In this document: piece after piece, positions 1-64,000 of the stretch | Layout of the letters: every line of letters starts with the position of its first letter | How positions within the stretch are numbered: position 1 is the first letter of the stretch | Source: Fervidobacterium changbaicum | Lineage (GTDB): Bacteria > Thermotogota > Thermotogae > Thermotogales > Fervidobacteriaceae | Reading direction: 5' to 3' | NCBI RefSeq assembly: GCF_004117075.1 | Contig: NZ_CP026721.1 | Coordinates: 1,054,001-1,118,000 of the forward strand | Length of the DNA stretch: 64,000 nt | Position numbers and translations under genes: made by a program | Notes under the pieces: model-generated | What the model was told of the DNA's origin: nothing | Databases searched by the model: none | What the model saw: only the letters and a program-made list of their open reading frames with translations

Positions 1-143
1 ATAAAATCATGGTGCACATACCCTTTGAAATCTCAAAAGACTACCATGCTACATTAATAATCAACGAAAACAACAAATCAGACAAATCTCAACTCAAGAT
101 GTTCGGTGATGGACTCTTCATAACAAATTTTGTCTCACTCTAA
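1..143 (+). CDS. 3' end of an unidentified protein (5' end outside window)
   Basis: An open frame enters from the window edge (first full codon at base 3) and ends at TAA 141-143, giving 46 residues that finish TNFVSL. It is followed within ten bases by a strong hairpin terminator, which supports a real gene end. The fragment is polar and Asn/Lys-rich and shows no motif I recognise. It converges on acpP, which lies on the other strand. Function unknown. Confidence 0.5.
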   Translation, partial: KIMVHIPFEISKDYHATLIINENNKSDKSQLKMFGDGLFITNFVSL

Positions 144-147
144 AAAA

Positions 148-176
148 CAAAGCGGGCACGTTGCCCGCCTTGATTT
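148..176. terminator. Bidirectional terminator between the partial gene and acpP
   Basis: Perfect stem GCGGGCA (152-158) / TGCCCGC (162-168) with a 3-base loop. A-rich sequence lies on the left and T-rich on the right, so it can serve the plus-strand gene ending at 143 and the minus-strand acpP ending at 190. Confidence 0.85.
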
Positions 177-189
177 TCAGCTTCTTAAC

Positions 190-441
190 TTACTCTCTGT
201 CTTTCAACTTCTCTTGCAGCAAATCAACTATATCTTTTACCGTCATTAACTTTTCAATCTCATCGTCCTCGAGCTTGATTCCAAATTCGTCCTCAAAGAC
301 CATAACCAAATCAAAAGCATCAAGAGAATCTGCTCCGAGGTCTTCAATCAGATGACTGTCTTCCTCGATATCTTCGATAGGAACGTTAAGCTTTTCGGAA
401 ATAATTTCCGCAACCTTTTTGAAAAGTTCTTCTCTCTCCAT
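190..441 (-). CDS. acpP: Acyl carrier protein
   Basis: 83 residues, normal length for ACP. It carries the growing acyl chain in cytosolic fatty-acid synthesis on a phosphopantetheine arm. The attachment serine is in the DSL motif of LGADSLDAFDLVM, and the protein is strongly acidic with the usual helix II (DAFDLVMVFEDEFGI). The start ATG at 441 is preceded by AGGAGGGAG at good spacing. It is the last gene on the minus strand before the terminator at 148-176. Nothing unusual. Confidence 0.97.
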   Translation of the reverse strand: MEREELFKKVAEIISEKLNVPIEDIEEDSHLIEDLGADSLDAFDLVMVFEDEFGIKLEDDEIEKLMTVKDIVDLLQEKLKDRE

Positions 442-584
442 ATTTTGCTCCCTCCTAACCTACGAATATTTTTGGAATATTCTGACTGATCACAAAACTC
501 GACAAAGCTCCAAGACAACTTTCCAAAAAAGAGAACGAATTTTCTTGGTATATTTTAATCAAACACATCGCCTTTGTCAATATT

Positions 585-2324
585 CTATTGCTCATTTCCC
601 ATACCGATTAGTTCTTCGACAAGTCCATCTACGAATTCGAAAGCATTCTCCCAAAATCCTTCTTTACTCACGTCTATTCCCACTTTTTCAAGCAGTTCTT
701 CCGGAGAATACCTTCCTCCACTCTCCAAAAGCTGCAAATATTTGCCTACAAACGCTTTTCCTTCCTCTAAGTATTTCTGATACAAAGCGATAACCAAACA
801 CTGAGCGAAATTGTACGCGTATACATAGAACGGAGTTTCGTAAATGTGTGGTATCGAAGACCATTCATGGTTGTACCATTCCGGAATCTCGACAACATTT
901 CCAAAGACTCTCTCAAGTTCCTCGTGGTATATTCCACTCAGCTCATCCCATCCTGCGTACCCATTCTTGCTTATCAACTCGTGCGCTCTAATCTCAAAGT
1001 TTGTAAACATGTTCTGCCTAAACGTTGTGGCAAAGATATCTTCTATCTTTGAAGCTATCAGTGCCATCTTCTCTTCCTTTGATAACTTCCTCTTAAGATT
1101 GTCGAATACCAAAAACTCCCCAAACACGGAAGCGAGTTCGGCAAGTGTAAGAGGTGTGTCGTGGTTGAAAAACGTCTGCTTTCTGGACAACATGCCGTGC
1201 AATCCATGACCAAGTTCGTGAGCAAGTGTCATAACATCGTACATGTTATTCGTGAAATTTGTCAGTACGTACGGTGGAAGCTTTGTCGTAGAGTATATAC
1301 AATAAGCTCCGCTCACTTTCCCTTTTCTCGGGTACAAATCTATCCGCTCTTCCTTGAAAAATCCCTCAACAACACTGCCAGCTTTTTCATCAAACGCATA
1401 GTAAGACTCAAGTATTATATCCCTCGCTTCTTCAAAAGTGAATTCCCTTTTCTTATTCGAAATCGGAGCATACACATCCGCCAAAGTCAGCTTTTCACCC
1501 AGCATCTTGGACTTCCAGTCGTAGTACTTCCTTAGAATTTCCGTCTTCTCGTTCGTCACAGCAATAAGCCTATCAACAACCTCATCACTCACTTCATTTG
1601 CAAAATTCATCATCGAGATAGGTTTTGGAAACCTTCTAAGCCTACTTTCCGTATCGTAATCTTTCACTACGAGGTTGTAAACTTCCGTCATCACTATCGA
1701 ATCTTCCTTAAACCTTTCAAAAAACACCCGCATCGCACGCTTACGTAAGTCACTATTAGTAGACCTTCTCAGTGCCTTTATCTCTTCCACGGTAAGAACC
1801 TTTTTCTCACCGTCAACCTCCAGCTCGAATGTATAAGAACTCTCCAGACGGCTGTGTATCTTAGCAATCCCGTCCCTTCTTGAAACCGAAGTGAGCGCAA
1901 GCACTTGCTCTGCATCTTTTGAAAGAAGGTGCTTTCTTCTCTCAATGATGCGTCTTATCAAGTGTTCGTAATTATCGTCGAATTTGATTACCTCTTCAAG
2001 GGCTGAATCGTCCAAAGCTGCCAATTTAACCTCTACAATCGCATCCTGTTCGTGCACTTGCGAAGCCAACTGCTGGATAACGCCCAAAACTTTCTGACTC
2101 TCAGCACTCTCAGTATCAATCGAATACCTCATCCACGCGTACTGGATGGATTTCGCGAATTCATCCATATGCTCCTCAAAATCCCTAATCAACTTCGCTA
2201 ACCTTTCCGGAGCATTTTCACGCTCTATTTCCCTTGCAATTCTTTTAACCTCTTCCAGTTGCACCCTTGCATTTTCTATTGCAGCTTCATCGTTTTCAAA
2301 CAGCTGTTCAAGTTTCCACTCCAA
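585..2324 (-). CDS. pepF: Oligoendopeptidase F (M3 family zinc metallopeptidase)
   Basis: About 579 residues, typical for PepF. The zinc-binding signature HELGH (H369, E370, H373 from the chosen start) lies in TLAHELGHGLHG. The family cuts short cytosolic peptides for amino-acid recycling, which suits a peptide-fermenting thermophile. I chose a TTG start at 2324-2322 because GGGGGG lies six bases upstream at 2331-2336. The longer reading from ATG 2390 would overlap lepA by 35 bases and has no comparable ribosome site. It lies 31 bases downstream of lepA and is probably cotranscribed with it. Confidence 0.9.
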   Translation of the reverse strand: MEWKLEQLFENDEAAIENARVQLEEVKRIAREIERENAPERLAKLIRDFEEHMDEFAKSIQYAWMRYSIDTESAESQKVLGVIQQLASQVHEQDAIVEVKLAALDDSALEEVIKFDDNYEHLIRRIIERRKHLLSKDAEQVLALTSVSRRDGIAKIHSRLESSYTFELEVDGEKKVLTVEEIKALRRSTNSDLRKRAMRVFFERFKEDSIVMTEVYNLVVKDYDTESRLRRFPKPISMMNFANEVSDEVVDRLIAVTNEKTEILRKYYDWKSKMLGEKLTLADVYAPISNKKREFTFEEARDIILESYYAFDEKAGSVVEGFFKEERIDLYPRKGKVSGAYCIYSTTKLPPYVLTNFTNNMYDVMTLAHELGHGLHGMLSRKQTFFNHDTPLTLAELASVFGEFLVFDNLKRKLSKEEKMALIASKIEDIFATTFRQNMFTNFEIRAHELISKNGYAGWDELSGIYHEELERVFGNVVEIPEWYNHEWSSIPHIYETPFYVYAYNFAQCLVIALYQKYLEEGKAFVGKYLQLLESGGRYSPEELLEKVGIDVSKEGFWENAFEFVDGLVEELIGMGNEQ

Positions 2325-2355
2325 AGTAATCCCCCCTACCAGAATATCAAAAACT

Positions 2356-4170
2356 TTATTCCTCTTCCTCGCCGATTCTAAGCATCGCAAGGAACGCTTC
2401 CTGAGGAATCGTCACGTTGCCTATTTCCCTGAGTTTCTTCTTACCTTCCTTCTGTTTTTCCAATAGCTTCATCTTTCTGGTAACGTCCCCGCCGTAACAC
2501 TTTGCAAGAACGTCCTTTCTAAGTGCCTTAACAGTTGACCTCGCAATGAACCTACCGCCGGCTTTCGCTTGAATCGGTATCTCGAACTGATGCTGTGGAA
2601 TAAGCTCTGCGAGTTTATCGACCAACTTCCTTGCTATCGTATAAGCCTTTTCCCTGTGTGCAACGAACGAAAGTGCATCAACAGGTTCCTTGTTTACGTA
2701 TATAGTAATCTTCACAAGGTCGCTCTTTCTGTATTCAAGAAATTCATAGTCCATCGAAGCATATCCTCGGCTAACCGCCTTCATCTTATCAAAGAAATCA
2801 AAAATAATCTCGGCAAGCGGAACCTCAAAGTGCATCACAACACGCTCATGACCAGCATTCTCTGTTGAAACCAACGTCCCGCGCTTTTCATTTTGCACCA
2901 AATTCATCAACTTTCCAATATATTCAGGTGGAGTGATTATCGACAACTTCACGTAAGGCTCGTATATCTCCCTTACCTCACCTTCTTCAGGAAACTTCGC
3001 TGGGTCGTTGATAAAGACCTCCTCACCGCTGTGAGTAACAACCTTGTACTCAACGTTCGGTGCGGTCAATATAACAGCCATGTCGAATTCCCTTTCAAGC
3101 CTTTCCCTCACAACATCCATATGCAAAAGTCCCAAAAATCCACACCTAAAACCAAATCCCAGTGCAGGTGAATGGTCCGGTTTAAAAACCAGCGCCGCAT
3201 CGTTCAACTTGTACTTTTCCAGAGCTTTCCTTAGCTCTTCATAGTACTCGGGCAAACCGGGATACATACCTGCGTAAACCATCGGCTTGACCTCTTTGTA
3301 ACCTGGTAATGGCTCTGGGGCTGGATTATCAGGTTTGGTAATTGTATCACCAATTCTTGCCTTCGAAACATCCTTCAATCCGGCGATGACATATCCAATA
3401 TCTCCAGCCTTCAAAACATCAACAGGAACCATGTCGGGCGTAAACGTTCCAACCTCAACAACCTCGTACACCTCGCCCGAAGACATCATCATTATCTTAT
3501 CTTGCGCCTTTATCTCTCCATCAAATACCCTCACATACGCAATTGCACCACGGTACTTGTCGTACTTTGCATCAAAAATCAACGCCCTCAAATGCCCATC
3601 ATCGGACGTCTTTGGTGGTGGAACCAACCTAATAACAGCCTCAATCAACTCCTTTACACCAATACCTTCCTTTGCGCTGATTCTAAAAACATCCTCACCC
3701 GGGATACCTATCAAATCCTCAATCTCAGCAACCGTTTCCTCTATATTCGCATTTGGCATATCTATCTTATTCACCGCAGGAATTATCTCCAAGTTATGTT
3801 CCAGTGCCTTGTACGTATTCGCAACCGTCTGAGCTTGGACTCCTTGCGTTGCATCGACAAGCAAGATCGCACCCTCAACAGCTGCCATACTCCTGTCCAC
3901 TTCGTACGAAAAATCCACGTGCCCTGGGGTGTCGACGATATTGATCTCATACTCATTCCCATCGTCTGACTTGTAAAACACCCTAAGCGGATGCGACTTT
4001 ATCGTTATCCCGCGCTCTCGCTCAATATCCATACTATCCAAATACTGCTCTCTCATCTTGCGCTTCTCAACGGCATTCGTCATCTCCAAAATCCTATCGG
4101 TCAACGTCGTCTTACCGTGGTCGATATGTGCGATAATACAAATATTCCTTACGTTCTCTACCTTTCTCAT
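2356..4170 (-). CDS. lepA: Elongation factor 4 (back-translocating GTPase LepA)
   Basis: 604 residues, full length. The N-terminal GTPase domain has AHIDHGKTT (P-loop), switch II DTPGHVDF and NKID. The LepA-specific C-terminal domain follows, ending in a basic stretch (KMKLLEKQKEGKKKL). It acts on the ribosome under ionic or cold stress to rescue stalled translocation. The start ATG at 4170 follows GGAGGGATG. It sits in a run of minus-strand housekeeping genes, between an MscS channel and pepF. Confidence 0.97.
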   Translation of the reverse strand: MRKVENVRNICIIAHIDHGKTTLTDRILEMTNAVEKRKMREQYLDSMDIERERGITIKSHPLRVFYKSDDGNEYEINIVDTPGHVDFSYEVDRSMAAVEGAILLVDATQGVQAQTVANTYKALEHNLEIIPAVNKIDMPNANIEETVAEIEDLIGIPGEDVFRISAKEGIGVKELIEAVIRLVPPPKTSDDGHLRALIFDAKYDKYRGAIAYVRVFDGEIKAQDKIMMMSSGEVYEVVEVGTFTPDMVPVDVLKAGDIGYVIAGLKDVSKARIGDTITKPDNPAPEPLPGYKEVKPMVYAGMYPGLPEYYEELRKALEKYKLNDAALVFKPDHSPALGFGFRCGFLGLLHMDVVRERLEREFDMAVILTAPNVEYKVVTHSGEEVFINDPAKFPEEGEVREIYEPYVKLSIITPPEYIGKLMNLVQNEKRGTLVSTENAGHERVVMHFEVPLAEIIFDFFDKMKAVSRGYASMDYEFLEYRKSDLVKITIYVNKEPVDALSFVAHREKAYTIARKLVDKLAELIPQHQFEIPIQAKAGGRFIARSTVKALRKDVLAKCYGGDVTRKMKLLEKQKEGKKKLREIGNVTIPQEAFLAMLRIGEEEE

Positions 4171-4207
4171 CTACTTTCATCCCTCCGAAAACTCATCGAG
4201 TCAATAC

Positions 4208-4987
4208 TTATTCTGGTTTCCTAACTTCCACAACAGTAAACGGTATCTTAATTCCAGAACCATCAAATTCCCTCTTAATTCTATGCGCTACAGCATTGAG
4301 CGTATCCAAGTAAGTTTCTCGCTCCGCCCAGAATCGAACCGTATACGTTACACCATTCGAATCAAAAGACTTGAAAACGACATTGTTTTGTACCGATTCA
4401 TCCTTAACAACAAGTGGTTCCTCTTCTAGGACCTTCTTCAAAATAGCAACGACTTTGTCCAAATCCGACGAATAATCAACCGTAACATCAACATCTATCC
4501 TTCTATACCTTCCAGGCCAGAACTTCGTAACCGTACCAGACCAAACCTTTCGGTTAGGAATTAGAATCAACTTCCCATCGAACGTACACAGGTGCACGTG
4601 ATTCATCTTCACCACATCAACAATCCCGGTTAGACCGTCCACATCAACAACTTCACCTTCAAAAACTTTCCTTGTCACCAAGACCAGAATACCGGACATG
4701 AAGTTCGTCAAAGGTTCTTGGAGTGCAAGACCGAGCACGATACCTGAAATTCCCAAACCGGCAAGGTACGGCGCAAGATTAACGTCCCAAATTGCCAAAA
4801 TACCAGCAATTGCAAAACCATATATCAAAAACCCAAGAAGCACAGACAACGTCTTCGGTGCCTTAACTTCCTTTCCTATACTCGACACAAACCTGTTAAT
4901 AGAACTCATGATAATCTTGTGAACCACGTAAGCGATTACCAAAGCAACAATCGACCAAAAGATATCCATAACCACTGCCATGGGCAT
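4208..4987 (-). CDS. MscS-family mechanosensitive ion channel
   Basis: About 259 residues, a minimal MscS: two N-terminal membrane helices, then the pore helix (GLGISGIVLGLALQEPLTNFMSG, rich in Gly/Ala), the beta domain with VDVDGLTGIV and IPNRKV, and the C-terminal alpha/beta domain. It releases solutes on osmotic downshock. I chose ATG 4987 because AAAGGAGTGG lies eight bases upstream. An upstream ATG at 5008 directly abuts the trpS stop and has no ribosome site of its own. Likely cotranscribed with trpS. Confidence 0.9.
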   Translation of the reverse strand: MPMAVVMDIFWSIVALVIAYVVHKIIMSSINRFVSSIGKEVKAPKTLSVLLGFLIYGFAIAGILAIWDVNLAPYLAGLGISGIVLGLALQEPLTNFMSGILVLVTRKVFEGEVVDVDGLTGIVDVVKMNHVHLCTFDGKLILIPNRKVWSGTVTKFWPGRYRRIDVDVTVDYSSDLDKVVAILKKVLEEEPLVVKDESVQNNVVFKSFDSNGVTYTVRFWAERETYLDTLNAVAHRIKREFDGSGIKIPFTVVEVRKPE

Positions 4988-5008
4988 ACGATATTCCACT
5001 CCTTTCAT

Positions 5009-5992
5009 TTAAAACATTATCTGCACAGCTTCCCTAACCTCGTTCATAGTTCTTTGGGCAACCTGCCTTGCTTTTTCATTTCCCTCTTCCATCTTTGCCT
5101 TGACCTCATCATCTGAAATAGAATTGTACCTATCCCATATCGGCTGAAGTTTGCCGAGCATATTCTTCAAAAGCAACCTCTTACAATCAATACATCCGAT
5201 CTTCGCCTGCGTACATCCTTCGTACACCCACTGCTTTTCCTCTGGATTATCAGCTGTTCCAAACGCCTTGTGATAATCCCAAACTGGACACACTTCCGGA
5301 TTACCCGGGTCGCTTCTTCTTTTCCTATTCGTATCCGTGACCATCGGCATTATCATCTTCGAAAGCTCCTGCTCGGTTGTGATCAGCGGGATCGTATTTC
5401 CGTAGCTTTTGCTCATCTTCCTACCGTCGGTACCAAGAAGCTTTGGCACCTTGGAAAGAAGCTCCTTAGGTTCCGGGAAGACCTCTTTCTTGAAAATATA
5501 ATTAAACCTTCTTGCGATCTCACGAGTCAGCTCGATGTGGTACACCTGATCTTCCCCAACTGGCACCCCATCGGCTTTATAAATCAAAATATCCGCTGCC
5601 TGCAAAACTGGATACATCAAAAAACCTGCATTCGAAAGGTCTCTGTTTGTAACCTGCTGGCGCATCTCCTTGTACGTAGGCACTCTCTCAAGCCAAGACA
5701 GTGGAGTTACCATCGCAAAGAGCAAAAACAATTCAGCGTGCTGCTTAATAGCGGACTGGACAAACAGAGTTGACTTCTCAAGCCCAACTGCCATCATCGT
5801 CTTCACAAGCTCAAATGTATTTTGCCTTAATTCGCTGGTATCTTCATAGTGCGTTGTGAGTGCGTGCCAATCGGCAACAAAATAAAAAGTATCGTGCCCT
5901 TCGTTCTGGAGTCTTACCCAATTCTCAAAAACACCAACATAATGACCAATATGAACCTTTCCGGTAGGCCTAATACCGCTCAATATACGCAT
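5009..5992 (-). CDS. trpS: Tryptophan--tRNA ligase
   Basis: 327 residues, normal for bacterial TrpRS. Class I signatures are visible: HIGH (residues 14-17, in GKVHIGHYVG) and KMSKS (in DGRKMSKSYGN). It charges tRNA-Trp with tryptophan using ATP. A cysteine set (CPVWDY ... CTQAKIGCIDCK) near residues 240-275 resembles the metal or Fe-S cysteines described for thermophile TrpRS such as T. maritima. The start at 5992 follows GAGGAATCATCA. Its own promoter is probably the TGGTATAAT box at 6035-6043. Confidence 0.97.
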   Translation of the reverse strand: MRILSGIRPTGKVHIGHYVGVFENWVRLQNEGHDTFYFVADWHALTTHYEDTSELRQNTFELVKTMMAVGLEKSTLFVQSAIKQHAELFLLFAMVTPLSWLERVPTYKEMRQQVTNRDLSNAGFLMYPVLQAADILIYKADGVPVGEDQVYHIELTREIARRFNYIFKKEVFPEPKELLSKVPKLLGTDGRKMSKSYGNTIPLITTEQELSKMIMPMVTDTNRKRRSDPGNPEVCPVWDYHKAFGTADNPEEKQWVYEGCTQAKIGCIDCKRLLLKNMLGKLQPIWDRYNSISDDEVKAKMEEGNEKARQVAQRTMNEVREAVQIMF

Positions 5993-6034
5993 TGATGATT
6001 CCTCCTCACAGCATACAAAGTTCGCTTTGAGAAT

Positions 6035-6043
6035 ATTATACCA
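6035..6043 (-). promoter_or_regulatory. Extended -10 promoter box for trpS
   Basis: Minus-strand TGGTATAAT about 45 bases upstream of the trpS start. I see no good -35 hexamer, which is compatible with an extended -10 promoter. It lies downstream of the terminator at 6075-6106, so trpS should be transcribed independently of the upstream repeat RNA. Confidence 0.45.
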
Positions 6044-6074
6044 TAACGACAGGAATCTTTCATCTTACAATACA

Positions 6075-6106
6075 AAAAACAAGCAGGGCAAAAACCCTGC
6101 TTGTTT
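6075..6106 (-). terminator. Rho-independent terminator ending the repeat-RNA / defence-operon transcripts
   Basis: Ten-base-pair stem ACAAGCAGGG (6079-6088) / CCCTGCTTGT (6095-6104). On the minus strand it is followed by a T-rich tract. It ends any transcript coming from 6110 upward, either the candidate small RNA or read-through from the DUF499 gene. Confidence 0.85.
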
Positions 6107-6109
6107 GAT

Positions 6110-6193
6110 GATTAAACCCTTATAGGGAAGCTCAAACAAGATTCAAACCATCATAGGGACGCTCGTTTCAATCCCTTGTAGGGTCGCTCACGC
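6110..6193 (-). repeat. Three tandem degenerate CRISPR-like repeat units
   Basis: Units 6110-6139, 6140-6164 and 6165-6193 share the plus-strand core TAGGG then A/T then A/C then GCTC, preceded by A/T-rich TTCAAaCCc. They belong to a different repeat family from the two large arrays at 19-24 and 40-43 kb. They abut with no spacer. Confidence 0.6.
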
Positions 6194-6469
6194 AAAATTT
6201 TTGAAGTTTTTTTTAATACTCCTGTGGAGCAACTTGTTAGAACGCTTCCTTAATTCAGCAATTTCTCTCAGATATATTATACCACAATCCCTACCGAGAC
6301 AACAAATTGATCCCGACAAATCCGTGGGAGCGGAGCTCTTTATCAGTCCCAATTCTAAGTGAAAAGCTCGTATTCTTTCAGAAATCGGATTTTCGCGTAG
6401 TGTGGATACATCCCTTGTTCACAAAACACTAGAAAGAGTCGTTTATTTCAACGATGGTTTCAGTAACGG
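6194..6469. other. Intergenic stretch between the repeat units and the DUF499 gene
   Basis: No credible reading frame. The only signal seen is the minus-strand TGGTATAAT at 6276-6284 facing the repeat units. Confidence 0.5.
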
Positions 6470-9019
6470 TTATCGCTCTTCAAAATCTATACGAGCTTGT
6501 TCGAAAGCTTCTTTTATTCTCATATCATACTCGTCTTCAGAAATCTCTCCGTCGGTTGCTGTAAGATTTATCCTGATTCTTCCAAATTTTGACTGAATGA
6601 AGCGAAGGATCGGCATGATATCTGATAGCTTACCTTGCGGAACTTCAAATGTAAGTGAAAGCTGTTTTCTTACACCAGCTGGTGGCGTAATAAGTGTTGG
6701 GGGTGTATAATCACGTGTTTTTTCAGCAACAGAGCCTACACCAGTTTCACCGTCTTCTGTTTTTTCGCCTGTGTCTATTTTTCTCCTTTGCTCTTCACAT
6801 ATTTCCTGTCTAATAAGCACTTCATTATCAGCGAAAGATACTGACGGTTTCTCTTTGAAGTAACTACAAATTAGTTTGTCACTGCTCAACTCGCCAAGTC
6901 CGAATATACCTTTCTCCACACCCTCTATAATTCCATCTACCAATACATCCCTGCTTACGAACCTTATCTGCCCTGGAGTAGTCAGTGTTGATTGATAAAT
7001 TTGCTTCGTTGAGACGTAATCCCTATCTACAAGATACTTCTCTTTAATAACCAACGGTGCGATTTTTTCAAGGATTTCACCCAAAGCCTTAAGACGCTCA
7101 TATACCCGATAATCAATCGGCTTCAAATCGCCGTATGTTGGTATACCTAAATCCTCAACCTTTATTTCTTCTCTCTCAGCAGGAATGCCAATCAATCTAT
7201 ACAAAGCCCGTATAACCATATTAAGTTCATCACTTATTTCCTTTAATTTCTCTCTTACCTCTCGTCTTTGTTCTTCGGATAGTTGTAAATCTTTATTACG
7301 TTCAACACGTTCGTAGGCTATCTTTTTCAAAAGTGTGTTCGTAAATCTTGATCTCTCAGATTCCATGGGATATAGGAAGAAGATTGTGTTCCTATTTACC
7401 CGTGGAGTTGCGCCCTTGTTTCTTAAAATGTTTTGAATGCGTTCTTTGTTGTCCCTCTTTAGTACAACCAACTTAAGTTCCTCAGAGTCAGGAATATTGC
7501 TTGGGTCCTCTTCCCATATAAAGACCTTAAGTTTGTCTCCCTTAATGTTTTGTTTAAGAATGTCCAATTCTAATCTTTCAGCTTCTTCGTCCTTTATGTT
7601 TTCCATCTCAGTCAAGATTATCCTGTTGATATTTGGTTGGTTTGAAAAGAAAAATCTATCTCCTGTACTTTGCAAATAAAACAGATTCTGTCTCAACTGC
7701 TCAACAGCTTCTGAAACCAGAGTTGCAGGAACACCGACTACAGAGGCGCATCTTTTCAACTCTCTAAGGTTTATCCCCTTTTCTTGCCCTCCTGAGAAAG
7801 AATATAAAAATATTGTACTTGCTGTCCTTGTTCCCATATTCAAGCCTTGGTATGCATCACCAAGAGATTTATCTACCTTTTTAGCACCAGCACCACTGTC
7901 GGTGATATCCTGCGCCAAAACACTATTGAATTCTGTACCTATGTGCTTTAAGAATTCCTGTCTAATCGTCTCATTTGAAAGGTCAAAATCCGCTAAGCTT
8001 ATATACGGCTTTTCACTGTCCTTTAGTGAATGGATTACTAATGAAAGAATTCTCAGTACGCCTCTTGTACGTTGAAAGTTAGGGAAACTTCCCCATCTGT
8101 GGTACAACACATCCAGCACCTCTGGCATGAACGGATACGAATCAAGGAATCTATCCCTATACTCACTGGGTTGCACTCCTTCAGGAAGGATTCCTTCTCT
8201 ATCTGCATAATTCACGAACCAAGAAACAATTTCCTTTGCCTTTGATTCGTCTACTCCCAGGAAAAGTCTTCTTCGAACAACCTTCGCTATTTCGTTTTCG
8301 TTTACAGGTGTATAAATCTTTTCAACTCTTCCAGACACCCTTTGAAGCTGCTGGTAGAGCCTTTCTGCCGATTCATCGTAATGCTCTATAACACTTGAAG
8401 GCAATGTGACAACAAGGCACGCTTTTTCCAAGCTTGCTACCGCTTCCGTCAGCTCCTGTATGAATGCGATAGTCTGCGCTGCCAAGGTGCTTTCTCCTAT
8501 CGTAACTCCGGCAGCCCTTGTTGCGTATTCTAAGATTTCGTCCATAAGTATAACTACTGGCTGATGACTTTCAAGCAGTTCCTTGATTTCCTTCTTGCTC
8601 TTGCTCCAGTTTTTATCGGTAAATTCTTCTATCTTCCCAGTTAACTGCTGTTCGAGTGTCCCCCACAATGTTTCATAAGTAGTTAGCGCGGTTCCTACCA
8701 TCACAATCCTTTTTGCTCCCCATTCTTTCGCTTTGTGGTAAATAGCAATGAGGGCGTGTGTTTTACCACCACCAAATGGTGTTTGAAGTTGAATGACAGG
8801 ATCTCCACCCAGTCCTTTTAATCTTTTTTCAACAATACTCAGCAAATTCTTCAGCCCTTCAGTAAGGTATGTCTTTTGGAAGAATATATCTGGATCTCTA
8901 TACTCTTCATGTCCTTTATTCTGGCTCACCTCAGACAAATCTGCAGCAAATACGTCCATGGTAAGTCTACCCTCAATAATATCCTTATGGGGTATAGTAA
9001 CAGTATGGAACGGGTACAT
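6470..9019 (-). CDS. DUF499-family AAA ATPase of a defence-type operon
   Basis: About 849 residues. Near the N-terminus QTPFGGGKTHAL is a Walker A motif (K86, T87 from the chosen start), and VVILMDEILEY (D160, E161) is Walker B. This is the pattern of DUF499 proteins, which NCBI often labels anti-phage-associated. A C-terminal region of about 80 residues (SLTFEVPQGKLSDIMPILRFIQSKFG) looks like a small separate domain. The start ATG 9019 follows GGGAGGCG. It is the third gene of an operon with the DUF1156 methylase (52 bases upstream) and the SNF2 helicase. The family is known to co-occur with DUF1156 methylases; the role as ATP-driven motor or sensor of the system is inferred. Confidence 0.85.
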   Translation of the reverse strand: MYPFHTVTIPHKDIIEGRLTMDVFAADLSEVSQNKGHEEYRDPDIFFQKTYLTEGLKNLLSIVEKRLKGLGGDPVIQLQTPFGGGKTHALIAIYHKAKEWGAKRIVMVGTALTTYETLWGTLEQQLTGKIEEFTDKNWSKSKKEIKELLESHQPVVILMDEILEYATRAAGVTIGESTLAAQTIAFIQELTEAVASLEKACLVVTLPSSVIEHYDESAERLYQQLQRVSGRVEKIYTPVNENEIAKVVRRRLFLGVDESKAKEIVSWFVNYADREGILPEGVQPSEYRDRFLDSYPFMPEVLDVLYHRWGSFPNFQRTRGVLRILSLVIHSLKDSEKPYISLADFDLSNETIRQEFLKHIGTEFNSVLAQDITDSGAGAKKVDKSLGDAYQGLNMGTRTASTIFLYSFSGGQEKGINLRELKRCASVVGVPATLVSEAVEQLRQNLFYLQSTGDRFFFSNQPNINRIILTEMENIKDEEAERLELDILKQNIKGDKLKVFIWEEDPSNIPDSEELKLVVLKRDNKERIQNILRNKGATPRVNRNTIFFLYPMESERSRFTNTLLKKIAYERVERNKDLQLSEEQRREVREKLKEISDELNMVIRALYRLIGIPAEREEIKVEDLGIPTYGDLKPIDYRVYERLKALGEILEKIAPLVIKEKYLVDRDYVSTKQIYQSTLTTPGQIRFVSRDVLVDGIIEGVEKGIFGLGELSSDKLICSYFKEKPSVSFADNEVLIRQEICEEQRRKIDTGEKTEDGETGVGSVAEKTRDYTPPTLITPPAGVRKQLSLTFEVPQGKLSDIMPILRFIQSKFGRIRINLTATDGEISEDEYDMRIKEAFEQARIDFEER

Positions 9020-9071
9020 AATTTCGCCTCCCAAAAATTGTTTGTCTTTAGATTCCTTTATTTATGTTGGT

Positions 9072-11825
9072 TTAGTCAAAAAGTCCATATTTCTTTGTAT
9101 TTCTTACTTCCTCTCTTAAACGCTCCTTACCTGCAAGGAAACCATCGAGAAGTTTCTTTTCTTTACTCTCATTAGGCAATGTCTCTGATATCGCTTGAGC
9201 AACCCGATAAAAAGCCTCACTTTCACCATATCCCGTTTCTTTAAGTACTATTAACATGTCGTCTCTCTTACCTTTCTCCCATAGCAAGAGTACATGATGC
9301 AACACATCGATAAGTTCGGTGGAATCTTTCAAGTCCTCTATATTCCTCTCATGGGGGCCGAGGACTCTTATAAATTCTTTCTCCCTCTTTATAAACCCCT
9401 TCCTATTCCACTCGGAAGCAAGGTCTATACCACAACTTGTAGCCAGTTTTCTTGCCTCGTCGAATGGAACTTTCGCTTCGCCAAAGTTCCAACGGTAAAG
9501 CACATAAAACCTTGTCAGCTCCGAAATTTCCCCTGCAAAACCATTATGCAATATTTGGTGCACCGCAAAATCAGTTGCTATCTTTCGAACATCCTCAAGA
9601 AGCCTATCCGCGCGGATGATGTTCCCCTCATAGTCCATCACCTTTTCGTATTTGCCAAAAACCTCTATTGCTGAACCAATCGCAGCTATGAAGAAGTCCG
9701 CTCCACCAATTCCCTCTGCCCACAGTCGTTCCAGTTTTCTGGTCAAATGATTTTTCAGTTCCTCTCTCACATTGTTATAAAAACCTACTGGTTCTCTTTC
9801 TATTTTTCTTGCAACAATGTAGATGGAGGATGCTAGCGTAGCAGATTCTTGAGCTCGAAGTCTTGTTTGCATCTCCGTATTGATGGGGTAGGCAGCTGTG
9901 ATAACTAAACCTGAATCGAGGAGAGAATTAATAAGTGTCTCCCATCCTTGTGTTGATTTGTGAGCATAAACGATAACTGCAATACCATTTGGTTTCAAAA
10001 CACGGTGTATCTCTTGGAAAGCTTTCTTTAGCATTGACTCAAAGAATTTTTTGCCTGCTTCCTTCCCACCTTCTTTGTGAGAATAAGCTACGATCTCCTG
10101 AGATTTTGGTGTCAGGGGTGTTGAGAATAACTCAGGGTACAGATCACCGATACTACGCTTTAACCAGACGTAAAAGAAATCGGAAAGATGAGAATATGGC
10201 ACATTGTCGTAATATGGTGGATCAGTGAATACAGCATCAAAAAAGTTGTCCAAATAAGGAAGTGAAGTAGCACTTGCTTGTGTTACAACCGGAAGAACAT
10301 CAGTCATAGAATCATTGGCCAACAATCCTGAACTTTTTGGACTTTGCGAGCAGTGGTAAATAACGTTTAAATTATATTCTACCGAATTCAACCAGTCACC
10401 GGTAGATCCACTAAATGGATTGGATTCAAAATAGTCCCAAACCATTGGTAAAGCTTGGCGACTGAAAGAACCAGCAATAGTTTCTTTAGTATTTGCCCAT
10501 CTGCTAATCGTATTATTCTTCTCTGCTATATTATCTATGCTAATTGCGAGATAGCTTGCTACTGCTTTCGCATATTCTCTATCCACGCCAATAGCAAGCA
10601 TCCTTCTATATACCTCTTTCACCTTTTCTAAAAATACAATGAGTGCAAGTTTTTGCCGAGAGTTAAAGAGGTCTCCCCACTTGAGAAAACCATACCGTTG
10701 AATCCTGAATCCTAAAGTCTCTTTAGGAGGCAACGGTTCATCAGGAACAGGATCCATTCCCCATTCTTCCATCAGTTTTCTCCTTTTCTCTTTCATATAT
10801 TCTTCGGCTTCCATGAAGGCTTTAAGATCCTGTGCGGTTGCTAAGCGGTAGACTTTCCCCTGACTTCCTGGGCTTTCTAAAATCACCGCTATCATTCTTT
10901 CGCCAGACTTTCCTTCCTGAAATAGTCTCCTTGTCGTGTCGTCGTCAATTACCGATCCGCAAACAGGACAAGTTACTACTGCTCTGGAAACTGTACCGTT
11001 ATCGGGATCAAAAACCTTTGGCATCTCTTCATATCCATCGCCGACTATCTTAAATTTCACATCCTTACCCTCGACATATGGAAACAGTGCGACTTTCTTG
11101 TTACTCTTTCTCACAAGCCAGTATTGTCTTATCAGAGGTATCTCAGCACCACATGAAGGATTTTGACAAGGGATTGTTCTTGCCCATGTGTATCCAACCG
11201 GGATGCTTCCATCCGGGTCATGTGGATAAAATTTTCCAATTTCTTTCCTTGCCTCCTCCAAGACCCACTCTGCCCAATATCGAACGTCTTCAACAAGAAC
11301 ATTATCCACGTTCACTTTTCTTCTTACTTTTGTTCCGAATTCTTCTACTTCCTTCTCAACTTCACCCTTTTTTCCGTACTTTATGGGATACTCAAGGGTA
11401 CATTTTTGAATAAACACAGCAACGGGGTTCAAATCATTTGAATAAACCTCACAGCCAATGCGAAGAGCCTCAAGAGGAATTGAGCCACCCCCACCAAATG
11501 GGTCAATCACCTTTGGGGGGGTTCCACCGTTGGCTTCGAGAATATCTTTTCTCACCTTATATATCAAATCCTTCCTCAACGAATTCTCCCATTTGGACAG
11601 TTCGATAATGAAGTGTCTTTTCTTCTCCCATTCTTCAATCTCATTAGGTGCCGGAATTAGCGCAGCATAGCTTGTCGCACGTGAAGCCGCCAGCGGACGT
11701 CTTGCCCACCAAATGTGTAGGGTAGAAATATGACCTTGCCGAATGCTTTTTTCCCTTGCGGATTCAGCACTTACCTCCCTCACTGGGAAGGACTCTTCTA
11801 TGAACCTTCTATCTTTCTTATCCAT
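9072..11825 (-). CDS. DUF1156-family DNA methyltransferase (anti-phage-associated)
   Basis: 917 residues. The N-terminal DUF1156 block (ESFPVREVSAESAREKSIR, HIWWARRPLAASRA) is followed by the SAM-binding motif DPFGGGGSIP (residues 108-117) and the catalytic N6-adenine/N4-cytosine motif DPPYYD starting at residue 535. A zinc-ribbon-like pair, CQNPSCG and CPVCGS, lies between them. It most likely methylates host DNA so that the linked helicase/ATPase can tell self from foreign DNA. That role is inferred from the operon; the methylase fold is visible directly. Start ATG 11825 follows GAGGAAAAAAG. No separate restriction endonuclease gene is present. Confidence 0.88.
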   Translation of the reverse strand: MDKKDRRFIEESFPVREVSAESAREKSIRQGHISTLHIWWARRPLAASRATSYAALIPAPNEIEEWEKKRHFIIELSKWENSLRKDLIYKVRKDILEANGGTPPKVIDPFGGGGSIPLEALRIGCEVYSNDLNPVAVFIQKCTLEYPIKYGKKGEVEKEVEEFGTKVRRKVNVDNVLVEDVRYWAEWVLEEARKEIGKFYPHDPDGSIPVGYTWARTIPCQNPSCGAEIPLIRQYWLVRKSNKKVALFPYVEGKDVKFKIVGDGYEEMPKVFDPDNGTVSRAVVTCPVCGSVIDDDTTRRLFQEGKSGERMIAVILESPGSQGKVYRLATAQDLKAFMEAEEYMKEKRRKLMEEWGMDPVPDEPLPPKETLGFRIQRYGFLKWGDLFNSRQKLALIVFLEKVKEVYRRMLAIGVDREYAKAVASYLAISIDNIAEKNNTISRWANTKETIAGSFSRQALPMVWDYFESNPFSGSTGDWLNSVEYNLNVIYHCSQSPKSSGLLANDSMTDVLPVVTQASATSLPYLDNFFDAVFTDPPYYDNVPYSHLSDFFYVWLKRSIGDLYPELFSTPLTPKSQEIVAYSHKEGGKEAGKKFFESMLKKAFQEIHRVLKPNGIAVIVYAHKSTQGWETLINSLLDSGLVITAAYPINTEMQTRLRAQESATLASSIYIVARKIEREPVGFYNNVREELKNHLTRKLERLWAEGIGGADFFIAAIGSAIEVFGKYEKVMDYEGNIIRADRLLEDVRKIATDFAVHQILHNGFAGEISELTRFYVLYRWNFGEAKVPFDEARKLATSCGIDLASEWNRKGFIKREKEFIRVLGPHERNIEDLKDSTELIDVLHHVLLLWEKGKRDDMLIVLKETGYGESEAFYRVAQAISETLPNESKEKKLLDGFLAGKERLREEVRNTKKYGLFD

Positions 11826-11919
11826 CGTGCTTTTTTCCTCCTTTAGACTTCTTTCAAATCTTGATGATTCCGTTTATGCAAATGTTGTTGCACTAAGAAA
11901 AATACGATTCATGGTTCAT

Positions 11920-14900
11920 TTAAGACACCTTGTTACCCTTTTTAGATATCTCACCACTTTCTACAACATACCTCACTATTTCTATCTTTTCAACCGCAGC
12001 AAGCCTTTCTGCAGGATTTTGGATTATGTAAAGTTCCGGTGAGGTTGCAGCATTAAGCACTACGTACAAATAATAATCATCTTTAAACCTTTGCGCTTTA
12101 AACCATTCATTTTGCGTGAGTGCTACGTCTCCTACTCCTGCTCTCGCTTTCACTTCTATGTACCTTACTTTCCCATCTTTATCTTTCGAACGTATATCGA
12201 AACCAAGATTTTGCGATGATACATCCTCTGGGATTCTGCCATTTCTGATTTCGTACTCCATCGCTACTCTTATACCTATGGCTTCAATCTCCGCATCGCT
12301 TTTCATGGAATTGTCGATTCCTTCCATCGGCTTTACTCTGACAATCCCTACAAACTTTGGCATACTTATACTCAAAGCCTTCTCCTGCTGTATCAATTTT
12401 TTCAGTTTGTCTAGAGCCTTCTCATATTCAGACTTTCTTTCTCTTTTGTTGCTTATCACAATGTCTACATCTTCGCCTTTATCCTTGCGCTCATATAACG
12501 AGATTAACTCGTCGTCAAGCTTAACAATTAGGTACTCAAGCGATTTGACTCCGTATTTTTCCTTTATCTGTGCCTGACGCCCTCGTTCTTTGAGAAGTTC
12601 TTGCTTGTAGCCTTCAAGTTCTGAAAGGACAACTTCCAGTGTTCTTCTTTTGAGTTCTTCAATATCAACAGGCTCTTCTTGTTGTGGTTCACCTTCGCGT
12701 AAATCCCAAATGATGGCAGGTGAAATCGGCACAACTTGTTTGTCATCGACGTAGAACGAAAAGAGCCTTTTTCCAGCAGTACTACCCGTCCCGTCCTCTA
12801 TTTCTCCTTCGTAGAATAAAATGTATCCATTGAGCTTTCCATCCGGGTCGTAGAATGTCGCACCTCTGGTCAGAGAGTTCATAAAGTTTCTTTCTACCCA
12901 AGTAAGAAGAGCCTCGAAAAGAGGGTGCCCAAAAGAGACAAATTCTGCGTCTGGATTTTTGAAAGCAAGGTTTTTATCAAACGTGATCTTCGGATATCTT
13001 CTCATCACTAAACCGTGTTTCTTTTTAAATTCATCTTCCTCAGCAATTTTTCTTATTTCAAAAGGTACAGATTCAATGGCTAGGAATCCGTCCTTTCTAT
13101 CTTTTATCTTTCCCTCTGCTCTTTCGAACGCCCTTTTGAAATAATTCTCGGGGTATTCCGGAACCAGCTTCCTCTCTTCCGCCTGCTGAGCCATTTCTTT
13201 TATGCGCGTGTAATCTATGTATTGCGTGGCAAGAGTTTCACCAAGGTTTTCCTTGATCCTCGCTATATAATCTTCGTCCACTGTTATCTCTATTTCCTTC
13301 AAAATATCATCAAGATTCCTCGCATTTGCCGCAGCTTCAACTAAAAGCTGCGCTAAATTCTTGTCGTACAATACCTCGCTGAGCACATCAAAAACCTTGT
13401 CTGTTCCAAGAGCTTGCTTTATTTCTTCGAGCTTTTGGAACAACCTGCTCAAAACCTTCCCCTCTCGCGTATCTTCGGCAACTAAGTTGAAGACAAAGAC
13501 TTCTCGTTGCTGGCCATAACGATGGATTCTTCCCATTCTTTGTTCAAGGCGGTTCGGATTCCATGGGATGTCGTAGTTAATCATTAAATTGCAAAACTGA
13601 AGGTTTATACCCTCTCCTGCTGCTTCCGTTGCAACCATTATTTCGGTCTCGTTTTTGAAAATGGATTCCGCCCTTATCCTGTCTTCAAGTTTCATGCCAC
13701 CGTGAATTGTATTTACTTTATAGCCCCAATTCCTAATCTTGCTTTCAAGGTACTCGAGCGTATCCTTAGATTCTGTGAAAATCAAGATTTTCCTTTGCTT
13801 AGGATCGCTGTATTTACTACTCAACTCCTCCAGGGATTTCTTTAGTTCTTTGAGTTTGATTTCCTGTTCGCTTTGAATAATCTCACTTGCAAGCTGAATA
13901 AGTTCCTCCAGTGTCTTGACCTCCTCTCTAAGTTCCTCTCTATTTTCTGCAAGACTTAAGGTTTCCCATTTTTCTTCTTCCTTCCATCTATCTTCTTCAG
14001 CCATGTCTTCTATATTTTCGAAATCTATATATTCGTTATTGCCTCTGCGAGTATAGTCAGCATTTAACAGTTCTTCCAGCCTTTTCTTTCTTCTCTCCAA
14101 CGATTTCAAAAGTGCATACGTACTTGAGGCAAATCTCCTTTGAAGAATCACTAAAGCAAAGGCAACGTTTCTTTTTTTCTCCTTTGCGAGAGCCTTATTG
14201 TACTGTGTGTTCACATATTCTGATAACTTATTATAGAGGTTCTTCTCTTTCGGAGAACTTATACCAAGGTTGAAGGAAATTGTTTTTACATGTCTCGGAA
14301 GGAACAAAGGCTTACCTTCAAAATCTTTCAAATCTTCCTTTTTGCGCCTTATGAAAAGGGGATTATCCTTATTCTCAATGGACTGCTTGATCATCTCATT
14401 AGAGGCGAAAAATCCAGGTTCAAGCAGGTCGAGAAATAATCTGAAATTCTCGGGGTCCCCTTTATGAGGCGTAGCGGTTAGGAAGAGCAGGTGGTCAGTT
14501 ATCCTTGAAAGCACTTCTCCTAATCTGTACCTGTCGGTCTTTTCAGTTTTGTCTCCATAGCGATAGGCACTCATTTTATGTGCTTCGTCAACGATTATCA
14601 AATCAAATCTTGAAGAACTCAAGGATGGGAGAATGTCTTCCCTCTTTGCAAAGTCTATGGATGTAATTATCTGGTTCTCGCGATCCCATACATTTACGCC
14701 ATACATAGAATCCATAATGTTCCTATCTACTATCACAAAGTCTTCTTCAAATTTTTCCTTTAACTCTCTTCTCCATTGATCTTTCAAATGACCAGGTGCT
14801 ACAATAAGAATCCTTTTGATTAGTTGACGTAGTTTCAGTTCTTTTATAATCAAGCCAGCCATTATGGTCTTTCCAGCTCCAGGGTCGTCAGCAATTAGGA

Positions 14901-15270
14901 ATCTTATTCTTGGGAGTTTTAAAACATATCCGTACACTGCTTCTATCTGATGCGGCAGTGGGTCTATCTTTGAGATGCTCACCGCAAGGAGGGGATCGTA
15001 CATAGACGCAAAACGGTAGCGAATAGTCTCTATTGCAAGAAACACTTTCCAAGCTTCTTCCGAAAAATCTACTCTTCTGTTGATGACAACTGTTTTCTCA
15101 AATTCCTCTTTTGTAATTAGTTGATCAATATGCTTTCGAGAAAACTTACCAGCACCAACAATTCGTACGTAGTTGCCAATTTCTTCAACTGAATTGACAA
15201 TCACTGTCTCGTTCCAGTTAGGTATTTCTATTTCGTCACCCGATTTGATAATTGTCCAGATGTCAGACAT
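11920..15270 (-). CDS. SNF2-type helicase with C-terminal DUF3883-like nuclease-fold region
   Basis: 1116 residues. Superfamily 2 motifs: ADDPGAGKTIMAG (P-loop, residues 128-138), DEAH (228-231), and the C-terminal half with GEGINLQFCNLMINYD and QRMGRIHRYGQ. The last 150 residues carry a restriction-like core with IEVKAR (E1039, K1041) after FDIRSKDKDGK, as in DUF3883. First gene of the operon; start ATG 15270 follows GGGGGGATT. A TGCTATAAT box at 15449-15457 may be its promoter. It is related to the DrmD/HepA-like helicases of defence islands. Calling the operon DISARM-like is an inference, because DrmA, DrmB and DrmC are absent. Confidence 0.85.
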   Translation of the reverse strand: MSDIWTIIKSGDEIEIPNWNETVIVNSVEEIGNYVRIVGAGKFSRKHIDQLITKEEFEKTVVINRRVDFSEEAWKVFLAIETIRYRFASMYDPLLAVSISKIDPLPHQIEAVYGYVLKLPRIRFLIADDPGAGKTIMAGLIIKELKLRQLIKRILIVAPGHLKDQWRRELKEKFEEDFVIVDRNIMDSMYGVNVWDRENQIITSIDFAKREDILPSLSSSRFDLIIVDEAHKMSAYRYGDKTEKTDRYRLGEVLSRITDHLLFLTATPHKGDPENFRLFLDLLEPGFFASNEMIKQSIENKDNPLFIRRKKEDLKDFEGKPLFLPRHVKTISFNLGISSPKEKNLYNKLSEYVNTQYNKALAKEKKRNVAFALVILQRRFASSTYALLKSLERRKKRLEELLNADYTRRGNNEYIDFENIEDMAEEDRWKEEEKWETLSLAENREELREEVKTLEELIQLASEIIQSEQEIKLKELKKSLEELSSKYSDPKQRKILIFTESKDTLEYLESKIRNWGYKVNTIHGGMKLEDRIRAESIFKNETEIMVATEAAGEGINLQFCNLMINYDIPWNPNRLEQRMGRIHRYGQQREVFVFNLVAEDTREGKVLSRLFQKLEEIKQALGTDKVFDVLSEVLYDKNLAQLLVEAAANARNLDDILKEIEITVDEDYIARIKENLGETLATQYIDYTRIKEMAQQAEERKLVPEYPENYFKRAFERAEGKIKDRKDGFLAIESVPFEIRKIAEEDEFKKKHGLVMRRYPKITFDKNLAFKNPDAEFVSFGHPLFEALLTWVERNFMNSLTRGATFYDPDGKLNGYILFYEGEIEDGTGSTAGKRLFSFYVDDKQVVPISPAIIWDLREGEPQQEEPVDIEELKRRTLEVVLSELEGYKQELLKERGRQAQIKEKYGVKSLEYLIVKLDDELISLYERKDKGEDVDIVISNKRERKSEYEKALDKLKKLIQQEKALSISMPKFVGIVRVKPMEGIDNSMKSDAEIEAIGIRVAMEYEIRNGRIPEDVSSQNLGFDIRSKDKDGKVRYIEVKARAGVGDVALTQNEWFKAQRFKDDYYLYVVLNAATSPELYIIQNPAERLAAVEKIEIVRYVVESGEISKKGNKVS

Positions 15271-15522
15271 TAGAGAATCCCCCCGTGATATTTGAAAAAA
15301 CCGATACCTCGCGAGTAATTTTAGTAGCGATAGAGCCGATATTTAAGTAAATCTTCGACGAAAACAAGAAACCTGTAGGCAGTTGAAAAAATTGCTTTCC
15401 ACAATCATATGTCTAACTTTTTTGTTACGACACACTGTACTACTTTATATTATAGCATACTAAATCTAATGTTTTTACAGTCGGGCAATTTATCAGATGA
15501 CTACTTCTCGTTTTTGAAGCAC
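15271..15522. other. Intergenic leader of the defence operon
   Basis: No gene seen. A minus-strand extended -10 box TGCTATAAT occurs at 15449-15457, about 180 bases upstream of the helicase start. The rest is AT-rich and unremarkable. Confidence 0.4.
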
Positions 15523-15556
15523 AAAAAAGCCCACTCTTCTTGGATGGGCTTTTGAT
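15523..15556 (-). terminator. Terminator after the truncated S9 peptidase copy
   Basis: Stem AAAAGCCCA (15525-15533) / TGGGCTTTT (15545-15553) with an 11-base loop, downstream of the minus-strand stop at 15593. Confidence 0.75.
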
Positions 15557-15592
15557 GAGTTCTTGCCAAACATAATTTGGGGAAGCTCTCGC

Positions 15593-17174
15593 TCACTTAA
15601 GATATTTGTCAAACCACCCTACAATTTCCTTCAACCTTCTCAATCTGTGCAATGGTTTTCCTGACCTGCTCAATTCGTGGTTTTCACCTTTGAATATCAC
15701 CAGCTTTGCTTCAACACCGTGGTATTTGAGCGATGTGAACATCTGGATTGCTTCAACGAGCCAGCAGCGGTAGTCTTCGTCCGAATGTATGAAAAGCGTC
15801 GGTGTTTTGACTTTGTCTGCGTATTTCATCGGTGAGTGCCACCAGAGTTTTTCAAAATCACTCCAAGGTGTTGCCAACTGCTGGTCTTCGACAAAGAAGT
15901 ATCCAATATCCGTCGTTCCGAATTTGCTTATCCAGTTTGAAATGCTTCTTTGGGAAACTGCCGCCTTGAATCTATCCGTATGGCCGATAATCCAGTTGGT
16001 CATAAAGCCGCCGTATGAACCGCCGGTGACACCTATTCTGTTCTCATCGATGAAATCATACCTTGCGATTGCCTCATCTACAAATTGCATTAGGTCTTCG
16101 TAATCCACTGTTCCGTACTTGCCTCGGATGTCTGCAAACTGGTTGCCTCTTCCGTCACTACCACGCGGATTGCAGAACATGACAACGTATCCTTCACTTG
16201 CAAGTAGCTGCATTTCGTGCATGAAGACTTCTCCATAGGCTGTCTTTGGTCCACCGTGGATTTCTAAGATTGCGGGATACTTTTTGTCTGGTTCAAAGTT
16301 GAAAGGTTTCATGACCCAGCCTTCGATGGGTGTACCATCTTTTGTGTTGAACGTGAACCGCTCAGGTCTTGATGTGTACCTTTCTTTTTGCACCCATTCG
16401 TTGAACTGGCTGATTTGTTTTTCTTGTTTTCCAACAAGCTCGTAGATTTCTTGAAGTTTCATATTTCTCAAGCCAACGAAGAACACCTGGCCATTTACAA
16501 CATCAAAACCATCGACCGAACCAGTTTCGAATGTGAGCTGCTCAATCTTCCCAGAGAGGTCTATTCTGAAAAGCTGAGCATCGTGCCATTGCGTGCTCAC
16601 AAAATACAGGTACTTACCATCAATTTTAATAGCTCTGTTCCGACCAAATCTGCAGTCGCTGTTCACACTGTTGCCGATGCTCGCATCAAAATCGGGCGCT
16701 ATCGGTTCTACCCGATTGCTTGAGATATCGAGTATGTAGAATTGCGGATTTTCGTTTATTCCATATCTTCGCATGTCACTTCCAGCGAAGATTACCTTCC
16801 CATCCACAAACTCAGCAAGTTCGTACATGAAGTGGTCGTGGTGAGTCAATTTAATCGATTCATCTTTTTGCGCATCGTAAAGGTACAAATCATTGGGCAT
16901 TTTCATGACGTCTTTGAAGGTGTTGGAAACATACAGGACAGTATTTCCATCGGGGCTGTCAGAGATGTACTCTACGTTGGAATATTCGTCGGTGATGGGG
17001 CTGATTTGTTGGGTTTGAATATTGTATTTGAAAAGTCTCAATCGTTTCTTGTTCGTAAACCCAGAACCGTTTGCCCAGAAAGGTATTTCATCAACGACTT
17101 CGTAGTCTTTTTCTTCTTTCAAAGATTTGAGAAGCTTTTCTTTCTCTTCGCCGTTTAATTTCCAAAACTCACCA
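15593..17174 (-). pseudogene. 5'-truncated copy of the S9 acylaminoacyl peptidase
   Basis: This is a near-identical copy of the gene at 51538-53535, aligned without insertions at a constant offset of 35,945 bases. Homology stops at 17174, inside codons for GEFW, and an in-frame TAA follows upstream, so about 140 N-terminal residues are missing. The catalytic end is intact: GGSYGGF serine motif, HSDEDYR and GENHEL. An internal ATG at 17122 could start a 509-residue product, but that would lack blade(s) of the beta-propeller and has no visible ribosome site. Probably non-functional, or a reservoir for gene conversion with the intact copy. Confidence 0.85.
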
Positions 17175-17520
17175 GCTTTTAGAATGAGATATTATGTCAA
17201 TATACGGTCCAAAAATTGGAATTATGGGCAATGCAAGCCTCTCAGGTAAAATAGCAAATACAATAAATGGAATGGTATTAGTGTACACTGCAACAGAAAA
17301 CATTTTATCCCAAGTTACATACTCTATTCCTATACCAAGGTATGGAATCAAAAAGTAGACGTTTCCAGATTAGAGGAAAAATTCCACCCAGGCCCAGGAG
17401 GGTAATCAAAAAGTCTTGATAAAAATCTTGAAACAAGAAACCAATTACTTGATAAAGAAGCGTCTTATCTTCTTCAGCTTTTGGCAGCAAGAAAGACAGT
17501 GGGAGTATTCCTATCTTAAC
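17175..17520 (-). pseudogene. Remnant of a membrane-protein gene
   Basis: Two overlapping minus-strand frames (17305-17490 and 17169-17351) give hydrophobic peptides: FLITLLGLGGIFPLIW, then MIPYLGIGIEYVTWDKMF and IPFIVFAILPERLALPIIPI. Joined by one frameshift near 17345 they read as one small integral membrane protein. The gene is broken and abuts the truncation point of the peptidase copy. Family not recognised. Confidence 0.4.
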
Positions 17521-17796
17521 CGGGTACTATTTGTTTTGTTTATTTTCTTCATTGAGTGAAAGTTTCGCAGCTACGATAGAGCGCTGAACTGCTTACATCA
17601 CTTTTGAAGAACTAACGAGTGTTAAATAAGCCTTATCGTTGATAAGTCTTAGACGATATTGGAGAAATCCAAAAGATACTTCTTTTCATTCACCCAGGTC
17701 GAGGTTCAAATAACTATCTTTCTATCAAATAAAAAACGACAAAGTACTCACAAACATTTTTGTTGAACACCTTGGTTAGATGTGGTCTTTTAGGTT
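17521..17796. other. Non-coding stretch in the decayed junction
   Basis: No convincing frame, RNA or repeat seen; probably debris of the same rearrangement. Confidence 0.4.
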
Positions 17797-18357
17797 TTAC
17801 TCAATTATCAACCTATCTAAATGATTGAAGGTCGCCACTTTGCGCCAGTCTTTCATCTGAATGTGGACTTTGTCTGAAAGCCCTTTCCAAGTACCGCCCC
17901 ATTCCATACCTAATCTTAACGCAACTTCGCCACATCTTTGCCAAAGTTCATTATTGTTCCACTGAGGTCTGCCATTAACAACCGGAACAAAATCTGCTGC
18001 CAAACCGTAGTTATGTGCTGAAACACGGAGTCTTGTGACAATATATCTATTTTCTTTTTCTCGTAACAAAGGAAGACCTACTTCTTTACGCTTTTCATTT
18101 ACTATCTCTAGTGGTTGTCTCCCTTGAGCATACAAAGCCTGCTGCCTTTTTTTCGAACGCCAAGTTTCATATATCCACACACTGATTCCTTCCTTTGAAC
18201 ACTCTCTAACAAAATCTTCAACATATTTTCTAAATTGATAATTTAAACTACTTAATCCTATCTCCAACTTAACCTCCCAAACAGCTGGTTCCAAGAGTGT
18301 TGGAATTAGAAGAAGAATGATGACCACGATTACTATTTCTGAGCTTGCATATCTCAA
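17797..18357 (-). CDS. Membrane-anchored M15-family peptidoglycan peptidase
   Basis: About 186 residues. An N-terminal hydrophobic segment (IVIVVIILLLIPTLL) is a signal anchor. The M15 domain follows, with YETWRSKKRQQALYAQGR, the zinc motif SAHNYGLAADF (H and D ligands) and HIQM near the end. This is the pattern of VanY/CwlK and L-alanoyl-D-glutamate endolysin-type enzymes that cut peptidoglycan stem peptides. I favour a TTG start at 18357 with GGACGGG eight bases upstream; a TTG at 18381 is also open. A paralogue without anchor is at 56721-57158. It lies in a degraded region but is itself intact. Confidence 0.8.
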   Translation of the reverse strand: MRYASSEIVIVVIILLLIPTLLEPAVWEVKLEIGLSSLNYQFRKYVEDFVRECSKEGISVWIYETWRSKKRQQALYAQGRQPLEIVNEKRKEVGLPLLREKENRYIVTRLRVSAHNYGLAADFVPVVNGRPQWNNNELWQRCGEVALRLGMEWGGTWKGLSDKVHIQMKDWRKVATFNHLDRLIIE

Positions 18358-18433
18358 ATCCTCATCCCGTCCTTTATACAAAGCCTTTCAGAAGTATTTT
18401 ATACCCCACAGCACCTCCTTTCAACAGATGAAA

Positions 18434-18830
18434 TTAAACACAAATGAGTACAAATAATTTAATTAGGAAGAATATAGCATAATAATTGCCATGCTCTCTA
18501 AGGCATAACTTTTCTGGCTCTTGCTGTAGTACATATCCTCCAAAGTGCTCCATTTTATCAATTTCTCGATTTTCAGTTGACACAATAAACTTGAATCTTT
18601 CACCATCTATTGTGATGTAGTGGTATGACGACGAACCTGTGTCTGTTAAAATCGTACTCATGATATGCTACCCTGATTCGGTCAGCGAATCTGAAACTTC
18701 CACGTTTGCGAGCTATTTTACTGATAGTATTGAATAATATTCTTTTGAACTCTTGGTAGTCTGGTGCGGTAATACCGAATGAAGACTATTAATGCAACGT
18801 GACATCGAACTCCCCGCGGCAATTATCAAG
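18434..18830 (-). pseudogene. Frameshifted remnant, possibly of a transposase
   Basis: Reading leftward, a frame from about 18805 gives FGITAPDYQEFKRILF ... RVAYHEYDF and stops near 18615. A second frame from ATG 18661 continues with DGERFKFIVSTENREID and HFGGYVL. One frameshift would join them. The FIVST ... FGGYVL spacing faintly recalls DDE transposases of the IS4/IS1634 kind, but I cannot establish this. No function assigned. Confidence 0.3.
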
Positions 18831-18848
18831 CTCATCTAAATATCTCAG

Positions 18849-19133
18849 TCAAATATAAAGTATCTTCTCATATGCTTCGTCAAATTCTTCGTCTGTGCTG
18901 ACAAACAAAGCAAGAATTTCATAGTTGTATTTATCAGTCACTGTATCAAGCAAAAGCTTGGGTTCACGGAAAGCATTTACTACTTCATCAATCACAAATT
19001 CTACTATTGGGATAATATCTTTAAACTTCTTCAAATACCTTATAGCCTTATTCGTACACTTCACACCGTAACTTTCAGCCAGTGCAATCAGCCCGCTGAG
19101 TGCTACGATATCTCTGTACGGCCAGAACGCCAT
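18849..19133 (-). CDS. Small hypothetical protein
   Basis: 94 codons from ATG 19133, ending EAYEKILYI. Predicted to be mostly helical with an acidic tail. GGGAG lies one base from the ATG, too close for a normal ribosome site, so it may be a 5'-truncated fragment of a larger gene, as are its neighbours. Not recognised. Confidence 0.3.
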   Translation of the reverse strand: MAFWPYRDIVALSGLIALAESYGVKCTNKAIRYLKKFKDIIPIVEFVIDEVVNAFREPKLLLDTVTDKYNYEILALFVSTDEEFDEAYEKILYI

Positions 19134-19183
19134 ACTCCCACATTCCCCGATAATGTGTAGGTTTTCAGATATATGACCTGCGC

Positions 19184-19332
19184 GTTTCCATCTCTTTCAG
19201 AGAGAAGTGCCTTTCCTACCTACATAGAGTACTTGCAACGGTTCGAGGCAAACGGAGAAAATTTCCATCTCTTTCAGAGAGAAGTGCCTTTCCTACTTTA
19301 ATAGAACAAAAACACAGCGTCACCGTGCAAGC
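19184..19332 (-). CRISPR. Two 36-bp repeats of a different CRISPR family at the distal end of array 1
   Basis: Copies at 19184-19219 and 19261-19296 are identical except for the first base. They are separated by a 41-base spacer and joined to array 1 through a 36-base spacer (19297-19332). On the plus strand they begin TTTCCATCTCTTTCAGAGAG and end CCTTTCCTAC. In crRNA sense they end GAGATGGAAAC (or T for the second copy), sharing the last nine bases with the main 30-bp repeat, but the rest differs. Confidence 0.75.
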
Positions 19333-22300
19333 ATTTCCATCCCTCATAGTCACTTCTAAAACCGAATTATTATTGAAGGCTATAACCAGGTCCTTATCCA
19401 GGTTTCCATCCCTCATAGTCACTTCTAAAACAGTTTTTAAAAGTTTTTATTGTCGATAACTCGGTGTTTCCATCCCTCATAGTCACTTCTAAAACATGTA
19501 TATTTAGATGAAGAACAAACGATGCTAACGAAAGGTTTCCATCCCTCATAGTCACTTCTAAAACAGGAGGTGATGCGTGATTACAACATCCCAGACACAA
19601 ACTTGTTTCCATCCCTCATAGTCACTTCTAAAACGAGTGGTATGGTGCGGAAGATTGTAACGGGAATTAAGGTTGGGTTTCCATCCCTCATAGTCACTTC
19701 TAAAACTTTCATACTGGGAAAATGAAGTCTCATACGGGGAAATCTGTTTCCATCCCTCATAGTCACTTCTAAAACTGTTTATGTTTTTGCGCAGAACGAC
19801 GAAGAGATTACTTTCTTTCCATCCCTCATAGTCACTTCTAAAACGAAGACAATGTTGTTCACTACGTCAATGAGTTGATTGAAGCTTTCCATCCCTCATA
19901 GTCACTTCTAAAACGTTATTAGTAAAAGTAATATTAGGCTTCTTGTCTACCGCTTTCCATCCCTCATAGTCACTTCTAAAACGGAAGAGCCAACGGACGC
20001 AATGCGGCTGGGTAAGTTGATGGCTTTCCATCCCTCATAGTCACTTCTAAAACTTAGATTATTTGTTCGACGAGTACAAACTCCTCGATTACGTCTTTCC
20101 ATCCCTCATAGTCACTTCTAAAACTGCATGGAATTGGATTGAAGGTTCCTCTGAACAAGCTACAACTTTCCATCCCTCATAGTCACTTCTAAAACTTTCT
20201 CCTGAAAAAGTTACAAAATTACTAGAATTTCTTAACTTTCCATCCCTCATAGTCACTTCTAAAACCTCCTTTTTTAAAATTTTTTGTTTTTCCCAGGCAA
20301 GGCTATCACTTTCCATCCCTCATAGTCACTTCTAAAACTTGTTGTTGTTCGTTTCCATAGAATCTTTGGTGCCTCGAACTTTCCATCCCTCATAGTCACT
20401 TCTAAAACCGACGAAAGTTTCATAGTAGTAAAACACGGTGACGATTGCTTTCCATCCCTCATAGTCACTTCTAAAACGCAGACTTTGAATTTGATTTTGA
20501 AAGCATTCGTAAATATGCTTTCCATCCCTCATAGTCACTTCTAAAACCTCAAAAGCAACTGAAACAGCAGAACTATTCATCAACTTTCCATCCCTCATAG
20601 TCACTTCTAAAACCAACGTATACACATGGTTCGAAGTAACATACGATTTGGAAGCTTTCCATCCCTCATAGTCACTTCTAAAACCTATTTTAAGGGGTCC
20701 AGCCGGGAGCGGGAAAACGTTCCTGGCTTTCCATCCCTCATAGTCACTTCTAAAACAATAAATACGGCATAATACATAACCCTCACCCCAGGGTACCTTT
20801 CCATCCCTCATAGTCACTTCTAAAACAAGTGTTCTATGAATTTCTCAACTTGTATGACAGTCTCACTTTCCATCCCTCATAGTCACTTCTAAAACTGGTA
20901 GAAAAAAAGATAATTTTAAGTTTAGGTTCTCTTGGGCTTTCCATCCCTCATAGTCACTTCTAAAACTTTCCAGGGCACTGTTCAGGTACTCGATGAGGAC
21001 GGCAACCTTTCCATCCCTCATAGTCACTTCTAAAACGGTTGTGTTTAAGTGTGCGGGAAAAGATGACTTTTTGGTATACTTTCCATCCCTCATAGTCACT
21101 TCTAAAACTGTAGTAAGTGTATTTGAATACCTCAAAAACAAATACGCTTTCCATCCCTCATAGTCACTTCTAAAACAGGTTTCAGAGTGACGGTTTAGGT
21201 TTAGTGGTTGTTTTCTTTCCATCCCTCATAGTCACTTCTAAAACATATACCACAAGGGTATTTGTTAGAGTGATATAAAACTTTCCATCCCTCATAGTCA
21301 CTTCTAAAACTTATTGCAGTGCCTGGGAATAAGATAATGCTTAAAACTTTCCATCCCTCATAGTCACTTCTAAAACAAAAAATTAATTGACTTGTGCACA
21401 GGTCAATCTGTCACATTTTTGCTTTCCATCCCTCATAGTCACTTCTAAAACATTTCGAATACGACGAGCAAGCTGTGGAGTACATGCTACAGCTTTCCAT
21501 CCCTCATAGTCACTTCTAAAACCAAGTTAGTACGTTACGGACAAATGTTACCGATTGAAACTATAGCTTTCCATCCCTCATAGTCACTTCTAAAACATAT
21601 AAGACGTCGCTCATGTTGTGGTATGAAAAACACTTTCCATCCCTCATAGTCACTTCTAAAACGTAGAGCTTAGGCAGTTGTTTAAGCCTAAGCGTTTGTT
21701 AACTTTCCATCCCTCATAGTCACTTCTAAAACGGATTTTGCTTTTTTTATTTTCCTTCTCTTGCTTTTACTTTCCATCCCTCATAGTCACTTCTAAAACG
21801 AGACAAAAATTTACATTAAAAGAGCTCGAAGACTTTCCATCCCTCATAGTCACTTCTAAAACAAATATAAGAACGGGAGGTGGTCGAATGGATTTAAGAC
21901 TTTCCATCCCTCATAGTCACTTCTAAAACGCTCACTCCTTCAAACAGCTTTGTACGCATATATGCTAGACTTTCCATCCCTCATAGTCACTTCTAAAACG
22001 GGGTAGTAGTAGGAGGTAGTAGAGGTAGTGGCAATACTAAACTTTCCATCCCTCATAGTCACTTCTAAAACGCAAATTTACAAATTTTAGGTACAGAGGT
22101 CTATATTACACTTTCCATCCCTCATAGTCACTTCTAAAACCAAAGTTCTATTGGTAAATCTTCTATGACTTACGTTATTTCTACTTTCCATCCCTCATAG
22201 TCACTTCTAAAACTATATTTGGGGGTGATAATTTTATTACAAATTGCAGGATATCTTTCCATCCCTCATAGTCACTTCTAAAACCAAAGTTCTATTGGTA

Positions 22301-23766
22301 AATCTTCTATGACTTACGTTATTTCTACTTTCCATCCCTCATAGTCACTTCTAAAACTATATTTGGGGGTGATAATTTTATTACAAATTGCAGGATATCT
22401 TTCCATCCCTCATAGTCACTTCTAAAACCAACGACAAAAGTTTTATAAGCGTGTGTTAGAGTATTTAGACTTTCCATCCCTCATAGTCACTTCTAAAACA
22501 CTTTAATTGAAAAAGTCAAGGAGTTCGGAGGGATTATTGTCCCTTTCCATCCCTCATAGTCACTTCTAAAACGTTCATCCACAATATGATTTTATTGTTG
22601 GCAAACTCGACTTTCCATCCCTCATAGTCACTTCTAAAACAAAATGCATGTAAGCGAGATACCCGTAAGAGCAAGAAGGCTTTCCATCCCTCATAGTCAC
22701 TTCTAAAACACAAAATACTTATCAGAAAGGGGTTGAAAGGTATGGTAAGGCCTTTCCATCCCTCATAGTCACTTCTAAAACAAAAGAGATGCGACCGCAC
22801 ATGCGGAATTGACAATAACACTTGCCTTTCCATCCCTCATAGTCACTTCTAAAACATTTTTGAGGGTGCAGGATGGGCAGATGCAGACACACTTTCCATC
22901 CCTCATAGTCACTTCTAAAACCGAGATACCCAAAACAGCGAGAAGGTTTTTCGTGATAGACGGCTTTCCATCCCTCATAGTCACTTCTAAAACTTTGTAG
23001 TTGCGCAGAAGATGAATAAAGGTATGGAAAAACTTTCCATCCCTCATAGTCACTTCTAAAACAAGTTTTTATTTTTTTTACACACGTAATACACGTAATA
23101 CATTTCCTTTCCATCCCTCATAGTCACTTCTAAAACGAAAATAGTCGAAGATTATTACCTCGAACCATATAGCCATCCTTTCCATCCCTCATAGTCACTT
23201 CTAAAACTTATTCAACAATCGTGTTGCTTACAATCCTAAACTTTCCATCCCTCATAGTCACTTCTAAAACAGAAAAAAAGACTTGACAAGAAAAAATACA
23301 CGTGATAAAACTTTCCATCCCTCATAGTCACTTCTAAAACCGTATTGATTTTGGGTCTCAGTTCTGAAGAAGTTGACAAAATCATCTTTCCATCCCTCAT
23401 AGTCACTTCTAAAACTATGCAAAAAGCGTTAATAAATCTGAATGTTAACAGTCCAACTTTCCATCCCTCATAGTCACTTCTAAAACTTTATAACGTGTAT
23501 TTTTTTATTCGTATATACGTATTACCTTTCCATCCCTCATAGTCACTTCTAAAACGGTATGGATAACAAAAACAAAGAGTGGCAGGATATCCTTGACTTT
23601 CCATCCCTCATAGTCACTTCTAAAACTCTCAGAGTTTGAGTATGTAGGTTGTTTGTCTTTTCACTTTCCATCCCTCATAGTCACTTCTAAAACTGTGCTT
23701 ATGGCGAGTGAAGTTAGCGCTCTTTCAAGACTTATCCTTTCCATCCCTCATAGTCACTTCTAAAAC
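19333..23766 (-). CRISPR. CRISPR array 1: 64 repeats of 30 bp
   Basis: I count 64 repeats and 63 spacers of about 36-46 bases. The plus-strand repeat begins NTTTCCATCCCTC and ends CACTTCTAAAAC. In crRNA sense (minus strand) it begins GTTTTAG and ends GATGGAAA plus a variable last base, so the leader is at the right (23767 onward) and the oldest spacers are on the left. The first plus-strand base is A in repeat 1, G in repeats 2-7 and C in repeats 8-64. A two-unit tandem duplication lies at 22141-22428. Short open frames here reading VTMRDG or SDYEGWK are only translations of the repeat. Confidence 0.99.
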
Positions 23767-23905
23767 CCGTAGGGTATGCATAGATATTATACCACTATTT
23801 TTGTTAAAAATGAAAGTTACATTCGTAACAAACAGAAAGTATTTATTTATCAGCTTGTTGGTTCAACAATGCTTCCAGGAAAGGGGGCAAAAGTCGGCAA
23901 TTTTT
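23767..23905 (-). promoter_or_regulatory. Leader of CRISPR array 1
   Basis: AT-rich sequence directly upstream of the first repeat in transcription order. It contains the palindrome GTTAC-ATTC-GTAAC at 23816-23829, exactly 50 bases from the array edge, as in the array 2 leader. TATGCAT and a TTTTTGTTA tract between array and palindrome are also shared. Expected to hold the promoter and the spacer-integration signals. Confidence 0.8.
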
Positions 23906-24203
23906 TGTGAGTTAATATATTCGTTACATTCAGTATTTTAAAAACATCGCAAATTATATTTACTTTGATTCGTGTTAATAAAATATGAAGTCACGGTGAA
24001 AATATGTGTTGTATTTATCTTTGTTTTTGTATAAATAAATATTTATATTAGGTTTCCATTTCGTGTATTTGATTAGATGTGTTGAATTTCATCTTTTATT
24101 TATAATAGTTTTTACATACAGTCGTATAGCTATTGGTGTATAAAATATTTCAAATGAGACTCACAATTAAACATTACAAATGTATTACGAATGATGCTAA
24201 AAT
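23906..24203. other. AT-rich sequence upstream of leader 1
   Basis: No gene seen. One more half-site CGTTACATTC occurs near 23923. The remainder is low-complexity AT-rich DNA up to the terminator of the CARF gene. Confidence 0.4.
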
Positions 24204-24234
24204 AAAAAAGCCAGTTTGCTCTACTGGCGTTTTC
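24204..24234 (-). terminator. Terminator after the CARF-HEPN-CARF gene
   Basis: Stem GCCAGT (24210-24215) / ACTGGC (24223-24228), followed on the minus strand by six T residues. It closes the sigma/CalpT/CARF operon before leader 1. Confidence 0.75.
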
Positions 24235-24281
24235 CTGTTTGAGTTATTTGCTTTTATTTAAACGAAACGCATTAATTCCAT

Positions 24282-25865
24282 TTAGGCGATTTCAAGGATC
24301 TTGCCAACAACGTAAGGATTCTTCCTCTGTTCGTCATAAGGTCTTTCGTCAAATGCAATGACCGACTTGATAGACTTTCCATATCGGATTCTATCTCTTA
24401 TTCTTTCTATAATATATGTCATAAAGGTTGTTCCACCAGTAATGTTGACGATTATCTCCCTTGCATTCTCAAGATAGTTTTCTGCTTTGGAGAGTATATC
24501 CCTTATTTCAGTAACACCGGAAAATGGATCCTTTATAATTATTGTTCTAACTTCGCCCCTAAACTCCGATTTTTCTACAATTTCATCGACTAACTTATTC
24601 CCTTCCTCTGAGGTAAGGATAACCAGTAGGTCTGCGTTGTAATTTTTCAGTACAGTGTACAAAGCTCCTTGAGTTGTACCAAGAGGAGTTAAGATAGCCT
24701 TCAGGTTTTTTTCTGGTGTGAACTCATTGAAGAATACATCTAAGTTGCCATTCTCAATCTTTTCAATCAAATCGTTAAGTGCAGCTCTGATCTTGTCGGG
24801 ACTTACGGGCAGGTTGTTAAAACCGAAATGAGCAAAGTGATTTCTTGCATCAAACAATACATTCGACTTCACCGGTAATGATTCTCTTTCACTAATATTC
24901 AAGAACTCGTCGTGTTTGCCCATTTTGTACAGAAGAACGTTCTTTATGTATTCACGAGCCAATCTTAGCGCCATACCGTAATCACCGGTTTGCACATAGA
25001 ATTTCACCAACTCCGCTTCTGACTTCAGTTCTTCTTCATTGAGAATCAGCGATTCATTTTCGATGTGGAAGGCTTTGTAACGTTCAACAAGTTTTTCAAA
25101 GAGTGGGGCGAAATGAGGAACAAATTCACTTACATCTCTTTTTAGCTTTTCGTCGCTAATGTCCTTGAAGAACTTACTTAAAGAATTACGGATAAGTTGG
25201 ATAGACCCAAGCCTTATAGATTCCGATACTTTTGTTAGGTCATCTGACAATATCCCCAGCTTTGTTGGTCTGTCTGCGTTCTTTTTGTGGTTGTTTTTAT
25301 AGTATTTTTCGTTCTGCTTTTTAATCAACTCTGACAACTGGGTTGCAAAACCGTAGTTTGTAAATAGTTTCGTTCCATATATCCAATCTATAGTCTCCGA
25401 CATTTCTGTAATATCAGTGCATCTTGTTGTTTTTATGTCACGATCGTACTTGCCGTATATTATTTTCACTTGAATTTGCTTTAGTTCTTTCAAATAAAGA
25501 GAAATAATTAGAGCCATCATTGGCAACATTCTAAAAGAGTGAGTTACGTCTAAGATAACCTCGTCACCATCCTGTACGCGAGGTATTATCTTCTTAACAA
25601 AATCAGCGACTTTTTCATCTTCGGAAATGTCAACTATTTTGACGCTAATACCGCGTGATTCGCAAAATTCTTTAACTTGCTCTTTTTGGAAGGTTTCATA
25701 AGCTCCTCGAGTTAGAAAGAATATCACTTCAAGGTCTTTGCCCTGCGATTTAAAAAACTCAACCAAAGCAAGCGGAAAAATCTTTTGCTTTGTCCTAAAG
25801 TCATCTATGAATACTTCACTCTCCTGGTAAGAGCCCGTGCCAAGGAAGGTTAGAAGTTTCGTCAT
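24282..25865 (-). CDS. Csx1/Csx2 (TM1812)-type CARF-HEPN protein with an extra C-terminal CARF-like domain
   Basis: 527 residues. The N-terminal CARF domain (about 1-160) has LGTGSY and the hallmark DVTHSFRMLP (106-115) of the TM1812/Csx2 family. A helical middle carries RNHFAH (R341, H346), an R-x4-H HEPN ribonuclease motif. Residues 388-527 form what looks like a second CARF domain: LTPLGTTQGAL, LLVILTSEEG, and NITGGTTFM (474-482). Ordinary family members of about 350-400 residues end after the HEPN part. Expected to be activated by cyclic oligoadenylate from Cas10 and to cut RNA. Start ATG 25865 follows GGGAGG. It lies downstream of the CalpT-like gene. The family is clear; the second CARF assignment is my inference. 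Confidence 0.85.
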   Translation of the reverse strand: MTKLLTFLGTGSYQESEVFIDDFRTKQKIFPLALVEFFKSQGKDLEVIFFLTRGAYETFQKEQVKEFCESRGISVKIVDISEDEKVADFVKKIIPRVQDGDEVILDVTHSFRMLPMMALIISLYLKELKQIQVKIIYGKYDRDIKTTRCTDITEMSETIDWIYGTKLFTNYGFATQLSELIKKQNEKYYKNNHKKNADRPTKLGILSDDLTKVSESIRLGSIQLIRNSLSKFFKDISDEKLKRDVSEFVPHFAPLFEKLVERYKAFHIENESLILNEEELKSEAELVKFYVQTGDYGMALRLAREYIKNVLLYKMGKHDEFLNISERESLPVKSNVLFDARNHFAHFGFNNLPVSPDKIRAALNDLIEKIENGNLDVFFNEFTPEKNLKAILTPLGTTQGALYTVLKNYNADLLVILTSEEGNKLVDEIVEKSEFRGEVRTIIIKDPFSGVTEIRDILSKAENYLENAREIIVNITGGTTFMTYIIERIRDRIRYGKSIKSVIAFDERPYDEQRKNPYVVGKILEIA

Positions 25866-26112
25866 TTAAAATCCTCCCTCTGCAGTTTTCTGAGCCCGTA
25901 TTCGTACAAGACTGAGATCTGGAAAGAGTAGGTAATTAACACAGCAAAGCAAGTATGAATAAAGACGGCTTATCACATCGCTGTAATGGGCAACAGTGTG
26001 GGTAAGATATTATTTTTTTAATATGCCTATGCTACTTCAAAATGTGGAAGAATATATTCAAGGTCACATCACCAGCTTTTAGGTTTGAACAGCGACAAGA
26101 AAAAGAATACTA

Positions 26113-26892
26113 TTAAGCGTCTTCAATTTGTAACCTGAGTTTTTGCTTGAATGTTTCAGCCGGTACTTCAAAACCTATCTTAAATTTGATTTCTTGTGGA
26201 ATTCTTCCTGAAAATATTAATTTATCTTGAATATATATATTGGCTTGCTTTCCGATTAATACATCGGAAAAGTATACAATAACAGCATCGTCCAAAACTT
26301 CGATTAGCAAGCCTTCTTCCCTTGTCTTTGATGTTGAGGCAGCAGCTTTTTGCGGGAACAACTCTCTTAGCTCATCTCCTCCGAATTTTTCGGATAGATC
26401 GATTATTACCTCCTCTGCTTGGTCTTCTTCAACTTTTGACAAATATTCTAAAAATTTTTCATAGAAGATCTCTATTCTCAATGCTTCGAAGTCATAAAAT
26501 TCTTTCCAAACACCTTGATATCCTCTGCTGGCTTTATTTTCATAGCTTTCTTTGACTTTTGCTAATTCATCTTTAGGTAAGTTCATGACAACCTCACAAT
26601 ACTTTATCATCTCAGGTGTAAGATACAATGCTATTGGCGTTACCTTTAAAGCAGAGACTAAGTGATCCACTCGTAGCTCATGCCCGTCTCCTGCTAAAAT
26701 TAGTTCCGGAGTCAAGTATACAGCTTTGTAAACTTCTCCAATGTCTTCAACAACGACTCCGTACACGAGGTCTTCGCCGTAGATGCAAAAGACGTCGCCA
26801 ATCTTTAATTTTTCAGTCCCCTGGTCTATCAATACTTCCACTTTCCTTGAGTGTGCTTTATAATCCTTCAGTATTCTCTTCAAATATTCCAT
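26113..26892 (-). CDS. CalpT-like protein (putative protease-cleaved anti-sigma partner)
   Basis: 259 residues, about 30 kDa. An N-terminal beta-rich part (KIGDVFCIYGEDLVYGVVV, about 20-90) leads to a helical middle, an Ala/Ser/Thr linker QKAAASTSKT (181-190) and a C-terminal beta domain (195-259). This layout matches the described CalpT: an N-terminal 23-kDa part holding the sigma factor and a 10-kDa C-terminal part, separated by a site cut by the Lon-SAVED protease CalpL. It directly follows the sigma-factor gene, and a CalpL homologue is encoded at 38092. The C-terminal domain aligns without gaps to the separate 79-residue protein at 29030. Start follows GGAGGGAATG. CalpT identity rests on context and architecture; no sequence search was possible. 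Confidence 0.6.
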   Translation of the reverse strand: MEYLKRILKDYKAHSRKVEVLIDQGTEKLKIGDVFCIYGEDLVYGVVVEDIGEVYKAVYLTPELILAGDGHELRVDHLVSALKVTPIALYLTPEMIKYCEVVMNLPKDELAKVKESYENKASRGYQGVWKEFYDFEALRIEIFYEKFLEYLSKVEEDQAEEVIIDLSEKFGGDELRELFPQKAAASTSKTREEGLLIEVLDDAVIVYFSDVLIGKQANIYIQDKLIFSGRIPQEIKFKIGFEVPAETFKQKLRLQIEDA

Positions 26893-26952
26893 ATCATTCC
26901 CTCCAGTATTTGCAGTCCCATCTTTAGTTGCTTGAATGACTGTTACTCACTA

Positions 26953-27654
26953 TTACTTATAACGCATTTTGTCGCAGATTTTTGACTTGTACATTTTTAG
27001 TACCATCATAATCACGCAGTCTGAAACATCGACTACTTCAGTGAAAAATTTTTTAATTCTCTCTCTTATCCTTTGATGTGCTTTGTACTTTGCATCCGCA
27101 CTGGGATATTCTCTAAAATCAGTGTCCTTCTCATATTTGGTATATATAAAATCACATAAATCGGCTTCCTTATTTACAAACTCATTTTTAAAAGTTTCAT
27201 AGATGGCTTCTGCTATTAGCTCGTCGTAAGGACTATAACAATCGCTTGGTTCAACAGAAATTATCTCACCGAATTCCAAATTGTTGTGGTCATCTGACTG
27301 TGAAGATGTTATTTCTCTGTTTAAAGACTCAGCATCTTGTTTTGTACGTCTCACATCTTCTATTCTGCTCATCACGATTTTACTAAAATAACTAACAATT
27401 GCTTCAACACTTGCTTTCATCAGTTTCTCTTTTTTGTTGAGAAAGGAGATCGCCGATTCTTGAAAAATATCGTCAACAAGCTCTTCGAGGGTGCCTCTAC
27501 CAAGTAGGGAGTATCTCCCCTTGGTTCTCACTATAATCATACCTGAGATAAACTGATTAATGGTCTTTCTGCAGTCTTCTGACAAATCACCGCTGATCAG
27601 TAATTTTTTCAAACATTCTCCCAATTTAGAATCACTTTTTGTCAAAGCAGTCAT
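26953..27654 (-). CDS. ECF-like sigma-70 family factor of the CRISPR locus (CalpS-like)
   Basis: About 233 residues. Residues 55-110 match sigma region 2: LEELVDDIFQESAISFLNK, then VSYFSKIVMSRIEDVRR, with the helix-rich core and basic end seen in ECF factors. The C-terminal part ends with KAHQRIRERIKKFF, like the recognition helix end of region 4, though the helix-turn-helix is weak. It probably redirects RNA polymerase to defence promoters once released from the CalpT-like protein. Start ATG 27654 has GGAG eight bases upstream and overlaps the preceding gene by 23 bases, so translation is probably coupled. Alternative: a divergent regulator that only resembles region 2. Confidence 0.6.
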   Translation of the reverse strand: MTALTKSDSKLGECLKKLLISGDLSEDCRKTINQFISGMIIVRTKGRYSLLGRGTLEELVDDIFQESAISFLNKKEKLMKASVEAIVSYFSKIVMSRIEDVRRTKQDAESLNREITSSQSDDHNNLEFGEIISVEPSDCYSPYDELIAEAIYETFKNEFVNKEADLCDFIYTKYEKDTDFREYPSADAKYKAHQRIRERIKKFFTEVVDVSDCVIMMVLKMYKSKICDKMRYK

Positions 27655-28045
27655 TTTCCTCACTCCAATTTCCTAGGTCAATTGTACAGGAAGCTACAAA
27701 TTCTATTTTCTTTTGCCCTCTCCACTTTTCAATAATTGTCGATGGGATGTCGAAGATGTACTTATCACCGAATCGCATAAAATAGCTGTCCTTTGCTATA
27801 AAAAATCCAGATACCAGAGGACAACATTCGAATATCTTGAATCTTAACTTTGAATAACCCTTTGTAGAGAGAAAGGCTACCAAGTACCGGTATCCGTCAA
27901 TCTGTACCACACCTGGTCTTGTTGTCCTCTCACCTTCTTTTGACTTGTAAAGGTCTGGTTTATTTAAAAAGCTTGCGGCAGTTCTCTTAATATCGTGGAA
28001 AATGACTAGCTGCGATTTGAAATTGTATTTTTCGAGTTTTTTCAT
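27632..28045 (-). CDS. Small beta-rich protein, possibly PemK/MazF-like
   Basis: About 137 residues from ATG 28045 (a GTG at 28057 is also possible; neither has a strong ribosome site). The segment TTRPGVVQIDGYRYLVAFL, then STKGYSKLRFKIF and FMRFGDKYIFDIP, has the strand order and RPGVV signature of the PemK/MazF SH3-like barrel. The described CalpT is a MazF homologue, so this protein could be an additional or alternative sigma partner. It overlaps the sigma gene and is the first gene of that operon, with a TGCTATAAT box at 28214-28222. Not firmly identified. Confidence 0.5.
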   Translation of the reverse strand: MKKLEKYNFKSQLVIFHDIKRTAASFLNKPDLYKSKEGERTTRPGVVQIDGYRYLVAFLSTKGYSKLRFKIFECCPLVSGFFIAKDSYFMRFGDKYIFDIPSTIIEKWRGQKKIEFVASCTIDLGNWSEENDCFDKK

Positions 28046-28213
28046 GGGCTTTGGCACCCAGTAAACACTGTGGTATTTTATGTTCTGTGTGCCTTTCCTC
28101 CCTTCACTGAATGTCTAGATTATTTCGATCAAAGGTTGTTTTTCATTGATATTATAACAAATAAAAGTTGAAAACATGCAGCATTTTATGAATATGAATA
28201 ATGTTCAAGTATT

Positions 28214-28222
28214 ATTATAGCA
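28214..28222 (-). promoter_or_regulatory. Extended -10 promoter box of the sigma/CalpT/CARF operon
   Basis: Minus-strand TGCTATAAT about 170 bases upstream of the first gene. The same nine bases precede the calpL-like gene at 39642-39650 and the SNF2 operon at 15449-15457, so it is the ordinary housekeeping promoter form here. Confidence 0.4.
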
Positions 28223-28309
28223 CCTTTAGTTTGTGTCAGTTATACAAGATTCTCACGTTTTTTAGTGATAGGAGCGCTTACGCATAATGTGTAGGAAGGA
28301 GCAGATAGC

Positions 28310-28573
28310 ATGTACGTAATTATGGTATACGATGTGAATGTCAAAAGAGTACGGAAAGTGTTGAAAATCGGAAGGAAATATTTGAACTGGACGCTTCGTT
28401 CAGTTCTTGAAGGTTTCTTAACTAAAGAGGACTATGAGGCTTTGAAGAATGAAATTAGAAGTATAATCGATTCTGAGAATGACACAGTTTACTTTTACAT
28501 TATAGAAACATCCAGTAGGCCCTACAGAATTCTTCTGGGTAATGCACCTGCCGAATTCAATTTCATCGAGTAA
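28310..28573 (+). CDS. cas2: CRISPR adaptation endoribonuclease Cas2 (copy 1)
   Basis: 87 residues, typical for Cas2. It starts MYVIMVYDVN with the conserved metal-binding aspartate (D8), then VRKVLKIGRKYLNWTLRSVLEGFLT and a C-terminal strand ending EFNFIE. It forms the structural core of the Cas1-Cas2 integrase. Start ATG follows AAGGAGCAGATAGC. It is one of very few plus-strand genes in the island and faces the second Cas2 gene tail to tail with 14 bases between stops. Only one Cas1 gene is visible. Confidence 0.93.
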   Translation: MYVIMVYDVNVKRVRKVLKIGRKYLNWTLRSVLEGFLTKEDYEALKNEIRSIIDSENDTVYFYIIETSSRPYRILLGNAPAEFNFIE

Positions 28574-28587
28574 GCGTATCCTGCAAT

Positions 28588-28866
28588 TTATTCTATAAAA
28601 TTCGAAAAGATATTACCTTTATCCTTTCCAAGCACTTCTAATTTGATTTTGCAATCTCTTGGCAAGGAGTATATTACTACTCCATCTTCATCCTCTTTCT
28701 TCACATACTTTCCAATTCTTCTTATCATCTCTTTGAGTGAACCATTGGTTAGAAAGCCCTCGAAAGTCGAGTTCTGTTTCCAAACCAAAAATCGAAGTAA
28801 CAACTTGTGCACTTTTGAAACTCTTTTTTCGTTTATATCATAGACGACAAGATATCGTTTGCTCAT
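28588..28866 (-). CDS. cas2: CRISPR adaptation endoribonuclease Cas2 (copy 2)
   Basis: 92 residues. MSKRYLVVYDINEKRVSKVHKLL has the same fold start as copy 1 with D10, and the end (FSNFIE) is also alike, but the two are clearly diverged paralogues and not a recent duplication. Start ATG follows GGGAGGTAAAACTGCC. Either copy could pair with the Cas1 at 37005. Confidence 0.92.
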   Translation of the reverse strand: MSKRYLVVYDINEKRVSKVHKLLLRFLVWKQNSTFEGFLTNGSLKEMIRRIGKYVKKEDEDGVVIYSLPRDCKIKLEVLGKDKGNIFSNFIE

Positions 28867-29029
28867 GGCAGTTTTACCTCCCAGCTTTGTGGATGTTTCT
28901 TACCAATAAATAGACAACGTCCCACAGAGACTTTTCTGACTAAATTGCAACCAGTCAGGTTGTCAGAAATTCTAAGAAATTATGTTTTAAAACTTAGGAA
29001 GATGAATCTGGCACAAAGAGGTGGGATAG

Positions 29030-29269
29030 ATGATCGGAAGGTTCGTTGATTACATTATAGAAGTCGATGAGAAGAACATCAGTATATACTTCTCTGATGA
29101 TTTGGTAAACAAGCCTGTAAGGATACTCTTTCTTGAAGAAGAAGTGTACAAAGGACGACTGCCTCATGCACTGTTCTTAAAACTTGATAAAATTACCAAT
29201 CCGGAGCTTGTTAACTCGTATCTCAGAATAAAAATTATTCTTCCATCAGAGATGGCGTGCAGTTCTTAA
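29030..29269 (+). CDS. Stand-alone copy of the CalpT-like C-terminal domain
   Basis: 79 residues. Residues 7-69 align to residues 195-257 of the CalpT-like protein (26113-26892) with no gaps; I count 18 identities in 63 positions plus many conservative changes. Shared blocks are IEV, YFSD and GR-P, ending LR-x-x-I. Start ATG follows GAGGTGGGATAG, a good ribosome site. If the C-terminal CalpT domain is what the Lon-SAVED protease binds, a free copy could compete with CalpT or mark an activated state. That role is speculation; the homology is seen directly. Confidence 0.7.
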   Translation: MIGRFVDYIIEVDEKNISIYFSDDLVNKPVRILFLEEEVYKGRLPHALFLKLDKITNPELVNSYLRIKIILPSEMACSS

Positions 29270-29282
29270 GAAGCTAATACTC

Positions 29283-29678
29283 ACAAAATCCCCTACCTTT
29301 CATTCACCCTTGCTAACTTAGAGGCACGCGACTTTAGTCGTGTGAGAAGATAGACCTACCATTTTTGCTTTATTATACCGCCAACCATCTGCGCCAACTT
29401 GCAGTATTTGTAGCTTATTCTTTGGCATATCCTTTTGCCGTTAGTATCCTTAATGTCACAAAAGCTCCGCTGGCTCTAACCGCTGTTGTACCTATCCAAA
29501 CGCCAGTATACTTGCTTGCGACACAACAGCTTTAACAATCCGGAAATGATCTTTAGCCTGCTACCAATGTAGCACCTTCTTCCCCTTGTCCTTCGGGTCC
29601 GGTGCTCAGACTGGTCAACCAGAACTTTCTCAAGACCGCCACTTAAGTGGTGAGTGGTTGACTTGGTAGGGGATTTGT
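29283..29678. mobile_element. Non-autonomous element (MITE-like) or transposon remnant
   Basis: About 396 bases bounded by imperfect inverted ends: ACAAAATCCCCTACC (29283-29297) and GGTAGGGGATTTGT (29665-29678). An internal hairpin CACGCGACTTTAGTCGTGTG lies near the left end, a form common at IS200/IS605-type ends. No transposase frame is recognisable; the minus-strand frame at 29476-29703 is low-quality. It fills the gap between the 79-residue gene and cas6. Confidence 0.5.
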
Positions 29679-29680
29679 AA

Positions 29681-30421
29681 TTATACAATTTCTCTATCAA
29701 CAAGTTCTATGCATCCAAATCCTGCGGAGTTTTTGGAACCCAAACCCGCGTCATATGCTAATTTAACGATTTCCCAGTCACCAGTGATATCAAGCACTGT
29801 AATCCATGCATCAAGTTTTAATTCCTTGTAGGAGACAATAACTTTCTTCGGATTAGGTGCTATGTTTTTTACCCGTATGTCTCCTTCGAAAGGAACACCG
29901 TACGCGGCGTAATATTTCCTTTTAAGGTTGTCCTCCAGAAGTTTTTCAAAATCTTCATCGTTTGGTGAATGATAGAGCGTGTACCTTTTTCCATCTTTCC
30001 CAATTGTTGAATAAACAGTTATTGGTGATTTGGTATTCACTCTGATATGATTGGTCCTCGGAAGGTCAAATACTTGAATTTTTGTTGGCACAACCTTATT
30101 TCTTCCGATATTCAGTGTTTCAAATCTCCCGATCCTTTCAATAACGAAATCCACAAGTTTGTCATCTGCGGTAGAAAGTATCAAAACAACATTATCCTTA
30201 AATTTGATGACTTTCTTGTTAGAGTCTATTTCGAATCTTCCCAGAAGCCTTGAGAAACTGAAAAGTTTGTACTGTCTTTTACCATAGCTGTAGCCTCTAT
30301 CATGTAAGAACTTTCTGTACTCGTCATCGTTGATAAGATTGTATATAAGACCTTGAAGTATGTGATTGTAATCTGTTGGAAGTTCTATTGTTTTGCAACT
30401 AAGAGTGATGTAGACTCTCAA
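29681..30421 (-). CDS. cas6: CRISPR pre-crRNA endoribonuclease Cas6
   Basis: 246 residues. The C-terminal glycine-rich loop GLGSKNSAGFGCIEL is the Cas6 signature, and the N-terminal RRM-like fold begins MRVYITL. It cuts the repeat RNA to leave the eight-base handle ending the repeat (ATGGAAAN). The start is TTG at 30421 overlapping the upstream TGA, with GGGGGG seven bases before it. Last gene of the csm operon, which ends just before the MITE-like element. Confidence 0.92.
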   Translation of the reverse strand: MRVYITLSCKTIELPTDYNHILQGLIYNLINDDEYRKFLHDRGYSYGKRQYKLFSFSRLLGRFEIDSNKKVIKFKDNVVLILSTADDKLVDFVIERIGRFETLNIGRNKVVPTKIQVFDLPRTNHIRVNTKSPITVYSTIGKDGKRYTLYHSPNDEDFEKLLEDNLKRKYYAAYGVPFEGDIRVKNIAPNPKKVIVSYKELKLDAWITVLDITGDWEIVKLAYDAGLGSKNSAGFGCIELVDREIV

Positions 30422-31038
30422 AATCTATTCCCCCCTAATTTATCAGCTAATATTAACACGTTCTTTAAATCTTCTTCCTCATATACGAAATAATTGGTAC
30501 TACCTATCCTAAGACCTACTGTATTAACAAGCTGAATCATCTCTTTTGAACCAAAGAGTTTCAGTCTGTACACGTTCTTCCTAAACGAAGTTATGACTGG
30601 AATCAGAGAAAGTTCTTCGCTTTTGTCTTTAAAAAGCTGTTCGGCTAGGCTGAAATAGTATTTTTCGAAATTGGCTTGTAGCTCGTCTATATTGCTTTCA
30701 CCAAGTTGTTCATCTACCAATATGAAACCTTGATCGAAAGGTTCAACAACTTCAATGGTTGTGTAATAAGGGAAAACACCACCAAGAGGAACTCTCAGAA
30801 GTTTCCTCAAGGTGGTTCCGGAAAGGGTATCCCAAACTCGCAATTTAAATATTGCAGTACCTGACATATAATATCCGTTCTCGCTCAAATAAATCCTACG
30901 CCCAAGAATTCCAGAAAACGAGTAGAAGTATCCTACACCGTCACCAAAAATTTGCTCAAATAAGCCCCGTGTTAGCTCGTTCGTAACTAAAACAGGCGCC
31001 TGTAATTTCCACTTTAGAGTAATTTCCTGCAAGTTCAA
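30418..31038 (-). CDS. Unidentified protein inside the csm operon
   Basis: 206 residues, start TTG near 31038 (or TTG 31032, better spaced from GGGG). It is tightly placed between csm5 and cas6 and overlaps cas6 by four bases. It begins with alternating strands (ITLKWKLQAPVLVTNELTRGLFEQIFGDG), has VPLGGVFPYYTTIEVVEPFDQGF in the middle and a mixed alpha/beta end (RIGSTNYFVYEEEDLK). The strand pattern and position suggest a divergent RAMP-like or Cas6-related fold, but I see no glycine-rich RAMP loop. Not a standard Csm subunit. Confidence 0.75.
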   Translation of the reverse strand: MNLQEITLKWKLQAPVLVTNELTRGLFEQIFGDGVGYFYSFSGILGRRIYLSENGYYMSGTAIFKLRVWDTLSGTTLRKLLRVPLGGVFPYYTTIEVVEPFDQGFILVDEQLGESNIDELQANFEKYYFSLAEQLFKDKSEELSLIPVITSFRKNVYRLKLFGSKEMIQLVNTVGLRIGSTNYFVYEEEDLKNVLILADKLGGNRF

Positions 31039-31055
31039 AACCCCTTTGTCTGTTT

Positions 31056-32210
31056 TTAATCCATAAGTTCAACTTTAACCCAGCCAAGTGGCATTATGTC
31101 ATTTGGTGATTCAGATAACTTAACTATCCTGGTAGTTATCGGGAAATTACTTTCCGTAATTTTGCGATATCCAAAGTTCTTCAACACTTTGATTTCAGCT
31201 GGTTCTAAGAAACCTCTAAAGGCTGTTTTTGAGTAGAAAGACGTGTGTCCGCCTATCCTGACCAAGAAACCCCTATCCGCTTTCTCGTTAATGTCGAGGA
31301 GTTTTTTATAGAATTCTTCAAGTGTTTTCTTGACAGGGTTATCTGACATTGTGCTTATTTTCTGCCGTTCCATGTTTATGATAATCATAGCTGATTCTTT
31401 CATTCTATCAACAAATACCTTCTCGTTAGAAAAAAGGTTTCTGAAATAGCCAAGAGCTTCCTTAAGTTTTTCATTTCTCCTAACTTCTTCCAAACTCTCT
31501 AATTTGCTCAAGTTTGAAAATAGAGAAATTATTTCTGCAGCTACTTTATTTCCTTCGTTGCTCCTCATATCAGGAAGCCACACTTCGACAAACTGAGGTA
31601 TACTTGTTTTTTGTCTTACAAAGTGAACAACTTCAACCTTCTTGAATTTTATGTGTGAATTGTTGATAAAAGTACTGTCCGTTATTCTAAGAAGTTTGAA
31701 TGGCGAATAGAACGGTTGCCCAAAGATATTTTGTTCGACTTTTTCAACCTCAAATTTTACATTTGGAGATCTGAAAACATTTCTAAGTGTAGCTTCGAAT
31801 TTTTGATTGGATTTAATAATCATCGTCCTTAAAGCACCTTTGAGCGAACTGCCTGGTATATAGTACCTGCCGGCTGTTCTTATAAATCTACTTATTTGCA
31901 AAGTTTTCGGTTTGCCGTTTTTATCAAAGATTGTATCAAACGAAGTATAGCTGTACTCTTGCAAGTCAATCTTGAGTACTTCAAATATCTTCAAAAGAAC
32001 TGCATCTTTAGTTTCTGGATTAAAAATTTTGTCACTGTTGGCCACAAAATAGTCCACGAATTTTTCGTGTTCCATTAGTTTGTCAAAATTTAGAATATGC
32101 GTCTTCTTTCCTTGAACGATAGTTTCGAACTTACCAATCTTTTCTCCAGAACCTATAAATACAGCTGAAACTGGTTCAATCGATATCCTTTTACTAAAAT
32201 CTGCTGTCAC
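31056..32210 (-). CDS. csm5: Type III-A CRISPR RAMP protein Csm5
   Basis: 384 residues. Csm5 caps the 3' end of the crRNA in the Csm complex. RAMP features: IEPVSAVFIGSGEKIG at the N-terminus, and YYIPGSSLKGALRTMII, the conserved RAMP block shared with Csm3. The C-terminal half has RIGGHTSFYSKTAFRG. The GTG start at 32210 overlaps the csm4 stop (GTGA) with GGAGGGAG upstream, so it is translationally coupled. Confidence 0.9.
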   Translation of the reverse strand: MTADFSKRISIEPVSAVFIGSGEKIGKFETIVQGKKTHILNFDKLMEHEKFVDYFVANSDKIFNPETKDAVLLKIFEVLKIDLQEYSYTSFDTIFDKNGKPKTLQISRFIRTAGRYYIPGSSLKGALRTMIIKSNQKFEATLRNVFRSPNVKFEVEKVEQNIFGQPFYSPFKLLRITDSTFINNSHIKFKKVEVVHFVRQKTSIPQFVEVWLPDMRSNEGNKVAAEIISLFSNLSKLESLEEVRRNEKLKEALGYFRNLFSNEKVFVDRMKESAMIIINMERQKISTMSDNPVKKTLEEFYKKLLDINEKADRGFLVRIGGHTSFYSKTAFRGFLEPAEIKVLKNFGYRKITESNFPITTRIVKLSESPNDIMPLGWVKVELMD

Positions 32211-33190
32211 GGCTGACTCCCTCCTTTGAATGGGAGCAAGAATGCCTTTCCGTATCTGTATACTTTGTAATTATTTTCCTCTTCGAATCCTTCGGGTGAT
32301 ATGTCTAAAATCCTCCCATCCACACGCTTATTGAAAACTGAGCCTTCTGTGAACATTATAACGCGTTTGGCTTTTTTATCGCTATTGTGTATATAACCGG
32401 TTCTATACATTAGTTCGTATGACTTTATAACTTCCTTAGCAAGCTCGGATGTGCTCTCTTTGTAATCTTCAGGACTTGGGATGTATGGTGAAAGCAAAAG
32501 GTATCTGTCACCTTCCTTAGGTAGTTCAATTGGTTGGATTTCGTAATCGAAATGACCAAATCCGTACGTCCTGTCGCCACCAATGCCCTCGTCTGCCAAA
32601 AGTCTTAGCGCTGCAAGTATTTGTTTCTCAATTTCTTGACCAACGGACAGGTAGAACCAAAGCCCGCAGTTAGGTGCGAAGTGGACTTCTGAAAAGTAAT
32701 AGAGGTTTGAGCTTGAATTCAAACGATTAATCATGACCCTCGGTCTCTCAATAACAATCGCTGGGCTGTTGAACTCGCCTTGGTATTCTATCTTCTTCTT
32801 GCTCAAAAATTGGCCGTGTACGTCGTCTACATTAGCCTTAGCACTCCCAAAAACTATTTCTTCCTGCACATACTTCACTTTCTTTAATTTCTTTGGTTGG
32901 GTTAATCTTGGCAATAAGCCGAAGTCCTCACCTTTTGGCCTGGGCAAAAAGTAAGTATCTCCAATATAGTAAAAAGCAGAGGAAAAACGAAGGTCAGTCT
33001 TTTCAGAATTAGTCATTAATTTTTTTATGAGCTCTTCCGTTTCTCGCTCACCGAACAATTTTGAATGCGCATTCATCAACGCACCGAAAATTGTTTCGGC
33101 ATGGATTATAATATCTGAAACTTCACTTACGCCGTCCATAAGACCAATATGAAGTGGACCTTTGAATTTAATTTTTATCCGATAGTCCAT
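32207..33190 (-). CDS. csm4: Type III-A CRISPR RAMP protein Csm4
   Basis: About 327 residues. Csm4 holds the 5' handle of the crRNA and contacts Cas10. The N-terminal RAMP strand IKIKFKGPLHIGL is followed by AETIFGALMNA, and the C-terminal glycine-rich loop by GGDRTYGFGHFD. I favour ATG 33190 over the GTG at 33199. It lies between csm3 and csm5 in the standard order. Confidence 0.9.
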   Translation of the reverse strand: MDYRIKIKFKGPLHIGLMDGVSEVSDIIIHAETIFGALMNAHSKLFGERETEELIKKLMTNSEKTDLRFSSAFYYIGDTYFLPRPKGEDFGLLPRLTQPKKLKKVKYVQEEIVFGSAKANVDDVHGQFLSKKKIEYQGEFNSPAIVIERPRVMINRLNSSSNLYYFSEVHFAPNCGLWFYLSVGQEIEKQILAALRLLADEGIGGDRTYGFGHFDYEIQPIELPKEGDRYLLLSPYIPSPEDYKESTSELAKEVIKSYELMYRTGYIHNSDKKAKRVIMFTEGSVFNKRVDGRILDISPEGFEEENNYKVYRYGKAFLLPFKGGSQP

Positions 33191-33240
33191 GCGCCTCACT
33201 TCCCTAAGATAGGATAGCTATTCCATTGAGTTCCTTTAAA

Positions 33241-33969
33241 CTACTTGAGCTTAGACAGCGCTTCTTCTACGTTTCCAAATGTACTTACTGGACTCTCATC
33301 TTTACCCTCCGAATAAAATGTCTTTTCGCGCTTGACAATCTGAATGTTTCTAAATGCAATTTTTCCATATCCCCTTGAACCACTACCGCCCAGATAGTCG
33401 TCTTCTAAAAGTTTCATTGCCAAAAACAGTTCCATTAAGAACTTTTTTTCATCGCCTTCATATTCGTCGACTACGAATTCCGCTTTGAATATAGCACCTG
33501 CTGGAACCCTTTCTTGAGGTCTTGGGTTAGCTCTCGATGTTACTCTATTTATACTATTTTCATGCTTAACTTCGGTGTACTTTGTTTCAAGAAAGTCTGC
33601 ATATGGTTCTAAACTCTTCTCATCAAGGTAAGCATCGCGAACGATGAGCCGTGTCCTCGAGAACGTACTAATGTTGGATTTGTTATCAACAGATGTTCCG
33701 AAAAGTCCGCAAACAGGACAGTTCTCATCCGCACACTTGTGAACATCGCCTTTTTCGTGAACTTTTCCGTGATAAAATTCGCTCAGAACTCTCATTTTCC
33801 CCTTTAAACTGCTGCCTGGAATGTATGGTCTGCCCTTTGGGTCCTTAATGACTGGGTTATCAAGTCCACCTATTTCGAGACTGTCCTTGTTCGTACCAAT
33901 GTGTAACCCAGTGATAACCTCAATATCGGCTTTGACTATGTACTTTCCCAAAAATTTCTTTACTCCCAT
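33241..33969 (-). CDS. csm3: Type III-A CRISPR RAMP protein Csm3 (target-RNA nuclease subunit)
   Basis: 242 residues. Backbone subunit that cuts target RNA every six bases. The catalytic aspartate is D37 in GGLDNPVIKD, equivalent to the known Csm3 position. YIPGSSLKGKMR is the RAMP signature and GSGSRGYGKI the glycine-rich loop. A zinc-like set CADENCPVCG lies near residue 80. Start ATG follows GGGGGAT. The intact aspartate predicts active RNA cleavage. Confidence 0.95.
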   Translation of the reverse strand: MGVKKFLGKYIVKADIEVITGLHIGTNKDSLEIGGLDNPVIKDPKGRPYIPGSSLKGKMRVLSEFYHGKVHEKGDVHKCADENCPVCGLFGTSVDNKSNISTFSRTRLIVRDAYLDEKSLEPYADFLETKYTEVKHENSINRVTSRANPRPQERVPAGAIFKAEFVVDEYEGDEKKFLMELFLAMKLLEDDYLGGSGSRGYGKIAFRNIQIVKREKTFYSEGKDESPVSTFGNVEEALSKLK

Positions 33970-34013
33970 ATTCGTATCCCCCTTTACATTGTTGTTCTTT
34001 TATCGCACTTTTA

Positions 34014-34499
34014 TCATCTTTCCTGGTACTTTTCATAGTACTTATGGAACGCAGTAAGAGATTCGAAGAAGTCCATGAAAAGGTAAAAAGATTTCTTAAT
34101 CTCCTGTCCCTGTTTTTTCTTAATGCTTTCAACAATGTTCCTCATACCTTTAGCAAATTCTTCGAGAACTTCGTTATTTCCGGATTCTCTACCAACGTCA
34201 TATACCATCATAGCAACGAACTTGTTAAGCTCTCTCTTGAGAATTCTTTCAATTTCCGTATCGCTCTTACCTGCAATGTCAATTTTCTTGACGTGGTTAT
34301 AGAACTTTCTCAATTTTGTTGAATTCAGCTTCAAGTTCTTTGCTATTTGTTCAGCCTTTTCAGTCAAGGTGTTGTAGTCTTCGTTCATAGATTCTATGAG
34401 TTTCTTTACATCTCCAAAATATTTGGCCATCTCAGGGGTTTGGTTCCTTACCTGGTTGTTACCTCTGTTCTGATAGCTGTTTGGCTGTCCTACGCTCAT
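34014..34499 (-). CDS. csm2: Type III-A CRISPR small subunit Csm2
   Basis: About 161 residues, helical and basic, with the family pattern NSTKLRKFYNHVKKI. A Gln/Asn-rich N-terminal tail (GQPNSYQNRGNNQVRNQ) precedes the helical core. It lines the crRNA-target duplex. ATG 34499 is supported by GGAGGTG at seven bases and leaves one base after the cas10 stop. Confidence 0.88.
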   Translation of the reverse strand: MSVGQPNSYQNRGNNQVRNQTPEMAKYFGDVKKLIESMNEDYNTLTEKAEQIAKNLKLNSTKLRKFYNHVKKIDIAGKSDTEIERILKRELNKFVAMMVYDVGRESGNNEVLEEFAKGMRNIVESIKKKQGQEIKKSFYLFMDFFESLTAFHKYYEKYQER

Positions 34500-34500
34500 T

Positions 34501-36990
34501 TTACGACACCTCCACTTCACTTAGTAATTCATCTTCCTTTTCTATACTTCGAGTTTCATCATGAACCCATCTAACGATCAACCCTAACTTTGGATGCAAT
34601 CTGTTTCTTGAAACAAGGATTGAATTAAATAGTTTATCCATGTCCTCGATAACTTCTTTCTGCCTCTCCATAAGTCTTCCAATGTAGTAGTACAGCCGCC
34701 AAATTTTCAGTTCTTTATCATCTTTATCTGCGAATGTGTCAAGTACGTGTAATAAGTTCCTGCTCACACCCTTGGTAATTAGCTCTTTTAACTTTTCCTT
34801 GATTTCAAGAACCTTGTCGAACTCTTCCCAGCCTATACACCCCCTTAGGAAGTAAATAGCATCCTTTTCTCTACCATTGCGTTTATAAGCTTTTGCGTAC
34901 TCGTCGAGTAACTCTCCAGCAGTTGTACCAAGCTTGTAAACTGGGTATTTCCTGCTTGGTGCAATTGCTACAGCCATCGATATCGAAAGATTTTTGTTCT
35001 TAGTAAACTTCTCAAACTCTTTTCTTATACCACTACCAAGCATCGGCAGCTCGTTCCACGGTCCGAGTATCATGAAATCGTCGCCACCAGAGTATATAAC
35101 GTTGCAGTTTTGGTAGTTGTTTCTAACGTACTTCTCTAATGCAACGCTGAAGAACATCTCGAGTTCTGAAGATAACGTTGTAACATATGATATAGGTGCT
35201 CTTCTGTTTTCTAAATTGACACTGCTTTTTAGAGCCTTAAATATACTTCCAAGATTGTCTACATCGCCGCGAAGTATTGCCCAGCGTTTTACGCCTTCCG
35301 ATTGCTTAGCTATCGTTTCAAGGTCAGCGGTAACTTCTCTTCCATTTTTTTCGATATATTTTCTCGGAACGTAGCTAGCTATCTTTACATAATACATAGC
35401 TTCCATTGGGTCATATGTACCGTTCCTGCTCTTTTCAACCGCGTAAGACAGTTTGTTTGGTTCATTTTCGAACGAAAGTTCAAATCCGAAGTTTTTGAAT
35501 ACGTCAAATACATCCTGTGGCTTGCGATTTAACTCGGGAATTTGCTCAATCACTAAGAACTTGCTGTTCGCCAAATGGTATCCTAAATCGACGAAAGATT
35601 CACAAAATGTACATTCGTACTCTACTTCTTCACCAGCTTTGCCATACCTTCTTTCCTCCATCTTTCGTCCACAATACGGACATCTTGGCCCTGAGAAATC
35701 TTCTGGAACGAACATTTCTACATTCAGTATGTTTGCAAATTTTCTGTTCTTCTTTTCTTCAATAAGTCTCGCAAGATCATCATGTACGTCAAAATTGACA
35801 AGCCTTGAAAGGTTGATTTTCATACCGGCAAGAAGTACTGACAAATCTAATCCAAAGGCGTCGTACATTTTCTTGTCAAGTAAAGTTTGGTACTCTTCCA
35901 ACTTATCAATGGTCTTGGCAGGAACAAGAAGATAAAAGTGTCCCCCCCCGCAGTAGAGAATGTTTGAGTTGTAGAGACCTTCTTTTCTGATGATGTATTT
36001 TGCTATTATTTCAGCAAGGTAGGCTATAAAGAACGAACGAGCTCTTAATTTCTTAAGTCCGTTTTTGACGGAAGTTTTGTATATGAAGTCTTGTATACCA
36101 GATATATCACCCTTTATCACACCAAATAGATCTTCATCGTCTTTAAGTGAAACTTGATTATCCTGCAACTTTCTGACTATCTCCTCTAACTTCCCAAGTC
36201 TGCTCGAAGCAAATATAAACCTATCGTTTTGTTTCTCAAATATTCCTTCGCCAAGTTGAATCAACAAAGCTACAGCTATAGCAGCTGTTGAAGCTGCATG
36301 GGAGAATAGGGAAATATCGGGCTCACTGTAATAAAACGCAGAGGGAACTGTGGATGTAAATTCTTTGAGTAAATAATAAACTCTTTCAAGAACACCGTCC
36401 GGTTCTTTATTCCAAAGTTCTTTTAGAGCGCTATCTTTTATCAAAGGCTCGAACTCTTTCCATAAAGATTCATACTCCTTTTTTACCATTCTTTCCAAAA
36501 GCTCACTCTCTGATCTTACCTCTTCGGCCAATGAAAAACGCGAAAGTGGTCTGTAAAAGTTGACTTTGTCATCAACACCCAACACAGATACTTTGGAGAT
36601 TATAGATTTCATATACTTAATCCTATCTAAGTCGGTGTTTTGGCTGTAATCCATCCGTTCATTTGCAGACAGTTTATCTGCCAAAGACACTATTTTTGCC
36701 AGGATTTCGTGTTCATTCGCAAGATTTTCCAGTCTTTCATGGTGCTTACTAATAATGATTGAAACATCATCGCGATAAGGCAAAGAAGAGTTCTTGTAAA
36801 TATGTGCACCGATATACTGATGTGCAAGACCAGAATTGTTGTTCTTTATCTCATAGCTGTATTCTCTCTTTATCTCTTCTTCCAAGGTGTTGCCCATTTC
36901 CCCCCTTTGTCGGAACTTACCTACATCGTGGAACAAAGCCGATAAATAAGTCACGTCTCTCCACTTCTTAAACACATCGGTTCCTGACAT
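34501..36990 (-). CDS. cas10: Type III-A CRISPR large subunit Cas10/Csm1
   Basis: 829 residues. The N-terminal HD nuclease motif HDVGKF (H21, D22) is intact, for single-stranded DNA cutting. A zinc ribbon CPYCGRKMEE ... CTFC lies in the middle, and the cyclase palm has YSGGDDF with GGDD at 635-638. The intact GGDD predicts synthesis of cyclic oligoadenylate on target binding, which fits the CARF and SAVED effectors encoded nearby. Start ATG follows GGGGGTGG. Operon order is cas1-cas10-csm2-csm3-csm4-csm5-unknown-cas6. Confidence 0.96.
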   Translation of the reverse strand: MSGTDVFKKWRDVTYLSALFHDVGKFRQRGEMGNTLEEEIKREYSYEIKNNNSGLAHQYIGAHIYKNSSLPYRDDVSIIISKHHERLENLANEHEILAKIVSLADKLSANERMDYSQNTDLDRIKYMKSIISKVSVLGVDDKVNFYRPLSRFSLAEEVRSESELLERMVKKEYESLWKEFEPLIKDSALKELWNKEPDGVLERVYYLLKEFTSTVPSAFYYSEPDISLFSHAASTAAIAVALLIQLGEGIFEKQNDRFIFASSRLGKLEEIVRKLQDNQVSLKDDEDLFGVIKGDISGIQDFIYKTSVKNGLKKLRARSFFIAYLAEIIAKYIIRKEGLYNSNILYCGGGHFYLLVPAKTIDKLEEYQTLLDKKMYDAFGLDLSVLLAGMKINLSRLVNFDVHDDLARLIEEKKNRKFANILNVEMFVPEDFSGPRCPYCGRKMEERRYGKAGEEVEYECTFCESFVDLGYHLANSKFLVIEQIPELNRKPQDVFDVFKNFGFELSFENEPNKLSYAVEKSRNGTYDPMEAMYYVKIASYVPRKYIEKNGREVTADLETIAKQSEGVKRWAILRGDVDNLGSIFKALKSSVNLENRRAPISYVTTLSSELEMFFSVALEKYVRNNYQNCNVIYSGGDDFMILGPWNELPMLGSGIRKEFEKFTKNKNLSISMAVAIAPSRKYPVYKLGTTAGELLDEYAKAYKRNGREKDAIYFLRGCIGWEEFDKVLEIKEKLKELITKGVSRNLLHVLDTFADKDDKELKIWRLYYYIGRLMERQKEVIEDMDKLFNSILVSRNRLHPKLGLIVRWVHDETRSIEKEDELLSEVEVS

Positions 36991-37004
36991 CTTTCCACCC
37001 CCAA

Positions 37005-37994
37005 CTACATTCGAAAGGCTTTATAAGCTTCTTCCTCGCGTAAGTGTCTGATCAATTTGTAGCACTCGTGTCGTATCACTGTTCTGAATGACATTTTCTG
37101 ACCGTTCTCGTAATCGATTGTTTCTTCTATCTTAGCCTCGAGCTCTTTAATAAACTTCTTCTTGCCGTTTTCGTTAAGGTATACACCCCCTTCAACCTGT
37201 CTGAAGTCTTCTTTTTTAATAATCGACTTGTTAACGACTGTCAGAATGACCTTGTCAACGATTATTGGTTTAAATATCTCAGCTATATCAAGTTGCAAAG
37301 AAAACTTCCTCTTGCTTGGTTCGTGAAGAAAGCTGATTGACGGCTCCAGAGATGTTTTGAATATTTCCGAAAGCACAACGTTGTACAAAATGGTATTTCC
37401 GAAACTGATAAGGGCATTTATCTCATCGCTCGGAGGTCTTGTTGTTCTCTCTTCGAATGTGAATCCTTTTTCTGAAAGAATTATGCCAAGTGCTTCATAG
37501 TAAGATTTTCTAACATTCCCTTCAATTGCCATAAGCGCTGGAATACTATCTTGTCGGCTGTAAGATTTTTTCAACGCCAATATCTTATCTATATTCTTCT
37601 GCACTTCAGGGAACTTATTAGTGTACGGTGTCAATACATTAACCATGTTGTCGGCAACACCATTCAGTATCTCTCGAGCGATTATTATCCTCTTTTCCAA
37701 ATCTTGATAGTGCTGCAATTGTAATATAAGCATTTCGCCCGTTTTGTTTAATTCAATAGGATAAAAGCAGCCTATATATTCCCCATAGTAATTGTAGAAA
37801 AATACGGGAATTTGAGAGTGCGAAAACAGTTCAAGCGTCTTTTTGTTAAGTTCTACTTCGGAAAAGACCATAACACTTGACACGTTTTTTAGCGGTACGT
37901 ACATCGGTTTCTCATTTTCAGATTTAGGTTCTATGTAAAGCGCCGCGCTTTTCTTTCTCAGGTAAGCATCTCTGAAAATGTATACTGTTTGCAT
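37005..37994 (-). CDS. cas1: CRISPR integrase Cas1
   Basis: 329 residues, usual length. An N-terminal beta domain (MQTVYIFRDAYLRKK) is followed by the helical catalytic domain with ALMAIEGNVRKSYYEAL (metal-binding Glu), FLHEPSKRKFSLQLDIAEIFKPIIVD (His and Asp/Glu ligands). With Cas2 it inserts new spacers at the leader. No reverse transcriptase is fused. Start ATG follows GGGGGGAAGG. Confidence 0.95.
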   Translation of the reverse strand: MQTVYIFRDAYLRKKSAALYIEPKSENEKPMYVPLKNVSSVMVFSEVELNKKTLELFSHSQIPVFFYNYYGEYIGCFYPIELNKTGEMLILQLQHYQDLEKRIIIAREILNGVADNMVNVLTPYTNKFPEVQKNIDKILALKKSYSRQDSIPALMAIEGNVRKSYYEALGIILSEKGFTFEERTTRPPSDEINALISFGNTILYNVVLSEIFKTSLEPSISFLHEPSKRKFSLQLDIAEIFKPIIVDKVILTVVNKSIIKKEDFRQVEGGVYLNENGKKKFIKELEAKIEETIDYENGQKMSFRTVIRHECYKLIRHLREEEAYKAFRM

Positions 37995-38091
37995 ATACCT
38001 TCCCCCCTAGGAACTTCTAAACTCTTACACCTTATAAAACGGGGGGAATTTCTAAGTCTGACAGGTAAAATGAAAGAAAAAAGAAAACTAT

Positions 38092-39621
38092 TCATTCCAA
38101 ATTAGGTGACAAAAATACATTCGGCATTTCAAAAACAGGAACATAGGTAGCTGATTTTTTATTGTAATTGTATATTTTGCCCGGGATATAATCCCCAAGA
38201 GCCATGCCAAAACCAAAAGCTATCGGAACAGGACAGCTCAAAAATATGTGCAGTTCCTTATATTTGTCTCGCATTATCTGTGTAATAGAGAAAAGTTCGG
38301 AAATATAATTAGACCAATCTCCTATCGGGATGTTTCCAGAATTGCCAGGGGATGTAGTAGTGACGCGAATGATGAAAGCATCCGGAAGGTGGGTTTTTGC
38401 AAATTCAACAATCTGCGGGAACGGTTTGTGAGAAGCCAAATCGACTAAAAAGATTGCTTTCCTCTTGTTTGGGGCGTAATCGTAAACATCTACGGAAAGT
38501 AGTCTTAGGTCTTCCAAAGATTTACACGACTTTATCAATCTGAGCTTTTCCGGTGTTGTTAGATCTAATACAAGATGGTAACCACCTTGATAGTGGTAGA
38601 CAGCTATCCTATCTTTTGCCCCAACAGCTATACCCAAACCCAAAGCAAAAGTAGCGGGACCCTTTATAGCAAGATGTGGAACACCAAAATTCTGTATAAC
38701 ATTCCTCAAAACATTATAGACGTTCCTTATGTGTTTACTGAATTCGTTCTCATCCAGTTCTCTGTGTGAGTAAACAAATTCCATTCCGAAAATCTTCTCG
38801 TGCAGCTTTAAGTTCGGGAATGTCTTGAAGTGCTTAGCAACTTCTTCATTGAGAGAAGACCACTGTCTTCTAACATCTTCTTTCTGAGGTGAGAAACTTA
38901 CGTAAACCGGTATATTGAATTCTTTAGTATTGAAGAAATCAACTATTTCGTAAACGCTTGAGACATCCAGAGGGGTTATAAGTACAAGTCCAATCTCTTC
39001 GCAATATTTAGTCTTTTCAAAAATATTGTCAACTTGAAGAACTCTACCACCACCGCCTACTTTACCAGTAAATGCGATATTTGAAGGTATCTCATCCACA
39101 AGACTTGCAACTGCCACAGCGAACTGAAAAGATTCGCCGCAAAATTCTTTATCAAAAATGACAGAAATCTTGTGCTGAGCGATTTCCTCAACGTTATACA
39201 AGAAACTTGAAACATTCGGATTGTTCGTAAAGGAGAAATCTGCATTTTCGACCATGAAAACAAGCGCTCTTACCAAATCAACACGTTCCCTCTCAACTAC
39301 CGGAAACCTCGTCTCTACAAATTTCGAGTTAACTAAAGCAAGCGCCTGATCTTTTGTGAGAGTGCTTTTGAATTCTCTCGACAACATTTGCATTGCGTGA
39401 TCTGTGTAGCCGTTTATCAGAAAAAACTTAAGAACTTCGTAAAATATTACTGAATAGTTTGAAATCTCTTTGTCTAAACGAGAGAAATCTGCCAACACTT
39501 CTCCAGGAGTTATAAACCCAGACTGAACGAATTCAATGTACTTCCTTAAATCTTTCCTCAACAATGTAACGAAACTCACAGTTATCATCTCCCACAAGTT
39601 GGGCAATGATACAATAAACAT
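38092..39621 (-). CDS. CRISPR-associated Lon protease with SAVED sensor (CalpL-like)
   Basis: 509 residues. An N-terminal helical part precedes a Lon-type protease domain: GESFQFAVAVASL (catalytic S164), NIAFTGKVGGGGRVLQV and FEKTK (catalytic K203), the Ser-Lys spacing of Lon. From about residue 285 to the end is a SAVED domain: GPATFALGLGIAVG, RKAIFLVDLASHKP and CPVPIAFGFGMALGDYIPGK. This is the CalpL layout, a protease switched on by cyclic tetra-adenylate that cuts CalpT and frees the sigma factor CalpS. The ATG 39621 has no ribosome site; a GTG at 39579 follows GGGAG and may be the true start. It is first in the cas1-cas10-csm operon, 10 kb from its likely partners. Confidence 0.85.
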   Translation of the reverse strand: MFIVSLPNLWEMITVSFVTLLRKDLRKYIEFVQSGFITPGEVLADFSRLDKEISNYSVIFYEVLKFFLINGYTDHAMQMLSREFKSTLTKDQALALVNSKFVETRFPVVERERVDLVRALVFMVENADFSFTNNPNVSSFLYNVEEIAQHKISVIFDKEFCGESFQFAVAVASLVDEIPSNIAFTGKVGGGGRVLQVDNIFEKTKYCEEIGLVLITPLDVSSVYEIVDFFNTKEFNIPVYVSFSPQKEDVRRQWSSLNEEVAKHFKTFPNLKLHEKIFGMEFVYSHRELDENEFSKHIRNVYNVLRNVIQNFGVPHLAIKGPATFALGLGIAVGAKDRIAVYHYQGGYHLVLDLTTPEKLRLIKSCKSLEDLRLLSVDVYDYAPNKRKAIFLVDLASHKPFPQIVEFAKTHLPDAFIIRVTTTSPGNSGNIPIGDWSNYISELFSITQIMRDKYKELHIFLSCPVPIAFGFGMALGDYIPGKIYNYNKKSATYVPVFEMPNVFLSPNLE

Positions 39622-39641
39622 TACTCGTAATTTTCAATATC

Positions 39642-39650
39642 ATTATAGCA
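39642..39650 (-). promoter_or_regulatory. Extended -10 promoter box of the calpL-cas1-cas10-csm operon
   Basis: Minus-strand TGCTATAAT about 20 bases upstream of the calpL-like ATG. All cas genes from here to cas6 run in the same direction with short gaps or overlaps, so this is the likely promoter of the effector operon. Confidence 0.5.
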
Positions 39651-39840
39651 CATTTACCTTTCTAAGATGAAATGAATTTTTGAAATTTGACTGAATCTTG
39701 TTATTCCTACGCTTTTCCTGAGGAATCACTAAACTATTTCCAAGCTTACTCGATCCCAAACATTGTACGAGTTGTAGCAGGACATTTTCTCTAAAAATCT
39801 CTGCGACACCTTTTCCCCTCTGCTGCTTGTAATTTAGAAA
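39651..39840. other. Intergenic stretch between effector operon promoter and array 2 terminator
   Basis: No convincing gene. A 75-codon minus-strand frame (39643-39870) runs through the terminator and the promoter and is judged spurious. Confidence 0.4.
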
Positions 39841-39875
39841 CAAAAAAAGGTGTGTACCAAAGGCGCACACCTTGT
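39841..39875 (-). terminator. Terminator at the distal end of CRISPR array 2
   Basis: Stem AAGGTGTG (39847-39854) / CACACCTT (39866-39873), followed on the minus strand by T residues. It lies about 95 bases past the last (oldest) repeat of array 2 and separates array transcripts from the calpL promoter. Confidence 0.75.
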
Positions 39876-39970
39876 CACTATATTAATCATTGAGTTCAGT
39901 TCTGCTTAAGAATTTTCTCAAACCGAAATGTAGGTTTGCTATGCTGCATTAAGAAATCTCATGTTCTGAG

Positions 39971-42900
39971 ATCTCCATCCCTCACAGTCACTTCTAAAAC
40001 ACATATATAGGTGGTCGAACTGGCAGAACGAAAGCTCAGAGTTTCCATCCCTCATAGTCACTTCTGAAACATATAGAGCAGGCTCGAAAAAACAGGTTTG
40101 AGTGGCGAGTTTCCATCCCTCATAGTCACTTCTAAAACACGCTGCCGTTGAATTTAATCCACGGTCAGCGTGCGAAGGCACGTTTCCATCCCTCATAGTC
40201 ACTTCTAAAACGTGTGAAGTGGGTTGTTTTTAAAAAAGGGGACGAGGTGTTTGTTTCCATCCCTCATAGTCACTTCTAAAACATTTGATACGAAGGTTTT
40301 TGTTGATAACTTGGCGCGGTTGTTTCCATCCCTCATAGTCACTTCTAAAACGAACAATTCTATGAACTGGAATTCCGAAAAGACAATGGAGAAAGTTTCC
40401 ATCCCTCATAGTCACTTCTAAAACGGATGGAATGGAACAGAGGGTATGAGCTTTTAGTAAAGGTTGTTTCCATCCCTCATAGTCACTTCTAAAACATAGT
40501 GTTAGCGTATGGAGACTACACGTATGTAAAAGGTTTCCATCCCTCATAGTCACTTCTAAAACATTTTAAATTCCTTGTCTACTGAAGAGGTAGACAAGGA
40601 AAGTTTCCATCCCTCATAGTCACTTCTAAAACCTATGACATTGTAGAAATTGATGAACAAGTTGTTCAAATTATTTGTGTTTCCATCCCTCATAGTCACT
40701 TCTAAAACTTATTAAGAGCAATTTTATTTCCCCTGTCGGTTGAAGGTTTCCATCCCTCATAGTCACTTCTAAAACATAGCAGTAGTGAATAATGAACCAG
40801 TAGTGGTTGAAATAAAGAGTTTCCATCCCTCATAGTCACTTCTAAAACGACCTAATAGAAGGGATTGTATATTACGAACCGTCCACTTAGTTTCCATCCC
40901 TCATAGTCACTTCTAAAACCGAAGCTAATGGAACTGTTTAAATCGTTGGACTCTTATGAGTTGTTTCCATCCCTCATAGTCACTTCTAAAACCGAAAATA
41001 AGTATGTAGTTTATGACATCAAAACAGGCGAGTTTCCATCCCTCATAGTCACTTCTAAAACAATATGAAAGGAAACGGAGGGTGAAAAAATGAAAAAGAA
41101 AAGTTTCCATCCCTCATAGTCACTTCTAAAACATAGTATTGATGACAGCTTTGTTGTTAATCGTGCCAAAAGTTTCCATCCCTCATAGTCACTTCTAAAA
41201 CAAAGTTAATAGGCAAGTTTTTAAAAGAAATACTCTTGACAGTTTCCATCCCTCATAGTCACTTCTAAAACGGATTGAGACCACTAATTCACACAGACTT
41301 CATAAAAGACCAGTTTCCATCCCTCATAGTCACTTCTAAAACATGGATGTTAGAAAACGCAAAGAATAAAAAGGTCAATGTTTCCATCCCTCATAGTCAC
41401 TTCTAAAACCTTTAAGACTGTATCTCGAAAAAATCGGTGAAATTCCTAAAGGTTTCCATCCCTCATAGTCACTTCTAAAACGGAGTTTTGAGTTTGCAGG
41501 TGTCGAACTGGAAACGAAGAATGTTTCCATCCCTCATAGTCACTTCTAAAACATTTTATGGTATGTTTACGAGACAAGATTAAGCAAAAACTACCGTTTC
41601 CATCCCTCATAGTCACTTCTAAAACACCCGTAAGAGCAAGAAGGTTTTTTGTGAAAGATTTCCATCCCTCATAGTCACTTCTAAAACCCAAGAATTTTTC
41701 GCGGTTGTTAAATATTATCTTAAAAGGTACAAAAATTTCCATCCCTCATAGTCACTTCTAAAACAGGTTTTTCGTGATAGACGGTAACGGTTACACTGAA
41801 AAAAATTTCCATCCCTCATAGTCACTTCTAAAACCAAAAATTGTCGAAGATTTTTATTTGGAACCATATAGCCATGATTTCCATCCCTCATAGTCACTTC
41901 TAAAACCGTGGAATATTCCATGTTTATCCGTGGGAAGACCCCAAGCTCTTATTTCCATCCCTCATAGTCACTTCTAAAACTCTACCGTAGATTGTAACTA
42001 AACTAACCGCTGCGGGAAATTTCCATCCCTCATAGTCACTTCTAAAACATTATAACCAACCGCTGCGGGAACGAAAGAGAGAACGTACCAAAATTTCCAT
42101 CCCTCATAGTCACTTCTAAAACGAATATAAACAAACCCCAACCTACATCAAACGGCAAGAAGCAAATTTCCATCCCTCATAGTCACTTCTAAAACTCATC
42201 GCTATGGTATGTTAACATACCCCCGAATGTATTTCCATCCCTCATAGTCACTTCTAAAACAAGATTTTTCGAAATCAAAGACGACATCGCTACAAAGGTA
42301 GTATTTCCATCCCCCATAGTCACTTCTAAAACATACGCACAAACCCTTGCAAAAAACACACTCAATGAATTAGAATTTCCATCCCTCATAGTCACTTCTA
42401 AAACGAGGGTTTAATTCCTATGCCGATGGTAGCCTCGCATACTGGAAATTTCCATCCCTCATAGTCACTTCTAAAACGTCACATAGCACCATACACGATT
42501 TTACAAGGACGGTATGAATTTCCATCCCTCATAGTCACTTCTAAAACCTGATGGGAAACGCAACTTTGAAGTCGTGGAGTACCAAAATATTTCCATCCCT
42601 CATAGTCACTTCTAAAACAAAAAATATTGTGGTTCCAATTATATATCCATGATAGAAAATTTCCATCCCTCATAGTCACTTCTAAAACTGTATAATGGAA
42701 AGGAGGGATAGAGTGTGAACGTAAAGATTTCCATCCCTCATAGTCACTTCTAAAACGAGTTTAATCTATTTATTTTAATTGCAGGGAGGGCTTTATTTCC
42801 ATCCCTCATAGTCACTTCTAAAACATGATTGGGACGTTGGAAGAAGGTGCTTTTGGTTTGGTTTGATTTCCATCCCTCATAGTCACTTCTAAAACATTGA

Positions 42901-43312
42901 AGAAATTCAACAACAACTTCAGTCTTTGAATTTCCATCCCTCATAGTCACTTCTAAAACTTATTTACATCATAGAAAGGGGGTGAAGTTGAATGGATTTC
43001 CATCCCTCATAGTCACTTCTAAAACTTATTTTAAAAAATAAAAATAATAAATATATTTAAAAAAATTTCCATCCCTCATAGTCACTTCTAAAACCTGTCA
43101 ACGGCCAGCCAGCTATAAGCTCAACAAAAGTGCAATTTCCATCCCTCATAGTCACTTCTAAAACAAAGACAAGATACCAGAAAATTTGGTGACAGGAAGA
43201 AAAATAACGTAATTTCCATCCCTCATAGTCACTTCTAAAACATACATTCCGAGTGACAAACTCAGGCAGGACAGAATTGAGAATTTCCATCCCTCATAGT
43301 CACTTCTAAAAC
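39971..43312 (-). CRISPR. CRISPR array 2: 48 repeats of 30 bp
   Basis: I count 48 repeats and 47 spacers of 32-46 bases, same repeat family and orientation as array 1, leader at the right. The distal repeat (39971-40000) is degenerate (ATCTCCATCC, CACAG), repeat 2 has CTTCTGAAAC, and repeat 34 (42303) has CCCCCATAG. The first plus-strand base is G in repeats 2-24 and A in repeats 25-48. Several spacers overlap in sequence with spacers of array 1. Confidence 0.99.
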
Positions 43313-43400
43313 TCGTCAGATATGCATGAATACTATATCATATTTTTTGTTACAAGTCAACGTTACATTCGTAACAATAGAAAAGTTTCAATTTATGCGT
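43313..43400 (-). promoter_or_regulatory. Leader of CRISPR array 2
   Basis: AT-rich. It has TATGCAT, TTTTTTGTTA and the palindrome GTTAC-ATTC-GTAAC at 43362-43375, again exactly 50 bases from the array edge, as in leader 1. Beyond the palindrome the two leaders diverge. Confidence 0.8.
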
Positions 43401-43927
43401 GTTTTCGATTTCCTCGTTTCTTAGCAAGGAGCTCGAAAACAGAGACAGTTTTGCCTGTTTACTTAATAGTTACAAATATCTTTACAAACATATCGTATTT
43501 TAAGGCATATCCAATATGTGTTAACACAGTATGAAGTAAAAGAGGGAGTGTTCTTTTTTTGTCTTTTGTGTATGTATTGATTTAAAATTACTAAAAAGTT
43601 TTTATTATATAAAAAATGATGATAGAAGTTATAATCTGTTACAAAAAACAATTTATTATAGCGAATGAATAAACGTTCGCGTAAGTACACTCTTGAATTT
43701 GAGTACAAATGCAATCTTACAAATGCAATATAAAGTTATATGTTAATAATAAATATACAATGTAATGCATAAAAATTTATTTTAGACAATTTTAGTTTTT
43801 CCAAATTCTTTAATTGATATCGTTCGGACGAAGCTATAGATTCTACTTTAAAACTACCCTTCAAAGCCTTAGACAGCCTGGTGCAGTTCAGTACAATAAA
43901 GGAACATCTGTTCCTCAACTGAAACAA
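43401..43927. other. AT-rich non-coding region upstream of leader 2
   Basis: No supported gene. Two minus-strand frames of 71-83 codons are low-complexity. A short palindrome GGAACATCTGTTCC lies near 43901. Confidence 0.4.
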
Positions 43928-43962
43928 AAACATCCCTTGGCTTTTCACCAAGGGATGTTTTG
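43926..43962 (-). terminator. Terminator of the peptidase 3' fragment
   Basis: Stem AAACATCCCTTGG (43928-43940) / CCAAGGGATGTTT (43948-43960). The terminator of the intact peptidase gene at 51480-51517 has the same CATCCCTT / AAGGGATG stem, so this was copied with the gene end. Confidence 0.85.
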
Positions 43963-43977
43963 CGGTCTTTGTATAGT

Positions 43978-44168
43978 TTACTTCAGATAATTCTCAAACC
44001 AACCCACAATTTCCTTCAACCTTCTCAACCTATGCAGCGGCTTACCACTCCTGCTCAGGTCGTGGTTTTCTCCTTTGAATATCACTAATTTTGCTTCAAC
44101 ACCGTGGTATTTGAGCGATGTGAACATTTGAATTGCTTCTACAAGCCAGCAGCGGTAGTCTTCGTTCT
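43978..44168 (-). pseudogene. 3' fragment of the S9 peptidase (third copy)
   Basis: Encodes only the last 60 or so residues (EDYRCWLVEAIQMFTSL to EIVGWFENYLK). It matches the copy at 51538 more closely than the one at 15593 over its first 110 bases. Homology ends near 44168 where the IS remnant begins. Not functional. Confidence 0.9.
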
Positions 44169-44169
44169 G

Positions 44170-44680
44170 AAGGAACAAGCACGAAGGCTCACAAGTTACT
44201 GCAAGAATAAGTAAGTACACGTGGAGAAAGTGCATATAAGATAAGAAGGTAAGCAGGCGAGAAGCTCTTGGGTCAGAAGGAATAGAGAGGTTTAAAGTGT
44301 GCATTATTAGGAGACAGAACTTGAGGAACTGTACGGTTGGATGTTGGTGATGGTGATGAGTGATAAAGAAGGAGTAGTACATGATATATGGTATCATCCA
44401 GAAAGTTTACATAAATTAAAATCATTGAGGGAAACATAAAGAAAAACAATCGGACTAGGTATGTGATACAAGGTAGTGGGGGTTTGGGAAATATGAGATA
44501 CAGAGGAAGTGGGATGGTGAAAATGTGCAAGGAGAAAAGTAAAAGCCAAACGATAGAAAGAGTAAATTCGATAGTTAAAAGATTCAATAAATTGAGCGGA
44601 TGGCGACTAAGGATGACGGTATACCGTATCTTTATGCAAACACGGTTGGATAAAGCCATCTCATAAATATTCTTAATTCC
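44170..44680 (+). mobile_element. Degenerate IS remnant, same family as the IS at 55685-56591
   Basis: Plus-strand reading gives CIIRRQNLRNCTV, then in another frame VMSDKEGVVHDIWYHP, then RYRGSGM and ERVNSIVKRFNKLSGWRL. These match the transposase of the 55.7-kb element (SDKEGVVYDIWYHP, GYRGS, ESVNSIVKKFNKISGWRL) with several frameshifts. Terminal inverted repeats are not recognisable. It directly abuts the broken peptidase fragment. Confidence 0.8.
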
Positions 44681-44739
44681 AAGTGTTTTCGAGTTTTTTA
44701 TCCAACATATTTTTGATCTAAAAAGTTTGTATTGAAATA

Positions 44740-44768
44740 TTGACAGATTGAAAAAGACATTTTATAAT
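44740..44768 (+). promoter_or_regulatory. Consensus promoter of the fructose PTS operon
   Basis: TTGACA (44740-44745) and TATAAT (44763-44768) with exactly 17 bases between, a perfect sigma-70 promoter, 76 bases upstream of the regulator gene. The other promoters seen in the window lack a good -35, so this one differs in style from its surroundings. Confidence 0.8.
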
Positions 44769-44771
44769 AAA

Positions 44772-44811
44772 AATCAATCACAACCAATCATATATAATCA
44801 CAAACAATCAA
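44772..44811 (+). promoter_or_regulatory. Putative DeoR-type operator of four phased repeats
   Basis: CAATCA at 44775, 44785 and 44805, plus TAATCA at 44795, spaced exactly 10 bases apart just downstream of the -10 box. Placement over the transcription start fits repression by the adjacent DeoR-family protein, relieved by a fructose phosphate. Confidence 0.65.
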
Positions 44812-44843
44812 CAAAATGAGCTTAATCAAGAAAGGGTGATAAT

Positions 44844-45599
44844 ATGTTTGCAGAAGAAAGAAAAAGCAAGATTGCAAGGATAATAAAAGAAGGCAAGAGT
44901 GTCAGAGTTAATGAGCTTGCAAAATTATTTGGTGTTTCGGAGTCTACTATTCGAAGGGATTTGAATGAGCTTGAAAGTTTGGGAATAATAAAAAGGACCC
45001 ATGGTGGCGCTATTAACAGTTTTGCTGCAACTTTTGAGTTGTCGTTTGCTGAAAAACAAGATAGATTTGCGAAGGAAAAGGAATATATAGGAAAACTCGC
45101 TGCAAGATATATAGAAGATGGAGATACCATAATTCTGGATTCTGGAACCACAACTCAGTATATAGCAAGAAGTATAACAGCTAAAAATGTAACTGTTATA
45201 ACAAATTCAGTAACTATTGCTTACGAACTTTCAAACAGAGAGGATATTGAAGTAATTATGACAGGAGGAGTAATAAGATCCAAAACAAAAGCTCTGATTG
45301 GTGATATTGCACAAAATACCTTGAAGCAGTTCAGATGTAACAAAGCATTTATTGCAGCAAACGGTATTTCTCTTGAATTTGGTGTGACAACTCCGACCTA
45401 TCTGGAAGCTGCCGTAAAAAGAACAATGATCGAAAATGCAAAAAAGGTATTCTTAGTTGCAGACAGTTCTAAGTTTGGCCAGGTTTCATTTGCTCTGATA
45501 TGCCCCATTGAAAGGCTGGATTATATTGTTACCGATAAAATGGATGAAAGTCAAAAAAAGGAGTTTAGAGCCCTTGGTGTTGAAGTTATCACAGAATAA
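44844..45599 (+). CDS. DeoR-family transcriptional regulator of the fructose operon
   Basis: 251 residues, standard DeoR length. The N-terminal helix-turn-helix RVNELAKLFGVSESTIRRDLNELESLGII is followed by the KRTHGGAI family signature and the sugar-phosphate sensor domain (DSGTTTQYIA, VITNS, GGVIR, FIAANGIS, KFGQVSF). It most likely represses this operon and responds to fructose 1-phosphate. Start ATG follows AAAGGGTGATAAT. Nine bases separate its stop from the fruK region. Confidence 0.93.
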   Translation: MFAEERKSKIARIIKEGKSVRVNELAKLFGVSESTIRRDLNELESLGIIKRTHGGAINSFAATFELSFAEKQDRFAKEKEYIGKLAARYIEDGDTIILDSGTTTQYIARSITAKNVTVITNSVTIAYELSNREDIEVIMTGGVIRSKTKALIGDIAQNTLKQFRCNKAFIAANGISLEFGVTTPTYLEAAVKRTMIENAKKVFLVADSSKFGQVSFALICPIERLDYIVTDKMDESQKKEFRALGVEVITE

Positions 45600-45619
45600 A
45601 TAATAAGGTGGTGTTGAAA

Positions 45620-46552
45620 TTGATATACACCGTTACTTTGAATCCTGCGATTGACATAACAATATATTTAAACAGGCTTGAAAAAGGACAGATAAACAGA
45701 AGCAACGGCTATGTGATAGACGCCGGTGGCAAGGGAATAAATGTATCCAAGGTTATAAAGGTACTTGGTGAAGAGTCGGTTGCTTTGGGTTTTCTTGGCA
45801 AAGAGAATAGCGGGTGGTTTTTGGAGTATCTTCAGAGGTTTAGTATAGAAAATGATTTTGTATTTGTAAATGGGCTTACCAGGACAAATATAAAGATTGT
45901 TGAGCTTGGTGATGGACAACACACAGATTTAAATCAGCCTGGCTTTGAGATAACTGAAATTGACAAGCTTGCCGTATTCGAGAAGATTGAATCCAAAGCT
46001 CGATATGGTGATATTTTTGTTCTTTCCGGCAGTCTTCCTACAAATGCTGATAGCAAAATGTATTTTGAAATCATCAAAAGCTTGAAACAAAAAGGAGTAA
46101 CTGTAATATTTGACGCAGATGGACAAGCCTTAAAAGAAGGGATTAAGGCAAAACCGGATGTAATAAAACCCAACATACACGAGTTTAAAACTCTCTTTAA
46201 TGTAGATGAAAGCGATACAAATTCCATTGTAAAGGCTGCAAAGAGCTTAGTTGCAGAGGGAATAAAAGTTGTTTTAATTTCTCTGGGTGCTAACGGTTCA
46301 ATTTTTGTAACTGAGAATTTAGTGCTATATGCAAAACCTTTAAAAGTTGACGTAAAGAGCACAACTGGCGCAGGTGATTCAATGGTTGCAGCAATTGCTT
46401 ATGGTTTTTCAAAGAAGATGTCCAAGCAGCAGTTGTTTAAACTCGCCTGTGCTTGTGCAACAGCTAAGGTTGTAGAAGAGGGTAACAAGCCACCTGAAAT
46501 GAAACAGATAGATTATTTCTTTGAAAATGTGGAAATAGAAAGACTGGGGTGA
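45620..46552 (+). CDS. fruK: 1-phosphofructokinase
   Basis: About 310 residues, PfkB-family sugar kinase. IYTVTLNPAIDITIYL at the start, the substrate-binding AGGKGINVSKV, and the catalytic anion hole TTGAGDSMVAAIAYG with D as base are all present. It makes fructose 1,6-bisphosphate from fructose 1-phosphate delivered by the PTS. I chose TTG 45620 because AAGGTGG lies about seven bases upstream and the product then begins with the family's usual IYTVTLNPAID. Four bases separate it from the EIIA gene. Confidence 0.94.
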   Translation: MIYTVTLNPAIDITIYLNRLEKGQINRSNGYVIDAGGKGINVSKVIKVLGEESVALGFLGKENSGWFLEYLQRFSIENDFVFVNGLTRTNIKIVELGDGQHTDLNQPGFEITEIDKLAVFEKIESKARYGDIFVLSGSLPTNADSKMYFEIIKSLKQKGVTVIFDADGQALKEGIKAKPDVIKPNIHEFKTLFNVDESDTNSIVKAAKSLVAEGIKVVLISLGANGSIFVTENLVLYAKPLKVDVKSTTGAGDSMVAAIAYGFSKKMSKQQLFKLACACATAKVVEEGNKPPEMKQIDYFFENVEIERLG

Positions 46553-46556
46553 TTTG

Positions 46557-47000
46557 ATGGAAATAAAACAGCTGTTTTCACCAAATCGTGTGTGTTTTGA
46601 TTTAAAGTCTAAAACAAAGGAAGAGATTATTGAGGAATTGATTGATATTCTATACAAAGATGGTAAGCTAACAGATAAAGAAAGCTTCAAAAGAGCTGTT
46701 ATGAAAAGAGAAGAGGAGTTTTCAACTGGAATAGGAATGGGAATAGCAATTCCACACGGAAAAGACAGATCTGTTTTAGAGCCTTGTATAACCTTTGGTA
46801 TATCCAGAAATGGAGTTGACTTTGAGTCTATGGACGGGAAGCCGGCTCATATTTTCTTTTTGATTTCAGTTCCTGATAACGCTGATGATACACATCTTCA
46901 TGTATTGAGTCTTATTTCAAGAAAGCTGATGCATGAAGATGTTAGAGAAAAACTATACAATGCTAGTTCTTTTGATGACATTATCAAAGCTTTTGAGTAA
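46557..47000 (+). CDS. PTS fructose-specific EIIA component
   Basis: 147 residues. The phosphorylated histidine is H67 in GIAIPHGKD. It receives phosphate from HPr and passes it to EIIB. Start ATG 46557 follows CTGGGGTGA. It is a separate protein here, while EIIB and EIIC are fused at 47602. Confidence 0.93.
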   Translation: MEIKQLFSPNRVCFDLKSKTKEEIIEELIDILYKDGKLTDKESFKRAVMKREEEFSTGIGMGIAIPHGKDRSVLEPCITFGISRNGVDFESMDGKPAHIFFLISVPDNADDTHLHVLSLISRKLMHEDVREKLYNASSFDDIIKAFE

Positions 47001-47601
47001 GACTAAGTTCGAAACTGCTAACTTAAAAAGGAAAGAAGATTATTTCATTATCTGTTTGTAGATATTAAGTGAGAAGTTTTGATGTCGAGCGAATCTCTCA
47101 GGGAGCTTTAGGAGACACTTTTGAAGTTGAGGACGTAGACTTCAAGGATTATAAAGACAGGGAAGCGGAAGAATTTGAAGTGTGCAAAAGAAGAAAAAGC
47201 TAAGGTAAGGTGTGAAGAACTCTGTTCTTAATGAGGCAGGATTTACAACGGAATAAAAAAATCCCATTTTGCTTTTTGTGGATTTCCGCGGATTTGATAC
47301 GGATTGAGTTTTTGGGATAAGAGGAAGAAAAGAGCGTGTTCTTTTGAGTGGGAAAGTCTGAAGGTGTGCTTACAGTCTTTGCAGAAGTATTGTTGGTTGA
47401 CGTACTTATCGTGACTGTTCTTATGAATGTTGGTTGAACCACTTTTTGGATGGAAAGGTGTTGAGTTTCGCATAGCGAGACATTTCATTGTTCTTAAATG
47501 CTGGTCAGGGGGGGTTGTACTTATAAGAAGATGGTACGTCCTTGGGAAATTTCCAGTACTTTTAGTTAACACCATCTTAAGTTAAAAAGGAGGGGTTAAA
47601 G
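47001..47601. other. Gap inside the PTS operon with transposase debris
   Basis: About 600 bases split EIIA from EIIBC, unusually long for an operon. The right half holds the transposase remnant listed next. The left part (47040-47210) has a short acidic plus-strand frame (VEDVDFKDYKDREAEEFEV) that I cannot identify. Confidence 0.5.
47243..47575 (-). pseudogene. Zinc-ribbon N-terminal fragment of a transposase
   Basis: Minus-strand frame containing GSTNIHKNSHDKYVNQQYFCKDCKHTFRL, the zinc-ribbon pattern of InsA-like transposases; the first Cys pair has been lost. No catalytic domain follows. Indicates a past insertion between the EIIA and EIIBC genes. Confidence 0.55.
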
Positions 47602-48960
47602 ATGAAGATTGTAGCGGTAACTTCTTGTCCGACCGGGATTGCCCACACGTATATGGCGGCAGAAGCTCTTCAGTTGGCGGCAAAAGAACTAGGGGTGGAA
47701 ATAAAAGTTGAAACAAGAGGATCTGTTGGAGCTGAAAATGAGATAACAGCAGAGGATTTGAAGCAGGCCCATGCAGTAATTCTTGCTTGTGACACAAAAA
47801 TCGATGAAGAAAGGTTCCAGGGATTGCCGATTGTACGGGCAAGTGTAAAAGATGCTATAAAAGACCCCCAAGCGCTTATCAAAAAGGCAATGAATATGGA
47901 AAAAAAGGATTATGTTGATGTGGTATTTGAAGCAAAAAAAGAAGCCAAAGAAAAGGCAACGGGTGCGTACAAACACTTGATGACCGGTGTCTCCTATATG
48001 ATTCCCTTTGTTGTTGCAGGCGGTATCTTAATTGCTATATCCTTTGCATTTGGCATCACAGCTTTTCAGCAGAAAGGAACACTAGCAGCAGCGCTTATGG
48101 ACATAGGTGGTAGTGCGTTCTCTATAATGGTTCCGATACTGGCAGGATATATTGCATTTTCAATAGCAGATAGGCCAGGGCTCGTACCAGGAATGATAGG
48201 CGGACTTTTAGCAAACAAACTCGGTGCAGGATTTTTGGGTGGCCTTGTAGCAGGTTTTGCAGCTGGTTATTTAGTTGCTTGGCTCAAAAAGACAATAAAA
48301 CTTCCGAAAACAATGGAAGGATTGATGCCGGTTCTGATTTTACCGGTACTTTCAACATTGATTATAGGTTTGGGTATGATATATCTAATTGGTGAACCTG
48401 TTGCAGCCTTGAATAACGCAGTGACCGAATGGCTCAAGGGTATGAGTAGTGGTAGTGCCGTTTTACTTGGAATCTTTTTGGGGCTTATGATGGCATTTGA
48501 CATGGGAGGACCTGTTAACAAAGCTGCATATACATTTGCGGTATCAACGCTGGCAGCGGGCCAACCATCAACAGTAATGGCGGCTGTAATGGCAGCTGGT
48601 ATGACGCCCCCACTAGGACTTGCACTTGCAACTTTGATAGCAAAAGATAAGTTTACAACTGAAGAAAGAGAAGCAGGAAAAGCTGCATTCTTCCTTGGAC
48701 TTTCATTTATAACCGAGGGTGCAATTCCATTTGCTGCGGCTGATCCGCTTAGAGTTATTCCATCTATTATGATTGGCTCAGCTGTAGCATCTGCACTCAG
48801 TATATTGTTCAGTTGTACGTTAGCAGTGCCTCATGGTGGGATATTCGTATTAACAATACCTAATGCAGTCGGCAATGCATTATTATACGCAGTGGCAATT
48901 TTGGCGGGTACAGTTTTAACAGCCTTTATAATTTCTGCTTTGAAGCCGAAAAGAGTATAA
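47602..48960 (+). CDS. fruA: PTS fructose-specific EIIBC component
   Basis: 452 residues. EIIB domain 1-100 with the phospho-cysteine C9 in [17 protein letters not shown] linker rich in Lys/Glu leads to the EIIC permease from about residue 125, with repeated membrane helices ([46 protein letters not shown]). It imports and phosphorylates fructose at the 1-position. Start ATG follows AAAGGAGGGG. A weak terminator follows the stop. Confidence 0.95.
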
Positions 48961-48970
48961 AGAGTATAAA

Positions 48971-48996
48971 GTGGGTAGGGTGTCCTGCCCTTTCTT
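48971..48996 (+). terminator. Terminator after fruA
   Basis: Stem GGGTAGG (48973-48979) / CCTGCCC (48984-48990) with one G-T pair and a following TTTCTT. Confidence 0.55.
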
Positions 48997-49416
48997 CCCA
49001 CATAATTGCGTGATACCGGTAACTTCCAGTGATGAAAAACAATAAGGCAAAGGTAACACAACTAATATCATAGTTATTCGCCCTTATGAGATTTAACACT
49101 ACGCAAAAAAGCCTTTCATATTATTTGGAATACCAACAATGTTTTTCTTAAACTCATGCTTGGCTCGTACAAAGTCTATGAATAGGAAAAACTTTAATTG
49201 ACATTAGTTGTTTTCCTAAGTTTCACAAACGATTCATTTAAATATTGCTTGAACCAAACTTAGGGCAAGAAGGAATTGTGTTTTGCATAGTGTGAAACCT
49301 TATCCTATTTATGAAACATCGATGATCGAGAGTTTTTCACTCATAAGAACGTAATGCTGTTTTCAAGGGTTTTGAATTCCTTTAGTTGATAGCATCAACC
49401 GTACGGAGGGAAAATT
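48997..49416. other. Intergenic region between fruA and ptsH
   Basis: About 420 bases without a credible gene. No clear promoter or repeat identified; it must contain the ptsH-ptsI promoter if these are transcribed separately. Confidence 0.4.
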
Positions 49417-49677
49417 ATGGTTGAAGCAAAGGTAACGTTGCAAAATCCATCAGGACTTCACGCAAGACCTGCTAGCATATTTGTTACTCAGGCAACCAGG
49501 TTCAAAAGCGATATTCTTATAGTCAAAGATGGCAAAGAAGTAAACGCAAAAAGCATACTAAACATTTTAGCGATGGGTGCTAAAAAAGGCGATGAGATTA
49601 TTTTAAGAATTAAAGGTGAAGATGAAAAGGAAGCTTTAGATACTTTAGTAAAACTTCTTCAAAGTTTAAATGAGTAG
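49417..49677 (+). CDS. ptsH: PTS phosphocarrier protein HPr
   Basis: 86 residues. The active histidine H15 (GLHARPAS) and regulatory serine S46 (NAKSILNILAMG) are both present, as in Firmicutes HPr. S46 phosphorylation would need an HPr kinase, which is not in this window. Start ATG follows CGGAGGG. It is 24 bases upstream of ptsI. Confidence 0.97.
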   Translation: MVEAKVTLQNPSGLHARPASIFVTQATRFKSDILIVKDGKEVNAKSILNILAMGAKKGDEIILRIKGEDEKEALDTLVKLLQSLNE

Positions 49678-49701
49678 AAGGAATGGAGGTCTTAGTACGC
49701 T

Positions 49702-51366
49702 ATGCTCACTGGAATACCTGTGTCGGAAGGATTTGGAATAGGAAGAGCTATAGTTATTAAAAAAGAGATTAATATAAAGTACTACAAGCCAAACAGTACA
49801 GAAGAAGAGATAGAAAAGTTTAAAGAAGCTATTGAGAAAGCTAAGCAAGAGATTTCAGAGATAAAAGAACAGGCAGAACAAAACCTTGGTGCGAATAAAG
49901 CAATGATATTTGATGCCCACCTTTTGATTCTCGATGACCCTGAATTTGTTAAAATGGTAAAAGAAAAGATACAACAAGGAACAAATGCTGAGTGGGCAGT
50001 TGCCGAGACGGCTGAGTTCTATGCGAATTTACTTGCGAGTTTAGACGATGAGTATATGAAAGAAAGAGCAAATGATATTAAAGACGTTTCCGAGAGGTTG
50101 ATTAGAATTCTCCATGGTGCAAGTGCTTTGTATATAGATTTAAAAAATATCCCTGAAGGAAGCGTTATTATAGCTGAGGATTTAACACCATCCGAAACTG
50201 CCCAGATGGATAAAACAAAAGTGGTGGGTTTTGTTACGCAGCAGGGTGGAAAGACTTCTCATGCAGCAATAATCGCTCGAACATATGAGATTCCTGCTGT
50301 AGCAGGTGTAAAGGGAGTGCTTGAGTATGTAAAAGATGGTGATATAGTAATTGTGGATGGTTATCAAGGTATAGTTCTAATTAACCCTGACCAACAGGTA
50401 GTTGAAGAATATGAAAAAAGAATGAAAGAGGAAAAAAAGAAGAAAGAGGAATTAAAAAGACTTGTCGTCTCCGAGGTTAAAACAGGAGATGGCAGAAAAG
50501 TAAAAGTATATTCAAATATCGGCTTTCCTGAAGAGGTTGAAATAGCATTAAAAAATGGTGCTGAGGGGATCGGGCTTTTTAGAACAGAGTTTTTGTTTAT
50601 GAACAGAAATTCACCACCTTCGGAAGATGAGCAGTTTACTGCATATAAATATGTACTTGAGAAGATGAAAGGAAAACCTGTTATTATAAGAACTCTAGAT
50701 ATTGGTGGTGACAAAAATATTTCCTATTTAAACATAGAAAATGAGCTTAATCCATTTTTAGGTTACAGAGCGATTAGGCTTTGTTTAAATAACAAGGAAT
50801 TATTTAAAACTCAACTAAAAGCGCTTTTGAGAGCATCCGTATACGGGAATTTGAAGATTATGTTTCCTATGATAACTACTGCTAATGAGGTAAAGCAAGC
50901 AAAAGAGATATTGCAAGAAGCGAGGGATGAACTTAAGAAGAAAGGAATTGACCTTTGTGATAAAATTGAGGTGGGTATAATGATTGAGACTCCCGCTGCA
51001 GCTCTTGCCTCAGATATTCTTGCGGATGAAGTTGACTTTTTCAGTATAGGGACAAACGATCTCATTCAATATACTCTTGCAATAGATAGGACAAACGAAA
51101 AAGTTTCTTATTTGTATGATCCATTAAATCTATCTGTTCTGAGATTAATCAAGATGACGGTTGATAACGCACATAAGAAAGGAAAAGAGGTTGGAGTTTG
51201 TGGCGAAATGGCTTCTGATGAGAAAGCTGTGCCAGTTTTAATTGGCATTGGAGTGGATGAACTTAGTGTAAATCCTTCTAAGATTCTAAGAGTAAAAAAG
51301 AAAATAGAAAATACTAATTATATCTCAGAAAAGGAAAAACTGGAAGAATATCTTTTGGGAAACTAA
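49702..51366 (+). CDS. ptsI: PTS enzyme I (phosphoenolpyruvate-protein phosphotransferase)
   Basis: 554 residues, slightly short of the usual 570. The phospho-histidine H187 lies in GGKTSHAAIIAR. The C-terminal PEP-binding barrel has GIGLFRTEFLFM, IMIETPAAA, and FSIGTNDLIQYTLA, with GVCGEMA near the end. It starts the phosphate relay from PEP to HPr. Codon use is A/T-heavy (many AAA, ATA, AGA) compared with minus-strand neighbours. With ptsH and the fru genes this completes a full fructose PTS. Confidence 0.97.
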   Translation: MLTGIPVSEGFGIGRAIVIKKEINIKYYKPNSTEEEIEKFKEAIEKAKQEISEIKEQAEQNLGANKAMIFDAHLLILDDPEFVKMVKEKIQQGTNAEWAVAETAEFYANLLASLDDEYMKERANDIKDVSERLIRILHGASALYIDLKNIPEGSVIIAEDLTPSETAQMDKTKVVGFVTQQGGKTSHAAIIARTYEIPAVAGVKGVLEYVKDGDIVIVDGYQGIVLINPDQQVVEEYEKRMKEEKKKKEELKRLVVSEVKTGDGRKVKVYSNIGFPEEVEIALKNGAEGIGLFRTEFLFMNRNSPPSEDEQFTAYKYVLEKMKGKPVIIRTLDIGGDKNISYLNIENELNPFLGYRAIRLCLNNKELFKTQLKALLRASVYGNLKIMFPMITTANEVKQAKEILQEARDELKKKGIDLCDKIEVGIMIETPAAALASDILADEVDFFSIGTNDLIQYTLAIDRTNEKVSYLYDPLNLSVLRLIKMTVDNAHKKGKEVGVCGEMASDEKAVPVLIGIGVDELSVNPSKILRVKKKIENTNYISEKEKLEEYLLGN

Positions 51367-51479
51367 AAAGATAAGGCTGTTTTCAGATCTTTTAAAAGTA
51401 CAGGTCAAGAGGACTTAGAGACAACCTAAAGTTTTAGGCAAGCGCGACTTTTTCATATTCACTTATTCCTCCGATAAAA

Positions 51480-51517
51480 AAACATCCCTTAGTTATGACT
51501 CAGCCAAGGGATGTTTT
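51480..51517. terminator. Bidirectional terminator between ptsI and the S9 peptidase
   Basis: Stem CATCCCTT (51483-51490) / AAGGGATG (51506-51513) flanked by A and T tracts. Shared with the peptidase 3' fragment at 43.9 kb. Confidence 0.8.
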
Positions 51518-51537
51518 ATAATCTTAATAAACATAGC

Positions 51538-53535
51538 TCACTTGATATACTTATCAAACCAACCCACAATTTCCTTCAACCTTCTCAACCTATGCAGCGG
51601 CTTACCACTCCTGCTCAGGTCGTGGTTTTCTCCTTTGAATATCACTAATTTTGCTTCAACTCCGTGGTATTTGAGCGATGTAAACATCTGGATTGCTTCA
51701 ACAAGCCAGCAGCGGTAGTCTTCATCAGAGTGGATGAAAAGTGTTGGTGTTTTAGCTTTGTCTGCGTATTTCATCGGTGAGTGCCACCAGAGTTTTTCAA
51801 AGTCACTCCATGGTGTTGCTAATTGCTGGTCTTCGACAAAGAAGTATCCAATATCCGTCGTTCCGAATTTGCTTATCCAGTTTGAAATGCTTCTTTGGGA
51901 AACTGCCGCCTTGAATCTATCCGTGTGGCCGATAATCCAATTGGTCATAAAGCCGCCGTACGATCCACCAGTTACTCCTATCCTATTCTCATCAATGAAT
52001 TCGTATTTTGCTATTGCCTCATCCACAAATTGCATGATATCTTCGTAGTCTATTGTGCCGTATTTTCCTCTGATGTCTGCGAATTGATTGCCTCTTCCGT
52101 CACTACCACGCGGATTGCAGAACATGACAACGTATCCTTCACTTGCAAGTAGCTGCATTTCGTGCATGAAGACTTCTCCATAGGCTGTCTTCGGTCCACC
52201 GTGGATTTCTAAGATGGCAGGGTATTTCTTCCCAGGTTCGAAGTTGAAAGGTTTCATGACCCAACCTTCGATGGGTGTACCATCTTTTGTGTTGAACGTG
52301 AACCGCTCAGGTCTTGATATGTACCTTTCTTTTTGCACCCATTCGTTGAACTGGCTGATTTGTTTTTCTTGTTTTCCAACAAGCTCGTAGATTTCTTGAA
52401 GTTTCATATTTCTCAAGCCAACGAAGAACACCTGGCCATTTACAACATCAAAACCATCGACCGAACCAGTTTCGAATGTGAGCTGCTCAATCTTCCCAGA
52501 GAGGTCTATTCTGAAAAGCTGAGCATCGTGCCATTGCGTGCTCACAAAATACAGGTACTTACCATCAATTTTAATAGCTCTGTTCCGACCAAATCTGCAG
52601 TCGCTGTTCACACTGTTGCCGATGCTCGCATCAAAATCGGGCGCTATCGGTTCTACCCGATTGCTTGAGATATCGAGTATGTAGAATTGCGGATTTTCGT
52701 TTATTCCATATCTTCGCATGTCACTTCCAGCGAAGATTACCTTCCCATCCACAAACTCAGCAAGTTCGTACATGAAGTGGTCGTGGTGAGTCAATTTAAT
52801 CGATTCATCTTTTTGCGCATCGTAAAGGTACAAATCATTGGGCATTTTCATGACGTCTTTGAAGGTGTTGGAAACATACAGGACAGTATTTCCATCGGGG
52901 CTGTCAGAGATGTACTCTACGTTGGAATATTCGTCGGTGATGGGGCTGATTTGTTGGGTTTGAATATTGTATTTGAAAAGTCTCAATCGTTTCTTGTTCG
53001 TAAACCCAGAACCGTTTGCCCAGAAAGGTATTTCATCAACGACTTCGTAGTCTTTTTCTTCTTTCAAAGATTTGAGTAGCTTTTCTTTCTCTTCATCGCT
53101 CAATTTCCAAAACTCACCAAGTCTGTGGTCGTACACTGCTGTGAATAGAAAGACCTCATCGTTCAATTTCTTTAAGCGCTCGACAAAGAACGGCAGTTCG
53201 AAAGTGCGCTTTGCTTCCCCACCTTCAACGGTTATTTCGTAAAACGGTGTTACTGGCTCACCGTTTTCTTTCCTCTTTCTGTCTTTTTCCTCTCTCCATG
53301 AGACAAAGAGAATCCTTGAGCTATCCAACCAAATTGGTGAGCTGTCTTTGTTTGAAGATGTGAGCTGCGAGAGTGTACCTTTCTGAATATCGTAAATCCA
53401 GATGTTAGAGGTATAACCATTCTCATCTTTGTTCATATCATGAACAACAAAAGCAAGCTTTTCACCATCAGGAGAAAGTGTTAATCCAGAAATAAACTTG
53501 AATTTCAACAAATCATCGAATGTTATTTTTTCCAC
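51538..53535 (-). CDS. S9-family acylaminoacyl/prolyl oligopeptidase (intact copy)
   Basis: About 665 residues. An N-terminal beta-propeller (WD40-like PD40 repeats such as LSPDGEKLAFVV, DSPDGNTVLYVS) is followed by the alpha/beta hydrolase with the nucleophile S525 in TGGSYGGF, the acid in HSDEDYR and the histidine in GENHDLSR. It cleaves oligopeptides in the cytosol. I chose GTG 53535, five bases after GGGGGTGG. A TGGTATAAT box lies at 53570-53578. Two incomplete copies exist at 15593-17174 and 43978-44168. Confidence 0.93.
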   Translation of the reverse strand: MEKITFDDLLKFKFISGLTLSPDGEKLAFVVHDMNKDENGYTSNIWIYDIQKGTLSQLTSSNKDSSPIWLDSSRILFVSWREEKDRKRKENGEPVTPFYEITVEGGEAKRTFELPFFVERLKKLNDEVFLFTAVYDHRLGEFWKLSDEEKEKLLKSLKEEKDYEVVDEIPFWANGSGFTNKKRLRLFKYNIQTQQISPITDEYSNVEYISDSPDGNTVLYVSNTFKDVMKMPNDLYLYDAQKDESIKLTHHDHFMYELAEFVDGKVIFAGSDMRRYGINENPQFYILDISSNRVEPIAPDFDASIGNSVNSDCRFGRNRAIKIDGKYLYFVSTQWHDAQLFRIDLSGKIEQLTFETGSVDGFDVVNGQVFFVGLRNMKLQEIYELVGKQEKQISQFNEWVQKERYISRPERFTFNTKDGTPIEGWVMKPFNFEPGKKYPAILEIHGGPKTAYGEVFMHEMQLLASEGYVVMFCNPRGSDGRGNQFADIRGKYGTIDYEDIMQFVDEAIAKYEFIDENRIGVTGGSYGGFMTNWIIGHTDRFKAAVSQRSISNWISKFGTTDIGYFFVEDQQLATPWSDFEKLWWHSPMKYADKAKTPTLFIHSDEDYRCWLVEAIQMFTSLKYHGVEAKLVIFKGENHDLSRSGKPLHRLRRLKEIVGWFDKYIK

Positions 53536-53569
53536 AAAAGCCACCCCCAATTAGTTCGTTGTTCGTACT

Positions 53570-53578
53570 ATTATACCA
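53570..53578 (-). promoter_or_regulatory. Extended -10 box of the S9 peptidase gene
   Basis: Minus-strand TGGTATAAT, 35 bases upstream of the chosen start; no clear -35 seen. Confidence 0.45.
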
Positions 53579-53683
53579 TATTTTCTCGCAAGAACAAAAA
53601 ATGCTCAGAGTACATCTTATTGATTCACATATCGCTCTTTAAGCGTTCGCACATTCTTGAAAACAAACTGACGGACTGTTAAG

Positions 53684-53716
53684 AAAAAAAGGACGGTTGA
53701 AAGCACCGTCCTTTTT
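53684..53716. terminator. Terminator after the HD-GYP gene
   Basis: Stem GGACGGT (53691-53697) / ACCGTCC (53705-53711) with A-run on the left and T-run on the right, downstream of the minus-strand stop at 53796. Confidence 0.8.
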
Positions 53717-53795
53717 GAGCGTTTTCCAAAAATTTTGCACAAGAATGTGGCGCAAGTTTTTTGGATATGAGACGTTTCAAATGCGCAGAATTTTT

Positions 53796-55535
<1,740 letters not shown>

Positions 55536-55684
55536 ATTCTTACCTCCATCGGATTGTGTTACCTACGAAATATCCGTATCTTACTTAACTCAAAGCGTAC
55601 TGCTCATTCTTAAAAAGTAAGGCAAAAAAGATTTTTTTAATTATACCACAAGATAGTGCAGAAAAATATTTATGTTTATTTAAC

Positions 55685-56591
55685 ATACGTTGAGTGAGAA
55701 ATTCAAGAACACACGAAATCCAATAAATTTCTGAAATAGCTATATCCAATCGCATAAGCATAAAGGTACACAAGCAACGTTATCCCCAACCTCCAGCCAC
55801 TTATCTTGTTGAATTTCTTCACTATCGAATTCACACTTTCCACCGGTTGCCTTTTGCTTTTCTCTTCTTTTCTCTCACATACGTCCACTACCAAGCTTCC
55901 TCTGTATCCTTTGTCTCCTATTACCTGTTTGCTTTCTATCGCTTTCTTCAAGCATCCACTTTTCTTTAGCTTTTCTCTCAACGATGTTAGTTCATGCTTG
56001 CTTCCTGGATGATACCATATGTCGTATACTACACCTTCTTTATCGCTCAACACCATCACTAAAACTTTGCAGCTTTTCAAATTCAATCTGTTTTTGATAA
56101 GGCACACTGTATAATTTCCTTCTTACCCAGAAACTTTTGCCTGACAGCCTTCTTATTTTATGTACTCTTGCTCTATTTGTACTTGCTACCGGCATTATTG
56201 TTCCATCAACTATCAGCCAATTTACCTTCCCTAACCTATCTTGTGCTTTATACCTCAGCTACTGCTGCAGTAACTTGTGTTCTCTTTGTGTTCGTTCTTT
56301 TCGAAAGATGTTTTATGATTTCACCTAATAGCCTTGCTACTTTGAATACTGGTGATGAGATAACGTATGAAAGCACATACAACGTAGCAATCTGGGCATC
56401 TGTTAGTTTGGGTTTTCTACCAGTACGGTTTTGCCCTTTCAAAACCTTCCTCTCAAACAGTTGGAATTCGTGAAAGATTGTGTGGTATAATTTTTCTAAG
56501 TACCTCCCTTGGGGTGATTTTTCGGTTCAGATATATTTTACTTTTCCCAAGGGAGGTTTTTACTACCTTTCTAATTTCTCACTCAACGTAT
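55685..56591 (-). mobile_element. Degenerate insertion sequence with perfect 19-bp inverted repeats
   Basis: Ends are ATACGTTGAGTGAGAAATT at 55685-55703 and its exact complement at 56573-56591, giving a 907-bp element. No certain target duplication is visible. A long-range stem ACCTCCCTTGGG (56502-56513) / CCCAAGGGAGGT (56546-56557) lies just inside the right end, upstream of the transposase start. The transposase is broken. A second, more decayed copy is at 44170-44680. Confidence 0.85.
55703..56480 (-). pseudogene. Frameshifted DDE transposase
   Basis: The N-terminal part (56248-56442) reads GRKPKLTDAQIATLYVLSYV; the C-terminal part (55703-56107) has SDKEGVVYDIWYHPGSKHEL, GDKGYRG and ESVNSIVKKFNKISGWRL, the pattern of IS4/IS5/IS982-type DDE enzymes. 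The middle section is in a different frame with stops, so the element cannot move on its own. Exact IS family not assigned. Confidence 0.8.
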
Positions 56592-56687
56592 TTGTTACTG
56601 AGTATTATATAATATAACTTTAAAGAAATGCAATAAGAAAAGTTCGTAAAACAAACTTTTAGTAGTTCCAATCTTACCTTTAAACAA

Positions 56688-56718
56688 AAAAGCCCATCCT
56701 GTGTCGGATGGGCTATAT
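56688..56718. terminator. Terminator after the second M15 peptidase
   Basis: Stem AGCCCATCC (56691-56699) / GGATGGGCT (56706-56714), preceded by a run of A that becomes T on the minus strand. Confidence 0.85.
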
Positions 56719-56720
56719 TT

Positions 56721-57158
56721 TTATTTCACATATCTTTTCCAATTTCTCATCTGTAAATGCGGATAATCCGGGAAATCCTTCCAACTTCCGCCCCACTCTA
56801 TGCCTAAGCTCTGAGCTATTTTGCCACATTTGTTCCATAGCTGGTAATCATTCCAAACCGCTTTTCCATCGGTCAGTGGTACGAAATCGGCAGCTAAGCC
56901 GTGGCAGTGTGGGGAGTCTTTGAGCATCGTTACAACCTTGTTTTCGATTTCCTTAATCGGTCTTAATCCTGCCTTTCTTCTTGCTTGGTTCACCACTTCA
57001 AGAGGTGCCCTGCCTTGCAGATAGAGAGCGTACTGTTCTTCTTTGCTTCGGTACGTGTTGTAAATCAATACTTCTATATTTTCCATTCTGCACTTTTCAA
57101 CAAACCGTTCGACAAGAATTCTAAATTCTGGCTTTAACTTTTGCAAACTCCTGTCCAT
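56721..57158 (-). CDS. M15-family peptidoglycan peptidase (no anchor)
   Basis: About 145 residues. It has the M15 motifs YNTYRSKEEQYALYLQGR, SPHCHGLAADF (zinc His and Asp) and PHLQMRNW (second His). It is a paralogue of the gene at 17797-18357 but lacks the N-terminal hydrophobic anchor and any clear signal peptide. It could cut stem peptides in cell-wall recycling, or be a domesticated phage endolysin. ATG 57158 has only a weak GGGTGA upstream. Confidence 0.82.
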   Translation of the reverse strand: MDRSLQKLKPEFRILVERFVEKCRMENIEVLIYNTYRSKEEQYALYLQGRAPLEVVNQARRKAGLRPIKEIENKVVTMLKDSPHCHGLAADFVPLTDGKAVWNDYQLWNKCGKIAQSLGIEWGGSWKDFPDYPHLQMRNWKRYVK

Positions 57159-57194
57159 GGTTTCACCCAAGAAGATGTATCTACCAATGCAAAA

Positions 57195-57237
57195 AGAAAA
57201 AGCCCGTCCACGTTCGGTATGGGACGGGCTTTTTGCT
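57195..57237. terminator. Terminator after reverse gyrase
   Basis: Stem AGCCCGTCC (57201-57209) / GGACGGGCT (57222-57230) with A-run left and T-run right, just past the minus-strand stop at 57248. Confidence 0.85.
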
Positions 57238-57247
57238 TTTTTGCGTA

Positions 57248-60200
57248 CTAAATTTTCTCCAGCTCTGCTTTTAAACTTCTCAGTATTTCTTGGTAGTTTG
57301 CTTGTGCAGTTTCTACTTTGTCCATAAGCTTTTCCAATTCGCGCGTGAAGTTTTCGCTGACGAATTTGAATTTTTCTTTGTCTGAATTGAAGAACTGGTA
57401 GACCCTTTCTCCCAGTGGGGTTGGGAGCAAGAAACCATTTCTTTCTATCACATATCCTCGTTCAAGCAACCTACTCACGATTGTTGCGTACGTGGAAGGC
57501 CTGCCAAGTCCACGCTTTTTCATTTCTTCAACGAGCGAACCTTGTGTGAATGGATAGACCTTTGGAACCGCTCGAATGAATTTGTTGTTAGAAACGTCGA
57601 TGCTTCCTTCCGGAACCTTCACAAGTTTTATCGGGAAGACTTTATTGAATCCTTCTTCTACAATATCTTCGTATACTTCCATCTCTTGCGTCTTGTTGAC
57701 TACTTTGAATGTAACGTCGTAACCTTTTAGGATAACGTTCTTCATTTGAGAAGCGATGAAACGCTTGAATATGAGGTCGTAGATAGCAATGTGGTCTTTT
57801 GTGAATCCTTCAAGTTCGCCAGAATAAATCATGGATTTGATATCTTCAATATCCAAGGCTCTTGTTGGCCTGATACATTCGTGTGCGCCACCTTCGCCCC
57901 AAGTTCTTGGCTTGAAGAATGTTTCACCGAAGTTTTCTGAAATGTACTCTCGTGCGACGTTGATACCAAAGTCGGAAACGCGTGTTGAATCTGTTCTGTG
58001 GTATGTTATAAATCCGCGTTCAAAGAGGTCTTGTAGCACTTCCATCGTTCTGGAGACCGAGAGTCTGTATTTTTCCGATGCATCTTTCAAAATCACGTCT
58101 GTTGTGTAGGGAGGTAGAGGTGCTTTATCAATTGTTTTTTCTTCACCTTTTATTACTTCAGCTGTTTTTATTTCGTTATAGAACCTTTCAGCTTCTTCTT
58201 TGTTTTCGAATTCAAATTTCAACTCTAATCCGTCTTTTGAAATTGTCACGAGATATTTTTTCTGCTGACTTTCTTTTGCTCGTTCTATCACCCATCCAAG
58301 GACAGGAGTCTGAACCCTTCCAGCTGACAGGTTGCTGCGTCCAAATGTTTTTTGGAGCAGTTGGGATAGTTCAAATCCGACCCACCTGTCCGATATTCGC
58401 CTGACAACCTGCGCTTTTACGAGGTCTTCATCGACGTCCCTATGCTCCCGCAGTGCGTTCAAAATCGCACGTTTTGTAACTTCATGAAATTCCATACGCT
58501 TTATATTCATCGCATACACACTGCACAAGTTTTTCAAATCCCACGAGATCTTTTCACCTTCGGTATCAGGGTCAGTTGCGATGAGTATCTGCTCAAATTC
58601 TTTGCTTGCCTCTCTGATTGCATCAACGATGTTTTCTTTCCCTTCGATGGTTTCGTATATAGGGACGTATTTAACACGGCCGTTGGATGCATTTTCTAAT
58701 ACTCCGAAATAACCTTCCTCTTTGTTTAGGTCGAATACATGCCCGAAGGACGCGGTGATGACAACGTATTTGTCTTCGGTTATCACTTCGTATAGTTCAT
58801 GCCCTTCGAGGCTTCTGGAAATTGGCTTTCCAAAGAAGTTCGCAATGGTTCTTGCTTTGTGCGGTGATTCAACGATAACAAGCACAGGCTTCAAGAAGTC
58901 GTCTCGTCTGCCTTCTTTCTTCCTCACACGTTCTCTATCGCTGTTGATTTGTTCGATGATACTTTCCAAATCAACGCTTTGTGCATCTTTGAACACGACA
59001 TCCGAGCTGAACCACCAGCGCAGTTTTCTGATGAGGTTGTTGAAGACTTTCTTGTCGTCCACAAGTAAGTAGCTCAAACCCTTCGAGATACCACCAACGA
59101 AGAGTCTTGAAGTACGGCCTGAGGCTTGGAGATAACCGGTGACGTCAGCCACCACCAGATACCACTTGCCATCCTCTTGCCTAAGTGAAATATCGTCAGC
59201 GGATTTTATCTTTGAAGCAACCTTTTCTGAAAGGATGAAATTCTTAATCTCTTCTCTCAGTTTCTCAACACGTTCTTTTGGCGGATTTGCAATATTCCCA
59301 AGTTTACTGAGCTCTTTCATCCACCTATCTACCGTTGGTGTCCAGTTTTCCAATTCTCTATCCCTTGCTATAAGAGGTCTTAGTGTGGAAAGAGCAAGGA
59401 GGATGTGCTTTACATTTCCTTCCAAGTCCAAGCTCACTACGATTTTCGGAACGCCGTAGAATACGGCGTACCGAATTATTTCTGGAAGGTCCAAACCTCG
59501 TGCTAATGGGTTTCTGTAAGAAGAGATGCCTATCAGCACTTGTATTTCTTTATTTTTGTACTTCTCCAATATTTCTTCCGAGAAATTTTCATAGCTTTCG
59601 CTTGTGATTCCAAATCTTTGGAAAAGTGCTTTTAATTCGTCAACTTTTTCTTTTCCGTAGTCCGAAGAAACAAAAACAAGCCCACCATCACCGAATTGCT
59701 TTATCTTTTCAACGAGTACGCTTTCCAATTTGGCTTGGTCTGGACCGACATGCTCGTAGATATCCTCTACGTTTCTTAAATAAAACACTGGCCTACCTAC
59801 GTCGAATGCAAGAAGTTCTTTGAAGAGTTTTATCCTTTCTGATTTTGGATTGCTCGTAGCTGATGACACAACCATTACACCTTTCGCTTTCTTTGAAATT
59901 CTTCTCACTTGCTCTCTTAATGAGTTAATCTCTTCAGTATTTTCTTCTGTGATATTTCTTCTCATTCTAATGTATTTCATCGCCAATTCAATATCCCTTG
60001 GCTCAAAGCCAAGCAAATACAACGCTTTGTCTATGTTCTTCGCTGTCTTCAAAAATGAATCCACATCGTCGACGAAAATGAAGCTGAAATCTCTGGGGAT
60101 AAGGTCGACATTTTTGTAAAGGAACATGGACGTAGTGACAAGGACTTTGAATTGGCCATTTGCAAGTCTTTCTTTATTCTGGTCCTTTTCTTTCTTCGAC

Positions 60201-60688
60201 TCTTCTATTCCAATAACGAGCAAGTCTTTATCTGGAACTTTGCCTTTTAGTTTTTCATAGCTTTGCAAAAGCAAAAGCCTTGTAGGAAGGACGATGTACG
60301 ATTTTTTGTTGTGCTTTGCAAAGTATATTGCGGAGGCAAAACCCCAGGATGTCTTACCAATGCCGGTTGGTGCAAGAAGTGCAAATGACCTTTTCAAAAG
60401 CAATTTTTTCGCCCAGAATTTTTGCAATTCCCATGGCTCAAATCCTACGTATTTTTTGAATGTCTCTTCCCATTCGGTGTACTCTTGGTTTAGGTTGCAG
60501 AACTCTTTCAACCCTTCCAGATTACTTAAACGGCAAAGGGCTCCCTTGCCATCTATTTCTTCGCTTAAACACTTTTCGCAAGGAAGCCCTTTAATTAACC
60601 TTATTGAAGATATGTCACCACTGCAGTTCGGACAGAGGTTTTTGAATACAGCTTCTAATGTCGCATTCATTGACTGATTGTCCGCCAT
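57248..60688 (-). CDS. rgy: Reverse gyrase
   Basis: About 1146 residues. An N-terminal zinc finger (CPNC ... CEKC) and the helicase half with LAPTGIGKTSWG and FVDDVDSFLK are fused to a type IA topoisomerase half (VIVESPHKARTIANFFG toprim start, DPDTEGEKISWD, and the active tyrosine at about residue 896 in GFITYHRTDSTR). It adds positive supercoils to DNA and marks organisms growing at high temperature. ATG 60688 follows GAAGGTGTG and leaves ten bases after recF; an upstream start at 60709 would overlap recF. Confidence 0.97.
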   Translation of the reverse strand: MADNQSMNATLEAVFKNLCPNCSGDISSIRLIKGLPCEKCLSEEIDGKGALCRLSNLEGLKEFCNLNQEYTEWEETFKKYVGFEPWELQKFWAKKLLLKRSFALLAPTGIGKTSWGFASAIYFAKHNKKSYIVLPTRLLLLQSYEKLKGKVPDKDLLVIGIEESKKEKDQNKERLANGQFKVLVTTSMFLYKNVDLIPRDFSFIFVDDVDSFLKTAKNIDKALYLLGFEPRDIELAMKYIRMRRNITEENTEEINSLREQVRRISKKAKGVMVVSSATSNPKSERIKLFKELLAFDVGRPVFYLRNVEDIYEHVGPDQAKLESVLVEKIKQFGDGGLVFVSSDYGKEKVDELKALFQRFGITSESYENFSEEILEKYKNKEIQVLIGISSYRNPLARGLDLPEIIRYAVFYGVPKIVVSLDLEGNVKHILLALSTLRPLIARDRELENWTPTVDRWMKELSKLGNIANPPKERVEKLREEIKNFILSEKVASKIKSADDISLRQEDGKWYLVVADVTGYLQASGRTSRLFVGGISKGLSYLLVDDKKVFNNLIRKLRWWFSSDVVFKDAQSVDLESIIEQINSDRERVRKKEGRRDDFLKPVLVIVESPHKARTIANFFGKPISRSLEGHELYEVITEDKYVVITASFGHVFDLNKEEGYFGVLENASNGRVKYVPIYETIEGKENIVDAIREASKEFEQILIATDPDTEGEKISWDLKNLCSVYAMNIKRMEFHEVTKRAILNALREHRDVDEDLVKAQVVRRISDRWVGFELSQLLQKTFGRSNLSAGRVQTPVLGWVIERAKESQQKKYLVTISKDGLELKFEFENKEEAERFYNEIKTAEVIKGEEKTIDKAPLPPYTTDVILKDASEKYRLSVSRTMEVLQDLFERGFITYHRTDSTRVSDFGINVAREYISENFGETFFKPRTWGEGGAHECIRPTRALDIEDIKSMIYSGELEGFTKDHIAIYDLIFKRFIASQMKNVILKGYDVTFKVVNKTQEMEVYEDIVEEGFNKVFPIKLVKVPEGSIDVSNNKFIRAVPKVYPFTQGSLVEEMKKRGLGRPSTYATIVSRLLERGYVIERNGFLLPTPLGERVYQFFNSDKEKFKFVSENFTRELEKLMDKVETAQANYQEILRSLKAELEKI

Positions 60689-60698
60689 TTTCACACCT

Positions 60699-61727
60699 TC
60701 ACTCCCCAAGCGACAAACCTATGTTGTGTGCACCGAGCAGTGGTGTTATCGAAGCGATAATCACCTGACCAGAGAGGTTCGATATGAACTTCTCAAGAAG
60801 ATGAGTATCAAGCACGTTGAATGGTTCGTCAAACAAGAAGACAGGTTCGTAGTGCTTTGTCTCTTCAATCAGTTTCTTGAACGCAAGCACTATTGAGAGG
60901 TAAAGCAAACGTTTCTGACCTTCGGAAGCATAGTGTCTTGCAAGAAGCTCTTTGTAGTACAGTAAATAATCATCCTGAGAATGCGGACCTATTGTTGTTA
61001 CCTGCTCGGCTATGTCTTGGTCAATGTAATCCAAGAAATTCTTTCCTTTGAAATCACTTTTGTATTCTATCCTAAAGATTTTGTCCAAGTATTCTGAAAG
61101 TTCTTGAACCATCTGTTCTCTTTTTTCCACAATCTTGTCAGCCATAATCTGCAGATCTTTAGCTGTTTCAATCAAGTATTCTCTGTTAATCATCGAAGGA
61201 TCTTGTTTTAGATATTCATTCCTTTCATCCAAAAGTTTTTCATATGCACGAAGAGTTTCGTAATAGTCCAGGTCAAGCAAAGAGAATATCTCGTCAAAGA
61301 ATTCCCTTCTCTGAGCAGGACCGCCATCTACCATGGAGTAATCCCTGAAACTGAACGGGATAGCGATAAAGACTTCCTGAATATCCCTGAATCTTTTGAC
61401 CTTCGAACCATCGAGGTAAGCAACCTTTTCCTTCTTGTCATCTTCTTGCACGTAGACGATCTCTATCGTGTGCTTTTCATCACCGCTGACTATCCTACCT
61501 TTAATCTCGAAGTGCTTCTCTCCCATCTTCAAAATTTGGTAATCTCTCGCGCCTCTGAAAGAGCGGGGGTTGGACAAATACGCAACGGCCTCCAAAACGG
61601 AGGTCTTACCTGAACCGTTAGGACCATAGATAACGTTTATCCCGTCACTGAATTGAACAGTATGCTCCGAAAAGTTCCTGAAGTTTTTCACCGTGAGTTC
61701 TTTGATAACCATCTTTTTCTTTTCCAT
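60699..61727 (-). CDS. recF: DNA replication and repair protein RecF
   Basis: About 342 residues. Walker A GPNGSGKTSVLEA, the SMC-like signature region SEGQKRLLYLSIVLAFKK and Walker B PVFLFDEPFNVLD. It loads RecA at gapped DNA. Start ATG 61727 follows GGGGGTGAC; an earlier frame start at 61742 lies within that ribosome site. It directly precedes reverse gyrase, so the two DNA-maintenance genes are probably cotranscribed. Confidence 0.92.
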   Translation of the reverse strand: MEKKKMVIKELTVKNFRNFSEHTVQFSDGINVIYGPNGSGKTSVLEAVAYLSNPRSFRGARDYQILKMGEKHFEIKGRIVSGDEKHTIEIVYVQEDDKKEKVAYLDGSKVKRFRDIQEVFIAIPFSFRDYSMVDGGPAQRREFFDEIFSLLDLDYYETLRAYEKLLDERNEYLKQDPSMINREYLIETAKDLQIMADKIVEKREQMVQELSEYLDKIFRIEYKSDFKGKNFLDYIDQDIAEQVTTIGPHSQDDYLLYYKELLARHYASEGQKRLLYLSIVLAFKKLIEETKHYEPVFLFDEPFNVLDTHLLEKFISNLSGQVIIASITPLLGAHNIGLSLGE

Positions 61728-61742
61728 CCCTGTCACCCCCAT

Positions 61743-62055
61743 ACTCGAAAGTTTATCCGCTTATTCATTCCGAAACATATTTTAGCATTTTTATTCAAAA
61801 ATTCAAAATGCGCACGAAATCTTGAGTTCTAAGTCTCTCATAAATCCGTGCGCTCCAAACACTTAACTTTCAGACTCGAATGATTTTTGAGCAATCTGAA
61901 ATATTTCTACACCAAGATTTTGAAGGTATATTACCAAAAACTTAACCAAAGTGTTGAATCCCAATAGCTTAGGATAAAGAGGAAAGATTAGAAAGGCTGG
62001 ACTCCAAACTTTACAGTACGTTAGCAAGACTATTCACATGGCTCTTCAAACGTTT
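61743..62055. other. Intergenic region upstream of recF
   Basis: No gene seen. A separated inverted repeat GCGCACG (61810-61816) / CGTGCGC (61847-61853) is present; role unknown. The recF promoter should lie here. Confidence 0.4.
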
Positions 62056-62090
62056 AAAAATACCGGGCATCTCTGCCCGGTGCTGTTTTT
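62056..62090. terminator. Terminator after the secreted protein gene
   Basis: Stem ACCGGGCA (62062-62069) / TGCCCGGT (62074-62081), four-base loop, T-rich on both sides. Confidence 0.85.
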
Positions 62091-63142
62091 TATCTAGCAA
62101 TTCTGCCTTGTTGATAGCCCATGCTCGTTCTGAATATGTATTGTAACAAGAGTCCATTTTGTGCATATTCATATGATGCGATTTTTACTCCTTGAATATA
62201 CACTCCCGTCTGTATTCCGCCCATCTGTCCTTGACCTTCAACCATCCATCTAAGCCCTATTTCAGGTATGCTTAGTATTTCGCCTTTCAGTAACTGCGGA
62301 TTTATGTAGTTTGGTCCTATTAAGTCCGTTCCCAATACCTTAGACCGAGAGCTTGTGTAGTTTGTGATAGCAGCGCTGTCGAATGAGTAGATTCCATCGG
62401 AGACTTGTTTGTCGAAATTTATATTGACCTGAAAGTAGGTCATTATCATCCCCGTCATTCCTTCGATTATCGCGCCTTGGTAAGTGTAATTATTTCTGAG
62501 AATTTCTTGCGAAAGTCGGGAAATTGGGAATTGGACATTCGTTATTTTTATCAAATCCAATTGTCCAACTGATGAGCTTGTACCGGAAGTGTTTTCAAGA
62601 AAACCACTTGAAACCAATACTCCTTCTTTGCTGAGAGTATAGTTGTATCTGGTAAATCCGTAATAATCTCCGCTTGCGTAGGCAAAGTAAAAACCACCGT
62701 CTGGTAAGTATCCTCCTTGGACTTCGACACCCACAGGTGAAACACGTGCGATTTGTGAGAGAAATTCAGCGAGCGATTCTAATTCAGCAAACTGGATTTG
62801 TGCAATCTGTGAACTGAAATCGATGTTCCCTCGAAGGTCAAATGTGATACGCCATTGCAAACCAGCAACAAATCCGCTATTTTTATCAATACCTACCACT
62901 ATTTTTACGTTATATCCTTGCGTGCTGTATGCATCTACCCCTTTTGTACCTGTTCCTACCTGCTCTTGATATACGAAAACCGTTCCCACTTTAACCCAGT
63001 CGGGCGGTTTTGGAAATCTACCGTAGGCTTTGTAGTATTCTTGGATATAGAGTGGTAGTGGTTCAACGCTCTGAGCAAGCAAGCTTACTGCGACAAATAG
63101 GAAAATCAAAAGTACCGATATTTTTGCGACCTTCCCTACCAT
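62090..63142 (-). CDS. Secreted hypothetical protein
   Basis: About 350 residues with a clear signal peptide (VAKISVLLIFLFVAVSLLAQS, cleavage near LLAQS). The mature part is rich in Gly, Tyr, Ser and Ile and looks all-beta (GFVAGLQWRITFDLRGNIDF, YTYQGAIIEGMTGMIMTYF). No enzyme motif is visible. ATG 63142 has GGAGGTGG upstream; an earlier start at 63184 would bury the signal peptide. Possibly an envelope or toga-associated protein of Thermotogales, which is inference only. Confidence 0.75.
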   Translation of the reverse strand: MVGKVAKISVLLIFLFVAVSLLAQSVEPLPLYIQEYYKAYGRFPKPPDWVKVGTVFVYQEQVGTGTKGVDAYSTQGYNVKIVVGIDKNSGFVAGLQWRITFDLRGNIDFSSQIAQIQFAELESLAEFLSQIARVSPVGVEVQGGYLPDGGFYFAYASGDYYGFTRYNYTLSKEGVLVSSGFLENTSGTSSSVGQLDLIKITNVQFPISRLSQEILRNNYTYQGAIIEGMTGMIMTYFQVNINFDKQVSDGIYSFDSAAITNYTSSRSKVLGTDLIGPNYINPQLLKGEILSIPEIGLRWMVEGQGQMGGIQTGVYIQGVKIASYEYAQNGLLLQYIFRTSMGYQQGRIAR

Positions 63143-63229
63143 GCTCTCCACCTCCACGTACTTCAAAGTGGCTCTTCTAATCATTTAGACCAAATTTTTC
63201 TGCGAACCGTTCTTTGGGAACATGAAAAA

Positions 63230-63265
63230 GATAAAAGCCAGTGGCTTTTGACCACTGGCTCTGGA
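63230..63265. terminator. Terminator after dnaK
   Basis: Stem AGCCAGTGG (63236-63244) / CCACTGGCT (63252-63260), followed on the minus strand by TTTTATCTTTTT. Confidence 0.85.
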
Positions 63266-63283
63266 AAATGTTCAATTATTGAA

Positions 63284-64000
63284 TTATTGTTCGGTAGTAG
63301 TTCCACCCTGAGCTTGCTGTTTGTAGAGGTACTCGCCTATCTTCATGCTTTCTCTCTGCAAGTCGTCGAATAGTATCTTGACTTTTGCGATGTCATCTCT
63401 GTTGATTGCATCTTTCAAGTCTCTAATGATTTCTTCGAGTCTGTTCTTTGTATCTTCTGGTATCTTGTCACTGTTTTCTTTGAGCACTTTTTCAATGTGG
63501 TATGCAAGGTCGTCTGCTTTGTTCTTGAGTTCGACTTCTTCACGTTTTCTTCTGTCTTGTTCTTCGTACATCTGAGCTTCTCTAATCATTCTTTCGATTT
63601 CATCACTGCTGAGCTGGTGTCTACCTGTGACAACCATCGATTGTTCTTTACCAGTTCCGAGGTCTTTTGCAGAAACGTGCACTATACCATCTGCGTCGAT
63701 ATCGAATGTGACTTCGATTTGTGGTACTCCTCTCGGTGCTGGTGGAATGCCTACGAGTTGGAAGCTGCCAAGGAATATGTTGTCCCTTGCCATTGCACGT
63801 TCACCTTGGTAGACTCTGACTTCAACGCTTGTCTGTCCGTCTTCAGCTGTTGTGAATATCTTGCTCTTTTTAACTGGTATGGTCGTGTTCCTTGGAATTA
63901 TTGGCTCGAGCAATCCACCTTTGACTTCAACACCAAGTGTCAGCGGTGTAACGTCTACAAGCACAACGTCTTTGTCTTTTGCACCTTCTGTTCCAGCCAA
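63284..64000 (-). CDS. dnaK: Chaperone protein DnaK, C-terminal part (runs off the window)
   Basis: 238 residues of the C-terminal half; the 5' end lies beyond base 64000. The linker [14 protein letters not shown] joins the missing ATPase domain to the substrate-binding domain ([51 protein letters not shown]), followed by the helical lid and a short tail ending GGTTTEQ. It folds proteins with DnaJ and GrpE in the cytosol. Normal sequence throughout. Confidence 0.96.

Follow-up and report, generated by a model that had tools for sequence, protein, structure and literature searches.

Three degenerate CRISPR repeats, two of them abutting, between an HmaABC operon and trpS in Fervidobacterium changbaicum: repeat mimic or relic?

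Between an Hma defence operon and trpS of F. changbaicum lies a short element in which repeat units resembling those of CRISPR arrays stand outside any array, the first two abutting without a spacer. The first-pass annotation of the window (the whole stretch of DNA that was analysed, 64,000 nucleotides) had described a spacerless mini-CRISPR-like RNA with its own promoter and terminator, and had offered a decayed array or a crRNA-like regulator as explanations. Three degenerate repeat units were indeed found in the region that it had indicated, on the minus strand, together with TGGTATAAT, which reads as a predicted extended −10 element on the same strand, and the adjoining genes were matched by PADLOC to HmaA, HmaB and HmaC, as expected of the defence operon that it had named. 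The features are listed below in window coordinates, in the direction of transcription.

30418-37994, minus strand: type III-A csm genes, cas10 and cas1 of the resident CRISPR system, which has a different repeat
29681-30421, minus strand: Cas6, the sole PF01881 match of the genome
11920-15270, minus strand: HmaA-like SNF2 helicase, neighbour (PADLOC, E 9.5e-208)
9072-11825, minus strand: HmaB-like DNA-adenine methylase, neighbour (PADLOC, E 1.3e-137)
6470-9034, minus strand: HmaC-like AAA+ ATPase/DUF499 protein, neighbour (PADLOC, E 6.7e-124)
18 bases upstream of the extended −10, minus strand: predicted weak −35 of the element, TTGTTG (consensus match only)
6276-6284, minus strand: predicted extended −10 promoter of the element, TGGTATAAT (consensus match only)
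6189-6165, minus strand: unit A, GAGCGACCCTACAAGGGATTGAAAC; matches a live repeat variant of G013, which is of a different genus in this family, at 22 of 24 bases, and unit A of the congeneric genome G007 at 23 of 25
6164-6140, minus strand: unit B; matches the G013 repeat at 21 of 24 bases and its G007 namesake at 22 of 25
6133-6109, minus strand: unit C, the most degenerate; matches the G013 repeat at 17 of 24 bases and its G007 namesake at 22 of 25
6106-6077, minus strand: strong intrinsic terminator of 13 pairs (predicted)
6035-6043, minus strand: separate predicted extended −10 promoter of trpS, downstream of the element's terminator (motif match)
5009-5992, minus strand: trpS, neighbour outside the element, found in 19 of 20 family genomes

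Anatomy and predicted transcript

Units A and B follow each other directly at a 25-base period, whereas 6 bases separate the 25-base cores of units B and C (period 31), so that the abutment first claimed for all units holds for one junction of the two. A 20-base repeat family at 6114-6133, 6145-6164 and 6170-6189 accounts for the cluster, which lacks both marks of an array: unique spacers of regular length, given the periods of 25 and 31, and near-identical repeats, given an identity of 80 to 85% over those 20 bases. A profile built from the units and live repeats, with A and B in the training set and C left out, scored 36.7, 35.0 and 19.4 for A, B and C; in shuffles of the whole 1-kb region the 95% maximum was 5.1, and the profile's scan of 6990-5991 returned no further clear unit. 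The 3′ half of the repeat is intact in unit A and worn in B and C, with much kept overall, and GGGATTGAAAC is present within the units. The window contains 10 occurrences of the motif TGNTATAAT, where 2.6 are expected, and the motif also precedes trpS.

A promoter and a terminator of the element's own are both predicted, in agreement with the first description, but the terminator is not distinctive, as the region before trpS in G008 and G004 has a terminator-like hairpin at the corresponding position but no units (by eye). With transcription starting at the 6276-6284 promoter and ending at the 6077 terminator, the predicted RNA would be about 195 bases long. A minus-strand scan of 5900-6500 after the HmaC stop found no second terminator, and the one at 6106-6077 may therefore also end the transcript of the Hma operon. 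Rfam gave 0 matches in the window at the gathering threshold.

Each unit had been said to form a CCCTA/AGGG hairpin. Unit A can do so, but unit B has TGG and folds otherwise, and the lowest-energy fold of unit C alone differs as well. The strongest predicted fold of the element pairs unit A with unit C. Without the terminator, the element reached a fold z of −2.6 in the host and −3.7 in G007, compared with −5.5 for three direct copies of the consensus repeat. Because the consensus copies fold better than the element, the fold follows from the palindrome of the repeat and is no independent sign of function. Selection on structure was considered and found unsupported beyond that palindrome, and a comparison of the host and G007 copies by eye gave no compensatory pair.

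Repeat ancestry and the G007 copy

Seven units were compared with the G013 repeat GTTTGTAGCGTCCCTATGAGGGATTGAAAC and agreed with it at 16 to 22 of 24 bases; against two G013 repeat variants, units A and B matched at 20 to 22 of 24 and unit C at 16 to 17. One of these variants forms a true array of about 66-base spacing next to genes for Cas7, Cas5, Cas3, Cas4 and Cas1, a gene set that points to type I-B. In G006, of the host's own genus, a related repeat accompanies a cluster of Cas6, TM1802-type, Cas7, Cas5 and Cas3 genes. The start of the units, where kept, is GTTTGAGC, which lacks one T of the live GTTTGTAGC; this suggests that they have a source in common. On the strength of these matches, we take the units to be descended from a type I-B CRISPR repeat: the element has the source type of repeat in common with the G013 array and differs from it in that the latter is spaced and accompanied by cas genes.

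The resident CRISPR system of the host is of another kind. No cas genes matching the unit repeat were found in the host, and its one cas1 and one Cas6 (PF01881) both lie alongside type III-A genes; that Cas6, at 29681, is closest to the element among the cas genes found by a Pfam match. Resident arrays at about 19.2-20.0 kb and 40.0-42.0 kb of the window (the parts covered, not the outer ends) consist of GTTTTAGAAGTGACTATGAGGGATGGAAAC or a variant in its last base, and the second of them adjoins the type III-A locus with its Cas6, csm, cas10 and cas1 genes. This repeat agrees with units A, B and C at only 15, 15 and 11 of 24 bases, too few for the units to be the tail of a resident type III-A array, and that origin was ruled out. 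Separately, the array at 19-20 kb switches repeat type (at about 19184-19350): its last two repeats are GAAAGGCACTTCTCTCTGAAAGAGATGGAAA and the others GTTTTAGAAGTGACTATGAGGGATGGAAA followed by C, G or T. The array repeat of an Argonaute-type locus in G007 is near-identical to the GAAAGGCACTTCTCTCTGAAAGAGATGGAAA form. A protein that weakly matches a Card1-type CARF and one with a SAVED domain flank the type III-A genes (24282-25865 and 38092-39621); the two are possibly cyclic-oligonucleotide effectors.

When the 226-base element was compared with 61 genomes by BLAST, matches were obtained in 4 (the host, G007, G026 and G022), and those in G026 and G022 were limited to query positions 187-223, at the terminator. 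In G007 the A-B-C trio lies in identical order and adjoins coaE. A further unit stands directly after TGGTATAAT, followed by a second worn unit, A, B, C and an unrelated terminator, which gives two extra scattered worn units in total, the first of them directly behind the extended −10. Units A and B again have no spacer (31-base period), and B and C lie about 30 bases apart (period 62, compared with 31 in the host). The term spacerless applies to the A-B junction, in two genomes. The G007 B-C interval (L023, 1532-1595) contains a complement of the unit B core, CCTCATAGTGA, with which a 13-pair hairpin is predicted. The 20 kb around the coaE copy hold housekeeping genes and no recognised defence gene, and neither a PF01881 Cas6 nor a matching CRISPR system was found in G007. 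Its only cas1 match belongs to a locus with Cas2, Argonaute and a different repeat; this locus (L187, G007:C18, 278-6715) comprises Cas1-Cas2, an MpAgo-like Argonaute, a TOTE-type primase and a four-repeat array. A candidate Cas12a-type array before trpS of G007 was rejected, being in fact a duplicated terminator-like stretch.

Unit by unit, host and G007 agree at 67 of 75 bases. Five alternative pairings of the units gave 54 to 61 of 75, each unit being closest to its namesake, and letters permuted within columns reached 67 with p 0.002. Namesake identity and the shared spacerless state of A-B indicate that the trios most likely derive from a single ancestor whose A and B were already adjoining. 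Between the two genomes, trpS is 87% identical at the protein level and 77% at the DNA level, with agreement at 38 of 108 four-fold sites, far below the identity of the units. Since synonymous sites are thus saturated, neutral sequence would have become unrecognisable since the split, and an old neutral fossil is unlikely. A binomial comparison of the units with the four-fold sites gave 2e-22, a value that assumes independent sites and vertical descent and is not a probability of function. Alignment of the flanks scored 24 upstream, equalled or beaten by 20 of 300 shuffles, and 11 downstream, equalled or beaten by 241 of 300, so that the similarity ends at the unit edges. Constraint on the units fits this ending better than recent transfer of a longer stretch: transfer would have to involve about 90 bases excised at the repeat edges and should leave similar flanks, of which none were found, whereas constraint would explain the edges directly. 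The case for conservation and constraint is a comparison of two genomes only.

Distribution in relatives

The element is rare, with carriers numbering 2 of 9 genomes in the genus and 2 of 103 in the class, and the closer relatives G008 and G004 lack it. A search for it next to trpS in relatives had been proposed as a check; the regions upstream of trpS in G008, G004, G007, G002, G006 and G001 hold no units, and the one other copy, that of G007, lies elsewhere. A conserved trpS leader was ruled out by the same absence. Downstream of coaE, inspection by eye revealed no cluster in G004, G006, G005, G001, G000 (the host), G003 or G002. In G004 and G007 a VanY-type peptidase gene directly precedes trpS, and the VanY/M15 gene of the host is at 17797-18381, beyond Hma; the Hma operon and the element therefore occupy a stretch that those relatives lack there. 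The G007 gene (L155, G007:C6, 8132-8584), an M15/VanY-type peptidase, has phage endolysin matches.

Further searches did not add a copy. A covariance model, R1, built from two sequences only, matched 21 of 103 genomes at E<=1, mostly at ordinary arrays; the host scored 102 bits and G007 157 bits, both being training sequences, and all others at most 39. Array-type repeats were present at all 12 loci inspected for repeats among the 18 others. The spacerless pattern was matched in 11 of 103 class genomes, 2 of which are the known copies, and the other nine matches had no repeat context by eye. A scan of a genome-contig collection returned 2 loci, neither a copy; because such a scan can omit the host's own or very near genomes, and missed G007, it is weak evidence of absence. 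Viral scans returned 0, 35, 1 and 1 stretches, none a copy of the element, and phage and plasmid collections gave no element match and no phage or plasmid context.

Candidate roles of the element

Known ectopic repeats offer two comparisons. Solitary repeat units, or Racrs, are described as CRISPR-repeat mimics that lie outside arrays and away from cas genes behind a predicted promoter, and as single repeats carried by viruses and plasmids; 82.9% of the prophage units tested there had a host cas operon of the matching subtype (PMC10651486). By that description, the element resembles a Racr in being a candidate repeat mimic outside an array, with a predicted promoter and no adjacent cas gene, as does the G007 unit directly behind its extended −10 (PMC10651486). 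It differs in having three units of worn sequence on a bacterial chromosome, in that no matching cas subtype was found in its host, and in being known from sequence alone. CreA consists of degenerate CRISPR repeats that stand outside an array, flank a pseudo-spacer and are linked to their cas locus (PMC9458426) as well as to a toxin RNA gene. The degenerate repeats of our element likewise stand outside an array, but it has no pseudo-spacer (none between A and B, about 6 bases between B and C in the host), and its neighbours are trpS and HmaABC with no adjacent cas gene. Titles and abstract openings in the open-licence literature gave no prior report of a spacerless chromosomal repeat trio.

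Without a spacer between A and B an ordinary guide cannot be encoded, and since no matching Cas was found either, a repeat mimic or a relic remains. We tentatively favour, at a probability of roughly 0.42 and only slightly ahead of a recently moved relic, an orphan ectopic cluster of three degenerate type I-B repeats that was inherited as one unit and is transcribed as a repeat-mimic RNA. Transcription from the 6276-6284 promoter to the 6077 terminator would yield the RNA of about 195 bases, whose units retain much of the repeat's 3′ half and the capacity to pair and which could therefore bind or occupy repeat-binding Cas proteins instead of guiding them; candidate targets are Cas6 and Cas7 of type I-B systems and, less well, the resident type III-A Cas6. 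Transcription of the element, its protein binding and any benefit are inferred. In favour of a mimic are the conservation of the units, the lack of a spacer, the predicted signals for transcription and the G007 unit placed at a promoter as in Racrs. Against it stand the small number of carriers in genus and class, the unrelated loci of the two copies (trpS/Hma and coaE), the wear of B and C in their 3′ halves and the two scattered worn units of G007, which look like those of a decaying array. An element conserved on bacterial chromosomes after loss of the matching CRISPR system would show that repeat mimics are able to persist beyond, or to move independently of, the system that they imitate.

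Nearly as probable is a dead relic, in which a type I-B array in a donor or ancestor lost its spacers and cas genes and left three terminal repeats beside a terminator; the host copy would have arrived with the Hma insertion next to trpS, and any transcript would be incidental. No matching arrays or cas genes were found in either carrier, which counts for a relic as it does against a mimic, and the two extra worn units of G007, the location of the element in a host stretch missing from relatives and the presence of the terminator without units in other genomes are likewise consistent with it. Unit C, the leader-distal one, is the most worn in both genomes, as terminal repeats are, and like a degenerate array end the element has a terminator behind its last unit. 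The tails of two arrays, in G006 and in the host, nevertheless keep spacer-scale distances, so abutting repeats are not what an array end usually looks like. Moreover, recombination between repeats deletes a spacer plus one repeat and does not produce abutting repeats, and loss of spacers by that route would not leave the A-B junction. Thus, of the decayed array first proposed, the CRISPR ancestry stands on the G013 repeat, but simple old decay is disfavoured by the conservation and by the A-B junction shared with G007. Should the element be a relic after all, array finders and small-RNA catalogues should handle such tandem repeats carefully.

Improbable, by comparison, is an incidental likeness to CRISPR in what would be a trpS leader or attenuator, or a structure at the 3′ end of the Hma transcript. 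The element does lie between HmaC and trpS, codirectional with both and ended by a terminator, but trpS has its own predicted promoter downstream of that terminator, the units are missing before trpS in the six relatives, the G007 copy is beside neither gene, Rfam offers no match at the gathering threshold, and units A and B agree with a live repeat at 20 to 22 of 24 bases. Least probable is a guide in the manner of CreA or an scaRNA, with a degenerate mini-array bringing a CRISPR effector to a promoter on the chromosome: degenerate ectopic repeats are the hallmark of CreA (PMC9458426) and about 30 bases separate B from C in G007, but that interval is not conserved, shrinking to about 6 bases in the host, A and B have no spacer, no cas operon is adjacent, and the resident type III-A repeat is unrelated, so that the crRNA-like role first suggested, with neither spacer nor matching Cas, went unsupported.

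The favoured repeat-mimic RNA could be taken a step further, to a heritable chromosomal decoy of several spacerless units that acts like an anti-CRISPR against type I-B, in genomes without I-B, and is kept under selection. This stronger form is unlikely; if true, it would perhaps shield mobile or defence islands of its host from interference by I-B systems that enter. As a separate observation, the 62-kb viral contig L108 contains a single CTATGAGGGATTGAAAC at 3594-3616, corresponding to the 3′ half of the genus-type CRISPR repeat; it matches a unit or repeat at 21 of 25 bases and could be a solitary repeat unit.

What the first reader, a model, noticed from the sequence alone, without database searches (positions are those of the whole stretch)
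24282..25865. CARF-HEPN-CARF fusion: a type III effector with two ligand-sensing domains
The N-terminal CARF (DVTHSFRMLP) and HEPN (R341-x4-H346) parts are those of TM1812/Csx2 proteins, but 140 further residues form what looks like another CARF domain (LTPLGTTQGAL, LLVILTSEEG, NITGGTTFM). Two sensors around one ribonuclease could allow asymmetric ligand binding, ring-nuclease self-shutoff, or response to two oligoadenylate sizes.
Basis: partly seen in the sequence, partly recalled or inferred. Interest (0 to 1): 0.75.

Follow-up and report, generated by a model that had tools for sequence, protein, structure and literature searches.

The report
CRISPR RNase carrying its own off-switch?
This is a bacterial CRISPR-linked RNA-cutting enzyme with a second messenger-binding domain at its tail; the tail also occurs as a small separate protein and on another enzyme, which suggests a built-in off-switch, although the overall architecture is already catalogued.

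Summary
Confirmed. The minus-strand gene 24282-25865 encodes 527 aa: an N-terminal TM1812-type CARF, a HEPN RNase (R341-x4-H346) and a C-terminal CARF (about 386-527). The tail's model (pLDDT 90.5) matches solved CARF proteins first (Can2 Z 14.9, TtCsm6 14.1, Crn1 about 12.5). The architecture is not new: PADLOC-DB has it as 'CARF2--CARF_HEPN_CARF' (E 3.5e-203). The useful result concerns the tail: in Thermotogota the same domain also exists as a free 140-aa protein beside cas1/cas2 and behind a different effector (CARF-CYTH-HD). The nearest solved relative of residues 1-380 is the Csx1 part of Marinitoga Csx1-Crn2, whose C-terminal module is a proven ring nuclease. Best explanation (0.55): a self-limiting RNase whose N-terminal CARF senses cyclic oligoadenylate and whose C-terminal CARF degrades it. 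Against: the motif-II lysine of known CARF ring nucleases is Ser/Thr in all 21 tails aligned, and motif I is mostly lost outside Thermotogota. Nothing was assayed. A second sensor or messenger sink remains possible; response to two messenger sizes is unlikely.

The parts
24282..25865 (-). Gene for the CARF-HEPN-CARF protein, 527 aa plus stop
   Evidence: PADLOC PDLC01838 1-526, E 3.5e-203
25873..25878 (-). Shine-Dalgarno-like GGGAGG, 7 bases before the ATG
   Evidence: read directly
25407..25865 (-). N-terminal CARF (residues 1-153), TM1812 type, DVTHSFR 106-112
   Evidence: TIGR02221 and DxTHG; VIA Z 18.3 to the CARF of Marinitoga Csx1-Crn2, 8y75, 158 aligned, rmsd 2.4
24726..25406 (-). Helical linker and HEPN domain (residues 154-380)
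   Evidence: model residues 1-380 span 8y7g 3-440, Z 18.2 but rmsd 14.4 over 345 residues (hinged); low model confidence here
24828..24845 (-). HEPN motif R341-x4-H346
24285..24710 (-). C-terminal CARF (residues 386-527)
24672..24680 (-). Motif I, G396-T397-T398, after strand 1
   Evidence: the VIA range starts place it on G-T-S of TtCsm6 (58-60) and Sso2081 (9-11) if strand 1 has no gap
24426..24440 (-). Motif II, T476-G-G-T-T480, after strand 4; T480 stands where Can2 and Card1 have Lys
24315..24350 (-). D506-x-R508-x4-Q513-x3-P517, invariant in the family
   Evidence: invariant in 16 of 16 rows of A4
34501..36990 (-). Cas10/Csm1 with HD and GGDD, presumed source of the messenger
   Evidence: PADLOC and Pfam; GGDD at 635
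38092..39621 (-). SAVED-Lon protein (CalpL-like), co-effector in the locus
   Evidence: PDLC02009 E 2.6e-152; Pfam SAVED

Best explanation
It is a Csx1-type, cOA-activated RNase with a built-in off-switch. When the type III-A complex of the locus sees foreign RNA, Cas10 makes cyclic oligoadenylate, most likely cA4. Binding in the dimeric N-terminal CARF activates the HEPN site, which cuts RNA. The C-terminal CARF, a cassette added behind the HEPN domain, binds the same messenger and cleaves it, so that the RNase burst is short and scales with messenger supply, as in Csx1-Crn2. Shown here: domain order, CARF fold of the tail, intact HEPN and Cas10 motifs, type III context, occurrence of the tail alone and on another effector. 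Inferred: messenger size, ring-nuclease activity, its catalytic residues, dimerisation, and the timing effect.
For: (1) The tail is a mobile module: of 19 Thermotogota genomes holding it, 10 have it behind CARF-HEPN (one interrupted), 1 has broken remains of that protein, 2 have it as a free 140-aa protein next to cas2-cas1, 4 have it behind a CARF-CYTH-HD effector, 1 has it split from such an effector by one stop codon, and 1 has a fragment. (2) The split and fused forms go with the same effector: in L031 the free domain and an HD effector (32% identity to residues 62-886 of the fused protein) are separate genes of one same-strand cluster. (3) The closest solved relative of residues 1-380 is the Csx1 part of Csx1-Crn2, whose C-terminal module is a proven cA4 ring nuclease (PMC7293037). 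PADLOC's other named CARF2-HEPN fusions carry Csx3, Csx16 or Csx20, families with ring-nuclease activity in PMC12409355. (4) The motif-I position reads GT[TS] in 14 of 15 Thermotogota rows; PMC10018336 gives GTS as the signature of degrading CARFs. (5) No match to the Crn1-type, Crn2, Csx3 or Csx16 models in the window's genome, with the control limits told below.
Against: Motif II has Ser/Thr in place of Lys in all 21 rows; the Lys is essential for cA4 binding in TtCsm6 (K137A, PMC10897365). Of the 6 homologues outside Thermotogota only 1 keeps GT[TS]. Fold similarity does not discriminate: Can2, which does not degrade cA4 (PMC10018336), scores highest. No assay exists. Csx3 and Csx16 searches rang in no control genome, so those absences are weak; Csx20 was not searched.
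Confidence: 0.55

Rival explanations
1. The C-terminal CARF binds messenger without cutting it: a second sensor that tunes HEPN activation, or a sink that sets an activation threshold.
For: Motif-II Lys is missing in 21 of 21 rows, and the best structural match, Can2, is a non-degrading sensor. Strongly conserved residues fit binding as well as cleavage.
Against: A free-standing 140-aa form with no effector domain has no obvious output as a sensor, although a sink would fit. In the fusions I read about (Csx1-Crn2, PMC7293037; Crn4 on Csm6-2 and TIR-SAVED, PMC12830947) the added C-terminal module belongs to a ring-nuclease family.
Confidence: 0.3
2. The two CARFs respond to different oligoadenylate sizes (for example cA4 and cA6), so the RNase integrates two signals.
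For: The two CARFs belong to different CARF groups: TM1812/CARF2 at the N-terminus, nearest to CARF1, CARF4 and Card1 models at the C-terminus.
Against: The locus has a CalpL-like gene; CalpL is described as cA4-activated, and mixing of signals within a locus as very rare (PMC11229360, passages).
Confidence: 0.07
3. The tail has lost ligand binding and serves only dimerisation or stability.
For: Loss of the motif-II Lys in 21 of 21 rows.
Against: It is the best conserved of the three parts in 7 of 7 intact Thermotogota comparisons, with polar residues D506, R508 and Q513 invariant.
Confidence: 0.08

Closest known systems
PADLOC-DB CARF2--CARF_HEPN_CARF (PDLC01838, PDLC01839, PDLC01840)
   Same: Same three-part architecture; PDLC01838 matches 1-526, E 3.5e-203, and the model also rings in Thermotoga maritima.
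   Different: Nothing essential; this is a member. The models do not say what the second CARF does.
Csx1-Crn2 of Marinitoga (PMC7293037; structures 8y6z, 8y75, 8y7g)
   Same: Nearest solved relative of the Csx1 part; a C-terminal cOA-binding module follows at the same place.
   Different: Its module is Crn2 (DUF1874, active-site His495); here it is a CARF domain and Pfam finds no DUF1874.
Crn1 ring nucleases (Sso2081, Sis0455)
   Same: CARF fold, Z 12.3-12.6; motif-I position G-T-T against G-T-S.
   Different: Motif II is TGGTT instead of GRK; a D-x-R-x4-Q-x3-P motif is invariant here.
TtCsm6, self-limiting CARF-HEPN RNase (PMC10897365)
   Same: Couples sensing, RNase and messenger cleavage; Z 14.1 for the C-terminal CARF.
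   Different: One CARF does both jobs there; here there are two CARFs of different groups.
Csm6-2 (PMC11229360)
   Same: Two CARFs in one chain.
   Different: CARF-HEPN-CARF-HEPN, described as arising from a duplicated Csm6; here no second HEPN follows.
CARF7--CARF_CYTH_HD (PDLC01929)
   Same: In Kosmotogaceae these carry the same C-terminal CARF.
   Different: Different sensor and effector; the 706-position model matches 226-889 of 1050 residues and leaves the tail out.

Membership tests
CARF domain superfamily (residues 386-527) | Rossmann-like CARF fold | tested here: met
   pLDDT 90.5; Can2 Z 14.9 (rmsd 2.3, 128 aligned), TtCsm6 Z 14.1
CARF domain superfamily (residues 386-527) | Recognised by CARF sequence models | tested here: met
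   PF23400 4.7e-6 above cut-off in the whole protein (24.3 bits, just under the cut-off of 24.6, for the tail alone)
PADLOC CARF2--CARF_HEPN_CARF | Full-length profile match across all three parts | tested here: met
   PDLC01838: protein 1-526 on model 1-521 of 522, E 3.5e-203
Csx1 | N-terminal CARF plus HEPN with R-x4-6-H | tested here: met
Csx1 | cA4-activated dimeric RNase | not testable with these tools
   needs assay
Crn1-type CARF ring nuclease | Motif I GTS | tested here: inconclusive
   GTT in the window; GT[TS] in 14 of 15 Thermotogota rows and 1 of 6 others
Crn1-type CARF ring nuclease | Motif II with basic residue (GRK in Sso2081, K137 in TtCsm6) | tested here: not met
   GGT[TS] in 21 of 21 rows; aligned to GGTK of Can2 8bao
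Crn1-type CARF ring nuclease | Cleaves cA4 | not testable with these tools
   needs assay
Csx1-Crn2 | C-terminal DUF1874 (PF08960) | tested here: not met
   Pfam scan at E up to 1 lists only CARF-type and chance models for the tail
Csm6-2 | Second HEPN after the second CARF | tested here: not met
   ORF ends at the last strand of the C-terminal CARF

The most novel reading that the evidence does not exclude
The C-terminal CARF is the founding domain of an uncharacterised ring-nuclease family: a CARF enzyme that has given up the motif-II lysine and uses an invariant D-x-R-x4-Q-x3-P element after strand 5. It exists free-standing in type III loci and as a plug-in off-switch on at least two unrelated effectors, Csx1 RNases and CARF-CYTH-HD enzymes.
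Probability: 0.4. Interest if true: 0.6.

Novelty: new member of a known kind. Interest (0 to 1): 0.42.

Why it matters
Most type III CRISPR systems seem to need an off-switch for their toxic effectors, and Hoikkala et al. (PMC12409355, parts 1-3 of 5 read) expect further ring-nuclease families and propose to look in loci that lack a known one. This tail domain is a concrete candidate: small, thermophilic, found alone and on two effectors, so that one domain can be assayed in three settings. If it cleaves cOA without the motif-II lysine, the sequence rule now used to tell degrading from non-degrading CARFs would need revision.

Tried and rejected
Two messenger sizes: rejected as the main reading because of the CalpL-like co-effector and the reported rarity of mixed signals. 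Internal duplication (Csm6-2 style): rejected, since the N-CARF carries the TM1812/CARF2 signature and the C-CARF falls with CARF1, CARF4 and Card1 models, and no second HEPN follows. Filing it as Crn1: rejected, motif II not met. Phage-borne copies as anti-CRISPRs: none found in viral contigs (two peptide patterns), in phage records by tblastn or, by fold, in BFVD at E 0.001; plasmids likewise none, searched with a different family member. These searches are limited and do not exclude them. Single-sequence search of the PDB gave only chance hits for the full protein; profile searches found Can2 8bao, not the Csx1-Crn2 structures, which appeared only by fold. The genome-contig scan with the whole protein found nothing; with the domain alignment it found 5 loci from 83 pattern matches. 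A first tree is void: I had picked neighbouring ORFs in place of most of the distant homologues; one search replaces it.

Rows left out of the tree (21 rows, 20 different): G068 (near-identical to G070), G090 (interrupted), G071 (fragment), G077 (broken). The A4 alignment (16 rows) further leaves out near-copies.

Full report
Observation. The minus-strand ORF 24282-25865 gives 527 aa from an ATG with GGGAGG 7 bases upstream. The N-terminal part matches TIGR02221 (TM1812) and the DxTHG domain. The C-terminal part matches Pfam CARF_Card1. The whole protein matches PADLOC-DB 'CARF2--CARF_HEPN_CARF' over residues 1-526, E 3.5e-203. The genome is one contig of 2,266,349 bases; a same-genus genome (G071) corresponds to a record titled Fervidobacterium sp., so the window is very probably from Fervidobacterium.

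Fold of the tail. A five-row alignment of the tail gave an AlphaFold2 model with mean pLDDT 90.5. Foldseek against the PDB puts Csm6, Cam1, Crn1 and Can2 first. In the VIA second look the leading rows are CARF proteins: Can2 8q44 Z 14.9 (rmsd 2.3, 128 aligned), TtCsm6 5fsh Z 14.1, Card1 12.9, Sis0455 12.6, Sso2081 12.3. The full-length model is weaker (pLDDT 72.8, pTM 0.39), but its first 158 residues match the CARF of Marinitoga Csx1-Crn2 at Z 18.3 with 28% identity, and residues 1-380 span 3-440 of the intact fusion (Z 18.2; rmsd 14.4, so the domains are hinged differently).

Context. The gene lies in a type III-A locus on the same strand: Cas10 with HD and GGDD, Cas1, two Cas2 (one on the other strand), Cas6. 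The Csm2-Csm5 labels for 31056-34520 are mine, by eye and gene order, not from a model. Copies of one repeat flank it: 64 at 19334-23738 and 46 at 40042-43284. The locus also has a SAVED-Lon gene (PDLC02009, E 2.6e-152) and a CRISPR-T match at 26113-26892 (E 4.2e-25).

Distribution. Searching 103 Thermotogota genomes with the whole protein gave matches in 26. The tail domain is present in 19 of them: 10 behind CARF-HEPN (G090's copy is interrupted), broken remains of such a gene in G077, free-standing 140 aa in G039 and G042, behind a CARF-CYTH-HD effector in G020, G025, G030 and G033, separated from such an effector by one stop in G027, and a fragment in G071. Of 390 genomes drawn across the domain, 21 matched, the same 19 plus 2 outside the phylum; 5 of 397 genomes in the class of one of those (G237, itself among the 5) had it and 1 of 5 in the class of the other (G334 itself). 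All 6 distant cases are CARF-HEPN-CARF or, for L074, whose frame starts inside the protein, HEPN-CARF. HEPN R-x4-H is kept in 13 of the 14 rows; G091 has Arg for the His.

The tail as a cassette. In L031 (G039) the free domain follows cas2-cas1-cas2 on the same strand, with an 804-aa CYTH-CARF-HD protein further upstream; that protein is 32% identical to residues 62-886 of the fused 1050-aa protein of G033. So the same pair is split in one family and fused in another. In Thermotoga-type loci the CARF-HEPN-CARF gene sits between cas6 and cas10 (L042, L043, L044, L047), and in L041 beside CalpL, cas1 and cas10. The tree separates three groups: distant CARF-HEPN-CARF (100/99), Thermotogota CARF-HEPN-CARF (89/90) and HD-or-free (85/75), so the module has been attached to two kinds of effector; direction and number of events are not resolved.

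Residues. Invariant in all 16 rows of A4, in window numbering: G396, G400, S419, G450, E453, G477, G478, T479, D506, R508, Q513, P517. Range starts place G396-T397-T398 on G-T-S of TtCsm6 (58-60) and Sso2081 (9-11), if no gap lies in the first strand. The lysine of motif II (K137 in TtCsm6, K106 in Sso2081, GGTK in Can2) is Thr or Ser here in 21 of 21 rows (aligned to 8bao). By the same kind of range arithmetic, counted from the C-terminal end, D506 falls near N164 of TtCsm6, a residue with a major role in cA4 cleavage (PMC10897365, passages); this is a rough guide only.

Known ring nucleases in the same genomes. PF08960 (Crn2) matched 1 of 26 genomes (G039). PF09651 (Crn1 and CARF7) matched 13 of 26, in open frames of 302-1064 aa, and none in the window's genome or in the Fervidobacterium- and Thermotoga-type genomes G068-G071 and G090-G093. 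PF09620 (Csx3) and PF09652 (Csx16) matched 0 of 26, but no control genome rang, so those two absences are weak. Csx20 was not searched.

Reading. The tail is not a Crn1 by the motif-II test. It nevertheless behaves like a ring-nuclease cassette: small, free-standing in type III loci, and added C-terminally to two effectors. By PADLOC's model names the same CARF2-HEPN chassis also carries Csx3, Csx16 and Csx20, and in Marinitoga it carries Crn2 (PMC7293037, parts 1 and 3 of 5 read). I therefore favour messenger cleavage (0.55), with binding without cleavage as the main rival (0.30).

Literature. Read: PMC12409355 (parts 1-3 of 5, and passages), PMC7293037 (parts 1 and 3), passages of PMC12669027, PMC11229360, PMC10910872, PMC12830947, PMC10018336, PMC9704534, PMC4012209 and PMC10897365. 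PMC4012209 (2014) already lists 'fusion of two CARF domains'. The 2020 CARF classification (gkaa635) is not held; I recall that it defines the CARF2 group and predicts ring nucleases from fusions, and it may discuss this one. Searches showed no paper, in titles, abstracts or the passages read, on the function of this second CARF, its free-standing form, or its fusion to CARF-CYTH-HD; PMC10910872 names CYTH, HD and CARF in one figure legend. This does not prove absence in print.

Verdict. Real and correctly described; architecture already catalogued; function of the tail open and testable.

Noticed in passing
window 38092-39621, 26113-26892, 26953-27663, 27632-28057: A probable CalpL-CalpT-CalpS cascade: SAVED-Lon (PDLC02009), CRISPR-T match, and two ORFs (one sigma-like by eye, no convincing model hit) that are conserved in G068 and G070.
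   Followed up: partly
window 30418-31038 and 29681-30421: Two neighbouring Cas6-type genes: 29681-30421 matches Cas6b (1.6e-69) and the 206-aa ORF next to it matches another Cas6 model, PDLC01556 (3.4e-58).
   Followed up: no
L033 2128-6129 (G020), L036 6103-9993 (G027): Near the CARF-CYTH-HD-CARF genes lies a single-chain protein with RNA polymerase beta and beta-prime domains (Pfam Rpb2_6, Rpb1_2, Rpb1_5 for the L033 protein; the L036 protein by eye) and an RtcR-like AAA regulator; possibly the 'RNAPol + CARF' system named in PMC10910872.
   Followed up: partly
L042 (G091), L047 (G090), L080 (G077), L038 (G071): Decaying copies: HEPN His replaced by Arg, an interrupted frame, a broken gene and a tail-only fragment.
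   Followed up: no
window 19334-23738 and 40042-43284: 110 copies of one 24-base repeat core in one orientation (64 and 46) flank the cas locus.
   Followed up: no
L046 224-2131 and 9106-10740 (G002): A CARF-HD effector without the tail (PDLC01929, 2.3e-61; Pfam PF09651 1.1e-16 and HD-CE) and a CARF-HEPN-CARF gene on one contig; one tail might serve both effectors.
   Followed up: no

Follow-up and report, generated by a model that had tools for sequence, protein, structure and literature searches.

A free-standing CalpT10-like domain in Fervidobacterium CRISPR loci and its possible role as a competitor at the docking site of CalpL

Introduction

The original description of CalpL, CalpT and CalpS reportedly dates from 2023, and cleavage assays for CalpL and CalpT are already in existence. 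CalpT is an anti-sigma factor that is held by the protease CalpL in a preformed complex, and signalling is limited by CalpL itself, which degrades the messenger cA4 (PMC11417357). Once activated by cA4, CalpL cuts from CalpT a piece of 10 kDa, termed CalpT10 (PMC12751052). Here we describe a small gene that encodes a counterpart of this piece as a protein of its own, henceforth the solo. It lies in the type III-A CRISPR locus of the thermophile Fervidobacterium changbaicum, within a stretch of 64,000 nucleotides that was analysed as a whole and is called the window.

The Calp locus in the window

The type III-A locus comprises cas10, csm2-5, cas6, a Cas6-like ORF, cas1, two cas2 genes and CRISPR arrays, and its accessory proteins are a CARF-HEPN protein of the Csx1 type, CalpT, CalpS (with a weak match to ECF sigma factors) and CalpL (Table 1). 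The identity of CalpL, which the earlier note had taken for granted, is secured by matches to solved structures and to the PADLOC Lon-SAVED model. As expected of a Calp system, a Lon-SAVED protease, CalpT, a sigma-like protein (by its weak match) and a type III Cas10 are thus found together; cas10/csm1 is presumably the source of the cyclic oligoadenylate signal. In the predicted structure of CalpT, the tail domain (pLDDT about 78) has the same strand order as the solo, and the model is poor outside the tail. The linker ahead of the tail (residues 182-192) is poorly ordered, and this Ala-rich stretch is probably the region where CalpL cleaves.

The locus has further features. An ORF between csm5 and cas6 (30418-31038, minus strand) matches a PADLOC Cas6 model at 3.4e-58, and a second Cas6-type gene therefore seems to be present. 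The CARF-HEPN protein (24282-25865, minus strand; TIGR02221-like) contains another CARF-like region at the C-terminus (residues 405-487). Directly upstream of calpS lies an ORF of 141 amino acids (27632-28057, minus strand), which is kept in about ten Thermotogota Calp loci, has no match in Pfam, NCBIfam or PADLOC, and is a possible fourth Calp component. Elsewhere in the window there are near-identical prolyl-oligopeptidase-like genes at 15593-17122, 51538-53550 and 43978-44397; of these, one is intact, another is truncated at the beginning, and the remaining one is a fragment fused to an unrelated frame.

Table 1. Coordinates of the solo gene, of the Calp and Cas genes around it, and of the solo tails in Cloacimonadota.
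Feature	Coordinates	Strand	Evidence or remark
Solo CalpT10-like gene	29030..29269	+	79 aa; domain at residues 5-70
Ribosome-binding site of the solo gene	29018..29029	+	GAGGTGG about 5 nt ahead of ATG
calpT, 259 aa, anti-sigma factor and CalpL substrate	26113..26892	-	PADLOC Unk_02 1.5e-62, CRISPR-T 4.2e-25
CalpT10-like C-terminal domain of CalpT, residues 193-259	26116..26316	-	
Ala-Ala-Ala-Ser linker directly ahead of the CalpT tail domain	26335..26346	-	kept in CalpTs, not in solos
calpL, Lon-SAVED protease, 509 aa	38092..39621	-	PDB 7qda/8b0r E 1e-41; PADLOC SAVED_LON 2.6e-152
calpS, ECF-like sigma factor, 236 aa	26953..27663	-	TIGR02937 1e-4, below cut-off; adjoins calpT, position kept
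cas2, next to the solo gene and divergent from it	28588..28866	-	Pfam CRISPR_Cas2 1.2e-17
cas6, next to the solo gene and convergent with it	29681..30421	-	Pfam Cas_Cas6_C 1.9e-33
cas10/csm1, type III-A	34501..36990	-	TIGR02578 4.9e-159
Cloacimonadota solo tail, L118	9836-10156		
Cloacimonadota solo tail, L119	9767-10147		
Cloacimonadota solo tail, L120	334-660		

The solo gene and its relation to the CalpT tail

Residues 7-69 of the solo align without gaps to residues 194-256 of CalpT, with 18 identities in 63 positions. The earlier note had reported the same gapless alignment and the same count, on the same solo residues; its CalpT range (195-257) was off by one. Its description of a plus-strand gene with a good ribosome site also holds, and the solo orthologues described below likewise have GGAGG-type sites upstream, as seen by inspection of the sequences. 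The ungapped score of solo against CalpT is 84, a value that none of 1000 shuffles reached (best 51), and an HMM made solely from the tails of 13 CalpTs, with the solos left out, matches the solo at an i-E of 2.4e-14; together these results rule out a chance alignment. Within the genome of 2.27 Mb, the CalpT tail is the sole other match to the solo (E 2.1e-4). The PADLOC CalpT-type models Unk_02 (2.2e-8) and CRISPR-T (6.9e-5) match residues 7-69 of the solo through the final 50-65 model positions, and in Pfam, NCBIfam and PHROGs the solo has no significant match to any family. The part of CalpT that holds the sigma factor is missing from the 79-residue ORF, which corresponds to the last 63 residues of CalpT only, and the Ala-rich linker of CalpTs has no counterpart in it.

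Among the sequences of solved structures, a combined profile, made from 12 tails of CalpT together with three solos, matches chain D of PDB entry 8b0u, which is CalpT10, at E 3.2e-5, and a profile of CalpTs reaches the same protein at 3.7e-6, through the tail only. The AlphaFold model of the solo, for which four tails served as the input alignment, has a pLDDT of 81. Compared with 350,542 chains, its best structural match is 8b0u_C (Foldseek E 1e-5, Z 8.9, 2.4 A over 71 residues, TM 0.69-0.71), and the next-best chain follows at a Foldseek E of 0.03 and a Z of 5.8. Because the tail profile matches 8b0u and the solo model fits 8b0u_C best, we conclude from sequence and predicted structure that the solo gene encodes a homologue of CalpT10 as a separate protein. 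CalpT10 is the fragment whose structure has been determined together with CalpL. The title of the entry, "Structure of the CalpL/T10 complex", means that the CalpT10 domain binds CalpL, and this supports the premise of the earlier note that the protease docks on CalpT through the tail domain.

Orthologues and selection

Three further Fervidobacterium genomes, representing two further distinct loci, carry orthologues of the solo. Those of G002 and G004 lie in near-identical loci and are 54% identical to the solo of the window, and that of G003 is 39% identical to it. All of them sit between a convergent cas6 and a divergent cas2, on the opposite strand, and the order cas6-solo-cas2 is kept even in G003, where the locus is inverted and partly rearranged. 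The earlier note suggested that a free copy could act as competitor, decoy or reset factor and made this depend on solo copies recurring near CalpL genes; in 4/4 solo-bearing Fervidobacterium genomes the solo does share its locus with calpT and calpL, which supports the suggestion in part. In these loci calpT is found 3-5 kb from the solo and calpL adjoins cas1.

In the tree the solos group together in a single clade (97/93), and the tails from these genomes make up a different one (95/88), which speaks for one old duplication or gain and not for a recent copy. Identity between genomes is 54/41/38% for the solos as against 37/24/31% for the CalpT tails, and pN/pS, in a comparison with saturated synonymous sites, amounts to 0.35-0.43 for the solo, 0.41-0.47 for CalpT and 0.48-0.65 for the CalpT tail. 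The solo is a real gene under purifying selection, and it is better conserved than CalpT's own tail. Its conserved residues include some that are specific to solos (RFxDxIIE, and NK, YK or TM in place of the GK of the tails), which could reflect a changed partner. The C-terminal ends of the solos are variable, with no conserved second domain.

No consensus promoter was found directly upstream of the solo gene. The upstream regions of three solos contain no shared promoter motif that would be a sign of control by CalpS, and feedback control is therefore unsupported at present. On its other side, the solo gene is separated from cas6 by an element of 390 bp (29286-29676) with 12-bp terminal inverted repeats (AAATCCCCTACC), parts of which have matches (69-88%) at 10 further positions of the genome; some of these matches resemble both termini of a larger element. 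The element is absent in G002 and G003, in which the gap between solo and cas6 is 57 and 2 bp, respectively.

Distribution

Of 103 Thermotogota genomes, about 15 have a clear CalpT and four have the solo; 11 other calpT neighbourhoods of this phylum contained no further solo. Further candidates were discarded: a 59-residue match in G187, antisense to a TPR gene, and the matches in G051, inside ORFs of 511 residues in a genome without CalpL, were judged to be due to chance, and a short match in Fervidobacterium G007 belongs to a CalpT tail that the contig end truncates directly upstream of calpL. A scan of genome contigs for CalpL gave 3 loci only. As to CalpL itself, that of G072 is split across two frames (L069 11189-12732), and in G076 two CalpL-like ORFs lie side by side (L070 15109-17465), with a third elsewhere.

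In every solo-bearing Fervidobacterium locus, calpL is set apart from calpT, beside cas1, and the cas locus has one of the two genes at each end. In most other Calp loci, by contrast, calpT is directly upstream of calpL and often overlaps it. The nearest Calp locus devoid of a solo (G067) has the split order as well, yet its cas6 and cas2 abut where the solo would be. As there is one solo origin and G067 is split without a solo, the link between gene order and solo is only suggestive.

A second solo lineage occurs in three Cloacimonadota genomes of one genus, as a solo tail of about 100 residues at a housekeeping locus. CalpTs of Cloacimonadota with very different N-terminal parts also retain the tail. 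No CalpL was found in the three incomplete genomes with the solo tail, and a solo tail alone is therefore no proof of control of CalpL. The tail can exist alone elsewhere, and a solo need not serve CalpL.

Discussion

Our data suggest the following model for the solo in Fervidobacterium. CalpT consists of a part that holds the sigma factor, a flexible Ala-rich linker and the tail (CalpT10) that docks on CalpL; cA4 causes CalpL to oligomerise and cut CalpT, probably in the linker. The solo corresponds to the docking tail alone, with no linker to cut and no sigma factor. By filling the CalpT10 site on CalpL while offering nothing to cut, it would compete with CalpT. One outcome may be that weak cA4 signals fail to free the sigma factor, the cA4 threshold being raised and cleavage damped. 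Another may be that the solo occupies the docking site on CalpL that is produced at a distance from CalpT, and a free docking domain may matter wherever calpL and calpT are not made together. We infer from homology, fold, synteny and conservation that the solo binds CalpL, at the same site, and that its effect would be restraining rather than activating. Of the readings considered, competition with CalpT for this site, with a higher cA4 threshold or weaker cleavage as its effect, is the most likely one, although in our view it is evenly balanced between right and wrong. The further reading, in which the duplicated docking domain is a host-encoded inhibitor of a CRISPR-activated protease and sets the threshold of the CalpL-CalpT-CalpS switch, is put forward more tentatively, as something that may well turn out otherwise. 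Against a competitor stand the solo-specific residues, the Cloacimonadota solos in genomes where no CalpL was found, and the fact that most Calp loci, including that of G067, manage without a solo.

Other explanations have to be considered, chiefly a new partner and adaptor action. It is unlikely, but deserves attention, that the duplicated domain has lost its binding to CalpL and acquired a new partner, such as the CARF-HEPN protein, Cas6 or Cas2. The age and separateness of the solo clade, its place next to cas6 and cas2, and the Cloacimonadota solos in genomes where no CalpL was found would fit such a change, but the Fervidobacterium solo occurs only with calpL and calpT, and the core of the domain is kept. 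It is likewise rather unlikely that the solo binds CalpL as an adaptor or assembly factor, which, instead of inhibiting the protease, brings another protein to it or stabilises it until CalpT comes: the solo-specific residues and the variable C-terminal tails could hold a partner, but the solo is a bare domain devoid of a conserved second one. A remnant without function, or an ORF that exists by chance, might be suggested by the small size of the gene, its position outside any operon and the lack of a consensus promoter directly upstream; this is contradicted by the existence of orthologues, the purifying selection, the ribosome sites and the constant position, and is most improbable. The same low probability attaches to a captured viral decoy, i.e. 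a domesticated anti-CRISPR derived from CalpT, for although viruses took the SAVED domain of CalpL as AcrIII-2 (PMC12751052), searches of viral contigs, phages and plasmids gave no relative of the solo, whose position is fixed inside the cas locus.

The solo is a new component of a known system. We found no description of a solo copy of CalpT10 in the literature searched, which covers few subscription papers, nor, in the searchable literature, of a docking-domain competitor as a control of type III signalling. If the competitor model is true, a competitor for the docking site would be a control on the protease CalpL and not on the messenger cA4.

The closest known protein is CalpT10 of the Sulfurihydrogenibium CalpL/T/S system, with which the solo has the fold (over the 71 aligned residues at Z 8.9) and the profile match in common. 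It differs in being encoded by its own gene and made without proteolysis, with neither a CalpS-holding part nor a cleavable linker, and the two are 18% identical in the structural alignment. With CalpT as a whole the solo shares the last 63 residues, gapless, but the first 190 or so residues are missing, and it is therefore not expected to bind the sigma factor. AcrIII-2, a SAVED domain that viruses encode alone, resembles the solo in that one domain of a Calp protein is produced by itself; AcrIII-2 stems from CalpL, is viral and degrades cA4, whereas the solo is bacterial and stems from CalpT.
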